Shown piece after piece: positions 1 through 64,000 of a stretch of DNA of 64,000 nt. This stretch comes from Arcuatula senhousia. Lineage: Eukaryota > Mollusca > Bivalvia > Mytilida > Mytilidae. Below the pieces are notes generated by a model, which did no database searches, was not told where the DNA came from, and saw nothing but the letters and a program-made list of their open reading frames with translations. Position 1 is the stretch's first letter, and each line of letters begins with the position of its first letter. Where the stretch lies: the NCBI GenBank assembly GCA_963971305.1, contig OZ020304.1, positions 35,574,502 through 35,638,501 of the forward strand, written 5' to 3'. Both the position numbers and the translations under genes were made by a program.

Positions 1-609
1 GGGCATGATTGTAAAAACACCAAGAACAACAACTCTGTATATTAATAATGTTACTCCAGCTTCATGGTTAATCTTACAGTTGAAATATTCATAATCATAC
101 TGTAAGTCATTTTGTAAGTTGATTGTTGTTGCTATATTAAGAATCAACTGGAACACAGCGATAGCAATCACCAAGGAAACCAGTAGTGAAATTGTACAAA
201 ATTTTCTAAACATAGGGAATGCTTTAATAATAAAAAGTCTCTGTACTGCAACGAAAAAATGTTCCCAAATTGATGTACTTACTAATGCTAGGGAAAACGT
301 CCAAAATAAGCAGAAAAGTGGACCATTTTCCAATTTGGGTAGATGGAGAAGGACTAAAAATATCCCAAGTCTGATGAAACACACGCATAAGTCGGTAACA
401 GCTAAACTAGAAAATAAGCTCATAATGAGCTGAGCAAATTTTGTTTTAGCAAAGGCTGACGTTTTTATAACAACAATATTTCCAAAAAGGCATGTCAACA
501 TTATTGTTGCAATGATGGCTGTATCAAAATATTGTTCCCATTTCAACTGGTTTTCAGTAGTGCTGTTCAACGGGGAGCTTATATTTGAATCCTTTGAGTT
601 GTTATACAT
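1..609 (-). CDS. Rhodopsin-like G protein-coupled receptor, N-terminal part (runs off window)
   Basis: The reverse strand is open from an ATG at 609 down to base 1 without a stop (203 codons), so the gene continues outside the window. The N-terminus (about residues 1-25) is polar, with Asn-Xaa-Ser/Thr sites. Four hydrophobic segments follow at about 30-49, 60-88, 100-128 and 140-163, and a fifth starts near 187. Class A landmarks are in order: GN at 43-44 in TM1, LAVTD at 69-73 in TM2 (the conserved Asp), Cys100 at the start of TM3 and a Cys near 181 in extracellular loop 2 as likely disulfide partner. The DRY position reads QRL (VAVQRL, 120-125), so the acidic residue is missing; the usual TM4 Trp was also not seen. 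A TTTATTTCAG acceptor-like motif lies just upstream of the ATG, so the start may be in a second exon. The ligand cannot be told; this could be one of the orphan, divergent receptors common in molluscs. Confidence 0.82.
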   Translation of the reverse strand, partial: MYNNSKDSNISSPLNSTTENQLKWEQYFDTAIIATIMLTCLFGNIVVIKTSAFAKTKFAQLIMSLFSSLAVTDLCVCFIRLGIFLVLLHLPKLENGPLFCLFWTFSLALVSTSIWEHFFVAVQRLFIIKAFPMFRKFCTISLLVSLVIAIAVFQLILNIATTINLQNDLQYDYEYFNCKINHEAGVTLLIYRVVVLGVFTIMP

Positions 610-839
610 CGCCACTTTACACTGAAATAAACGGAAAAAAAAGCATTCACATTCAATACATCTATATCTCAAATATACTGGTTGATTTTTATTGTCTCTC
701 CTGCAACGAATAGTCTTATGAGGCGAGACCGGCGGCGGCGTAAACTGTTTTGGTAAAGACTTATGTGGAAAATAAATTAATTAAAAAGTATAGTAGCTAA
801 TCATCTGATATTTGGTTAACAGACAGTTGAGGTTATTTT

Positions 840-1080
840 CTACTCAACTGTCACCATGCCGTGTGACCCTGAACCCATTTCACGATTCAGTGACTTTTTG
901 AACTTTATTACTTCTTTGTAATATGGAAAATGTATTTCTTCAAAAGTATAATAGCTAGGCATCTGATAGTTCCTGAAGAATTCATTCTCGTAAGAGTATA
1001 AAAACAAGTCGGTGAGGGGAGAAGCACAGTTTGTGCCCATTGGAATGCAAATTTGTTCTTGAAATTTTTTCCTCCAAATG
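840..1080 (-). pseudogene. Penelope-like reverse transcriptase fragment
   Basis: The reverse strand encodes about 80 residues, interrupted upstream by a stop, that contain ICIPMGTNCASPLTDLFLYS. This is close to the palm motif IPMGTNCAPLLADLFL seen in abundant bivalve reverse transcriptases that I recall as Penelope-like. The expected YIDD-containing continuation is absent: after about 30 residues the similarity fades and the frame ends at 840. It is a short dead relic. The Penelope-like assignment rests on memory of the family, not on a search. Confidence 0.6.
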
Positions 1081-2520
1081 TGACAAACGTGTCTTTACAA
1101 GAAGTTTTTTTTCAGACGACACTTAAGTTTTTCGTGTGATTTAACAAATCGTTTGAGTTCTTTAAAATCCGCGTATGAACCACAGTATGCTTGTTGTCCT
1201 TCTTTGACAGCAGACAAGTTCTTAGTTGAACGGACAGCTCTGTATAGTTCATCAGATGAACATCCAGCAGATTTGATCAAGGTAAACTTTTCAAAGCTTT
1301 TGTTTGTCCCTGTCAACTCTCTGGTTTTTTTTTGTTCAATGTCCAGAAATGGGTCTATTGTTGATAATCTAGGGATTTGTTTGAATCTTAGGCCACGCCG
1401 AATTAATTTCTTGTTCGTCGGACCGCCCGCATGTAAAATTGTTTCCTTAAGAAAAAAATATATATTTCTTCCGCCCGCATTTACCGGAAACCCGCCCGCG
1501 TCCGGCGCCGGAAGTTGTGTTACATAATTTTTTTCATCTCCGCGTTTGAAAATATCTGTCTATTGCAAAGGTAAACAAACATTAATTTGCCGATTTTCAA
1601 CGAAGTGCTCCAAAAAGAGCTCCAATATTGGCGATACATTCAGGATAAAAGACGTTAAACTTAAACGGTTGAAATTCCGTTTCATTCCCCTCAAACATAA
1701 CACTCCGATGTAAACAATGAAATCTGTTGCCACCAAATTTAAAATTGTTACGAAATATGGCAATTGCATGTCTAATGGACCACTCTTACATTCATCTATT
1801 TAAATACATATAAGGGATGTCATACACGATGTATAGTCGACCCCCTTTGTTGATAGAATAAAGTGTCTGTGGTAGAATTAGAATTATTTTTGTTGTCAAA
1901 ACACATTTACAATAAATGGTTCTAACACATTAATACACGTATAGTCGATTTAAAAGCTCATTAGAGCTTGTGTTACTTTGTTAAATATGCATCGACTTTA
2001 AATAAAACTTTGATTGATTGATTGATGTACATACATTCTGAAATCAAATGAAATTAAAGAATATATATTACAGTAATAAACTTTGGGTGGTGGCAGCTCA
2101 ATATCTTACCTCAGATGACCTCAGTTATAACTAAAAATATTAAGGACAATCCCTAACTTATGTGTAAGGACAATGATTGGATATTATTGACACCATCTAT
2201 GAACATCCCACGTGAAACATCCAGTTCACCAAGGATTGTTTTGTCTTATTGTTTTTTTTTAAATAAATTTTTACAAATTGTTATTGTTGTTTTTGTGTTT
2301 TTTATTGTGAATAAAGATTGATAGTTTTGTTTCTTATTTATATTAAATCTTTAAAGCATGCTTTGCCAGCAAGATTGTGGACATAGTTGTACTTGTATAG
2401 TGTTATGGACTGTCTCTTGGTCTGCCAATGCCTAATGATAGAAAGCCAAGACAGCAACTCTTCAGAGAGAAAAACAACTCAAGACAATTATTTCCTGTGT
2501 AAACAATTTATTAATCAATT
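1081..2520. other. Non-coding stretch without recognised gene
   Basis: Short open frames exist on both strands (for example 1153-1527 plus, 1095-1316 minus, 1560-1769 minus), but I recognise no domain in any. 1420-1515 carries repeated CCGCCCGC words in otherwise AT-rich DNA. A short GATT-type microsatellite lies near 2009-2025, after a TTTAAATAAAA stretch that looks like a retroelement tail. Confidence 0.4.
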
Positions 2521-2589
2521 GGAAAAGCCATAAAATACTAAGAACAAACATTTATTATACTTTAAATAGAATTTTTTTAATATTTCATG

Positions 2590-2770
2590 TTTTTTCTTCA
2601 AAAATAAAAATAATCGCTCGCTCGCATCAGTTAAACATTAAAAACAAGGAAAAAAACTTTTTAAAAATTTAAAAACAAGTCGCTCGCCTGAAGAAATATC
2701 AGTCGCTCCAAAAAATCTGATTTTCAGAAAAAAAATTAATAAAAATAATTTCGCTCGCTCGCTCCTTTTT
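2590..2770. repeat. CGCTCG-word interspersed repeat region
   Basis: Words of the form TCGCTCGCTCG recur at 2614, 2680, 2710 and 2750, separated by A/T-rich segments containing runs of A. This looks like a degenerate low-complexity interspersed repeat. No coding potential was seen. Confidence 0.45.
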
Positions 2771-2999
2771 TTAAAAGTCAAAATCCAAAGAACAAGAAAT
2801 TAATTCTGTGTGGCCTTATGTACTAGTATTGTATTTCAGTTTGTGGCCAATGCAAGACATCGAGCAGTGACCTCTGGTCACGTTGAAGACTGCTGGCTGT
2901 TTTTCCATTGTGATTTTTTTAATTGCAGTTTCTTTAATGTTGGTTGTGTCGCGTTCACTTATTCCACATCTCTTTATCGTCTATTGGAAATAAAATATA

Positions 3000-3175
3000 G
3001 TTGACATTTCTCAGTTCCAACTTTGAAGTTAGAAATGTCAAGTTGAAAGTAGAAAAAAATCTAATTTGAAGTGAGAAAACGTCAACTTGAAACTGAGAAA
3101 TGTTAATTGGAAGTAAGAAATGTTAATTTAGAAGTCAGAAATGCCAACTTGAAAGTGAAATGTGATAGAACTAGT
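3000..3175. repeat. Degenerate ~28-bp tandem repeat
   Basis: About six diverged units built on a core like AACTTGAAGTGAGAAATGTC occur head to tail. Unit length varies by a few bases and spacers differ, so it is an old minisatellite. Confidence 0.7.
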
Positions 3176-3715
3176 GGCGTTTCCGGTATTTCGTTGCCCA
3201 GAAGACCAGTAAGACACTAAACTTGCGACCAACGACTCAAATACATAAATAAAAAGATGTTTTACTATCATTATCAATTAGGAATTGAAATTAAACTAGC
3301 GTTAACATACCTTTGTATAATTCTACCCTCGGACTGCCAATACTGAAAGAACGGGTGCGGTCATCGCTTTTTCTAAAGTAATATTGATTTTCTTAATACC
3401 TGGAACTTAGAATTATAAGTAGAGAAAATCGTGTCAGTAAAACATTATTATAGTCCATTTATGTATTTATTTAAGAGGAGTCCACATTTTATGCAGGTAT
3501 TAAGAGAAGAATATTTCAGAAAATATGTGCTAAATTTGATACCGAAAATTGAAAATCCCCCTTCCCCAATAATCGAAAAAGTTAGAGTAAAATTTCCATG
3601 GAATGTCTTCAGCTAGTAAAAAAAAACACCTCAAGACCCTTACTTACAAATCAAGAAAATAAGAATATGAGTGCTCATGACCACGTGTGACCCCCTCAAC
3701 ATATATACGTTAAAA
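3176..3715. other. Non-coding stretch
   Basis: AT-rich sequence with no recognised gene. The short frame at 3431-3616 has no domain and no splice context that I trust. Confidence 0.35.
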
Positions 3716-4315
3716 CTAAAAAATGTGTTTATGAGTCGCGGACCTTCTTGGTCATTGACCACATCATCACATAGTACCCGAGAAATGGACATTCACTAAA
3801 TTTTTCTTGCGTAAATTATAGGTCACAGTGTGTGACTCAATTTTTAGTAGATAGTATCGTGCTTCCAAAAAGATCGATGCATGTAGTGAAATATTGACCC
3901 AAGCATGTAGTACACGAGATATTAAACTTAAGAGCTAAACCAAAGTTATTCATGCGCAAAATATAGCCCACAGTAGCCTAATTTCTAGTGGGAGGTGTCA
4001 TGCTACCAAAGACACTTCTAGTGGTACATAAAATACCATTAACCCCTATCCTGTAGTATCTGAGATATGGACCATAAAGGTCGGTCATGTATAATCAAAA
4101 ATACAACAAAAATTAAAATAAAATAGCTTACAATGACCTTAATTTCTTGTGGGTGACGTAGCGCTTTGCAAGACATCTCTAGTGATGAATTATCATTGAC
4201 CCCTGGCCGATATTAACTATACGAGACTAACCAATAACTTAACCGAACTGTTTCGAACATACGGATTATGGCAAACTATATGCCCGATCAACATATGTGG
4301 GCGGCCCATAAAAAA
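3716..4315 (-). mobile_element. Tandem-repeat-cored Helentron-like element, family B (copy 2, inverted)
   Basis: Read on the minus strand, this starts with a hairpin-like head matching the family-B copy at 11351 (ATGGGC...CCGCCCACATATGTTGATCGG). It continues with about three diverged ~148-bp units containing TTAGGTCACTGTGACC-like words and ends with a CTCATAAACACA-type tail before TTAG. Head, core order and tail all match the plus-strand copy at 11351-12266. No protein is encoded, so it is non-autonomous. It is more diverged than the plus-strand copy. Confidence 0.65.
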
Positions 4316-5185
4316 GCTAGACAAATCTGTATGATTCTACGTTGCACCGCAACAATAACTCTATTTTATTTTAGTAAATGTAACTGAATTTTGTTCAGGT
4401 TTAGAACGTAATTTCTACAAAAATAGCGAATTAAACCCTTCTGAAAGTGTGCGCAACTACATGTTTGCTTATACCGAGTTTCATAAATGTCTGTTTACCG
4501 ATTTAGATTTATAGAGATTCTGACTATAAGTGCTTTCGTAGCATCTTTCGTAATAGATTTATCATTCTTCTCAGAGATTTTTCATTCAGTTTTGGCAGTT
4601 TACCGGTGTCATGGGTATATCATATTTAATTTAGTGCTCAAGTCTTATTTGTATTTAATGCAACCAAGTTTTTTAAATCAAAATTATAAATCTTTATTTC
4701 ATATTTGTGTCAGGTTACACAAAACAACAAACATGTTAAAATCGTAGACACCTGGTTTAAGAATTGTAATTGCATATTTAATCCAAGGTAGGACACCTGT
4801 GTTCTTAACTAACACCATTTAAGAACGAAAATTAGCTTTTACGCTAAAAATGTTTTTTTTTATATCAGCCGTCTACTGATACTTTGCTATCTAAAAAACA
4901 CATAGGAATAATAATAAGCATGCTTAAAATGTGTAGTTTGTTTCGAGTAAAGTTAGAAAAACTAAAATCGCTGATCATTATTTTCTAATGAAGCACAAAA
5001 TGAGGGAAAACAAAGCATTATAAATTCTTGGCAAGCTCTTTGTTATTAGTAGATCTGCGCGTTTCATTTATCTATCTTTTATATTCATCAAAGGTGCAGA
5101 TGGCTAAGCATAGACAGACATTACTAAACTTAGAAAAAATAAAGATGTTTAATTAAATTTGGCTATCAAGAGAATGTACTCGAGG
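4316..5185. other. Non-coding stretch
   Basis: AT-rich DNA. The open frame at 4487-4747 is hydrophobic, but low-complexity AT-rich DNA often gives such frames. Nothing recognised. Confidence 0.35.
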
Positions 5186-5187
5186 TG

Positions 5188-5908
5188 CCTCGTCTGACGA
5201 AACTTGTGGTCTAAAGGTGTGACTTTTTTCCTCGGCTGACGAAATTTGTGGTCTTGAGGTTTGACTTTTTTCCTCGTCTGACAAAACTTGTGGTCTTAAG
5301 GTTTGACGTTTTTCCTCGTCTGACAAAACTTGTGGTCTTAAAGGTTTGACTTTTTTCCTCGGCTGACGAAATTTGTGGTCTTGAGGTTTGACTTTTTTCC
5401 TCGTCTGACAAAACTTGTGGTCTTAAGGTTTGACGTTTTTCCTCGTCTGACAAAACTTGTGGTCTGAAGGTTTGACGTTTTTCCTCGTCTGACAAAACTT
5501 GTGGTCTTAAGGTTTGACATTTTTCCTCGTCTGACAAAACTTGTGGTCTTAAGGTTTGACATTTTTCCTCGTCTGACAAAACTTGTGGTCTTAAGGTTTG
5601 ACGTTTTTCCTCGTCTGACAAAACTTGTGGTCTTAAAGGTTTGACATTTTTCCTCGTCTGACGAAACTTGTGGTCTTGAGGTTTGACTTTTTTCCTCGTC
5701 TGACAAATTTGTGGTCTTAAGGTTTGACTTTTTTCCTCGTCTGACAAATTTGTGGTCTTAAGGTTTGACTTTTTTCCTCGTCTGACAATACTTGTGGTCT
5801 TAAATTTTGACTTTTTTCCTCGTCTGACAAAACGTGTTGTGTTGTCTTAAGGTTTGACCTTTTTCCTCATCTGACAAAACTTGTGGTCTTAAGGTTTGAC
5901 TTTTTTCT
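5188..5908. repeat. ~42-bp minisatellite, about 17 units
   Basis: A 42-bp unit (core TTTTTCCTCGTCTGACAAAA, then CTTGTGGTCTTAAGGTTTGAC) repeats about 17 times with units of 41-44 bp. Because 42 is a multiple of three, the minus strand stays open for 178 codons and gives a repetitive SDEEK/QTLRPQ-like peptide. Indels in some units shift the frame and no flanking exon was found, so I treat it as a minisatellite and not as a gene. Confidence 0.85.
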
Positions 5909-8900
5909 TTACCTCATAAGCTTAAATGTGTGTCAGTATCATGAAATACTACAGAGAACGGAACGAGTTACTAGTAAGCCTCGGAAACAATTTTCTGACG
6001 GACAGAAAGCTGGAATGCCGAACCCAATTCTCTTCTGCTTTCCCGAAAATGTAAAATTACTGAATTGTAACAATGTGTTTTAAGCAGTGAACGAAAAGCA
6101 GAGGCAAAAAGTTTTAAGTCGTGTGCCGACGTACTAACCTTTACATAAAGAACCGACTACTAAGTATTCACGTGGTTCAAGTGAAATACGGGGATTTCAC
6201 ACTGGCAATGACAAGTTTTGTTTTGAGTCTTTGATATTTTTTCGATGAATTGTACTCCATAGAATTTCTCCACAGGATTCAAACAGTTTAAGCGATCCGT
6301 TTCCAAAGGATGCGTAGATAAATAGAGTGATCGATAAAGTGTATTTTAACGAATACATTTGGAAATAAATATAACCCTATACCTTTTTGTTTAACACATA
6401 AACACCGTCAAAATTCTTAGCTACATGTACAAACAATGTTATGTAACCATGAATTCGACTAACTACGGTAACATAGCTATCTGCAAAACAATATGTTAGG
6501 GTCAACTGATTTGTATAACCCGTGAAAGAACAACATGTTCTGTACCAACGTACTTCACAGACAAGAGCTAACAAAGCATGAACGTTGGCCAATATCATTT
6601 TGTAACTGGCACATCCTATTACTCGTAACGCACGTGAATACAAAATGAAAGGTTGGCGAAGGTTGCTTTATCTGTCCTAGTTAATAGTAATAAATATTAA
6701 CATAAATTTATGATCGTCATGATCGTATTTTGCCTCAATTGATTGTGAGTGTATCATAAAGTCTATTAAAATTTTCTTTTGATGGTTTGGAAGGAAACAT
6801 ATATTTAAGGATGCACATAGCAGCTTTTCAAGTAAGATACTATATTGAAAATGTTTTAATTTTTTATACTATAAGAGCCAACGAGCGATATGGTTTTATT
6901 GTGAATATTTTAAATATTATACATGAATTTTCGGAGAGCGGTGATCTTTATGAACATCATCATAAGAACCTCGACCAATTTAAGTAAAAATCAATTTTAA
7001 TTCAGTGACTCTTTCTTTGGTTATGCGACTGCTTCTTTCATGTACTGAAAGTATTTTACTTATTTGTTTTTGTACAAATAGTCTTATTGTCGCTCGTTTG
7101 TTAAATATACATGTACTTGTATAGTCGAAAATATTTCCAACCGTTAAGGCAGCAGCAAGAATCCTCTGAGCGTTTTATTAACCCCTCTGCATATTCGAAT
7201 AGAATGAATAACAAATATTTACTTCATTTAGAAACATAGCTTTCTTATAAATCAGCATTTTGTCAACAAACCATAGACAGCTTCAAATTGAATCAGCCGT
7301 GTTCACTTCAAACGACGTTACCGATATTTACCTGTACACTGAGAAATCTGTCAGAACGTTGTAAAACTCGACGTCAATTTTAGTTAGATTCTTTTGCTGT
7401 TTTTACGTATAGGCAATGTTTACGAAACCGTATCTTAAAAACGAAGTCCGGTACATATCCTTTATTTTACCTCATTGCATCGCATATTTTCCAAGGAACA
7501 TAATGTTAGTTTTTGTTCAAAATTTGGATATTGCAAGTCCAATTTTGTGTCAAAAAAGTAAAAGTAAAGGGTGTGTAAGTTGCGTTTTTCCTATATGTCT
7601 TTGTTAATTTCCCGCCAAAATTGCAGTTTTTAAATGCATATATTTCAAAAACGAGGTCCGGGACCCTCATTTTTTATTTCATATATGGATGTATATTAGT
7701 AAGAACTATGTGTCTGTAAATTTTAATTAAAATCTGGATATATGTCATTTGGTATCGTCCCACCTTTCTCTCTCAAACGTAAGATCGCGTGGGTTTAGTT
7801 TTTTTCTCGGGTTGTTGCCTTTGGTTTCGCATGGTTTTGTCTGTGCCTTTTCGGACTTGTGAAATTCAAATGCACAGTTGGTATTTCAGTGCCGCAATCG
7901 ATGGAGCCTCTAAAGCCCAAGCACTTCTTGGGAATCTGGATGCAAAATATATAGTTATCTGGCACCCAAAAAATATTTTTTTTTCAATGCACATGATTTA
8001 TAAAATAAAGCATGAGGTTTTTCCTTCGTGATGAGAAAGGATGGTATCTATTGTCTCGACAAAGGAAATGTTTTCCCTAAACCTTACATGACATTAATTG
8101 TTTTAGCGAGATTCTATATTTATATTTCTCATATCTATATCCAGTAATTAGTTGCTAATTAACCTCTCAAGATTTACTCTGATAACGTAATAAAGTAGAA
8201 TTACAAGTATTTTGTCCCTTGTCCTAATTAATAATTTAGAAGATAACCTAAGAATTATTATACGTCTTGTAAGAAAAGAATTTGTTGATCCAACCTATAT
8301 TGTAAAGATAGTACAGTTGCATCACAGTATACACTTATAAACATTGAATGATTTGACAAGAAAAAGGTATTAAAGACGTGAAAGATGTTGCTTTGGAATT
8401 TATTGTTCACTTATTGTTCCGTTTTTCGTCTGTGCTTTGCCTTTCGAACTTTACTCAAGGTCACTGTGGGATGCATAGTACAATGTACTTTGAAATGGCA
8501 TAAGTTGGTAAAGTTGGTGATGCAGCGGGAACTCGAAAGGAGTAATAAAACGAACATGAAAAGTAAGATAACCAAGATTATAGGAAAAAGATGTTTAAAT
8601 CCCAATTAGCACAATACAAGACCAATATGTAGACAACATACTGGCCAAAGCTATCTGAAAAAACCTATGAGATACAACAGCTGTCATGCTGTTTACTCTG
8701 TTAACCGCACCTCACAAAACGACGTGTAGGTAGTTGCACACCCAATTTATTTAATATATATTTCGTATAAATACTGCTCTCAGTATTTATAATTGCTAAC
8801 TAAATACCATAAACAGAGTGGTACGATAAGTTTTACTACTTATTCTTATATAAAGTAATAGGTAGGCTGATTTAGACACTTTTATGTAACTTGTGCACCG

Positions 8901-9200
8901 TAGTTGATATAGTTATTCAGTGAACATAAAATAAAAACCTAATTTTTATAATACTAGTAGTGTAATTTTGCAGAAAAACATCAGTTTCAAAGCTCAAACC
9001 AATTTTCTTATCTTATTCGTTTGCATTTCTGTTAAGAGTTATCAATATATCATTTCATGACATTATTCATAAAATCATAATAGTCTGATCAAAGAAGCAA
9101 AGATATTCTAAACGGGCATTCGACTCTCAAAATCCGTGAAAACAAAGACAAAACCAAGATATGCCGAAGACAATGCTTGATAGTACCAAAAAACCCCACA

Positions 9201-9231
<31 letters not shown>

Positions 9232-9444
9232 CAAAAAACAACACACAAAGTAAAAAAAGGAACACAAAAACAAACAAACAAACAAAACATTGCAATTAGT
9301 TACGTAAAACCAAAAGTTTTTTCATAAAGGGCAAGAAGTTCCTGCCTCCCATTTATTCATCGAATCTGGTACAACAGTAAAGAAATAAGAAAACTATATG
9401 TCAGTCAACATTAACGCGCATCCGTGAAAGATCGAATTCTCCCT
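5909..9444. other. Long gene-free stretch
   Basis: AT-rich, with scattered short frames of no recognisable content. 7780-7880 and 8395-8440 resemble the 3' tail of the Penelope-like family found at 16911 and 26294 (a T-rich run with TGTGCCTTTTCGGACTTG), at low confidence. A poly-C run followed by poly-A lies at 9202-9229. Confidence 0.4.
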
Positions 9445-11211
9445 TTTAATGGCTCACCTTGACCGAAGGTCCAGGTGAGCTATTGCCATCATTTGGCGTC
9501 CGTCGTGGTCTGTCGTCGTCGTCTGTTTACAGTTTTTCAAAAATCTTCTCCTCTGAAATAACTGAACAGAATTCAATGAAACTTGGTATGATTGATCCTT
9601 AGGGTGTCTTGCATTAAAGTTGTGTTTCGATTTTTGATTCATCAAAAACATGGCCGCCCTGGCTAAAAATAGAATAGAGGAGTCAGACTGCTGTTTTCGG
9701 CTTGTGATTCATAAAGTATAAGAGATAGATGAAATATCATGCCACACTACTGCTTCAGGATCAAAAGTTCTACAAAAGTCTCCATTTAATCGAAGTTGTC
9801 AGATGACCCCTTATAGGGGTTACGGCCCCTTAAAGGTAAACAATAGCATTTTTTCATGTTTTTGCCCTATAGTATGAGAACTATTGCAGATAGAGAAAAG
9901 CTGTTGCTTGCTTAAATGCTCAGCTCATTAAGCTCTACAAAAGTCTCCATAGGTTCGAAGTTGTCAGATGACCTCTTATAGGGGTTACGGCCCCTAAAAT
10001 AATGTTTTTTCATGTTTTTGGCTTATAGAAAGAAAATTATTGCTGATAGAGAAAAGATGTTGCTTGCTTAAATGTTCAGCTCATTTAGCTTAACAAAAGC
10101 ATTCATAGGGTTAAAGTTGTCAGATGACCCCTTATAGGGGTTACAGCTCCTTAAAGGCAAAAAGTAGTGTTTTTGGTCTATAGAATGAAAACTTTTGCAG
10201 ATAGAGAAAAGCTGTTGCTTGCTTAAATGTTCAGCTCATTTAGCTTTACAAAAGCATTCATAGGGTCAAAGTTGTCAGAGGTCCCCTTATAAGGGTTACA
10301 GCTCCTTAAAGGCAAAAAGTAGTGTTTTTGGCCTATAGAATGAAAACTTTTGCAGATAGAGAAAAGCTGTTGCTTGCTTAAATGTTTTGCTCATTCAGCT
10401 CTACTAAAGCATTCATAGGGTCAAAGTTGTCAGAGGTCCCCTTATAAAGGTTTCAGCCCCTTAAAAATGAAAAGTAGTGTTTTTGACCTATAGAATGAAA
10501 ACTATTGCAGATAGAGAAAAGCTGTTGCTTGCTTAAATTTTCAGCTCATTTAGCTCTACAAAAGTCTCCATAGGGTTAAAGTTGTAAGATGACCCCTGAT
10601 AGGGGTTACAGCTCCTTAAAGGCAAAAAGTAGTGTTTTTGGCCTATAGAATGAAAACTTTTGCAGATAGAGAAAAGCTGATGCTTGCTTAAATGTTCTGC
10701 TCGTTTAGCTCTAATTAAGTCTCCATAGGGTGGAAGCTGATAGATTACCCCTTAAAGGAGTTACAGCCCCTTAATACTGAAAAATAGTTTTTTTTGCTTA
10801 CAGTATGAAAACTATTGCTGAAAGAGAAAAGCTGTTGCTTGCTTAAATGTTAAGTGTATTTTGCTCTACAAAGTTTCCATTGGGTCAATGATGTCAGATG
10901 ACCCCTTATAGGGGTTACGGCCCCTTAAAGGTGAAAAATAATGTATTTGGTCTTAAGAATGAAAACTTTTGCAGATAGAGAAAAGCGTTTGCTTGCTTAA
11001 ACATTCAGTTCATTAAGCTCTACAAAAGTCTTCATAGGCTTGAAGTTGGCAGATGATCACTTAAAGGGTTTTTTGCTTATAGAATGAAAACTATTGCAGA
11101 GAGAGAAAAGCATTTTCTTGCTTAAACATTCAGCTCATTTAGCTATACAAAAGACTCCATAGATTTGACATCAAGACCAGGTGAGCGATTCAGGCTTCAG
11201 GGAGCCTCTAG
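9445..11211 (+). mobile_element. Tandem-repeat-cored Helentron-like element, family A (copy 1)
   Basis: The 5' head has a palindrome around CTCACC...GGTCCAGGTGAG, then GGCGTCCGTCGT microsatellite-like sequence and a conserved CTTCTCCTCTGAAA block. About eight core units of ~155-165 bp follow (core words GATGACCCCTTATAGGGGTT and AGAGAAAAGCTGTTGCTTGC), then a tail GACCAGGTGAGCGATTCAGG, a small hairpin AGGCT...AGCCT and a CTAG|T end. The 5' CTCACCTGG word is inverted near the 3' end (CCAGGTGAG) before the hairpin. That layout matches non-autonomous Helentrons and bivalve 'pearl' elements. No open frame. Confidence 0.72.
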
Positions 11212-11350
11212 TTTGTCTACAGGTGCATGATGACATGTTGACCTTAAGGTTTAAATATTTATTTTCAGGTTAAATAGTTGAATCAAATGTTATGGTTTAA
11301 ATATGCTTAAAACTAGTTCACCAAATACCATTTTTAAAAATTTTTGTTTA

Positions 11351-12266
11351 TTTTTTATGGCCCGACCACGTATGTGGATCGGACATATAGTTTTACCCTT
11401 GTCCGTCCGTACGTACGTCCGTAACACTTTGGTTAAGTTCTTGGTTAAGGTCCATTACTCTGATACTAGATGTTGGGGGTCAATGATATTTCACCACCAG
11501 ATGGGTCTTGGGTAGGGCTACACCACCCACTAGAAATTAGGTCACTGTGACCTATATTTTATGCATGAACGACTTCGGTTAAGTTCTTGGTTAAGGTCCA
11601 TAACTTGGATACTAGGTGTTGGGGGTCAATGATATTTCACTACTAGATGTGTCTTAGGTAAGGTGACACCACCCACTAGAAATTAGGTCACTGTGACCTA
11701 TATTTTACGCATGAATGACTTTGGTTAAGTTCTTGGTTAAGGTCCCTAACTTGGATACTAGATGTCGGGGGTCAATGATATTTCACTACTAGATGTGTCT
11801 TAGGTAAGGTGACACCCACCCACTAGAAATTAGGTCACTGTGACCTATATTTTACGCATGAATGACTTTGGTTAAGTTCTTGGTTAAGGTCCATATCTCA
11901 GATACTACATGTTGGTGGTCAATGGTATTTCACCACTAGATGTGTCTTGGGTAACATGACACCACCCAATAAAAATTAGGTCACTGTGATCTATATTTTA
12001 TGCATGAACAACTACGGATAAGTTCTTGGTTAAGGTCCATATCTTGAATACTACATGTTAGGGGTCAATAATATTTCACTATTCGATGAGTCTTGGTTAC
12101 ATGGCACCACCCACCAGAAATAAGGTTACAGCGACCTATATTTTACACATGAACACTTTTAATTAACTTTTTGGTCAAGGTCCATATCCCAGTAAATACA
12201 CATTGAGGGTCAATGATATTTCAAGAATGGGAAGGCCATCCTGTGGCTCATAGACACATTATCTAG
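11351..12266 (+). mobile_element. Tandem-repeat-cored Helentron-like element, family B (copy 1)
   Basis: It opens with ATGGCCCGACCACGTATGTG, a hairpin closed by GTGGATCGG, then a GTCCGTCCGTACGTACGTCC stretch. About five and a half units of ~148 bp follow, with core words GGTTAAGTTCTTGGTTAAGG and TTAGGTCACTGTGACCTATA. The 3' part contains AAGGCCAT, inverted relative to the 5' ATGGCC, and ends ACACATTATCTAG|T. The architecture is the same as in families A and C, but the sequence is different. Confidence 0.7.
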
Positions 12267-12269
12267 TTT

Positions 12270-12830
12270 TTAACTGCATGGGCTGCTAGTTGTAATAAGT
12301 CCCTTGCGTGGCCTGGATGGCAAATAGGCCGTCAGCACACCATGGCCTGTAGTAAGAGGCGAATAAGGATTTAGGGTTTCTGACATCGGGATATATAGTG
12401 CTTAACCCACAGAGCGACCAGTTTGTACCCTAGGTGGCTAAATAGGGTGGCCTTATTCCGCAGGGTTGTCTGGTCATAAGAGGAAATGCTTTGCCACTTA
12501 CCATAGTGGGCCAAAGTGTGTGGAAAGTGCCATCTTCATGCACTCGAAAGATACTTTTGCAGACCGCATAGTAGTGCACCACGTAGGCTAAATTTTCCAC
12601 CCTACCCGAATCTCCCCCACTCCAGTGGTTTCAAAATATACCGTTCCTTTATTTGCCACCCCATCCCCATATTTCTCATCATCATCATTTCATGTTCATT
12701 TTATCATCATTTATTATTTATCCACCTTATGTAACCATATAGTGTTGGGAGGGCTTATAAAACTGCAACTCACTCACTCTATTCCTGTTGTTTTATGTAG
12801 GTTGTGGTCACCACAATAAATTATTCAACC
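12270..12830 (+). repeat. Dispersed repeat family R1, copy 1
   Basis: This segment shares blocks in order with 16050-16440 and 46060-46340, both on the opposite strand: TAGGCTAAAT followed by a C-rich stretch, a CCAGTGGT/CTAGTAAT block, then CATCATCATTTCATGTTCAT. It looks like a short interspersed element. I did not find convincing tRNA-type A and B boxes. It starts within a few bases of the 3' end of the family-B element. Confidence 0.5.
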
Positions 12831-12909
12831 TAGCTATCATTAAAATTTATTTACTTTTATGTTTACCCACTCATTAGCTATATCTCGGTTACACCCAACA
12901 TTTAAAAAC

Positions 12910-12994
12910 ATGATAGTTAAGTTTTCAGTGTTCTTTTTTCAGGTAGTCTGTTTTTACATCCTCGCGGAGAATGGAATGTTTACAGCGTTTGTTG
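12910..12994 (+). CDS. DUF885 gene exon 1: start codon and signal peptide
   Basis: ATG at 12910 begins a hydrophobic leader ending YILAENGMF, followed by the donor G|GTAAAT at 12995. The single leftover G joins AT at 13543 to make GAT (Asp), in frame with GQTTVEKIQ. This start is chosen because it is the only nearby ATG that gives a secretory leader in the right phase. Confidence 0.8.
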
Positions 12995-15900
12995 GTAAAT
13001 ATCTGCAATTTCAATATAAAAAAACCCACACAATTACATTTTCACGGATTTTGACACACTGATTTGGAAATAAGCAACACGACGGGTGTGCTATAGCCCC
13101 TTTGCCTCTTACAGCCAGAAATTTACACTGGTCATTACATTGCTGTAACGCGCGAAAAGGAGATTTATATATGTATTGGGAAAATGAACATACTACATGC
13201 ACTAAGGACGTGTGAATTTGAGCAAATACCACGTTGCTGATGTTTTTGTTGTGTTGTGCGTTTCGTTTTTTATTCGAATTGTTTTTGTATCTAGTGATTT
13301 CAACTTTGTAATTTCGGACTAACGATATCTGAATGTTTCTTTTGTACCCCATCTTATATATATTTATCATCTATTTCATTAAATGATGCTGTGTATATTG
13401 TGATCTGAGCTATGCAAATGCAGTCATAAACTCATCAAATGAACAGCTCTACACGAAATCAACATCGGAGATGTTTAATTACAGCTTAAAGGGTCTTATG
13501 CTTTACTTGATTATTTTTGGTTTATTTTTTTTCACTTGTTAGATGGCCAAACTACAGTAGAAAAAATCCAGGAGGATTATTGGAAATGGAGGATGACTGA
13601 GTCTCCGGAATATTCTACCTACCTTGGGTATTATGAAAATAATGATCTACTTAGGTCATATAAAGTAGAGGATTTTGTATTACGCAAGGTAAATCCTGGA
13701 CACATGTCATACACTAATACTAATATAATAATGATTATAATTTATTTTATTATAGTGTCACACATTAGATATATACAACATATAAAATCACAATAATCTT
13801 CATCATAATGATAAAAAATGATGTCCGGCCAATATTGACCTACGAGACAATTAAAACTTATATAAATTCTATAAACTATGTACAATGTATACAACAACAA
13901 CAAAAAAAAACCAGAGGAGTATGAGAATCATACACTTCTTTCATCAATGGATACTAAAAGTTATTGATCCAAAAACCAGAAAATCAGTATGATGCTTATT
14001 TTTTTATATACCACTTTATAAATCACAAATCACAAAAACTATTAAACTGACCCACACATCATTTTATTTCTTTTGTCTCAAAAAGCCGTCCTTTTGTCGA
14101 TTGTATTAACAAGAAACTGTACACATATTTATACCCCCCACTTAAGGGGTGTCCGTCCGTCCTTCCGTTACACTTCAGGGTACCCATCTCTTATCCGCAA
14201 CTCCTCCTAAACCCCTTGATGGATTTTCATAAAACTTACACACAATCTTTGTGACATAATGTAGATGTGCACCTACTATTTTAAAATTTGATCAGAATGA
14301 TTTTTTGGGTTTCCCATAGCAAAACATGGACTTAGCCATTCGACTACACGGGGGTACCCATCTCTTTTCCGCAACTCCTCCTAAACCCCTTGATGGATTT
14401 TCATGAAACTTACACACAATCTTAGTGACATAATGTAGATGTGCACCTACTATTTTAAAATTTGATCAGAACGATTTGTGGGATTTCCCATAGCAAAACA
14501 TGGACTTAGCCATTCGACTACATGGGGGTACCCATCTCTTATCCGCCACTCCTCCTAAACCCATTGATGGATTTTCATGAAACGTACACACAATCCTTGT
14601 GACATAATGTAGATGTGCACCTACTATTTTAAAATTTGATCAGAATGATTTTTGGGGTTTCCCATAGCAAAACATGGACTTAGCCATTCGACTACATGGG
14701 GGTACCCATCTCTTATCCGCAACTCATCCTAAACCCATTGATGGATTTTCATGAAACATACACACAATCTTTGTGACATAATGTAAATGTGCACCTACTA
14801 TTTTAAAATTTGATCAGAATGATTTTTGGGGTTTCCCATAGCAAAACATGGACTTAGCCATTCGGCTACATGGGGGTGCCCATCTCTTATCCACCACTCC
14901 TCCTAAACCCCTTGATGGATTTTCATGAAACTTACACACACTCTGTGTGACATAATGTAGATGCGAACCTACTATTTTAAAATTTGATCAGAATGATATT
15001 TGGGGTTTCCATAGCAAAACATGGTCTTAGCCATTCGACTACATGGGGGTACCCTTCTCTTATCCACCACTCCTCCTAAACCCATTGATGGATTGTCATG
15101 AAACTTTCACACAATTTTTGTAACATAATATAGATATGCACCTACTATTCGAAAGTTTGATCAGAATGATTTTGGGGTTTCTCTTATCTGCAACTCCTCC
15201 TAAACCCTTTGATGGATTTTCATGAAACTTACACACAATTTTTGTGACATAATGTAGATGTGCATCTCTTATTTTAAAATTTTATCTGATTAATTTTTTT
15301 TGGGGGGTGGGGGGTATTTATTTGTGAGCTGCGGCTCACAGTTTTTCTAGTTTGTATATAAAATGCATGTTAGTTCCACAGTGCGATGAAGTAGTCGATT
15401 GTATCTTAAATTTAATGATATAATAAGAGACATTTCATTTCAATTACATTTCAGAATAAGGTGGAGGGGTTTCTACGTGATCTGGAAACAGTGGAATTCT
15501 CAACTCTCACTCCATCTAAAAAAGCAGACTACTTGATTCTTAAAGACACATTCCAAACTTTCATCAATGGATACGATTTTTCTATGTAAGAACTTACATT
15601 TGGAATGTTTCACTAAATAGTAGCAGATTGTTGTAGAGTGGTATTGCTGTCAACAAAATTTTAATTTTCTACAGCAGTTGGCAAGAAACGCTACAAAACA
15701 ATTCTATATACGGTCTAACAATTTGACACGAATATTAATAAAACATTGAAATAAACTTTTAAAATACATGAAATACGTAGAATTCATTTCCAATGTTATA
15801 TATTTTTAGGTATGGTGCCCTCAATCCAATCAATAACCTAGAAGGAATACATATCTACTATTCAGCAAGCATGGCAGCAACAAGAACGAGGGGTGATTTC

Positions 15901-18900
15901 GAAAATTATATCGTCAGACTTAAAAACATCCCTCACCAAGTAGGTCTAAACTTACGTTAATCATATATATACCAATCATAATTAGCAGATGGTTAATATG
16001 TGTTATACTTTGACAACCTCAATGTTTTTTTTCAAAACCAATGTAAATCATCATTATTTTTTAGCCATGAGATATACACTTACACTGTCATTATCTGTAC
16101 ATGTACTTTTTAGATTTCTAAAATCTACTTCAAATTTCAAAACACTAGTGTGAACTGAAGAAGGATAAGCTAGTAAGTTATACAATGCAATTTTGACTAT
16201 ATCAGAGAGATGAACATGAAGAGGGTGATACAATAAACACGAAATGAGTAGGGAGTTTGGACTACTAGTATTACTAGAAAAGGATACATGGGTAAGGTCT
16301 GGTAATTTAGCCAACTGATAGGGAGATTTTTATGGTTCTTTTCTCACCAAAGTCTGCAACAGTGCTAAACGTGCGAGAAACGTGACACTCTCCCAGCAAC
16401 TGTCAGATTTTGTGTGTTATGGTCAGGGGACATCAATAATAAAGATGTTAGGATTATTCAGTCAACACCAGAAGCACAATCCCAATCGCTTTATCAACAA
16501 AGCGCACTCGTCATCAAGTTAAGGGGCGCTCTGTAGTAAGCAGACCTGTCCCTATCAGCAAACAACCTTATAAAGTGTGACATGAATTAAGAAAACTAAA
16601 AAAAATGAATTTAGAATATTAAACGACAAAGTATTTAATAAGATTTTGTTTTTAGATGAACGAAATTATTGACAGCTTTCGAGAAGCAATACGGCTAAAC
16701 AGAACATATAACCAAGTTTCTATAGTAAGTATACCTAGATCATTGGATTTACAAACATTAGGACCCAAAGAACATTTTAGACAGTTCTATTTCTCATAAG
16801 ATCATGTTTTCAAAAATGTTCCAGGCGATGACTGCTTTTCATTTTAGATTCAAAAAATTCTTAATGAATGTTGTGCCTCATATGCACTTATTTCACATTG
16901 AGTTATTGCTTATTCTTCCGGAGCACCTGAGTTCACTCTCGTTACGACTTGAGTTCGCGCTGTTGATTTCTGTTCGGTTGATTTTGTGCTTTTTTTATGT
17001 TTTATGCTTCTTCGTGCTGTTCTCGTTCGTGTTTACTGATTATGTCGTTGCCCTTACGGATGTTTGAAAACTCGAATGCCCCATTGGTGCCTCTTTGCTT
17101 CTCTCGATCCGCTCATAGGATTTTAAACAATACATTATGTCATAACGTGCGAAGTGTCTGCAATATATCCCAAATTCACACACGTTAGATTTAAGAAAAT
17201 GACAAAAACTTATTTGATATTAAACATAAAATTTTATAGAGTAAAGTGATTGGAGATATAAACAAACTACTCGTGGACCCAGCAGACTCTACATTTTTCG
17301 TAGGGATAAATTTTACACTATCAGATACGGCAACAATATCAGAAAATGATAAGTAAGTATGATTTTAGATAGTTACTTCTGAACTTTTGTAGCAGTAAAA
17401 GTGACTATGTTTCGTATAACGACTTAAACAACATAGATCAATAGAGACAGACAGTCCCAATTTTGCTGAGAACAAAACATATTGCAACAGTATTCATGTT
17501 AAAGACTAAATTTGGTTATAAACAGTATTGTACATTATGACTGCAATAATTGTCAATTAGTTCACGCCTTTTATTCAAGTATATACAGGGCTTGATTTTA
17601 TGGCAAACCACCCTTTTCCATTTTGCAATATAATCAATGTCTTGACATAGAATGCAACACTTTAATTTCATCTACTAGAACACTAAAAGCAAATGTTTTT
17701 GTTCTCAGAGGTGACATACGAGCAAGGACACTGGCGGCTACTAACGAAACCATTGAATCTTACAGAAAGCTGAGCGACTTTCTAAAAAACGTAAGTTAAA
17801 TTAAATGAATGTTAGAACCGTTTTCTCATCCGGAGCACCTAAGTTCACTCTCATAACGACTACAGTTCGCGTTGTTAATTGATATTCAGTAGTTTTTTTT
17901 GTGATTCCTTTTTTTATATGTTGTCTGTTTTTTTTCGTCCTGTCCTTGTCTGTGTTTACTGTTTTTTTTTCTCTGTCCTTTCGGACTTTGACATTCGAAT
18001 GCCCCATTGCTACCTCTGCTTCTTAGATAATATATGGAATGTAAGACCCTGGGAGGAAAGTGGACGTTATCATTTATTAGTAGAGATTCTTACAATTGCT
18101 TACTCATCCACTGTTTTATTATACTTCTAGAGAATTTAAGTTACATTTTTGTAGAACTAAATTCGAAGTTCTCTTAAGAAAATTTACGTAAGAATAAAAA
18201 AAACAGCAAAAAATATATGCACAATGTATAAGGCAAACAAACTGTTTAAGTTAAGTTTGTTTATTTAAACAGAATAACACATATCTTCAATTAACTTAAT
18301 GTACATGATAATTTGATCACTTGCAACAGGAATACATTCCAAAAACAAGGAGCGGTTTAGGAGTAAACACACTTTCCAACGGCGCTAACTACTACAAAGC
18401 ATGTCTTCGCTGGCATTTATCCTACGACATGTCACCTGAAGAGGTTCATAGAATTGGAGAACAAGAAGTGGAACGAATCAATACAGATATGATAAGGGTA
18501 AGATACAATGCATGTGTACCAAATGGTGGAGCAAATAATGCAATGCTTATAAGTGTAAACTAAATCTTTGCCACTATTGTGAACTTAATGTCTACTATAT
18601 GAAACTAGAATTATAAATTAAATACCAATAAAGCAGGTAGTTAATTGACAGCACCGTGAAAATCTTCCATGTTTGTAAATAAACAGTAAAACTGACTTCT
18701 TAGTGCGCCATCACTTGGCTTAGAACCGCGTCAAACTTCCCTATCCCTGAATATTGACACCTTGGCTTGACAACCCTTCAATCTTCCCCTTACTGTGGTG
18801 ACGGCTTGACAACCCTTCAAATACCCCATACTAACAGTCACCTTGGCTTGGTAACCTGTCAAACCTTTCCATACCAGACCACTGACAGTCTTATTGGTTT

Positions 18901-21900
18901 GGTACCCTTCAAACCTCACCACACCAACACACTGATAGTCTTACTGGCTTGAAACCCCGTGAAACCTCCCCTCCGATTACCAACACACTGATAGTCTTAC
19001 TGTCTTGAAACCCCGTAAAACCTCCCCTCCGATTACCAACACACTGATAGTCTTACTGTCTTGAAACCCCGTAAAACCTCCCCTCCGATTACCAACACAC
19101 TGATAGTCTTACTGGCTTGAAACCCCGTGAAACCTCCCCTCCGATTACCAACACACTGATAGTCTTACTGGCTTGAAACCCCGTGAAACCTCCCCTCCGA
19201 TTACCAACACACTTATAGTCTTACTGGCTTGGAACCCCGTAAAACCTCCCCTCACCATACCAACACACTGATAGTCTTACTGGCTTGAACCCCCGTGAAA
19301 CCTCCCTTCCGATTACCAACACACTGATAGTCTTACTGTCTTGAAACCCCGTAAAACCTCCCCTTACCAGCAACCTGACAGTCACCCTGGCTTGGTTCTC
19401 CATCAATCTTCACCATAACAGCATACTGACAGTTTTTTTTGGCTAAGTACGCTGTTAAACCTTCCCTTACCAGCATACTGACAGTTACCTTGGCTTGGTA
19501 TCTCGTATAATATCCCCATAAAACCTCCACTTACCAGCATACTGATAGTCTTACTGGGTTGGTACCCCGTAAAACCTCCTAGCAACCCGACAGTCACCTT
19601 GGCTTTGTTCCCCATCAAACTTCCCCATAACAGCATACTGACAGAAATCTTCCCTTAATACTAGCATAATAACAGTCACCTTGACATATTTACCTTTCAG
19701 CATACTGGCATTTACCTTCAAGACTTGGTTTGGTATCCAGTCTACCCTCCTGATATTATAATCCAGACAGTCAACTTGACCTTGTCCCCAGTTAAACCTC
19801 TCCATACCATCAAACTGAAAAAGCACCTTGGCTTGGTACCCCCTTCAGATCTTCCCATACAAACACACTGACAGTCTTATTCACTTATATGTGGCCCTTT
19901 GGCTTGGTACAGAGTCAAAGTTTCATCTTCATTTTATGATAGTATAGATATGCTAGAAGCGAAAAATCCTTTAGAGAAAAAACAAGCGAAATAAAGATGT
20001 TAGTCAAGTATACAATGGAAAAATTCAATAAACAACCACTATACTAACAATTCTATCGATATATATATATAACTGTGGCGAATATAGCACTTAATTCGGG
20101 ACTTAATTACAATGTTAACTTTAATATTTATATTAACGTTTAGATTGTTAGAAAGCTAGGATTCAGTGGTTCAGTGAAGCAATTCTTTGACTCCCTGAAA
20201 AATGATTCCAGATTTCACTTTGATAATGCTGTAAGTACATATTAAATTTTTAACTTTTTAGATTCTTTAAATAAAATATATGTTTTTGCAGTTTTAGGGT
20301 CAAATTTTTTTCTCTCAAAATATTATTTAATTTCAGAAACACAAAGTTAAACATTAGTAGATTACCACGATCGGTGTACCATTTTAAAGTTTTTGACTAT
20401 CAAATGTTTGGATAAAAATGAAGTTCCTCCTTGAAATATGTCTATACAGCACCAAATTAAACGTCTTTATACTTCATATCTATATTTTGTATAAATAAGT
20501 GTAATTTAATGTTTTCTAAGCAATACTAGCACCCTTTTTTAACTTGTAGACTCAAATTCTGGAGATGTACAATGATATCGTTTTTAATAGAATAGGACCA
20601 AAGCTAAAAGAGTACTTTGAGAACATTCCAGATGTTCCGTTGGAGTAAGTTTGGTGCTTTATTGTTATTGTTTAATTATGTTTAATTTAATTGACGTTTT
20701 AGATTTTTGTTCTTTTGTAAAAGTATAAGTTAATTATTTTATTCAATTTGCACATTTTTGGTCAAGGATATAAACCGATTTCTTTATCTTATTCATAACA
20801 TGTCCTAAACATAAAAACAGATTTAGAATTATAAAAAGATATTGGTTCATATTGAATTATATAATAAAGTAGAAAAAGTACTGTTTTGTAAAAAAAAAAC
20901 ATACAAATTTAACAGTTTACAAGAATATTTTTTATACATTTGATTAATAAAAGCCCACTTGGGGATAAACGGGCTATACAAATCCATACCCCTTTGGTAA
21001 ATGTCTCTTCAGAATACGAGAGATGACATACGATGGCCCTGGTGGAGGTTATTCTTCAGCATCAGACACAAGACCAGGAATATTTTGGATCAACCTAATA
21101 CGACCTGCAGAAAAGTAAGGTTATTAAGAAAAAAAATTAAAATGTGATAACGTGTTTGCTGTAGACGACAATATAATTTTATATAACACGTACAAGAAAT
21201 AATATTGATACATTTTCTCTTATAAACACCATTATTGATAATAACGTTAACCTATATCCAAATAGAATTCTAAGGTGGTACAATAGTAAAAAACGATCAG
21301 ATAGAATTTTCTCAAAAACATTCAAAAACTGATTTTGTCATTTTAGTCCATCATTTGATTTTATGTCATTGAGTTTACACGAGGCTAGTCCTGGACATCA
21401 CTTACAGGTATGTAAATAATCATTCTTAAATCATTGTAACCTTAAGGAACTTATTGCAGAATTAAGATAAAAATCGCTAAGCTGATGAATAATATTTAAG
21501 TAGCAACAGATTATATTAAGAACAATAAGGTCCAATTATCTGATTTATGCGTGGTCTTTTTCACAAAACCTACAATTTCAATTTAGTTTAATAAAAACGA
21601 ATTTACGATATGTCATTATTCAATGACAAATTTTTGAATAAACTAAGTTGTAAAATTGTAAAATGTTTATTTTTTTGCTAGCATAGTTATGCAATGGGAG
21701 CAGCACTACCTGACTACAGACGACAGACAGAGATTTCATTCTATGATGTCCCATTTTGGCACCCGTTTTATTCTGCATACTCAGAAGTACGGCTGTATTA
21801 TTGCTATCATATCGCAACTTAACTGTACCTTCATTCTGAAAAGTGCCTCGTTTTAGAAATGTAGGACTATGGTCTCAAATAATAAGTGGCTTACATTCGA

Positions 21901-24900
21901 GAACAATTTAATTAAGAACCTTGATCTTAAAAACTAGTCCGATAAAAAATTGTCTTTCGAAATCTATTTTATAATATAATAAGAAAATGAGAAATGTAAC
22001 CACGAATATAAACTTCAAATGGAAAAAAATATTAACCAAGGTTCACCTCGTTTATCTTTCAATTATTTAAGTGTTTTATTTATTTTGGCAAAGATCAGTT
22101 TCCTTACCTTTTAAGATTTTTAAAGAATCATTATTTGATTTTCACTTTTTAATTGATTTTTGGGACTAGTCTGTAGTATCTTATCATATTGTAGGGCTGG
22201 GCACTATATTCAGAATACCTCGGTGTGGAAATGGGACTCTATGCCGATGATTATGAAACGTAAGTTAGAGATATTTATTAGAACATTACATATGGTAAGA
22301 TTTGCATTTGCTGAAATTTGAGGAGCTCTCTGAATTGTCTTTATTGTAGACAGACATATCATGACATAAAAAGTAATTCTTTCCAATGTACTTTATAAAA
22401 CGTTTGATTGAATTACCATGCTTTTGAAAAATAGTACAGACAGCATGTTCTTTTTTTCAGGTTAGGGCGATACAGTGGCGAAATCTTGAGGGCATGTCGT
22501 CTTGTCGTAGATACAGGACTACATTATTACAAGTGAGTATTTTAATGATTCCCAGTTCCTAAAATTCTAAAAAATCAAGACTTGTCATCTATATCTCATT
22601 TATATCACAATACCGTATATGTGACGGTCTGTAAAACCAAATTTTAATTGACAATTGTTGAATTTGTCGGTATCAGATATAATTACACAATAATTTCATT
22701 GGTCTGGCAGCGCATGTTTGAACATTGTTCCATGATGTAAGTGATTACTAGTAGTAACGTTCAGTAACTAAAAACTTTTCTCTATAGCTTTGGGTCTTTG
22801 TATTTTGTATTAAAGCGCTTTGTCAATAGCCACTACTGGTAATGCAGGTTTGCAACAGAAATTAAACAAACTTCAATTTTTTTTCGATGAGTGGGGAATA
22901 GATGTTAACCTCTCCAAAACCAAAGCTATGATTTTTAACAAGACCGGTAGACATATCAAGGAAAAATTCTCTTTTCGTAACAAAACACTGGAGTGTACTA
23001 ATCAATATAAATATCTTGGAATAACACTAACACCGTCGGGGTCTTTTCAAGAAGCTAAAACTGATCTTTACAGGAAAGCCACAAAAGCCTTATTTGAACT
23101 TTATAAGGCTGAATATGTGTCCCTTGGGCCAAGCATCAGATCCTCATTACATATCTTTTATCATACCATTAAATCCATGCTATTATATGGTGCAGATATT
23201 TGGGGCTGTTATGTTCCACCCTCTTTTAAATATGAACATATCTGTAACTTTACAAAACAATCTAACTTTTCCCCAGCCTCTAAACTAGAACTCCACTTTA
23301 TAAAATGTATAATTGGTGTTAACAAAAAAGTCTCAAATTTTGGGGTTATGTCTGAGACAGGGAGACTTCCCATTATTTTGGATTGCTTTTAAGCAAGTAC
23401 TAATTATTGGAACAGAGTAGAAAATACTCCATCAGGCTTAATAAAAGATGCATATGAAGAATAAAAAAAGGTTCATGAGGAGGGTGGCAGATCATGGTTC
23501 TCAGCAATATCAAATATGTTCACTATATTAAAAACTCCAGGAGGAAACAAATATAAACTATGCTCAAATTCTGCTTGTAAAACTACAGTAAAGACTGATT
23601 TAAGAAAATTATATATAAACGTCTGGAACAGTTACAGGAATTTTTTAATTAATGAAAATGGAAAACTAAGAACACATGTTAAGATCAAAACAAATTTTGG
23701 TTTTGAAAAATATCTTGATTTAATAAAAGATTTCAGAAACAGAAGGTCCATTACAAAGTTAAAAATCAGTTCTCATAGATTAAAAATTTAATCGGGTCGA
23801 TATACCAAACCCTTAACTCCGTTAAATGAAAGATTATGCGAAAGTTGTTCTATAAATGAAATTGATGATGAGATTCATTATTTTACTAACTGTACTCATT
23901 TTACTACATCTAGAGAAACTCTATATGATACAATAATATACAATTATCACCCTAGTTGGTGTGTGACCCGGTGGTTTCTTTCCCCGAGAAAGTACTTTTC
24001 GAGGGGAAAGAAATGCCGGGTCACATATCATCTAGGGTGATAACTGTTATATTATATCGAATAATTAAATTAAACCATTCAATTTTGAATTTTTAACATA
24101 TTTCGGGCAATTTAACCTTTTTCCATGGGAAATATTACAGCCCATACAATATTGAAGAAAATTCGTGGGGCCACGTGCAAATTCTCATAAGAGGGTGACC
24201 TTACCATGCGACCCAACGCTTACCGGTAGACCCAGCGAAATATCACATGTCACGTGAAAACCTCCAAGCGAATCACAATAAAGATTTTTATATGAGTATA
24301 TAATATTTAAAACTAACTCACATTTCAATAATATGTCCTCTTTTAAACTATTCTGGACCTTTAACTGTGGAAATGAAACAATTTTAAATAACCTTTGTAA
24401 ATTCCTCCTGGATTCTGGAGTTATTTAAAAAAAATACAGTGTATCTGCACTGATCTGTCTTAAATTATGACAATTTCTTTGTTTATATTATTTTGTATGG
24501 CCTCATATATGTTTTCATGTATATTCTGTCATAAATAAATATTTGTACTGTTATTGCCCCTTGAGGGCCCATGATTGGTCAAATAAACTTGTATTATTTG
24601 GTAAGACCAGTAGTCTCGAGAGTAGTCTGGTCGTCGGACTTGTCTGACACAAATTTTACCAAATATATATTTGTTGAAAATTTTCTGATCGTCTATATTC
24701 ACAATCATGTTTCTTTCCTTGAATTGCACTTGTCAATATCCTTGGTGTTGTATTTGACTTTCATGTTTGATCTTTCAAGTCGTGAAAACGTACTTTCTAT
24801 ACTTTTGGTTATTGTCCTGTAAATGTTTTGGTTTAATGCTGCTAACAATATGTTACTTCTCTAAATTTTCATATACAGCACCGTGACAGAGATTACTGTT

Positions 24901-27900
24901 TAATTGATACCCGCTTCGTTACTTTATTTTTATTTTTTTACGCATTACAAAATACCAAAGTGGTATACAAAAACGGTTAATTTGATTATGCTACATATAG
25001 AGATATCAAGGAGTAACCTCTTATCAGCAGCATTTATATCAAAACATTGGAAAACATTGGAAAAGTACTCTAGCTCAAAGCATTCAAACAGGGAAGCCAA
25101 ATCCAGCACCAAGGATGTCAACCAAGAAAAGAAACATGGTGTTGTAAAAAATTTGAATTTAGTCAATCAGAAATTTCAATAATAATAGACCGTTAACTAA
25201 ATCTTTGTACATAACACTAGAGAAACAATGTTACATACACCATTACCTGTTGATTATTTCTTCAATCTTTGTAGTTAAATCTAAGCCCTTATAGTCATCA
25301 CCCCGGGGTCAACACCGAGCCTGAACACTTGGACTTTAAAACCAAAGAACGTAACTACGGTAGTTTTGTTATTACCTTTATTTATCTACAACGGTTTCTT
25401 ACCAAATGAAAATATTCAAAATCGGATACCAAATGCAATCATGCCCTTTTCTCTTTGAATTTATTTTAAAACACTGTTAGTGTTGTCTCTCTTTCATTGA
25501 TAGCTAAGTTTTCTAATTCTGGGGTAGAAAAAGTCACTTACGACTCATAATATTGTAGCTGGAGTAGAGAAAGGGCTGTGGAGTATATGCTGAATTATAC
25601 AGCATATTCAAGGGAGGCCACCGAGATAGAAGTCGATAGATATGTAACATGGCCTGGACAAGCATGTGCCTACAAATTAGGGGAAATCAAAATAATAGAG
25701 CTGAGGAAAAAGGCCGAGGATCAGTTAGGTTAGTTTTATACTATGCTATGGTAAGGAAACCATGCGGATAATTTATTACCATATTCTTAAAGTAGTGAAT
25801 GAAGCCGAATGGTGGCAAAAGGGCAGTAGACACGAACAAGAACACAAAGAAATAGACAACAAAAAAAAACACACAAAACATTCGAATAGCAATCATTTCA
25901 TCCTTTGGTTATTCGAACCGATGCATTGGTAAGTCATAATTGTATTGTGTTCAACTTTCCCTTTTTGTGTAGCAACTTTCCGTCCGCTCCTGCTTATGGA
26001 GTCTTCGTATCACTGTTGATTCGTTACTCCATAGCTTGTGGGAATGACATCGATTTCCTTGGCAGAGCGTCACGTCTGTCACAAAAAGTGATAACACAGG
26101 GCTATGTTGCTCCTCGGTTTCTGTCTTCACTCAATAAATTTTACAGAAGACATCGTGCTCATAGACAAATACAGGATTTCTATCTCTCTCTCAGATGAAT
26201 GCAGATGTTGGTTTGTCATATTCCTTTACCGGTATTGACATACTGAACTGGAAATTGGCAGACGAACGGGTGCGCTTTAGCAAGCAGGAACTGATTATTC
26301 TTCCGGAGTACTAGTACCTGAGTTCCCCCTCGTTACGACTTGACTTCGCGGTGTTGATTTCTGTTCGGATGTTTTTGTGGTTTTTGTTTTTTCTTCGTGC
26401 TATTCGTTATGTTTACTGGTTTTGACGTTGCCCTATCCGACTTTTGATACTCTAATGCTCCATTGGTGCCTCTTTGCTTCTCTCTTCAAGTTCAACGTTA
26501 TTTAAAAATTACAAGTTACTACTTTTAGCATTTTTGGTGAGTCTAATGACATTGTGCACTGATCCCCAGTTTTACTTTTTAGCTCACCTGGACCGAAGGT
26601 CCAGGTGAGCTATTACCATCACTTGGCGTCCGTCGTCGTCGTCTGTCGTCGTCGTCGTCTGTCGTCGTCGTCTGTTAACAATTTTTCAAAAATCTTCTCC
26701 TCTGAAACTACCAAACAGAATTTAATGAAACTTGGTATGAATGATCCTTAGGGTGTCCTGCACCAAACTTGTGTTTTGATTTTTAATCCGTTAAAAAACA
26801 TGGCCGCCGTTACTAAAAATAGACTAGGGGGGTCAGACTACTGTTTTTGGCTTATAAATCAAAAAGTATAAGAGATAGAGGAAATCTGAGGCACGATACT
26901 GATTCAGCATCAAAAGCTCTACAAAAGTCTCCATTTGGTCAAAGTTGTCAGATGACCCCTTATAGGGGTTACGGCCCCTTAAAGGTGAAAAATAGCATTT
27001 TTTCATGTTTTTGGCCTACAGAATGAAAACTTTTGCAGATAGAGATTAGCTGTTGCTTGCTTAAATGTTCAGCTCATTTAACTCTACAAAAGTCTCCATA
27101 GGGTCGAAATTGTCAGATGACCCCTTATAGGGGTTACGGCCCCTTAAAGTTGAAAAATAGCCATTTTTCATGTTTTTGGCCTACAGAATGAAAACTATTG
27201 CAGATAGAGATTAGCTGTTGCTTGCTTAAATGTTTAGCTCATTTAGCTCTACGAAAGTCTCCATAGCATCGAAGTTGTCAGATAACCCCTTATAGGGGTT
27301 ACGGCCCCGGAAAAATGGCATTTTTTCATGTTTTTGGCCTACAGAATGAAAACTATTGCACATAGAGATTAGCTGTTGCTTGCTTAAATGTTCAGCTCAT
27401 TGAGCTCTACAAAATTCTCCATAGGGTCGAAGTTGGCAGATGACCCCTTATAGGGGTTACGGCCCCTGAAAAATAGCGATTTTTCATGTTTTTGGCCTAC
27501 AGAATGAAAACTATTGCAGAAAGAGATTAGCTGTTGCTTGCTTAAATGTTCAGCTCATTTAGCTTTACAAAATTCTCCATAGGGTTGAAGTTGTCAGATG
27601 ATCCCTTATAGGGGTTACGGCCCCTGAAAAATAGCCATTTTTCATGTTTTTGGCCTACAGAATGAAAACTATTGCAGATAGAGATTAGCTGTTGGTTGCT
27701 TAAATGTTCAGCTCATTTAGCTCTACAAAAGTCTTCATAGGGTCGAAGTTTTCAGATGACTCCTTATAGGGGTTATGGCCCCTTATAGGTGAAAAATGGT
27801 GTTTTTGGCCTATAGAATGAAAACTATTGCAGGTAGAGAAAAGCTGTTGCTTGCTTAAATGTTCAGCTCATTTAGCTCTACAAAAGTATAGGGTCAACAT

Positions 27901-28156
27901 CAAGACCAGGTGAGCGATTCAGGCTCCTGTGAGCCTCTTGTTTTCATTTTCAGGATCAAATTTTGATATCAAGAAATTTCATTCCGTTGTACTGGAGAAT
28001 GGGGCTGTTCCTATGAGTATATTGGAAACATTGGTGGATGAATGGATACAGGAAAGGAGAAATGTTTCATCTGGTTCTGATAAACAAGCATTAACATTTA
28101 GCACAATGGTTGTGCTGTGTTGTTTAAAATTGTGTGGTTTTATACAAAAACTGTAA
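12910..28156 (+). CDS. Secreted DUF885-family (metallopeptidase-like) protein, complete 17-exon gene
   Basis: Exons: 12910-12994, 13543-13688, 15455-15585, 15810-15939, 16656-16724, 17240-17352, 17709-17790, 18330-18497, 20144-20230, 20550-20644, 21013-21114, 21347-21407, 21682-21786, 22195-22259, 22461-22532, 25559-25728, 27954-28156. All introns are GT...AG, phases agree at each junction, and the 1884 bases give exactly 627 codons plus TAA. Residues 1-20 form a signal peptide (MIVKFSVFFFQVVCFYILA). DUF885 features follow in family order: DYWKWRMTESPEYSTYLG near 40-57, LHEASPGHHLQ at 413-423 (HExxPGHHxQ, a presumed zinc site), EGWALYSEYLG from 458, LVVDTGLHYY near 494-503, and VDRYVTWPGQACAYKLGE near 533-550. 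The last ~20 residues are hydrophobic after a small-residue stretch (SSGSDKQA), so a GPI anchor or membrane tail is possible. The substrate is unknown. Length and motif order fit an intact enzyme. The long introns hold mobile DNA. Confidence 0.9.
14122..15350 (+). mobile_element. Tandem-repeat-cored Helentron-like element, family C (in DUF885 intron 2)
   Basis: It starts ATTTATACCCCCCAC followed by GGGGTGTCCGTCCGTCC, then has about six and a half units of ~174 bp (words GGGTACCCATCTCTTATCCG and CATAGCAAAACATGGACTTA). The tail GTGGGGGGTATTTAT is nearly the reverse complement of the first bases. Then comes a perfect hairpin GTGAGC-TGCG-GCTCAC and the end TTTTTCTAG|T. Hairpin plus CTAG-T is a textbook Helitron-type 3' end. 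It lies wholly inside the intron and encodes nothing. Confidence 0.75.
16050..16440 (-). repeat. Dispersed repeat family R1, copy 2
   Basis: On the minus strand this shows the R1 order: GTCACGTTTCTCGCACGTTT, TTGGCTAAATTACCAG, CTAGTAATACTAG, then CACCCTCTTCATGTTCATC. It is in DUF885 intron 4. Confidence 0.45.
16911..17110 (+). mobile_element. Penelope-like 3' tail, solo copy
   Basis: CTTCCGGAGCACCTGAGTTC starts a block, followed by a T-rich stretch and CCCCATTGGTGCCTCTTTGC. The same block follows the reverse transcriptase fragment at 25947-26196, so this is the 3' end of that family after severe 5' truncation. Confidence 0.55.
17821..18027 (+). mobile_element. Penelope-like 3' tail, solo copy 2
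   Basis: Same block as at 16911 (CCGGAGCACCTAAGTTCACT, a T-rich middle, GAATGCCCCATTGCTACCTC). It lies about 30 bases after exon 7 of the DUF885 gene, in an intron. Confidence 0.55.
18690..19910. repeat. 56-bp minisatellite in DUF885 intron 8
   Basis: A unit of about 56 bp (core CCAACACACTGATAGTCTTA, CTTGAAACCCCGTAAAACCTCCCCTCC) is nearly perfect at 18920-19370 and degenerates on both sides. About 20 units in all. The short minus-strand frames here are by-products of the repeat. Confidence 0.8.
21347..21786 (+). CDS. DUF885 gene exons 12-13: HExxPGHHxQ motif region
   Basis: Exon 21347-21407 encodes PSFDFMSLSLHEASPGHHLQ, and exon 21682-21786 continues HSYAMGAALPDYRR through FYSAYSE. Glu at the end of exon 13 joins GWALYSE in the next exon to make the family's EGWALY block. 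His, Glu and the following HH are in the usual places, so the presumed active site is intact. Confidence 0.88.
22805..24595 (+). pseudogene. LINE retrotransposon, 5'-truncated and broken (in DUF885 intron 15)
   Basis: 22820-23392 encodes the C-terminal part of a LINE reverse transcriptase: FDEWGIDVNLSKTKAMIFNK, QYKYLGITLTPSGSF, MLLYGADIWG and a GRLPI block. A stop and a frameshift follow. 23516-23791 and the next ~150 bases continue with NERLCESCSINEIDDEIHYF, a C-x2-C...H...C finger typical of the C-terminus of these LINEs. After a ~360-bp insertion the match resumes near 24301 (KLFWTFNCGNE), then an AT-rich 3' UTR. Endonuclease and catalytic FADD-type core are missing. The clade (CR1/Jockey/I-like) cannot be decided by eye. 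Confidence 0.75.
23944..24043. repeat. 100-bp near-perfect inverted repeat (hairpin) within an insertion in the LINE
   Basis: TTATCACCCTAG pairs with CTAGGGTGATAA, TGTGACCCGG with CCGGGTCACA, and TTTCTTTCCCC with GGGGAAAGAAA, around a loop that is itself palindromic (GAAAGTACTTTTC). It begins a ~360-bp segment (about 23940-24300) that splits the LINE coding sequence, so it probably belongs to a later insertion. Confidence 0.7.
24596..25558. other. Remainder of DUF885 intron 15
   Basis: AT-rich intronic sequence. No further repeat or exon was recognised between the LINE tail and the acceptor TATTGTAG at 25551-25558. Confidence 0.4.
25947..26485 (+). pseudogene. Penelope-like reverse transcriptase 3' fragment with tail (in DUF885 intron 16)
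   Basis: The frame encodes FPFLCSNFPSAPAYGVFVSL, then LIRYSIACGNDIDFLGRA and LNKFYRRHRA. This matches the region after the catalytic domain in the same bivalve RT family as the 840-1080 relic. The untranslated tail (TTCCGGAG...GGTGCCTCTTTGC) recurs as solo copies elsewhere in the window. Only the C-terminal ~85 residues remain. Confidence 0.62.
26576..27940 (+). mobile_element. Tandem-repeat-cored Helentron-like element, family A (copy 2)
   Basis: A perfect 5' palindrome AGCTCACCTGGACC-GAA-GGTCCAGGTGAGCT comes first, then GTCGTC repeats, the CTTCTCCTCTGAAAC block, about six ~160-bp units, the tail GACCAGGTGAGCGATTCAGG, hairpin AGGCTC-CTGT-GAGCCT and the end CTTG|TTT. It lies in the last intron of the DUF885 gene, and its 3' end is 13 bases from the last exon. 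Confidence 0.75.
27954..28156 (+). CDS. DUF885 gene terminal exon
   Basis: The acceptor TTTTCATTTTCAG is followed by GA, which completes a Gly codon with the last G of the previous exon. The frame then reads SNFDIKKFHSVVLENGAVPM as in the C-terminus of DUF885 proteins and ends TAA at 28154. A hydrophobic tail (MVVLCCLKLCGFIQKL) is the last coding segment. A possible AATAAA poly(A) signal is at 28365-28370. Confidence 0.85.
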
Positions 28157-28749
28157 ATTAAAACTTGAAGACCCTTTGTATGCAGGGTGAAAATGATTAA
28201 GCATCTGCAATATAACTATTGTGTATATCATGTAATCATCTTTGTTATAATGGGACATCATTTAGATTTAAATTCTTTATTTTTTAAATATTTTTTACTT
28301 AATTGTAGTAAAACAATATAAATTTGCTGCATATTCGTTTATTTAATTAAGTTGTTTTTGAATTAATAAATCAAGTGTGTTTCAAACTTCAAATGTCAGC
28401 CTACACCAGTTTTAAAGTTCTATTTTTGTTGAGCTTTACTTTGTTTTTTTCATTTCTTTCTATTCTCATACACAGTGTTTGGTTTCCTTTTTAAGGAAGA
28501 TTTTAATTGTTATGTTATAACTATCATGTGTTTATACTATATTGATAATTAGCAATTATTTTAATTATGTAATCAATTAGATTGGCAGAAAATCAAGCCA
28601 CGTTTTTTAACGTTAGCTGGGTTAGTTTGTATAAAAAATCATGATAAAATTTTCTAAAGGCAAAAAAAAAAGAAACTATTAAGGCACTTAAAATAATTCA
28701 TTTTTTCATCAAATGTATTTTTTTTTTGGAAAATAGATCCTAAAATTAA

Positions 28750-29240
28750 AATGAAAACAAAGTTCCAGACAATAAATTTTGCTACGCCTGACTATTCAAG
28801 ACTCATCAGAGGCGCTCTACCAAAAATATTGAAAAAGCCAAACACTATATAATTATGAAGAGCATAGAACAATAAAACCTAAATGCCGAACTTGGAACCA
28901 AATTATAACTAAGATGATCAACATATGTCTGTGGTAGGAAGAACCTTAGGGTTGAGACAATTTTGAAATTTAAACGGGTAATTTAATTGTTTAAAATGCT
29001 TTGATGTGTTCTCCAACACACAAGTGTTTGTGCCGGAGCGGGCTAATTTAGGGGAATGAACTCCACCAGCAGCGCTAACCTTCACGGGTGTTAGAACTTA
29101 AAATGACAACAAAATTCCAGGCAATAAATATTGCTACGCTCATCAGAGGCGCTCTACCAACAAATATTGAAAATGCCAAACACTATATAATTATGAAGAG
29201 CATAGAACAATAAAGCCAAAAATACCGAACCGAAAATGAC
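28750..29240 (+). repeat. Dispersed repeat family R2, duplicated copy
   Basis: AATAAATTTTGCTACGCCTG and ACTCATCAGAGGCGCTCTAC at 28775-28815 recur at 29118-29155, each followed by AAACACTATATAATTATGAA. A block GGAGCGGGCTAATTT lies between them. The same words, more diverged, occur at 32115-32530. It is an interspersed element present twice here, partly as an internal duplication. Confidence 0.6.
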
Positions 29241-30667
29241 AGTCATGATAATATGAAAATTTTTTAATTTGTTTTTTTTATAATAGCGTGCCATTCATTC
29301 ATATACAACAATATCAAAAAGCTTATTCTAATGAACTGGAAAACCCAAATTGTCATTAATATCACGAGTGTCATAACATTGAAATACATCAAACAACTCG
29401 CATCCGTCAAAGAAAAATATATCAATTTGATTGACCTCTACCCTCATTAAAATGAGACTTTCTTTTCCTGCTTTAGGTTTATATATATTTTTTAAGATTA
29501 ACAAGCGGACACATTTGACATCTAAGGAAAAGCGAGGGATTTATTGAATCACAATACCACGGATACGTGTAGAAGTAACATAAGTATGCTAAGGTCGATT
29601 CCCCACCATTTGATTTATCAACCTCTCAACTAATAGTGGAAAAATTCAAGCGTTCAATTATGCAGTTTTTACCTGTTGACATTAGAGATAACCTCCTACA
29701 AGTAAATTTTCGATGATTATGAAATTTCTAACATCTCGGAATTATTTCTCTTGATAATCAACTCGGTCGCGTTGAAAAGCTATTTTTCAAACACCCAGTA
29801 AATGCAATATGTGAGACATTTTAGAAAACCGTGCAAGATCTTAAATTGTGGCAAGAACTTATATTTTCATATCTAGGAACGAGATGTTGCAACTAAAAGC
29901 TCTGCCTGAAAGACTTCGTTTGCTGTTTTTCCTGAAAATTCACTATTGTCGACCAGCGGACCTTAATACCAACATGAAATACATTTCTTTATGAAATCAG
30001 CTTCATCAATTCTCTTCATTATTTAGAAAAAGGATTTAAGAGAATAATATCTGAGCTTGTTTATTTGGATTTAAAACAATATCGCTTCAAGTCGATATGG
30101 GGCTTCCTTAATTTTAAAATCAATTGTTTTGAAAACTTTTGTAAAATAAAACAAAACAATGCAAGTTAAATTTCAGTCAAAAACATTTTTTAACAAGTGA
30201 TATAAATTTGATGCATCAGACATAATGGTAAAGTCAAGACTAAAAACCTTATATTTTTTTAGACGAAGTCAAGTGAAAGTTTGTCCGTTTATTTTTGTGT
30301 ATCAAAGCTTATGTTCCATAAAAGTCGCGTAAATTGTAATAGATATTTATAACCTATTTATTTGTTTCTGAGAACCATGTCTACAAATCATACTTTTTTT
30401 GTCCTTGATTTAGCATTCAAATATTGCAAAGATGAGCTCCTGGGCCATTTTTATATCAATTTAATGCAAAAGTTACTTTTTATACAAAACAAACTATTCA
30501 CAGAAGACTAAAAAATATTGAAAATCATAAATAAGTTAATCGTTAATCAATTCCAAATTCGAAATGGTTGAATTCATACAAAATATTGAATACATTTCTC
30601 GTGAAAGACAAGAGAATATTAAATATGACTCGTATTTCTACACAATTTTATTCAAAGACTATCTTGT

Positions 30668-30925
30668 TACCAGTGGGGCTCCTCATGGGGGGGGGGGGTA
30701 CCAGGAATCAAGTAATCAGCATTCTTTTGCCAGTGTAATCAAATAATCATGTATTTTTTAGAAATGTAATCAAAAACTGTTTCCCAATGGGAATCAAGTA
30801 ATCAAAAATTCAAACCTTGGTAATCAAATAATCATTAAATATTTGCTCTTGTAATCAAGTAATCACCTTTAAAATGGCCTGGGAATCATGTAATCAAAAA
30901 CCCCATGAGAAGGCAAACCAGTACG
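30668..30925. mobile_element. Small MITE-like element with GTAATCAA tandem core
   Basis: Imperfect inverted ends (TACCAGTGGGGCTCCTCATG versus the complement of CATGAGAAGGCAAACCAGTA) enclose about six degenerate ~35-40-bp units, each containing GTAATCAAGTAATCA-like words, plus a G-run at 30687. About 16 of 23 terminal bases pair. No coding capacity. Confidence 0.5.
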
Positions 30926-31589
30926 ACACATCGTCTTTTAACAGGAGCACAAAATATAAGAAAAGCAGTTTGTTCCAGAATTTGATACAACAGTTGTAAA
31001 TTTGCTGACACAACAAACTTAGCATTAATCTTTATCAGATCAGAAATGATATTTTATTACTGGTAAAAAGATAAATAGTTGCATAAATCTTGCCAATTTC
31101 TCATGGATAAAGTAAACATCTTCGTTCAAAACTAAATATTTTGTCAGTTAATTTCAAGCTTACTAACACAATGGTAGCTTTACATTACATAATTTGGTTT
31201 ATTCTATCATGTTCTAGTAATGCTTTTACATTTAATGGAGGAAATTCGTCTAATTCTGTGGATATTCCGTTAGTGACAAAATTAAATGCCCCTTTATTAG
31301 CTGTACTTGATATCTCTGAATTGACCGAACAAATCAAGGAAAACATTAAAGGAGAAGTAACGAAACAATTTTCTGACTCTATCGAAACTGCTGTAAGAGA
31401 TGTTCTTTCTGCCAAGTCGGAAAGTAACGGTAAGACGTTTTGGATTAAAGAGTATTTTTAGATTTTACCTAAAATTTATAATTTTTTAAGAAGATAAGGT
31501 GCTGATTTTAAGTATTTTCCTAGAATTTATTCTGCAGAGTAGCTTATATGTATGTGAAGGTTTTTTTTTTAAACTTGTAACGTACTTAG

Positions 31590-31815
31590 TTATGGTTTTA
31601 CATTTAATGGAGGAAATTCGTCTAATTCTGTGGATATAAAATGCCCCTTTATTAGCTGTCCTTGGAGTATAGAGTATTTTAAAATTTTAACTAAAATCAT
31701 TTAATTTTTTAAAGAAGATAAAAGTTATAAGTGCATATTTTAAGTATTTTTCTGACATATTTTTTCTACAGAGTGGCTTATATATGTGAAGGTTTTTTTT
31801 AAAACTTGTATCGTA
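31590..31815 (+). repeat. Partial duplication of C1q exon 1 and adjacent intron
   Basis: TTTTACATTTAATGGAGGAA and TCGTCTAATTCTGTGGATAT at 31594-31637 copy exon 1 (31220-31265). AATGCCCCTTTATTAGCTGT and the AT-rich intron words after the exon recur as well. The copy has internal deletions and no start codon, so it is non-coding debris of a tandem duplication inside intron 1. Confidence 0.75.
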
Positions 31816-31850
31816 CTTTTGAAATATTTTATATGTTTTGCTAGTTTTGA

Positions 31851-32108
<258 letters not shown>

Positions 32109-32114
32109 TAAAAT

Positions 32115-32530
32115 TATAAAAAATTCCAAGCAATAAATTCTGTTACGCCTGACTCGCGTTTCGTCAATTTTAGACTCGTCAAAGGGGACTTAGCCAAAAC
32201 GTTAAAAATGTCAGGTGCTCCGAAAGAGTAAACGGTTCCTGCCTGTTATAGCACACCCGTCGTGCTGCTAATTTCAAATTCGGCAAAGGAAGACAATACG
32301 AAACTCTACGACAAACCAACATCTGCACTCATTTGAGTGATAGAAATCCCATATTTGTCTACGAAAATTTAAAATATAAAATATTTCATACTTTAATGTA
32401 TTCCTCATCACAGAAATATTGATGTTGGAGCGGGCTAACCTCGGAAATTAAAAACAGCGCTTTTCATTTCGGGTTTTTAAACAAGAAATAGAACAAAATC
32501 AGGCATTAAATTTCACTACGCCGGACGCTC
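32115..32530 (+). repeat. Dispersed repeat family R2, copy in C1q intron 2
   Basis: CAATAAATTCTGTTACGCCTGACTC and GGAGCGGGCTAACC match the 28750-29240 copy. A last CACTACGCCGGACGCTC block ends it near 32530. Confidence 0.55.
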
Positions 32531-33049
32531 ATAAAATGTGTATTTGTTCAAACCTCTATGTAGTAGCATTTAGTTATTGATCAAATATGAACAAAACACT
32601 TTGAAAGATGTAAATATCTAAAGTGTATTAGATTCACATAATTATGTATTGTTAGGATCTATCTTTTAAGAAATTTTTAATTGTTTTCATTTTTTTTTCT
32701 GTTTAGTCAACCTGTAACATGCAATATCGGTTGCACAAATTTATAAAAAAAATAAAAAAAACAGTAGAACAAATACCGATTTTTTTGCTTTATCAGTATG
32801 GATAGATGATGCTTTAGATTTCTTGTTTCAGGTGAACAAGGACCACCGGGCTCACCAGGTTCTAATGGATGGCCAGGTGACCCGGGGGTACCGGGTAGAG
32901 ATGGGTATCCAGGAGATGCCGGGGAGCGGGGAATGCCAGGAGTGCCGGGAATAGTAGGTCCCATTGGCCCGGCAGGAGAAGTCATACTGGTACAGGATTG
33001 TGTAAATACCCGCCAACCTGCCATCAAGACCGCCAACGTCGGCAACATT

Positions 33050-33335
33050 TCCGAACACCCCCTGTTCGGTAACGTCGCCAACGTCGCTAACATTACCGAA
33101 CATGGGGTTGTTCGGTAATGTCGCCATCGTCGCTAACATTTACCGAACATGGGGTTGTTCGGTAATGTCGCCAACGTCGCTAACATTTACCGAACATGAG
33201 GTTGTTCGGTAACGTCGCTAACATTTACCGAGCATGGGGTTGTTCAGTAATGTCGCCAACGTCGCTAACATTTACCGAACATGGGGTTGTTCGGTAATGT
33301 CGCCAACGTCGCCAACATTTTATGAACATTTCTAT
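33050..33335. repeat. Left-arm ~46-bp tandem repeat
   Basis: Units like GTTCGGTAATGTCGCCAACG, TCGCTAACATTTACCGAACATGGGG repeat about six times. Each unit is partly self-complementary (TTCGGTAA versus TTACCGAA). Confidence 0.85.
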
Positions 33336-34619
33336 GCATTTACTGTCACAAACATTTATTGAAACAGAACACATCCATGTTCGGCAATGTTGCCAACATA
33401 GTTTCTAATTATAGTTATTGATTGTAAGGGCAGACAACTCTTGATATTATGGTTTAATAACAAATGATGCTGATTTTTCTGTAATAACTAAAATAAGTTA
33501 CGCCCCTGACTGTTGAAACAATATTTTTTTTGTTTTTTTCAATTTTAAGATTTATATTTCCCAATAATATTCCTTTTTAACAAAAAATGCACAATACCTG
33601 GCTTTAACATGTTGGAAAGGGATTTATAGAAGCATAAGGCTTGTTTCTCAATCCAGGATAAATAAAATAAACTAGTATTTTTACTATTTTCCTCTATGTA
33701 TGATGATGTATTCTATATTTGTAATTTTGTGAACTAAATTTGTATGCACCATAATTTTTTGTACTACAGGTCTTAACCAATTATTGTAATTGCGTTTGAA
33801 CCAATAAAATATTCTTATTCTTATATTCTTAATAAATATGTTTAAACTACCATTCTAAATAAGATGAAAATACATATTATTAATACATGTTTAAGCAATA
33901 AGGGCTGCTTTTACAGAGCCGCATTAAAATGTAAGCTCAAATGTTACATGTATATCAATGAATAAGACACTTGATATAAATAAAAATTTGTTTATTATTG
34001 ACGAAAGAAGGTGGAAATTTTTAGTAATAAAATAATAATTGCCTTACAATTTATATATATATCATATGCCCATAAATATATTCTGTATCCTAAAAACACT
34101 GTTCTATGACATAATTTAATGCCTTTGAATATAGTATTCCTTAAATCTTAAATGAACAGTATGTCTTTAAAAGCAAGCACCAGTTACAATTACATGTAAT
34201 GTTAGTAGATTATAAACTTTGAAACTATGTTTTGAAATTGTGCAGAATTTTGTTTGCGTTGTGTACTTTTATAGCCGCAGATAATATGATTTTATTTTTT
34301 AATTTCATGTGATTTACCACCTCAAGCTGTGCATTTCAACTTTGTTTTCATGACGGGGTATAATATTTTCACCGGGATAGAAACGTATATTGCACCAGAT
34401 AAGTCCTAACAATTGGCGATTGAAAATGATCTTCACTTGGTCCTGCTAATAAGCATTCGACCGCGTCCGATAAAGTAACATACGTTCAATCATCTCGCAG
34501 ACCTGTAAAATTATTTTGAATTTTTAATAAAATTTGGAAAAAAAAAACAATACTATAATAGTAGCATAGATCTGTATACATTAAATATTTGATATATAGG
34601 TCTATGATAGTAGTCTTCG

Positions 34620-35715
34620 TTAGTATCAGGGATATTATTCTATCAATCTCATACTGCCGTATAAACTATCAGTTTAGCATCTGTCAGCTAGGTTATTGTA
34701 AGCATTTCAATAGGTTAGCATTAGGGAGCAGCCTCGACTATAAGGTTTAGCATCAAGGAGCCGACTTGACTATCATGTAAGTGTCAGGGAGTCGTTCCGA
34801 CTATCATGTTAGCATCATGGAGCCGCCTCGACTATCAGGTTAGGGTTAGCATTTCAATAGGTTAGCATCAGGGATCCGCCTCGACTATCAGGTTAGCATC
34901 ACTGAGCCGCATCGACTATCTGGTTAGGGTCAGTATTTGAATAGGTTGGCACCAGGGAGCCTCCTCGACTATCAGGTTAGCATCACTGAGCCGCATCGAC
35001 TATCAGGTTAGGGTTAGCATTTCAATAGCTTAGCACCAGGGAGCCGCGTCGACCAACAGGTTAGGGTTAGCATTTTAATAGGTTACATTAGGCAGCCGCC
35101 TCAACTATCAAGTTAGGGTTAGCATTTCAATAGATTAGCACCAGGGAGCTGCGTCGACTATCAGGTTAGGGTTATCATTTCAATAAGTTGGCATTTGGGA
35201 GCCGCCTCGACTATCAGGTTAGGGTTAGCATTTCAATAGCTTAGCAACAGGGAGCCGCGTCGACTATCAGGTTAGGGTTAGCATTTCAAAAGGTTACATC
35301 AGGGAGCCGCCTCTACTATCAGGTTAGGGTTAGAATTTCAAAAGGTTACACCAGGGAGCCGCCTCGACTATCAGGTTAGGGTTAGCATTTGGGAGCCACA
35401 TCAACTATCAGATTAGGGTTAGAATTTCAATAGCTTAGCACCAGGGAGCCGCGTCGACTATCAGGTTAGGGTTAGCATTTCAAAAGGTTACATCAGGGAG
35501 CCGCCTCGCCTATCATGTAAGGGTTGGCATTTCCATTAGATAGATTCAGGGAGCCGCCTCGACTATCAGGTTAGGGTAAGAATTTCAATAGGTTAGCATC
35601 AGACAGCCGTCTCGACTATCAGGTTAACATCAGGGAGCCGCTTCGACTATCAGGTTAGGGTTAACATTTCAATATGTTAGTATCAGGGAGCCACCTCGAC
35701 TATAAGGTTAGGTTC
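34620..35715. repeat. ~53-bp minisatellite with telomere-like words
   Basis: Unit words GGGAGCCGCCTCGACTATCA, GGTTAGGGTTAGCATTTCAA and TAGGTTAGCATCA repeat about 20 times with insertions and deletions. It lies inside the 7.4-kb element. Confidence 0.8.
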
Positions 35716-36109
35716 ATAATGGTGCAGAATTGCTGTTTTTACTGAATTGACTGGATTGACATATGAGTTCAATTGACTGAATTGTCAAAAGAGTCAAATA
35801 AGTTACCTTAAAATCGACGTCCAATTCTCATAAATAAATTCAAATTCAAACTCATTATGTTTCTCTGATAAAAAATTCTTTCAAAGTCACTATGTATAAT
35901 CTAGTGATGTAAATTGGGGTACATGAGAGGCCTGTACAATGGTAGAACATGACTTGGAATCCATTATATATTAGATGCAAGTTTGCCTTTCATGAAATTT
36001 CTCACATCAAACCATGGGCTGAAAAAGGAGTACCTAGGGCTGGGCCTCCAGAGTCTGTAACTTCCAATTGAAACTTGGGATACAGTTTCATGTGTACTTT
36101 CTTGGGTCA

Positions 36110-36330
36110 AATAATGAGGCTGCGCAGCGCAGTCACCCGGCGGAGCGATGCCTTGGCATAGCGGAGGGCGACACCCTGAGGACTTGACTTTACTTTACTA
36201 TTCTGGAAGCAATACCAGATTGATCTTTATCTTCAGCATACAGCGCAGCGGAGGGCACCGTAGCAAGCGACACCCCTCTATCAGATACTACGATCATTTT
36301 GATCTATCTTTGTCAATTGATCTGAGAAGC
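36110..36330. repeat. GC-rich degenerate repeat
   Basis: GCGCAGCGCAGTCACCCGGC at 36122 and AGCGCAGCGGAGGGCACC at 36241 are diverged copies ~115 bp apart, with GAGGGCGACACC and AGCGACACCCCTC following. The open frame 36148-36384 passes through it and is not a recognisable protein. Confidence 0.4.
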
Positions 36331-36403
36331 GATTGTAAAAAGCACCCCCTCATTATAAGAGATGAATATGTACATACCCATTAGTGTGTTTTGTGATACC
36401 CTT

Positions 36404-36441
36404 ACAGCGGGGATACCAGTAATACTAGTATATCCCCGCTG
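36404..36441. repeat. Short perfect inverted repeat
   Basis: CAGCGGGGATA pairs with TATCCCCGCTG across a ~15-base loop containing ACTAGTAT. No terminator or RNA gene is implied. Confidence 0.6.
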
Positions 36442-36594
36442 ATACCATAGTAATAATTGAATCATTATAACGCATGTAACTCGATTTATATGACACGGGA
36501 CATCAATGGATTGAATTAAGACAATTGAACTGTGCAAAAACAATTGAGAAGGATTGACTACATTGACATTGTATTTTAATCTTTAGTCATAGTG

Positions 36595-36674
36595 CTGTTT
36601 ACTGTTTGTTTTTTGTTTTTGCCCTTTTGGACTTTTGACTCTAGAGTGCCCTATTGGTGCCTCTTTGCTGCTTC
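36595..36674 (+). mobile_element. Penelope-like 3' tail, short solo copy
   Basis: TTTTTGCCCTTTTGGACTTT followed by GCCCTATTGGTGCCTCTTTG matches the end of the tail blocks at 16911 and 26294. Confidence 0.45.
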
Positions 36675-37130
36675 AAAGTCACCATAATACCCAAAACACA
36701 TTCAGTGGTGAAATATAATTGACCCCTAACATGTAGCACAATATGAGGACATTCACTTAACCTGGAACTCAACCAAAGTTCTTCATTCTTAAAAATATAT
36801 ATATCCAACCAACTGACAACATACTTGAGTAGGCTATAATTTATAAACATTTTTTTAAAGTGCCTCAGTCTTGAATAGTGCTTGTCTGTTATATTGAATG
36901 TTTCAAAAACTGGATTCCTATTTCTTATCTTATATTTCTTACACTAATCGAAGTTTGTCAGCCTTTGATTCATACATATATAGATTTACTTATATGACTT
37001 GAGATAGTTTTTGGAACTTAGTTATTTCTAGAAACAACAGTGATGTTTGGTTTTTCACTCTTCAACTTTAACTTTACTTTTTTTTCATAACCATAAATGT
37101 TACAATGGTAAAGAGAACACGGATATTATA

Positions 37131-37708
37131 CACCTGGAAAAAAGTTAAGCACCCCCATGATTTTTTAAAATCATACATTTTCAAAACACTTTTTACCATT
37201 ATTTAACAAATAGTCATTGTAAATTCTTATTGCAAACTAAAATATGCAATGTTAAGCACAATTTAACATGTTTGTAACAAACAAAAAGATATCGTTTGTT
37301 TGCATAACACGGCATAGCAAAAAAGATGGCTTTTGTACATAAACATGGTCTCTGAAAAGTATGGTCCCCTTAAGCTCGAAACTTTTAATTAATTGTCAAA
37401 TCTCACTCGAAAAGGTAAATCATGATCAAAAGATTGATACTGTATCGTCAAAGAGTCAATTTCGAGTATGTCCTTCTTTAGCACGAAGACTGCTGAAATC
37501 CTTGTTCTTCTACTACCAGTTTTGCGTCTTGTCTCCTAAAGAGTTATCTCCCGCTTTTCATGGTAAAAATGTGCTTTTAACCGAAAGCTAACATCCCTCC
37601 AGTTACATACTGAAGAATGAAAACTGAGCAAACTCATGAAAATTAGAAATTATTTCAAATCATCGAAAAGCATAAAAAGTCTAGGGGTGCTTAACTTTTT
37701 TCCAGGTG
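37131..37708. mobile_element. Tc1/mariner-like MITE
   Basis: Inverted ends CACCTGGAAAAAAGTTAAGC / GCTTAACTTTTTTCCAGGTG continue into CACCCC/GGGGTG and are flanked by TA on both sides. At 578 bp, with no transposase, it is a non-autonomous element of the TA-targeting class. It is nested in the 7.4-kb insertion. Confidence 0.82.
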
Positions 37709-38410
37709 TATATATACAAGGTCTCAGATGCATGAGTCATGAGTTCCATGAATATTTGAGATCTTGATCCCCAATAATCCCATTCATTCTTCTTATTATC
37801 AAATAGGTCAATGTTTATAACAGTATGATAACTTCTGTGGAAAAGACAGTCCACATAAAATCACATGACAAACGGTAAAGTCAATGAAAAACCGCCAGCA
37901 GTCTTCAACGAGGCCAGTCATGAATAGGTCCAAGGTCTACTTAAAATGCATATAATTTATAATTCAAATTTAAAGTCGTTCGTATTATTTTGTTTGTTTT
38001 GTTTTGTTTTTGTTGTTGTTTGTTTGTTTTTTGTAGTTGATTTTTTTTTAAAGTTGAAATTCGCATTGTCATGACAGTCTTTTTGTATAAATTTGTTCAT
38101 AAATCACACACCAGGACCATTCCTATGTTATAATGCATGCTGCAGCAGCCGACACTGCATAGTTAGGCAATACGCGACATATTATCAGAAGAAGCGATAA
38201 AAGGGGGGATATTAAGGCCTGCTATGAGCCCTTTGTTTATTTATAGTTGTTTGTTGTAATGATAAAGTATATTTAAATGTAAACGATGATTTATTTTTTA
38301 GGTTTTTTTTCTTTTTCCCAGAGATAACAATAAACAATTAATAATTATTTTCTCAGTTTTCTCTTTTGACTCAATTTTATCACGAGGCATGTCACTATTT
38401 ACCTATCAAA

Positions 38411-38560
38411 CCAGTGGCGGATCCAGAACTTCTGAAAAGGGGGGGGGCACTAACTGGCCTAAGAGGCTTCAATGATTTCCTATATATTCAACCAAAGTTT
38501 TCCACCAAAAGGGGGGGCGGGCCACCCAGCCCCCCCCCTCGGATCCGACTATGTCAAACT
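38411..38560. repeat. GGATCC-ended inverted repeat element
   Basis: GTGGCGGATCCAGAAC with a following run of G, and a second G-run/C-run ending CCCTCGGATCCGAC, give facing GGATCC ends. Similar words occur at 45848-46070. It looks like a short interspersed element. Confidence 0.5.
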
Positions 38561-39824
38561 GACCATGCATCTACTACGTCAGAGAAAGTGTGTGCACATA
38601 TACAATGTCAATATTTGCATGTGACCATACGCGGCTTATAGGAACCAATGAAATAGCGAATTCATCCAGATCAATTTCTCCCAACTTATATGCAATATAC
38701 TTATTTTTAATAATGAGACAATAGAAAATGTCTCAGAATATCCTTATTTAGGATTACTTATTTTAAAGTCCAATGGCAACATGAGCCATGATAGTACAAC
38801 AGAATTAACCAAATAGACAAAAAAGGTATTATTTTCTATAAAGTCTTATACCAAATCTCTAAGTAATCTTCCAGTAAATGTTTCTAATAACCTCTTTGAC
38901 ACATAGGTCTTACTAGTGTATAAAAGTTGATTCGTAATATTCGTATAATTTTAATGTAGAGTCTAGAAAATTCCGAACAGAAATCTTATAGAGCTCTTTT
39001 CATTCGTTTCTGATCCCTACAATTATCACCCCTGTCAAAACAAAGTCCAAACAGAAGTGCATGTACATTCAAGTAATGTTTCACGAGATAAGAATAGGGT
39101 AAAATGAATTGCACACACATGTCCAGAAGAACATGATAAAAATGGCACCTTAATTTGTATTTTAAAAAAGAACGAGAAAGAAAACCAAATTATAAACATA
39201 TCAAATGTTTAAAAACGTTTCAAATTTAGTATGACACAGGTCACCTCATTCATTTGTCTGACATGTTGATTAAATAAGTCTACATGAAGTAGTCTAGAAT
39301 TCATACAGATATGATGTTTACCTTTCAATAAAATTTTCACAGGCTTTTTATTGTTACATATATTGTCTTTAGTTTATACTATTTACAATTTTGCCAGTTG
39401 CATCTTAAAAGCATGCAAAGATAGAATGTAATTCATATTTTATCCTGATTCTCTACGGTCTGACGACAAAATAGGTTTACTCTTCACAAGTTTTATTAAC
39501 ATCTAGAAATGATTTTATTATTAAATGTGGTAATTGATTTAGGAAATGTAATTTTATAAAAGATATAAATAAACACAAGTACATTTGTAGCATGAAGTAC
39601 ATGTACAGGTAACTGCACAGAATGTAAGAGATATATGTAATGATTGATCTCAAAACACTCAAAGCCTGAAAGGTATATGCAGGGGTTATCTTCAGGATAC
39701 AAAGCAATGATCAAAATGTAATGAAATAACAACAAAAAAATACAAGTTGCTTTTTGAAATATGTAGATGAAATATTAATGATATAATGTTGTTAACATTT
39801 TGGAACAAAAAGACTGTTACTGAC

Positions 39825-40330
39825 TATAGCAATGTTACTGAACAGGAGGTGTTCAAGAAGGTTTCCGACGATGGAGACGTTACCAAACGGGGGGCTATTT
39901 GGGAAGGTTTCCGACGATGGCGACGTTACCGAACAGGGGGCTGTTCGAGAAGGTTACCGACGATGGCGACGTTACCGAACAGGGGGCTGTTCGAGAAGGT
40001 TTCCGACGATGGCGACGTTACCGAACAGGGGGCTGTTCGAGAAGGTTACCGACGATGGCGACGTTACCGAACAGGGAGGTGTTCGAGAAGGTTTCCGACG
40101 ATGGCGACATTACCGAACAGGGGCTGTTCGAGAAGGTTACCGACGATGGCGACATTACCGAACAGGGGCTGTTCGAGAAGGTTACCGACGATGGCGACGT
40201 TACCGAACAGGGGGGTGTTCGTGAAGGTTTCCGACGATGGCGACGTTACCGAACAGGGGGCTGTTCGAGAAGGTTACCGACGATGGCGACGTTACCGAAC
40301 AGGTAGGTGTTCGTGAAGGGTTACCGACAT
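39825..40330. repeat. Right-arm ~46-bp tandem repeat
   Basis: Units containing GTTACCGACGATGGCGACGT and TACCGAACAGGGGGCTGTTC repeat about 11 times, in the orientation opposite to the left arm. All three plus-strand frames stay open because the unit has no stop and 46 is not a multiple of three. The apparent 130-176-residue frames are by-products. Confidence 0.85.
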
Positions 40331-41308
40331 AACAACATTATGAGAGGGGGTGTGTATAATGTTGGCGACGTTGGCGACATGTTGGCGGGTTGGCGGGTAT
40401 TTACACAATCCTGTACCAGCCTGGGAGAAGTAGGAAGACCTGGACCTCGAGGTCTACCTGGTAGGCCAACGCATATTTTCGTGATATGTTTGTTTAAGAC
40501 TGGTTTAAGTTAAGAGAGATTTCTTTAGAACATATTCAAATGTATTTTTTTTCTACATACAAACCATTTACCGGTACAAAAAAGTTGACAAAGAGATTTT
40601 CATGTTGACAATTGAGTTTTGATAATTTATAACATAATTCCTAGTCCACCAAATGAGAACCTAAGTTTTACGCAATTTTAGTACAAATTATTAGGATACA
40701 AACTCCTGTTCTAAATTTCATACTTTGCAGCATTATTTGTTTAAAACTTTCACGGTCGTAAAATTTGTCTTCTGTTTCTTTAGGCAAATTTGAACGCTTA
40801 CTGACTGGGTAAATGGGCAAAGACAGCTTGTTTATTTCACTTCAGATACAATTTTTTTGTCTTGGCAAAGCCTCATACAATAAATGAACATCGAGAAATA
40901 AACTTAAGAGTAAAACAGTTAAATTGTATGTTGAACAATCGAACATCAACCCAGCCAGTTTCACAAAAACATTTGCTAAGCATACACTTTGTAATTTATG
41001 TTAAAGGTACACCTGGCATGCCTGGCGAGGAAGGCCAAAAGGGAGAAAAAGGAGCCCCTGGAATATTAATACGCCAAGGACCTGTAACAGGTATTTCATT
41101 CATTAAATTCTTATAATAACATTGTTTTTGTATCACAATCACGCAAGTAGCTATAATTGGAGAACTTTTACGTGTTTTTTTATATTTAAAGTTCATCTGA
41201 GGAAAAGGATCTGTTTTCATATTAAGATATAGATACATATACATATTTCATATGTAAGAAGTATGTACCAAGAATCAATATTGTTTATTTTACCTCTTTT
41301 TATCTTCT

Positions 41309-42539
41309 TAGTTTCGACCCAGGTGAGCTGTTGCCATCACTTTGCGTCCGTCGTCGTCGTCTGTCGTCGTCCGTTAACATTTTTTTTTCTAAATTTTCCC
41401 TTTTCTCCTAAAATTGAAACTACAGAAAAGAATTTAATGAAACTTCTTATGATTGATCCTTAGGGTGTCCTGCACAAAAGTTGTGTTTCGATTTTTGATT
41501 TGTCAAAAAACATGGCCGTCGGTCCGTTGCTTAAAATAGACCAGGTGGTCAGACTTCTGTTTTGGCTTGTAATTAAAAAGAATAAGAGATAGAGAAAATC
41601 TGATGCAACCTTCTTTCTTCAGCATCAAAAGTCTCCATCTAGTCGAAGTTGTCAGATGACCTCTTATAAATGGCCAATTGGAGATCAAACATAGCTTTTT
41701 TTCATGTTTTTGCCTTACATAATGAAAACCATTGGTACCTCTGCTTCTTTTAAACCTTCAGGCTAATTAGGCTCCACAAAAGTCACTACTGTGTCAAAGG
41801 TGTCAGTTGAACTCTTATAGGAGTAAAAGCTCTTTAAAGGTAAACAAAAAATGTTTTTTTTAATGTTTTTCCCTTATAGAATGAAAGCTATTACAGATAG
41901 AGAAAAGCTGTTGCTTGCTTCAACCTTCAGTTAATTAAGTTCTACAAAAGTCTCCATTGGGTCGAAGCTGTCAGGTAAACCCTTATAGGGATTATGGCCC
42001 TTTAAAGGTAATAAAAACCCCACTTTTTATGTTTTACCCTGTAGAATGAAAATTATTATAGATAGAGAAAAGCTGTTGGTTGCTTAGACCTTCAGCCCGA
42101 TAAGATCTACAAAGTCTTCATAGGGTCGAAGCTGTCAGATGACCACTTATAGGGGTTATGTCCCTTTAAAGGTCCAAAATATCGTTTTTCATGTTTTTGC
42201 CCTGAAGACAGAAAACTATTGCAGATAGAAAAAAAGCTTTTGCTTGCTTAAACCTTCAGCTCATTTAATTCTACAAAAGTCTGCATTTGGTTAAAGCTGT
42301 CAAATGACTCCTTTTAGGGGTTATGGCCCTTTACGGTTCAAAATAGCGTGTTTTTTTTTTATGTTTTTGCCCTTTAGAATAAAAACTATTACAGACAGAA
42401 AAAGTTTGCTTAATCCTTCAGTTCATTAAGCTTTACAAAAGTCCCTATTTGGTCCAAGTTGTCAGATGACCCCTTATAGAAGACCCTTATGGCTTAAGGA
42501 CCAGGTGAGCCTGCGATTTTGGCTCCTGGGAGCCTCTTG
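41309..42539 (+). mobile_element. Tandem-repeat-cored Helentron-like element, family A (copy 3), in last C1q intron
   Basis: CCAGGTGAGCTGTTGCCATC, GTCGTCGTC repeats and the family-A blocks run to the tail GACCAGGTGAGCCTGCGATT, hairpin GGCTC-CTGG-GAGCC and end CTTG|TTT. The left half of the 5' palindrome is missing. The units are the most diverged of the four family-A copies. Confidence 0.7.
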
Positions 42540-42709
42540 TTTATATCTTCAACTAAGATATTTTCCCAATATATGATCATATATTGTGTATGTCAAGCAA
42601 TGAATTTAGGCCTAAACTATACATACGTGTTTTTATTCACTGGTTTGCTAGCTTAACAATTATCATTATTAAAGTATACTAATTTTTTTTATTTATTTAT
42701 TTTTTTTAG

Positions 42710-43086
42710 AAAAACCGTCATTTCTTGCTTTCCTGTCAAACAACGTTCTGTTTGAGGGGGACAATATTTTGAAATTTGGTGATGTAAAACATGACACAGG
42801 CGACATCTACAATCCTTCGACTGGTAAATTCACAGTGCCTATCAAGGGAGTTTACCTTATTTCTTTCCTGATTATGGGAAGAGGAAATGACGTTTCGTTT
42901 CAACTGATGAAGAATGGCGAACTGTTTTACCACGGCTATGTGATTGAATCAACGTTTCCGTCACAGGGAACAACGTTGATAATGGATGTAAACTTAGGCG
43001 ATCAGATTTTCATACAACACCGTACCGACAAGTCACAAGTAGTTCAGGGAGATAGGCATTCTTTCCTCTCAGCAATAATGATATGA
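42710..43086 (+). CDS. C1q gene terminal exon: globular C1q domain
   Basis: After the acceptor TTTTTTTAG the frame reads KPSFLAFLSNNVLFEGDNIL, then DIYNPSTGKFTVPIKGVYLI, VSFQLMKNGELF, TTLIMDVNLGDQIFI and ends HSFLSAIMI with TGA at 43084-43086. This gives a full-length ~125-residue jelly-roll domain. The open frame here has no damage, which suggests the gene was recently functional. Confidence 0.9.
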
Positions 43087-43842
43087 TTTTACACGTATTC
43101 TCATTTCATATAGATGTCTTTTGTCATGGCAAATATATGAACTGACTGTGTTTGCTGTAGATTTACAAATTATGCTATCCTTTATTTTTTTACGAATGAT
43201 TTAGTTATATCTTAAAAACATTAGAATATTCTTTCAACTTGTTTTTCTACACTATATATCATTTGTTATACCTCAGCAATGTGTCATTAGCAATATAAAT
43301 CATTGCTGTACTCTTTACATAAGCCAATTAAAATCATCAGGAAAAAACATTCAGGCAGAAAACAAATGGTAAATCATTTTCTTATATAATGACATTATAG
43401 AATTGACAAATTATCATTTCTTGTCCAATTTTAAATTAGGAACACTGTTTTGCTAGGTACTTACTCAGTTATGTATTCGTTTTCTTTTTAGAAAACATAA
43501 AATACAATGTACATGTGGAGCATCAAAATTTCCGTAGCTCCTACATTTACTTTGCCTTGGCTTTCAACTTTTGTACATATTTATTTTCACTTCATGATCA
43601 TCATCATTTCATGTTCATTTCATCACGATCGTCGTGTTCATCTTCGGTCTTACTTAATTTTATTTTTTGTGATTCAATGATATGCGCCCTCCCAAATGCT
43701 CGAAATTCCCCTGTGGAAAGATTCTTCCAGTGTTTACACCGTTGTGATATTCTTTTAGACTTTTTTCCCATATTGATTTTCTCTCGAAATAAATTTACTT
43801 TGGGAAAAAAAAGATACATATAAATTGAGATTATCGTAAATC
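43087..43842. other. 3' flank of the C1q gene
   Basis: AT-rich, with an AATAAA at 43788-43793 as a weak poly(A) candidate. 43590-43640 contains CATCATCATTTCATGTTCAT, a fragment of repeat R1. No gene seen. Confidence 0.4.
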
Positions 43843-45155
43843 CTTTTTAGCTCACCTGGACCGAAGTGAGCTATTGCCATCACTTGGCGTCCGTCGTCGT
43901 CGTCTGTCGTCGTCTGTCGTCCGTGAACAATTTTTCAAAAATCTTCTCCTCCGAAACTACTGAACAGAATTTAATGAAACTTGGTATGAATGATCCTTAG
44001 GGTGTCCTGCACCAAACTTGTGTTTCAATTTTTGATCCGTCAAAAAACATGGCCGCTGTTACTAAAAATAGACCAGGGGGGTCAGACTACTGTTTTTGGC
44101 TTGTAAATCAAAAAGTATAAGAGATAGATGAAATCTGATGCCACCTTACTGCTTCAGTATCAAAAGTTCTACAAAAGTCCCCATTTGGTCAAAGTTGTCA
44201 GATGGTTCCTTATAGGGGTTACAGCCCCTTAAAGGTGAAAAATAGGGTTTTTTCATGTTTTTTGCTTATAAAATGAAAACTATTGCAGATAGAGAAAAGT
44301 TGTTGCTTGCTTAAATGTTCAGCTCAATAGGCTCTACAAAAGTCTCCATTGAGTCAAAGTTTTCAGATGACCCCTTATAGGGGTTACAGCCCCTTAAAGG
44401 CCAAAAATAGTGTTTTTGGCCTATAGAATGAAAACTATTGCAGATAGAAAAAAGCTGTTGCTTGCTTAAATGTTCAGCTCATTCAGCTCTTATAAGGTCT
44501 CAATAGGGTGGAAGTTGTCAGATGACCCCTTATAGGGGTTACAGCCCCTTAAAGGCGAAAAATAGTGGTTTTGGTCTACAGAATGAAAACTATTGCAGAT
44601 AGAGAAAAGCTGTTGCTTGCTTAAATGTTCAGCTCATTTAGTTTTACAAAAGTCTACATACGTTTGAAGTTGTCAGATGACTCCTAATAGGGGTTACAGC
44701 CCCTTATAGGCAAAAAATAGTGTTTATGGCCTATAGAATGAAAACTATTGAAGATAGAGAAAAGCTGTTGCTTGCTTAAATGTTCAGCTCATTTAGTTCT
44801 ACAAAAGTCTATGAGGTTTGAAGTTGTCAGATGACCCCTTATAGGGGTTACAGCCCCTAAAAGGCAAAAAATAGTGTTTATTGAACTATTGCTGATAGAT
44901 AAAAGTTGTTGCTTGCTGAAATGTTCAGCTCATTTAGCTCTACAAAAGTCTCCATAGGGTTGAAGTTGTCAGATGACCCCTTATAGGGGTTACAGCCCCT
45001 TAAAAGGTGAATAATAGTGTTTTTTTATTATTTAGGATGAAAACTATTGCAGATGGAGAAAAGCTTTTTTCTCGCTTAAACATTGAGCTCATTTAGCTAT
45101 ACAAAAGTCTTCATAGGGTTGACATCAAGACCAGGTGAGTGATTCAGGCTCCTGC
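43843..45155 (+). mobile_element. Tandem-repeat-cored Helentron-like element, family A (copy 4)
   Basis: CTTTTTAGCTCACCTGGACC begins the head, which then shows the GTCGTC stretch, the CTTCTCC...GAAACTACTGAAC block, about six ~155-160-bp units, GACCAGGTGAGTGATTCAGG, hairpin AGGCTC-CTGC-GAGCCT and CTTG|TTT. The palindrome half after ACCGAA is shortened compared with copy 2. Confidence 0.74.
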
Positions 45156-46059
45156 GAGCCTCTTGTTTAAACTAGTTATAATAATGACGGTTGTCATGTC
45201 AGCATTTTTTCTTAAGCAAGACATTTATGAAATATTTGTTCTGTTTGTTTGTATTTTGTCATTCTTCGAGACGTTATAATGATGTAGGATCCTCGGGTGG
45301 AAGAAAATGTACAAGGACACTCAGCATGTTTAATAATGCTCGAATAGATAACAATTATAACCATTAAAATGACCTTCTGAACATGTTTGATGACTTATTC
45401 ATGTGTTTATAGGACATATAAAACTTCAAATTTAACGATAACAAATGACCATTTATAATACATATTTATATTAATGGTGTCGTTTAAGAATATGTCTGAA
45501 CCAATTTGACGGTTTTTGAGACAAGTTCCAAAATAAGAGTTGAAGTGAAAAAAAAAACACACACAAAAAACCACCAGAAGGCAAAATAATATTTCTGAAG
45601 ACGTTGTGAACATATGAAATATGTCAGATACTTCCAGAATTTCTTGCGTGCATTGATAGAGGTCCAATCAATAAATGAATTGTGCTGTATTGTACAACAT
45701 TCTGAAAATTGAATTTCCGATTGTTTAAATACAAAATTGGGGAAAAATACCATTGTCCTGCACATGGTCAATAAGTTGCTCTTAAAAATATGCATATACA
45801 GTATAACCATATTTATGAACTAATTGTAGCTATTGCTTTACTCACAAGCCAGGGGAGGATCCAGAATATTAGTTTAGCCGGGGTGGCGTAAAAAAAATTG
45901 ATGTCGTTTTGGCCGAGCGAAGCCAGGCGCGAAAATATTTTGAGTGTTTTACGTGGATTACAGTCATATGCATGTGCAAAAAACCCACATTATTCTTCTT
46001 AGTTTAAAGGGGGCAAACGTCCGGTCTTAGCGCCCGGTATGCCTTTCCTTGGATCCGCG

Positions 46060-46340
46060 CCTGCAGGTCGCGCTATTTCGGGTATATTTATAGGAAATGA
46101 GCATGAAAGGGGTGATAAAATGAATATAAAATGATGATTAAGTGGAGGAGATGAGGACAAGGAAAATCGGGGATAGATTTTTAGTACCACTGGAAAAAGG
46201 AGTGTTTAGTAGGATTGGATGATTTAGCCTCCTGCATTGGGATCCTACTGGTTCTACTTTCATCGAGACCGAACGCAAGAGGGACGTGACATTTTCCCAA
46301 TGTGCACCACTATGATTTGCAGTCAAGGTTTCCGAATTAT
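46060..46340 (-). repeat. Dispersed repeat family R1, copy 3
   Basis: On the minus strand: CACGTCCCTCTTGCGTTCGG, GGAGGCTAAATCATCC, CCAGTGGTACTAAAAATCTA and CACCCCTTTCATGCTCATTT, in the same order as copies 1 and 2. Confidence 0.5.
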
Positions 46341-46984
46341 TCCGTGAATACATAAAAATACAACTAATAACATTTTTAACCTTAAAGAAAATCTTATATT
46401 GTCTTGAAGGAACGAGTGGAATTTCAGTTGGTACGAGAACCAAAAAAAAATCGTCATTTTAATATTCTATCATTATTTAAAACATGGTGCTTAACAATCG
46501 ACGTCATAAATAAAACATCAAATTTATAAAAAAAAAAGTAAAAATGTATTTCTTGTTATGTCTGTGTTGTTCAATGAACTCTATGTCGCTCTGTATGCCA
46601 TAAAACTATTCGCGTAAAATTTACTAAAACTCTGAGGTTCGTCCTGCCCCAGGCATAGGTTTATCTTAGCCATTATTTGGGTTCTATTTCGGCTAATTTT
46701 GGATTTGTTTTCTACATGTTCTATGCACTTCATATTAACATAAAGTATTTGGCATTTTCAGTCCTTTTACTAGAGCGATTCTGATGAGTCTTGATAAAAA
46801 ATCTAATACGTCAGACATATGTTTTATTACTTGGTTGCATTTGTAGATTGTATATAAAAAGGACTAGGAAATTCAGCAACAAGTATGTGTTTTTCTAATA
46901 TTAGTACCTGTTGAATTAGTTCCACCCCATTGACTCGATTTAGTCATAGCCTAGATGTGATTACAGCATGGTTACACACTAGAC

Positions 46985-47085
46985 TCAAGTTAGCGAACAA
47001 TATCTAGCGAACAAAAAGCTAGCGAACAATACCCAGCGAACATTGTGCAAAAACAAGCTAGCGAACAATTTCCAGCGAACAGTAA
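46985..47085. repeat. Short AGCGAACAAT tandem repeat
   Basis: AGCGAACAAT/AGCGAACAGT words occur six times in ~100 bp with spacers of 5-20 bp. Confidence 0.6.
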
Positions 47086-47609
47086 TAAAAAGTCCGCCAA
47101 ACTGATATGTATGACGACCGAAAAACGAAATAAGGCAAGTGCAAACACAAAGAAAATAAATATTCTATTTTGTAATTATCAACGAAATAGTGAAAAATAA
47201 AGATGCGTTGATGTTTTACCAAGTTTATTACATAGACCAAAGACCACTTGACTGCTTAAAAACTATGATTAAATAAATAATAAAACCCGTACAGGGACCT
47301 CTTCGTTGTCCAAAAAAGTAGTTCTTTAAAAAAACTTACTTCCTTAAAAACACTCCATCTAAATGTATCTTATATAATTTATAACAATACTAGCATTGCA
47401 TGTGTCACGTTAAGACTAAATTGTACAGACAATTTCATGCAAATATTGAATAAATCACTTAAGAGAAATATATAAATGACCGAATTACTACACCAAAATT
47501 TATACTAATGAGGTACCTACTGGTATTTTTTATTTGCTATACGAAGTTTACATGAAGCTTATCAAAGATACAAAGTATATATTAAATGTATGAATAATAA
47601 GAAATGAGG

Positions 47610-50600
47610 GGGGTGGGGGTAACTTTGAGTACCGATTGTGGACCTCCCAGAGATATACCCCGTTAGCCACTTATAGGGTATATAGAGGATACATGTAGCT
47701 ATTCAAATGCCAAATCCCATTGCTAAATCTACACTTTTGAACATTTCACAAGCTCTCAAAGATAAGACCTTCATCAAATATATATAAGTTTAATAGGAAG
47801 GGGGGGGGTAACTTTGAGTACCGATTGTGGACCTCCCAGAGATATACCCCGTTAGCCACTTATAGGGTATATAGAGGATACATGTAGCTATTCAAATGCC
47901 AAATCCCATTGCTAAATCTACACTTTTGAACATTTCACAAGCTCTCAAAGATAAGACCTTCATCAAATATATATAAGTTTAATAGGAAGGGGGGGGTAAC
48001 TTTGAGTACCGATTGTGGACCTCCCAGAGATATACCCCGTTAGCCACTTATAGGGTATATAGAGGATACATGTAGCTATTCAAATGCCAAATCCCATTGC
48101 TAAATCTACACTTTTGAACATTTCACAAGCTCTCAAAGATAAGACCTTCATCAAATATATATAAGTTTAATAGGAAGGGGGGGGGGGTAACTTTGAGTAC
48201 CGATTGTGGACCTCCCAGAGATATACCCCGTTAGCCACTTATAGGGTATATAGAGGATACATGTAGCTATTCAAATGCCAAATCCCATTGCTAAATCTAC
48301 ACTTTTGAACATTTCACAAGCTCTCAAAGATAAGACCTTCATCAAATATATATAAGTTTAATAGGAAGGGGGGGGGGTAACTTTGAGTACCGATTGTGGA
48401 CCTCCCAGAGATATACCCCGTTAGCCACTTATAGGGTATATAGAGGATACATGTAGCTATTCAAATGCCAAATCCCATTGCTAAATCTACACTTTTGAAC
48501 ATTTCACAAGCTCTCAAAGATAAGACCTTCATCAAATATATATAAGTTTAATAGGAAGGGGGGGGTAACTTTGAGTACCGATTGTGGACCTCCCAGAGAT
48601 ATACCCCGTTAGCCACTTATAGGGTATATAGAGGATACATGTAGCTATTCAAATGCCAAATCCCATTGCTAAATCTACACTTTTGAACATTTCACAAGCT
48701 CTCAAAGATAAGACCTTCATCAAATATATATAAGTTTAATAGGAAGGGGGGGGGTAACTTTGAGTACCGATTGTGGACCTCCCAGAGATATACCCCGTTA
48801 GCCACTTATAGGGTATATAGAGGATACATGTAGCTATTCAAATGCCAAATCCCATTGCTAAATCTACACTTTTGAACATTTCACAAGCTCTCAAAGATAA
48901 GACCTTCATCAAATATATATAAGTTTAATAGGAAGGGGGGGGGTAACTTTGAGTACCGATTGTGGACCTCCCAGAGATATACCCCGTTAGCCACTTATAG
49001 GGTATATAGAGGATACATGTAGCTATTCAAATGCCAAATCCCATTGCTAAATCTACACTTTTGAACATTTCACAAGCTCTCAAAGATAAGACCTTCATCA
49101 AATATATATAAGTTTAATAGGAAGGGGGGGGGGTAACTTTGAGTACCGATTGTGGACCTCCCAGAGATATACCCCGTTAGCCACTTATAGGGTATATAGA
49201 GGATACATGTAGCTATTCAAATGCCAAATCCCATTGCTAAATCTACACTTTTGAACATTTCACAAGCTCTCAAAGATAAGACCTTCATCAAATATATATA
49301 AGTTTAATAGGAAGGGGGGGGGTAACTTTGAGTACCGATTGTGGACCTCCCAGAGATATACCCCGTTAGCCACTTATAGGGTATATAGAGGATACATGTA
49401 GCTATTCAAATGCCAAATCCCATTGCTAAATCTACACTTTTGAACATTTCACAAGCTCTCAAAGATAAGACCTTCATCAAATATATATAAGTTTAATAGG
49501 AAGGGGGGGGTAACTTTGAGTACCGATTGTGGACCTCCCAGAGATATACCCCGTTAGCCACTTATAGGGTATATAGAGGATACATGTAGCTATTCAAATG
49601 CCAAATCCCATTGCTAAATCTACACTTTTGAACATTTCACAAGCTCTCAAAGATAAGACCTTCATCAAATATATATAAGTTTAATAGGAAGGGGGGGGTA
49701 ACTTTGAGTACCGATTGTGGACCTCCCAGAGATATACCCCGTTAGCCACTTATAGGGTATATAGAGGATACATGTAGCTATTCAAATGCCAAATCCCATT
49801 GCTAAATCTACACTTTTGAACATTTCACAAGCTCTCAAAGATAAGACCTTCATCAAATATATATAAGTTTAATAGGAAGGGGGGGGGTAACTTTGAGTAC
49901 CGATTGTGGACCTCCCAGAGATATACCCCGTTAGCCACTTATAGGGTATATAGAGGATACATGTAGCTATTCAAATGCCAAATCCCATTGCTAAATCTAC
50001 ACTTTTGAACATTTCACAAGCTCTCAAAGATAAGACCTTCATCAAATATATATAAGTTTAATAGGAAGGGGGGGGTAACTTTGAGTACCGATTGTGGACC
50101 TCCCAGAGATATACCCCGTTAGCCACTTATAGGGTATATAGAGGATACATGTAGCTATTCAAATGCCAAATCCCATTGCTAAATCTACACTTTTGAACAT
50201 TTCACAAGCTCTCAAAGATAAGACCTTCATCAAATATATATAAGTTTAATAGGAAGGGGGGGGGTAACTTTGAGTACCGATTGTGGACCTCCCAGAGATA
50301 TACCCCGTTAGCCACTTATAGGGTATATAGAGGATACATGTAGCTATTCAAATGCCAAATCCCATTGCTAAATCTACACTTTTGAACATTTCACAAGCTC
50401 TCAAAGATAAGACCTTCATCAAATATATATAAGTTTAATAGGAAGGGGGGGGGTAACTTTGAGTACCGATTGTGGACCTCCCAGAGATATACCCCGTTAG
50501 CCACTTATAGGGTATATAGAGGATACATGTAGCTATTCAAATGCCAAATCCCATTGCTAAATCTACACTTTTGAACATTTCACAAGCTCTCAAAGATAAG

Positions 50601-53600
50601 ACCTTCATCAAATATATATAAGTTTAATAGGAAGGGGGGGGGGTAACTTTGAGTACCGATTGTGGACCTCCCAGAGATATACCCCGTTAGCCACTTATAG
50701 GGTATATAGAGGATACATGTAGCTATTCAAATGCCAAATCCCATTGCTAAATCTACACTTTTGAACATTTCACAAGCTCTCAAAGATAAGACCTTCATCA
50801 AATATATATAAGTTTAATAGGAAGGGGGGGGGGTAACTTTGAGTACCGATTGTGGACCTCCCAGAGATATACCCCGTTAGCCACTTATAGGGTATATAGA
50901 GGATACATGTAGCTATTCAAATGCCAAATCCCATTGCTAAATCTACACTTTTGAACATTTCACAAGCTCTCAAAGATAAGACCTTCATCAAATATATATA
51001 AGTTTAATAGGAAGGGGGGGGGTAACTTTGAGTACCGATTGTGGACCTCCCAGAGATATACCCCGTTAGCCACTTATAGGGTATATAGAGGATACATGTA
51101 GCTATTCAAATGCCAAATCCCATTGCTAAATCTACACTTTTGAACATTTCACAAGCTCTCAAAGATAAGACCTTCATCAAATATATATAAGTTTAATAGG
51201 AAGGGGGGGGGTAACTTTGAGTACCGATTGTGGACCTCCCAGAGATATACCCCGTTAGCCACTTATAGGGTATATAGAGGATACATGTAGCTATTCAAAT
51301 GCCAAATCCCATTGCTAAATCTACACTTTTGAACATTTCACAAGCTCTCAAAGATAAGACCTTCATCAAATATATATAAGTTTAATAGGAAGGGGGGGGG
51401 GTAACTTTGAGTACCGATTGTGGACCTCCCAGAGATATACCCCGTTAGCCACTTATAGGGTATATAGAGGATACATGTAGCTATTCAAATGCCAAATCCC
51501 ATTGCTAAATCTACACTTTTGAACATTTCACAAGCTCTCAAAGATAAGACCTTCATCAAATATATATAAGTTTAATAGGAAGGGGGGGGGTAACTTTGAG
51601 TACCGATTGTGGACCTCCCAGAGATATACCCCGTTAGCCACTTATAGGGTATATAGAGGATACATGTAGCTATTCAAATGCCAAATCCCATTGCTAAATC
51701 TACACTTTTGAACATTTCACAAGCTCTCAAAGATAAGACCTTCATCAAATATATATAAGTTTAATAGGAAGGGGGGGGGGTAACTTTGAGTACCGATTGT
51801 GGACCTCCCAGAGATATACCCCGTTAGCCACTTATAGGGTATATAGAGGATACATGTAGCTATTCAAATGCCAAATCCCATTGCTAAATCTACACTTTTG
51901 AACATTTCACAAGCTCTCAAAGATAAGACCTTCATCAAATATATATAAGTTTAATAGGAAGGGGGGGGGTAACTTTGAGTACCGATTGTGGACCTCCCAG
52001 AGATATACCCCGTTAGCCACTTATAGGGTATATAGAGGATACATGTAGCTATTCAAATGCCAAATCCCATTGCTAAATCTACACTTTTGAACATTTCACA
52101 AGCTCTCAAAGATAAGACCTTCATCAAATATATATAAGTTTAATAGGAAGGGGGGGGGTAACTTTGAGTACCGATTGTGGACCTCCCAGAGATATACCCC
52201 GTTAGCCACTTATAGGGTATATAGAGGATACATGTAGCTATTCAAATGCCAAATCCCATTGCTAAATCTACACTTTTGAACATTTCACAAGCTCTCAAAG
52301 ATAAGACCTTCATCAAATATATATAAGTTTAATAGGAAGGGGGGGGTAACTTTGAGTACCGATTGTGGACCTCCCAGAGATATACCCCGTTAGCCACTTA
52401 TAGGGTATATAGAGGATACATGTAGCTATTCAAATGCCAAATCCCATTGCTAAATCTACACTTTTGAACATTTCACAAGCTCTCAAAGATAAGACCTTCA
52501 TCAAATATATATAAGTTTAATAGGAAGGGGGGGGGTAACTTTGAGTACCGATTGTGGACCTCCCAGAGATATACCCCGTTAGCCACTTATAGGGTATATA
52601 GAGGATACATGTAGCTATTCAAATGCCAAATCCCATTGCTAAATCTACACTTTTGAACATTTCACAAGCTCTCAAAGATAAGACCTTCATCAAATATATA
52701 TAAGTTTAATAGGAAGGGGGGGGGGTAACTTTGAGTACCGATTGTGGACCTCCCAGAGATATACCCCGTTAGCCACTTATAGGGTATATAGAGGATACAT
52801 GTAGCTATTCAAATGCCAAATCCCATTGCTAAATCTACACTTTTGAACATTTCACAAGCTCTCAAAGATAAGACCTTCATCAAATATATATAAGTTTAAT
52901 AGGAAGGGGGGGGGGTAACTTTGAGTACCGATTGTGGACCTCCCAGAGATATACCCCGTTAGCCACTTATAGGGTATATAGAGGATACATGTAGCTATTC
53001 AAATGCCAAATCCCATTGCTAAATCTACACTTTTGAACATTTCACAAGCTCTCAAAGATAAGACCTTCATCAAATATATATAAGTTTAATAGGAAGGGGG
53101 GGGGTAACTTTGAGTACCGATTGTGGACCTCCCAGAGATATACCCCGTTAGCCACTTATAGGGTATATAGAGGATACATGTAGCTATTCAAATGCCAAAT
53201 CCCATTGCTAAATCTACACTTTTGAACATTTCACAAGCTCTCAAAGATAAGACCTTCATCAAATATATATAAGTTTAATAGGAAGGGGGGGGGGTAACTT
53301 TGAGTACCGATTGTGGACCTCCCAGAGATATACCCCGTTAGCCACTTATAGGGTATATAGAGGATACATGTAGCTATTCAAATGCCAAATCCCATTGCTA
53401 AATCTACACTTTTGAACATTTCACAAGCTCTCAAAGATAAGACCTTCATCAAATATATATAAGTTTAATAGGAAGGGGGGGGGTAACTTTGAGTACCGAT
53501 TGTGGACCTCCCAGAGATATACCCCGTTAGCCACTTATAGGGTATATAGAGGATACATGTAGCTATTCAAATGCCAAATCCCATTGCTAAATCTACACTT

Positions 53601-56600
53601 TTGAACATTTCACAAGCTCTCAAAGATAAGACCTTCATCAAATATATATAAGTTTAATAGGAAGGGGGGGGGGTAACTTTGAGTACCGATTGTGGACCTC
53701 CCAGAGATATACCCCGTTAGCCACTTATAGGGTATATAGAGGATACATGTAGCTATTCAAATGCCAAATCCCATTGCTAAATCTACACTTTTGAACATTT
53801 CACAAGCTCTCAAAGATAAGACCTTCATCAAATATATATAAGTTTAATAGGAAGGGGGGGGGTAACTTTGAGTACCGATTGTGGACCTCCCAGAGATATA
53901 CCCCGTTAGCCACTTATAGGGTATATAGAGGATACATGTAGCTATTCAAATGCCAAATCCCATTGCTAAATCTACACTTTTGAACATTTCACAAGCTCTC
54001 AAAGATAAGACCTTCATCAAATATATATAAGTTTAATAGGAAGGGGGGGGGTAACTTTGAGTACCGATTGTGGACCTCCCAGAGATATACCCCGTTAGCC
54101 ACTTATAGGGTATATAGAGGATACATGTAGCTATTCAAATGCCAAATCCCATTGCTAAATCTACACTTTTGAACATTTCACAAGCTCTCAAAGATAAGAC
54201 CTTCATCAAATATATATAAGTTTAATAGGAAGGGGGGGGGTAACTTTGAGTACCGATTGTGGACCTCCCAGAGATATACCCCGTTAGCCACTTATAGGGT
54301 ATATAGAGGATACATGTAGCTATTCAAATGCCAAATCCCATTGCTAAATCTACACTTTTGAACATTTCACAAGCTCTCAAAGATAAGACCTTCATCAAAT
54401 ATATATAAGTTTAATAGGAAGGGGGGGGGGTAACTTTGAGTACCGATTGTGGACCTCCCAGAGATATACCCCGTTAGCCACTTATAGGGTATATAGAGGA
54501 TACATGTAGCTATTCAAATGCCAAATCCCATTGCTAAATCTACACTTTTGAACATTTCACAAGCTCTCAAAGATAAGACCTTCATCAAATATATATAAGT
54601 TTAATAGGAAGGGGGGGGGTAACTTTGAGTACCGATTGTGGACCTCCCAGAGATATACCCCGTTAGCCACTTATAGGGTATATAGAGGATACATGTAGCT
54701 ATTCAAATGCCAAATCCCATTGCTAAATCTACACTTTTGAACATTTCACAAGCTCTCAAAGATAAGACCTTCATCAAATATATATAAGTTTAATAGGAAG
54801 GGGGGGGGGTAACTTTGAGTACCGATTGTGGACCTCCCAGAGATATACCCCGTTAGCCACTTATAGGGTATATAGAGGATACATGTAGCTATTCAAATGC
54901 CAAATCCCATTGCTAAATCTACACTTTTGAACATTTCACAAGCTCTCAAAGATAAGACCTTCATCAAATATATATAAGTTTAATAGGAAGGGGGGGGGTA
55001 ACTTTGAGTACCGATTGTGGACCTCCCAGAGATATACCCCGTTAGCCACTTATAGGGTATATAGAGGATACATGTAGCTATTCAAATGCCAAATCCCATT
55101 GCTAAATCTACACTTTTGAACATTTCACAAGCTCTCAAAGATAAGACCTTCATCAAATATATATAAGTTTAATAGGAAGGGGGGGGGGTAACTTTGAGTA
55201 CCGATTGTGGACCTCCCAGAGATATACCCCGTTAGCCACTTATAGGGTATATAGAGGATACATGTAGCTATTCAAATGCCAAATCCCATTGCTAAATCTA
55301 CACTTTTGAACATTTCACAAGCTCTCAAAGATAAGACCTTCATCAAATATATATAAGTTTAATAGGAAGGGGGGGGGTAACTTTGAGTACCGATTGTGGA
55401 CCTCCCAGAGATATACCCCGTTAGCCACTTATAGGGTATATAGAGGATACATGTAGCTATTCAAATGCCAAATCCCATTGCTAAATCTACACTTTTGAAC
55501 ATTTCACAAGCTCTCAAAGATANNNNNNNNNNNNNNNNNNNNNNNNNNNNNNNNNNNNNNNNNNNNNNNNNNNNNNNNNNNNNNNNNNNNNNNNNNNNNN
55601 NNNNNNNNNNNNNNNNNNNNNNTACCGATTGTGGACCTCCCAGAGATATACCCCGTTAGCCACTTATAGGGTATATAGAGGATACATGTAGCTATTCAAA
55701 TGCCAAATCCCATTGCTAAATCTACACTTTTGAACATTTCACAAGCTCTCAAAGATAAGACCTTCATCAAATATATATAAGTTTAATAGGAAGGGGGGGG
55801 GTAACTTTGAGTACCGATTGTGGACCTCCCAGAGATATACCCCGTTAGCCACTTATAGGGTATATAGAGGATACATGTAGCTATTCAAATGCCAAATCCC
55901 ATTGCTAAATCTACACTTTTGAACATTTCACAAGCTCTCAAAGATAAGACCTTCATCAAATATATATAAGTTTAATAGGAACGGGGGGGGGGTAACTTTG
56001 AGTACCGATTGTGGACCTCCCAGAGATATACCCCGTTAGCCACTTATAGGGTATATAGAGGATACATGTAGCTATTCAAATGCCAAATCCCATTGCTAAA
56101 TCTACACTTTTGAACATTTCACAAGCTCTCAAAGATAAGACCTTCATCAAATATATATAAGTTTAATAGGAAGGGGGGGGGTAACTTTGAGTACCGATTG
56201 TGGACCTCCCAGAGATATACCCCGTTAGCCACTTATAGGGTATATAGAGGATACATGTAGCTATTCAAATGCCAAATCCCATTGCTAAATCTACACTTTT
56301 GAACATTTCACAAGCTCTCAAAGATAAGACCTTCATCAAATATATATAAGTTTAATAGGAAGGGGGGGGGTAACTTTGAGTACCGATTGTGGACCTCCCA
56401 GAGATATACCCCGTTAGCCACTTATAGGGTATATAGAGGATACATGTAGCTATTCAAATGCCAAATCCCATTGCTAAATCTACACTTTTGAACATTTCAC
56501 AAGCTCTCAAAGATAAGACCTTCATCAAATATATATAAGTTTAATAGGAAGGGGGGGGGTAACTTTGAGTACCGATTGTGGACCTCCCAGAGATATACCC

Positions 56601-59600
56601 CGTTAGCCACTTATAGGGTATATAGAGGATACATGTAGCTATTCAAATGCCAAATCCCATTGCTAAATCTACACTTTTGAACATTTCACAAGCTCTCAAA
56701 GATAAGACCTTCATCAAATATATATAAGTTTAATAGGAAGGGGGGGGGTAACTTTGAGTACCGATTGTGGACCTCCCAGAGATATACCCCGTTAGCCACT
56801 TATAGGGTATATAGAGGATACATGTAGCTATTCAAATGCCAAATCCCATTGCTAAATCTACACTTTTGAACATTTCACAAGCTCTCAAAGATAAGACCTT
56901 CATCAAATATATATAAGTTTAATAGGAAGGGGGGGGGTAACTTTGAGTACCGATTGTGGACCTCCCAGAGATATACCCCGTTAGCCACTTATAGGGTATA
57001 TAGAGGATACATGTAGCTATTCAAATGCCAAATCCCATTGCTAAATCTACACTTTTGAACATTTCACAAGCTCTCAAAGATAAGACCTTCATCAAATATA
57101 TATAAGTTTAATAGGAAGGGGGGGGGGTAACTTTGAGTACCGATTGTGGACCTCCCAGAGATATACCCCGTTAGCCACTTATAGGGTATATAGAGGATAC
57201 ATGTAGCTATTCAAATGCCAAATCCCATTGCTAAATCTACACTTTTGAACATTTCACAAGCTCTCAAAGATAAGACCTTCATCAAATATATATAAGTTTA
57301 ATAGGAAGGGGGGGGGGTAACTTTGAGTACCGATTGTGGACCTCCCAGAGATATACCCCGTTAGCCACTTATAGGGTATATAGAGGATACATGTAGCTAT
57401 TCAAATGCCAAATCCCATTGCTAAATCTACACTTTTGAACATTTCACAAGCTCTCAAAGATAAGACCTTCATCAAATATATATAAGTTTAATAGGAAGGG
57501 GGGGGGTAACTTTGAGTACCGATTGTGGACCTCCCAGAGATATACCCCGTTAGCCACTTATAGGGTATATAGAGGATACATGTAGCTATTCAAATGCCAA
57601 ATCCCATTGCTAAATCTACACTTTTGAACATTTCACAAGCTCTCAAAGATAAGACCTTCATCAAATATATATAAGTTTAATAGGAAGGGGGGGGGGTAAC
57701 TTTGAGTACCGATTGTGGACCTCCCAGAGATATACCCCGTTAGCCACTTATAGGGTATATAGAGGATACATGTAGCTATTCAAATGCCAAATCCCATTGC
57801 TAAATCTACACTTTTGAACATTTCACAAGCTCTCAAAGATAAGACCTTCATCAAATATATATAAGTTTAATAGGAAGGGGGGGGGGTAACTTTGAGTACC
57901 GATTGTGGACCTCCCAGAGATATACCCCGTTAGCCACTTATAGGGTATATAGAGGATACATGTAGCTATTCAAATGCCAAATCCCATTGCTAAATCTACA
58001 CTTTTGAACATTTCACAAGCTCTCAAAGATAAGACCTTCATCAAATATATATAAGTTTAATAGGAAGGGGGGGGGTAACTTTGAGTACCGATTGTGGACC
58101 TCCCAGAGATATACCCCGTTAGCCACTTATAGGGTATATAGAGGATACATGTAGCTATTCAAATGCCAAATCCCATTGCTAAATCTACACTTTTGAACAT
58201 TTCACAAGCTCTCAAAGATAAGACCTTCATCAAATATATATAAGTTTAATAGGAAGGGGGGGGGGTAACTTTGAGTACCGATTGTGGACCTCCCAGAGAT
58301 ATACCCCGTTAGCCACTTATAGGGTATATAGAGGATACATGTAGCTATTCAAATGCCAAATCCCATTGCTAAATCTACACTTTTGAACATTTCACAAGCT
58401 CTCAAAGATAAGACCTTCATCAAATATATATAAGTTTAATAGGAAGGGGGGGGGGTAACTTTGAGTACCGATTGTGGACCTCCCAGAGATATACCCCGTT
58501 AGCCACTTATAGGGTATATAGAGGATACATGTAGCTATTCAAATGCCAAATCCCATTGCTAAATCTACACTTTTGAACATTTCACAAGCTCTCAAAGATA
58601 AGACCTTCATCAAATATATATAAGTTTAATAGGAAGGGGGGGGGGTAACTTTGAGTACCGATTGTGGACCTCCAAGAGATATACCCCGTTAGCCACTTAT
58701 AGGGTATATAGAGGATACATGTAGCTATTCAAATGCCAAATCCCATTGCTAAATCTACACTTTTGAACATTTCACAAGCTCTCAAAGATAAGACCTTCAT
58801 CAAATATATATAAGTTTAATAGGAAGGGGGGGGGGTAACTTTGAGTACCGATTGTGGACCTCCCAGAGATATACCCCGTTAGCCACTTATAGGGTATATA
58901 GAGGATACATGTAGCTATTCAAATGCCAAATCCCATTGCTAAATCTACACTTTTGAACATTTCACAAGCTCTCAAAGATAAGACCTTCATCAAATATATA
59001 TAAGTTTAATAGGAAGGGGGGGGTAACTTTGAGTACCGATTGTGGACCTCCCAGAGATATACCCCGTTAGCCACTTATAGGGTATATAGAGGATACATGT
59101 AGCTATTCAAATGCCAAATCCCATTGCTAAATCTACACTTTTGAACATTTCACAAGCTCTCAAAGATAAGACCTTCATCAAATATATATAAGTTTAATAG
59201 GAAGGGGGGGGTAACTTTGAGTACCGATTGTGGACCTCCCAGAGATATACCCCGTTAGCCACTTATAGGGTATATAGAGGATACATGTAGCTATTCAAAT
59301 GCCAAATCCCATTGCTAAATCTACACTTTTGAACATTTCACAAGCTCTCAAAGATAAGACCTTCATCAAATATATATAAGTTTAATAGGAAGGGGGGGGT
59401 AACTTTGAGTACCGATTGTGGACCTCCCAGAGATATACCCCGTTAGCCACTTATAGGGTATATAGAGGATACATGTAGCTATTCAAATGCCAAATCCCAT
59501 TGCTAAATCTACACTTTTGAACATTTCACAAGCTCTCAAAGATAAGACCTTCATCAAATATATATAAGTTTAATAGGAAGGGGGGGGGGGGTAACTTTGA

Positions 59601-62600
59601 GTACCGATTGTGGACCTCCCAGAGATATACCCCGTTAGCCACTTATAGGGTATATAGAGGATACATGTAGCTATTCAAATGCCAAATCCCATTGCTAAAT
59701 CTACACCTTTTGAACATTTCACAAGCTCTCAAAGATAAGACCTTCATCAAATATATATAAGTTTAATAGGAAGGGGGGGGGGTAACTTTGAGTACCGATT
59801 GTGGACCTCCCAGAGATATACCCCGTTAGCCACTTATAGGGTATATAGAGGATACATGTAGCTATTCAAATGCCAAATCCCATTGCTAAATCTACACTTT
59901 TGAACATTTCACAAGCTCTCAAAGATAAGACCTTCATCAAATATATATAAGTTTAATAGGAAGGGGGGGGGTAACTTTGAGTACCGATTGTGGACCTCCC
60001 AGAGATATACCCCGTTAGCCACTTATAGGGTATATAGAGGATACATGTAGCTATTCAAATGCCAAATCCCATTGCTAAATCTACACTTTTGAACATTTCA
60101 CAAGCTCTCAAAGATAAGACCTTCATCAAATATATATAAGTTTAATAGGAAGGGGGGGGTAACTTTGAGTACCGATTGTGGACCTCCCAGAGATATACCC
60201 CGTTAGCCACTTATAGGGTATATAGAGGATACATGTAGCTATTCAAATGCCAAATCCCATTGCTAAATCTACACTTTTGAACATTTCACAAGCTCTCAAA
60301 GATAAGACCTTCATCAAATATATATAAGTTTAATAGGAAGGGGGGGGGTAACTTTGAGTACCGATTGTGGACCTCCCAGAGATATACCCCGTTAGCCACT
60401 TATAGGGTATATAGAGGATACATGTAGCTATTCAAATGCCAAATCCCATTGCTAAATCTACACTTTTGAACATTTCACAAGCTCTCAAAGATAAGACCTT
60501 CATCAAATATATATAAGTTTAATAGGAAGGGGGGGGTAACTTTGAGTACCGATTGTGGACCTCCCAGAGATATACCCCGTTAGCCACTTATAGGGTATAT
60601 AGAGGATACATGTAGCTATTCAAATGCCAAATCCCATTGCTAAATCTACACTTTTGAACATTTCACAAGCTCTCAAAGATAAGACCTTCATCAAATATAT
60701 ATAAGTTTAATAGGAAGGGGGGGGGTAACTTTGAGTACCGATTGTGGACCTCCCAGAGATATACCCCGTTAGCCACTTATAGGGTATATAGAGGATACAG
60801 GTAGCTATTCAAATGCCAAATCCCATTGCTAAATCTACACTTTTGAACATTTCACAAGCTCTCAAAGATAAGACCTTCATCAAATATATATTAGTTTTAA
60901 AGGAAGGGGGGGTAACTTTGAGTACCGATTGTGGACCTCCCAGAGATATACCCCGTTAGCCACTTATAGGGTATATAGAGGATACAGGTAGCTATTCAAA
61001 TGCCAAATCCCATTGCTAAATCTACACTTTTGAACATTTCACAAGCTCTCAAAGATAAGACCTTCATCAAATATATATTAGTTTTAAAGGAAGGGGGGGT
61101 AACTTTGAGTACCGATTGTGGACCTCCCAGAGATATACCCCGTTAGCCACTTATAGGGTATATAGAGGATACATGTAGCTATTCAAATGCCAAATCCCAT
61201 TGCTAAATCTACACTTTTGAACATTTCACAAGCTCTCAAAGATAAGACCTTCATCAAATATATATAAGTTTAATAGGAAGGGGGGGGGTAACTTTGAGTA
61301 CCGATTGTGGACCTCCCAGAGATATACCCCGTTAGCCACTTATAGGGTATATAGAGGATACATGTAGCTATTCAAATGCCAAATCCCATTGCTAAATCTA
61401 CACTTTTGAACATTTCACAAGCTCTCAAAGATAAGACCTTCATCAAATATATATAAGTTTAATAGGAAGGGGGGGGGTAACTTTGAGTACCGATTGTGGA
61501 CCTCCCAGAGATATACCCCGTTAGCCACTTATAGGGTATATAGAGGATACATGTAGCTATTCAAATGCCAAATCCCATTGCTAAATCTACACTTTTGAAC
61601 ATTTCACAAGCTCTCAAAGATAAGACCTTCATCAAATATATATAAGTTTAATAGGAAGGGGGGGGGGGTAACTTTGAGTACCGATTGTGGACCTCCCAGA
61701 GATATACCCCGTTAGCCACTTATAGGGTATATAGAGGATACAGGTAGCTATTCAAATGCCAAATCCCATTGCTAAATCTACACTTTTGAACATTTCACAA
61801 GCTCTCAAAGATAAGACCTTCATCAAATATATATTAGTTTTAAAGGAAGGGGGGTAACTTTGAGTACCGATTGTGGACCTCCCAGAGATATACCCCGTTA
61901 GCCACTTATAGGGTATATAGAGGATACAGGTAGCTATTCAAATGCCAAATCCCATTGCTAAATCTACACTTTTGAACATTTCACAAGCTCTCAAAGATAA
62001 GACCTTCATCAAATATATATTAGTTTTAAAGGAAGGGGGGTAACTTTGAGTACCGATTGTGGACCTCCCAGAGATATACCCCGTTAGCCACTTATAGGGT
62101 ATATAGAGGATACATGTAGCTATTCAAATGCCAAATCCCATTGCTAAATCTACACTTTTGAACATTTCACAAGCTCTCAAAGATAAGACCTTCATCAAAT
62201 ATATATAAGTTTAATAGGAAGGGGGGGGGTAACTTTGAGTACCGATTGTGGACCTCCCAGACATATACCCCGTTAGCCACTTATAGGGTATATAGAGGAT
62301 ACAGGTAGCTATTCAAATGCCAAATCCCATTGCTAAATCTACACTTTTGAACATTTCACAAGCTCTCAAAGATAAGACCTTCATCAAATATATATTAGTT
62401 TTAAAGGAAGGGGGGTAACTTTGAGTACCGATTGTGGACCTCTCAGAGATATACCCCGTTAGCCACTTATAGGGTATATAGAAGATACAGGTAGCTATTC
62501 AAATGCCAAATTCCATTGCTAAATCTACACTTTTGAACATTTCACAAGCTCTCAAAGATAAGACCTTCATCAAATATATATTAGTTTTAAAGGAAGGGGG

Positions 62601-63440
62601 TAACTTTGAGTACCGATTGTGGACCTCCCAGAGATATACCCCGTTAGCCACTTATAGGGTATATAGAGGATACATGTAGCTATTCAAATGCCAAATCCCA
62701 TTGCTAAATCTACACTTTTGAACATTTCACAAGCTCTCAAAGATAAGACCTTCATCAAATATATATTAGTTTTAAAGGAAGGGGGGTAACTTTGAGTACC
62801 GATTGTGGACCTCCCAGAGATATACCCCGTTAGCCACTTATAGGGTATATAGAGGATACAAGTAGCTATTCAAATGCCAAATCCCATTGCTAAATCTACA
62901 CTTTTGAACATTTCACAAGCTCTCAAAGATAAGACCTTCATCAAATATATATTAGTTTTAAAGGAAGGGGGGTAACTTTGAGTACCGATTGTGGACCTCC
63001 CAGAAATATACCCCGTTAGCCACTTATAGGGTATATAGAGGATACAAGTAGCTATTCAAATGTCAAATCCCATTGCTAAATCTACACTTTTGAACATTTC
63101 ACAAGCTCTCAAAGATAAGACCTTCATCAAATATATATAAGTTTAATAGGAAGGGGGGTAACTTTGAGTACCGATTGTGGACCTCCCAGAGATATACCCC
63201 GTTAGCCACTTATAGGGTATATAGAGGATACATGTATCTATTCAAATGCCAAATCCCATTGCTAAATCTACACTGTTGAACATTTCACAAGCTCTCAAAT
63301 ATAAGACATTCATCAAATATATATAAGTTTAATAGGAGGGGGGGTAACTTTGAGTACCGATTGTGGACCTCCCAGAGATATACCCCGTTAGCCACTTATA
63401 GGGTATATAGAGGATACATGTAGCTATTCATATGCCAAAC
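47610..63440 (+). repeat. ~188-bp satellite array, about 84 head-to-tail units
   Basis: Each unit runs from TAACTTTGAGTACCGATTGT to AAGTTTAATAGGAAG plus a G-run. 180 bases are almost invariant; the G-run varies from about 5 to 12, giving periods near 185-192. Most units differ only in the G-run, so the array was homogenised recently. Variation increases at the right edge (60700-63400). There is no open reading frame of interest. The array is broken by an assembly gap, so its real length is unknown. Confidence 0.97.
55523..55622. other. Assembly gap (100 N)
   Basis: Exactly 100 N inside the satellite; the round number suggests a gap of unknown size. Unit phase does not carry across it (the two flanking unit starts would be ~235 bases apart), so the gap length is arbitrary. 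The open frame spanning it is meaningless. Confidence 0.98.
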
Positions 63441-64000
63441 CCCATCTTCCTATTAAACTGATATATATTTGATGATATCCTTATCATTGAGAGCTTGTGA
63501 AATGTGTAAATTTAGCAATGGGATTTGGCATATGAAGAGCTACATGCATCCCCTATATACCCTATAAGTGGCTAACGGGGTATATCTTTAGGAGTTCCAC
63601 ACTCGGTCTCAAAGTTACCCCCTTACTATTATTCTTATATATTTGATGCTGGTCTTATCTTTGAGAGCTTGTGAAATTTTCAAAAGTGTAGATTTAGCAA
63701 TGGGATTTGGCATATGAATAGCTACATGTATTTTCTATATACCCTATTAGTGGCTAACGGGGTATATTTCTGGGAGTTCCACAATCGGTACTCAAAGTTA
63801 CCCCATCTTCCTATTAAACTTATATATATTTGATGATGGTCTTATCTTTGGGAGCTTGTGAAATGTTCAAAAGTGTAGATTTAGCAATGGGATTTGGCAT
63901 ATGAATAGCTACCTGTATTTTCTATATACCCTATTAGTGGCTAACGGGGTATATCTCTAGGAGTTCCACAATCGTTACTCAAATTTACCCCCCCTTTTCT
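63441..64000 (-). repeat. Inverted, diverged satellite units
   Basis: From about 63441 the same satellite appears on the minus strand (CTATTAAACTGATATATATT, GCAATGGGATTTGGCATATG, GTGGCTAACGGGGTATATCT). Three units of ~180 bp are visible, clearly more diverged from the main consensus and with short C-runs. It continues beyond the window. Confidence 0.93.

Follow-up and report, generated by a model that had tools for sequence, protein, structure and literature searches.

A likely foldback-type transposon inserted into a collagen exon of a predicted collagen-C1q gene, with in-frame exon skipping as the predicted most likely outcome

The window analysed here, a stretch of 64,000 nucleotides, contains a predicted gene of five exons in which a collagen repeat is followed by a C1q domain, as in C1q-like type I proteins (Table 1). 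Collagen-C1q genes are of a kind often linked to immunity. All four introns of the gene model are in phase 1 (4/4), and its coding sequence of 1,119 bp, as read on the model itself and not against an ortholog, contains no stops, frameshifts, lost collagen glycines or lost splice dinucleotides. By eye only, the hydrophobic N-terminus encoded by exon 1 resembles a signal peptide. Exon 3 begins directly after TTTCAG (32832) and its last base (40460) is followed by GTAGGC.

This exon is divided into two parts by an insert of 7,441 bp, flanked on both sides by perfect copies (8/8) of GGAGAAGT. When the insert and one copy of the duplication are disregarded, exon 3 comprises 180 bp, is in phase 1 at both ends and encodes the uninterrupted sequence GEQGPP...PAGEVGRPGPRGLPG, and the Gly-X-Y repeat runs unbroken through 49 triplets across exons 2-4. 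As it stands, the exon 3 frame reaches a stop at 33118 (TAA, 33116..33118, forward strand) inside the element. The ends of the insert, CATACTGGTACAGG on the left and CAGGCTGGTACAGG on the right (reverse complement), are inverted copies of each other. The original prediction, which had described a foldback-type element with inverted ends splitting a collagen exon, a perfect 8-bp target duplication, a 180-bp exon in phase without the insert and a premature stop, is borne out in each of these respects. One refinement is that the true ends lie 4 bp outside the inverted repeat quoted there, which gives the element 5'-CA...TG-3' ends that match at 34/36 of the first 36 bases; positions 32987-33026 and 40380-40419 are 95% complementary, and 2 of the outer 4 bases match. 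In a chance test covering positions 1-47500 of the window, outermost inverted pairs of exact 14-mers or longer, spaced 0.3-15 kb apart, were collected, and an identical 8-mer outside both ends at an equal distance of 0-6 was found for 1/48 pairs, this insert only. The window contains one pair of such element ends. The insertion almost certainly arose by transposition.

Table 1. Features of the predicted collagen-C1q gene and of the inserted element (window coordinates)
Feature	Position	Strand	Remarks
Exon 1	31171..31429	+	start codon; open; GTAAGA next; phase 1 end
Exon 2	31870..32091	+	Gly-X-Y collagen repeat; phase 1-1; Pfam Collagen 2.1e-17
Exon 3, left part	32832..32982	+	151 bp; 3' end is the left copy of the 8-bp duplication
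Target-site duplication, left copy	32975..32982	+	GGAGAAGT
Inserted element	32983..40423	.	7,441 bp; 5'-CA...TG-3' ends
Left terminal inverted repeat	32983..33026	+	precedes tandem array
Left subterminal array	33031..33320	+	47-bp units x 6.4, one unit of 38
First AATAAA after exon 3 acceptor	33661..33666	+	candidate premature polyadenylation signal
Internal array	34690..35710	.	~53-bp units (AGGTTAGGGTTAGCATTTCAATAGG...); absent from arms
Nested small element	37131..37708	.	578 bp; inverted ends CACCTGGAAAAAAGTTAAGCACCCC; TA flanks
Nested small element	38412..38553	.	142 bp; CA..CGGATCC ends; TCAAAC flanks both sides
Right subterminal array	39816..40328	+	46-bp units x 11.2
Right terminal inverted repeat	40380..40423	-	
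Target-site duplication, right copy	40424..40431	+	GGAGAAGT
Exon 3, right part	40432..40460	+	29 bp past second duplication copy; donor GTAGGC next
Exon 4	41007..41090	+	Gly-X-Y; phase 1-1
Exon 5	42710..43086	+	C1q domain (Pfam C1q 3.7e-13) and stop codon

The element arms, 338 bp on the left and 608 bp on the right, contain arrays of mostly 45-47-bp units, most of which carry a CGAACA/TGTTCG dyad. Five distinct CGAACA-N-TGTTCG dyads with arms of 7-13 bp are present in the left array and ten (39839-40313) with arms of 6-7 bp in the right array, where nine are of the form CGAACA-N5-6-TGTTCG and one, at 39839, is TGAACA/TGTTCA. With overlapping calls included, there are 10 dyads on the left and 16 on the right, against mononucleotide-shuffle means of 0.66 and 0.87 and maxima of 5 and 6, respectively; since the array units are copies, these counts are not independent. 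Dyad calls with arms of at least 8 bp number eight on the left and none on the right, which weakens the idea of binding sites for the right array. The two arms are 73% alike over 343 columns, and unit identity is 0.87 within the left array (5 units) and 0.94 within the right (9 units) but 0.71 between the arms at the best rotation, which suggests that homogenisation has acted separately in each array. Long inverted tandem-repeat arms around a variable middle and a target-site duplication are features of foldback-type elements, a designation that denotes a structural class and not a lineage.

The interior of the element includes two nested small elements, the larger of which has weak TA flanks because they lie inside a TATATA run. 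Interior pieces at 36688-36799 and 36596-36672 resemble repeats found elsewhere in the window (11426-12099, 17040-17102, 17953-18017 and 26420-26481), and the interior accordingly has the appearance of a patchwork of host-type repeats and not of a coding transposon. Each of the six frames of 33340-39815 contains 146-156 stops per 2,158 codons. None of the interior ORFs of at least 50 aa (24/24 scanned) gave a match above a Pfam cut-off, so that no transposase, MULE type included, was found among these 24, as would hold for any non-autonomous copy; the scanned array and junction ORFs (8/15) gave no match above cut-off, the best of their weak matches having an E-value of 0.0071. No Rfam match at gathering score was found in the window. 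As expected, a 31-mer of the element end had 0 copies in viral contigs and a 23-mer of the element end had 0 copies in prokaryote contigs, and a 26-mer of the right array had 0 copies in viral contigs, these collections not having been made for animal genomes.

The element is probably a cut-and-paste transposon of foldback type that is non-autonomous, and its structure provisionally places it closest to the Mutator-type elements Muta1 and Tetris. Both the 8-10 bp target duplication of this type (8 bp here) and arms of more than 100 bp with subterminal tandem repeats are found. The account of Mutator-like elements of Aedes aegypti ("type 2 foldback", including Muta1) describes 14 families with 8-9 bp duplications, arms longer than 100 bp in 12/14, subterminal tandem repeats in 10/12 of those, and varied interiors in non-autonomous copies; duplication length, long arms and subterminal repeats are common to these elements and the present one (PMC5225508). 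The Tetris foldback element of Drosophila virilis, as described, shares with it the non-autonomous state, the lack of a conserved ORF, arm tandem repeats and a variable middle, has 8-10 bp duplications and was, as here, classed by structure only, but its units are 220 bp long (PMC4079207). Muta1 itself is described with 12-bp repeats, 145-bp arms, a length of 3.2 kb and a transposase (PMC5225508). Unlike Muta1, the present element is 7.4 kb long, has CA...TG ends and carries arms of 338 and 608 bp whose units mostly measure 45-47 bp; no transposase was found in the ORFs scanned.

Duplications made by the P superfamily are about 8 bp long, and the ends of hAT elements are of the form YARNG. Neither end of the present element (CATAC, CAGGC) fits this form, and hAT was therefore set aside. 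The 8-bp duplication found here is usual for hAT (PMC12730594). Galileo, a member of the P superfamily, has similar foldback-like long arms with internal repeats, which are described as holding extra binding sites for its THAP transposase and offer a model for the dyads (PMC3688188); unlike in Galileo, no THAP/P transposase match above the Pfam cut-off was found in the scanned ORFs. Zisupton, of the KDZ group, makes 8-bp duplications, as here, and two fungal families of Kyakuja are described with the same CA..TG termini but without inverted repeats and with 7-bp duplications (PMC12730594). The present combination of an 8-bp duplication with CA..TG ends is not specific to KDZ, and KDZ transposases were absent from the ORFs scanned. 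Pearl/Helentron-type elements of oysters and mussels are likewise non-coding and carry tandem repeats, which are, however, described as central, between conserved Helitron/Helentron-type ends (PMC7492417, PMC11136912), whereas in the present element, which is flanked by an 8-bp duplication, the arrays occupy inverted, subterminal positions.

For the insertion itself, a transposase supplied elsewhere would have bound the paired element ends, with the dyad-bearing tandem units as plausible repeated binding sites, and the ends would have been joined to an 8-bp staggered cut whose repair produced the duplication. If the split gene is transcribed, exon definition is predicted to fail, because the next genuine donor now lies 7.6 kb from the exon 3 acceptor, and exon 2 would as a result be joined to exon 4 through the gene's own sites. 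Since the introns are all in phase 1, exon 3 can be skipped in frame with the C1q domain kept; the frame across the exon 2-exon 4 join stays open as far as the normal stop (313 aa), and by arithmetic the collagen stalk would be 20 Gly-X-Y triplets shorter (29 instead of 49). Some transcripts may run into the element and end there, which would yield a 255-residue product without C1q, or decay. According to rough, untrained splice matrices from the literature, the four real donors of the gene score 2.2-5.0 and the four acceptors 2.5-8.8; the exon 2 donor and exon 4 acceptor score 3.2 and 2.5, and the highest sum for an in-frame pair that uses element sites is 0.9. Parts of the element could also become exons, since 23/419 GT and 21/426 AG sites in the element reach the scores of the gene's weakest real sites. 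Given transcription, exon skipping has an even chance of being the main outcome, truncation or decay is a smaller but substantial prospect, and any other outcome is distinctly unlikely.

A comparable case is the r15 allele of pink bollworm cadherin, in which three nested elements, 3,370 bp in all, are described as inserted in exon 28, with transcripts lacking exon 28 or exons 28-29 (PMC6522560). Both loci have a composite element with nested elements in a coding exon, but in r15 skipping was shown by cDNA and here it is predicted from DNA sequence; the r15B transcript, which lacks only exon 28, was frameshifted, whereas skipping of exon 3 here is in frame (PMC6522560).

The original prediction had called the insertion a loss of function. 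In such a null allele, exon 3 would be read through to the stop at 33118, with decay or polyadenylation in the element and no C1q-bearing protein. Besides this stop, the strength of the exon 3 acceptor (7.4 by rough score) and the AATAAA signals at 33661, 33803 and 33831, among the 14 AATAAA/ATTAAA that the insert carries in sense orientation, make a terminal exon ending in the element a real alternative. Against it, exon 3 has the same phase at both ends (1-1, 180 bp), and to skip it no sites are needed beyond the donor of exon 2 and the acceptor of exon 4, both already present; loss of function is thus not established, all four introns being in phase 1 and in-frame skipping keeping C1q, and we regard a null allele as somewhat doubtful. 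Removal of the element in the manner of an intron, by splicing at sites in or beside its ends to give a protein that is close to normal but contains a short foreign segment, is very unlikely. The right end does supply TTTACACAATCCTGTACCAG|CCTGG, which scores 1.0 (four real acceptors 2.5-8.8), and with a donor at 33115 the product would be open to its end with ~45 foreign residues in the stalk; that donor, however, has a score of -0.1, below the 2.2-5.0 of the four real ones. Among 966 GT-AG pairs, formed from 21 open-frame donors (of 53 GT in 32832-33599) and 46 AG in 39700-40460, the frame is kept by 64 and an unbroken Gly-X-Y by 10, but both exon halves together with an unbroken Gly-X-Y repeat by none (0/966), so that clean internal splicing, the counter-case named in the original prediction, is disfavoured. 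Cases are known of introners that have an 8-bp duplication and add residues, and introners in general are, like the present insert, DNA elements within coding sequence, many with TSD or TIR, but they are spliced out (PMC9860276), whereas no clean GT-AG pair was found here. Transposon insertion into exon 3 by a likely non-autonomous foldback element, followed by in-frame skipping of exon 3, is the most likely reading and a probable one.

The insertion had also been called recent and perhaps polymorphic, neither of which is established; as to its age, the bound on divergence is conditional and the insert contains two nested small elements. On the assumption that the gene has not been under selection from the time the element landed, divergence would lie under about 1-2%; the 95% bound is then 1.1-2.0%, according to the indel rate chosen, and 1.7-4.9% without Gly sites. 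An old fixed insertion, with the gene a pseudogene or long settled as a form without exon 3, is unlikely in view of the coding sequence free of stops, frameshifts, lost glycines and lost splice dinucleotides. The 8-bp duplication alone tolerates up to 17% divergence, and the nested elements and strongly diverged arms would allow much time if they arose after landing, but the nested pieces may have been carried in. An assembly artefact, in which two loci or haplotypes were misjoined, is hardly credible. Tandem arrays like those of the arms are hard to assemble and the assembly has an N gap, at 55523-55622, but this sole N run of the window lies inside a satellite and not within the insert, and a misjoin does not make an exact 8-bp duplication with matching inverted ends that restores phase and Gly-X-Y over 7.4 kb. 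Array copy numbers could still be wrong.

A protein search with the exon-3-less product returned 2,366 matches of 7,291 candidates, in a ranking driven by the collagen repeat; most of the best 120 of these 2,366 are otolins of vertebrates or further collagen-C1q and collagen (MARCO) proteins, with 25-53% identity, and two come from scallops (Ylistrum 34%, Argopecten 32%). With just the C1q part as query, 0 of 27 candidates matched, and with a neighbouring receptor-like ORF (1-780) 0 of 1,035. No bivalve foldback element and no transposon-split C1q gene was found among the papers listed by literature searches, as judged by title and beginning of abstract, which is not proof of absence; three oyster satellite papers that use the word "foldback" refer by it, in the parts concerned, to Drosophila Tetris.

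The mechanism is ordinary, transposons in exons being well known, and the foldback adds one structurally clear case with arrays homogenised separately on the two sides. Mussels are described as showing massive gene presence-absence variation, to which the contribution of transposable elements was left undecided (PMC7653742); a single insertion whose duplication is intact is what such studies call for. Speculatively, and with little probability, the locus could be a still-segregating, reversible stalk switch, in which the insert allele, by skipping exon 3 in frame, gives a 29-triplet form and the empty allele a 49-triplet form of a rare collagen-tailed C1q, both being kept in the population because oligomer reach or binding differs, and precise excision, described for Muta1 in yeast as the rule when the duplication is present (PMC5225508), would restore the long form. 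Collagen-tailed C1q proteins are described as extremely rare in bivalves (PMC6835236), so that, if the host is a bivalve, an allele with a split stalk exon would offer a ready test of the role of the stalk.

In a predicted collagen-C1q gene, one of the coding exons carries a structurally clean foldback-type insertion. On recomputation, the target-site duplication GGAGAAGT, the insert, the stop at 33118 reached by read-through from exon 3, and the 180-bp length of that exon once the insert and one GGAGAAGT are disregarded agreed to the base with the original prediction; the inverted repeat quoted there had to be corrected, the true element ends lying four bases further out. The element starts with CATACTGGTACAGG and from the opposite side reads CAGGCTGGTACAGG, with 34 of 36 bases matching and termini of the form 5'-CA...TG-3'. 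To gauge chance, window 1-47500 was searched for outermost inverted pairs that match exactly over at least 14 bases and are separated by 0.3-15 kb; of the 48 found, one, the pair of this insert, has an identical 8-mer outside both ends.

The exon model of the host gene and its signal peptide are predictions. Joined without the insert, the five exons form 373 open codons and a stop; exon 2 matches Pfam Collagen (2.1e-17), exon 5 matches Pfam C1q (3.7e-13), and Gly-X-Y, with the insert disregarded, is unbroken across exons 2-4 for 49 triplets. In intron 1 (window 31215-31818), part of exon 1 and of the intron after it recurs as a degenerate tandem copy (78% over 95 columns, 80% over 160).

Features of the host gene, the inserted element and the rest of the window
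Feature	Position	Strand	Details
Exon 1	31171-31429		predicted
Exon 2	31870-32091		predicted
Exon 3	32832-40460		predicted; split by insert
Exon 4	41007-41090		predicted
Exon 5	42710-43086		predicted
Duplication, left copy	32975-32982		GGAGAAGT
Insert	32983-40423		7,441 bp
Duplication, right copy	40424-40431		GGAGAAGT
Left array of element			6.4 units of 47 bp
Right array of element			11.2 units of 46 bp
Separate array, middle of element	34690-35710		~53-bp units
DUF885-family gene exon	18312-18560	+	Pfam 4.3e-12
DUF885-family gene exon	25551-25730	+	Pfam 6e-20
Array, related 155-165-bp unit	9857-11068
Array, related 155-165-bp unit	26915-27887
Array, related 155-165-bp unit	41750-42479		in intron 4 of the collagen-C1q gene
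Array, related 155-165-bp unit	44256-45122

The arms, or inverted end regions, are more than simple inverted repeats: in each, a tandem array follows a roughly 40-base terminal repeat. Units are more alike within a side (0.87 left, 0.94 right) than between the arms (0.71 at best rotation), and thus each array looks homogenised on its own. Most units carry a dyad CGAACA...TGTTCG; the left array has 5 distinct dyads and the right array 10, one of the latter being TGAACA/TGTTCA; including overlaps, there are 10 and 16 calls versus shuffle means of 0.66 and 0.87, calls that are not independent because the units copy one another. Arms of at least 8 bp occur in 8 dyad calls on the left and in none on the right. 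By analogy with Galileo, for which extra THAP sites in arm repeats are described as demonstrated (PMC3688188), the dyads are putative repeated transposase sites. Each of the six frames of the middle (33340-39815) has 146-156 stops in 2,158 codons, and some pieces of the middle resemble repeats at other places in the window. Pfam scans of all 24 interior ORFs of at least 50 aa (best E 0.022) and of 8 of the 15 array or junction ORFs (best E 0.0071, in an array) yielded no match reaching the cut-off.

Since the foldback form arose in more than one superfamily, and both a P-type (Galileo) foldback and a KDZ (Zisupton-like) element are possible, the element is described as working like a Mutator-type foldback and is not filed as a Mutator member. 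Its ends do not fit those usual for hAT elements. Mutator-type foldbacks best fit the combination of an 8-bp duplication with tandem-repeat arms, which is shared with the Aedes MULEs, where 14 families are described with 8-9 bp duplications, arms above 100 bp in 12, subterminal tandem repeats in 10 of those 12, and derivatives with variable interiors (PMC5225508). Tetris was, by its description, assigned to Mutator on equivalent structural grounds (PMC4079207). The KDZ reading draws on Zisupton, which is reported to leave 8-bp duplications (PMC12730594).

Elsewhere in the window, a 15.8-kb satellite (47611-63445; 189-bp units, 98-99% alike) has a single orientation for the tested 40-mer (79 exact direct, 0 reverse) and includes a 100-base N gap at 55523-55622. 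The consensus of the four 155-165-bp-unit arrays contains, by eye, AGCTCATTTAGCTCTACAAAAGTCTCCATAGGGTCGAAG or a near variant, and one dispersed element type perhaps carries them. A possible reverse transcriptase remnant lies at 22814-23389 (RVT_1, E 9.5e-4, under the curated cut-off), and a 42-bp unit is repeated 17 times at 5188-5907, with the minus strand open in more than one frame. A 260-codon minus-strand ORF at 1-780 resembles by eye the start of a seven-helix receptor; it gave no Pfam match at E 0.1 and no protein match among 1,035 candidates.

Loss of function had been deduced from the stop, but all four introns of the gene model are in phase 1, so that exon 3 is symmetric and the exon 2-exon 4 joining is open, giving a 313-residue frame that keeps the C1q domain and 29 Gly-X-Y triplets (49 minus the 20 of exon 3). 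The exon 2 donor joined to the exon 4 acceptor would thus produce a C1q protein with a shorter collagen stalk, using the gene's own sites alone (which score 3.2 and 2.5 by a rough measure). Clean splicing-out of the insert, which the original prediction had set against itself, was looked for by pairing 21 open-frame donors, out of 53, with 46 acceptors around the insert. Of these 966 GT-AG pairs, 64 keep the frame and 10 leave Gly-X-Y unbroken, none also retains both exon halves, and the best in-frame pair sums to 0.9 by the rough measure. The TAA that creates the stop in the left array is overlapped by a possible donor, TTCG/GTAATG at 33115, and CAG at the right end of the element (40419) is a possible acceptor; splicing between the two would keep the frame and add a foreign piece to the stalk. 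The main alternative to skipping is a terminal exon extending into the element, where AATAAA signals are available from 33661 onward. For skipping, a close precedent is pink bollworm r15, described as a nested composite insertion within an exon that is then skipped (PMC6522560). On the gene model, a shorter stalk, not a plain null, is the likely outcome.

The 1,119 coding bases, judged on the model itself, are free of stops and frameshifts, every Gly of the collagen run is retained, and no splice dinucleotide is lost. For a gene free of selection since the insertion, this bounds divergence (95%) below 2.0% with no indels counted, and below 1.4% and 1.1% at 0.05 and 0.1 indels per substitution; without Gly sites, the bounds become 4.9%, 2.6% and 1.7% in the same order. 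The duplication alone tolerates 17% divergence. The insertion is therefore likely to be recent, as originally claimed, on the condition that selection has been absent. Should the protein lacking exon 3 still be functional, selection would account for the intact exons 1, 2, 4 and 5; the information would then come from the 180 bp of exon 3 alone, and the bound would be much weaker. Two small elements are nested in the middle and would point to more time only if they entered after landing.

If the host is a bivalve, as the original prediction plausibly has it, the collagen-C1q architecture is itself notable, because collagen tails are described as extremely rare in bivalves (PMC6835236).
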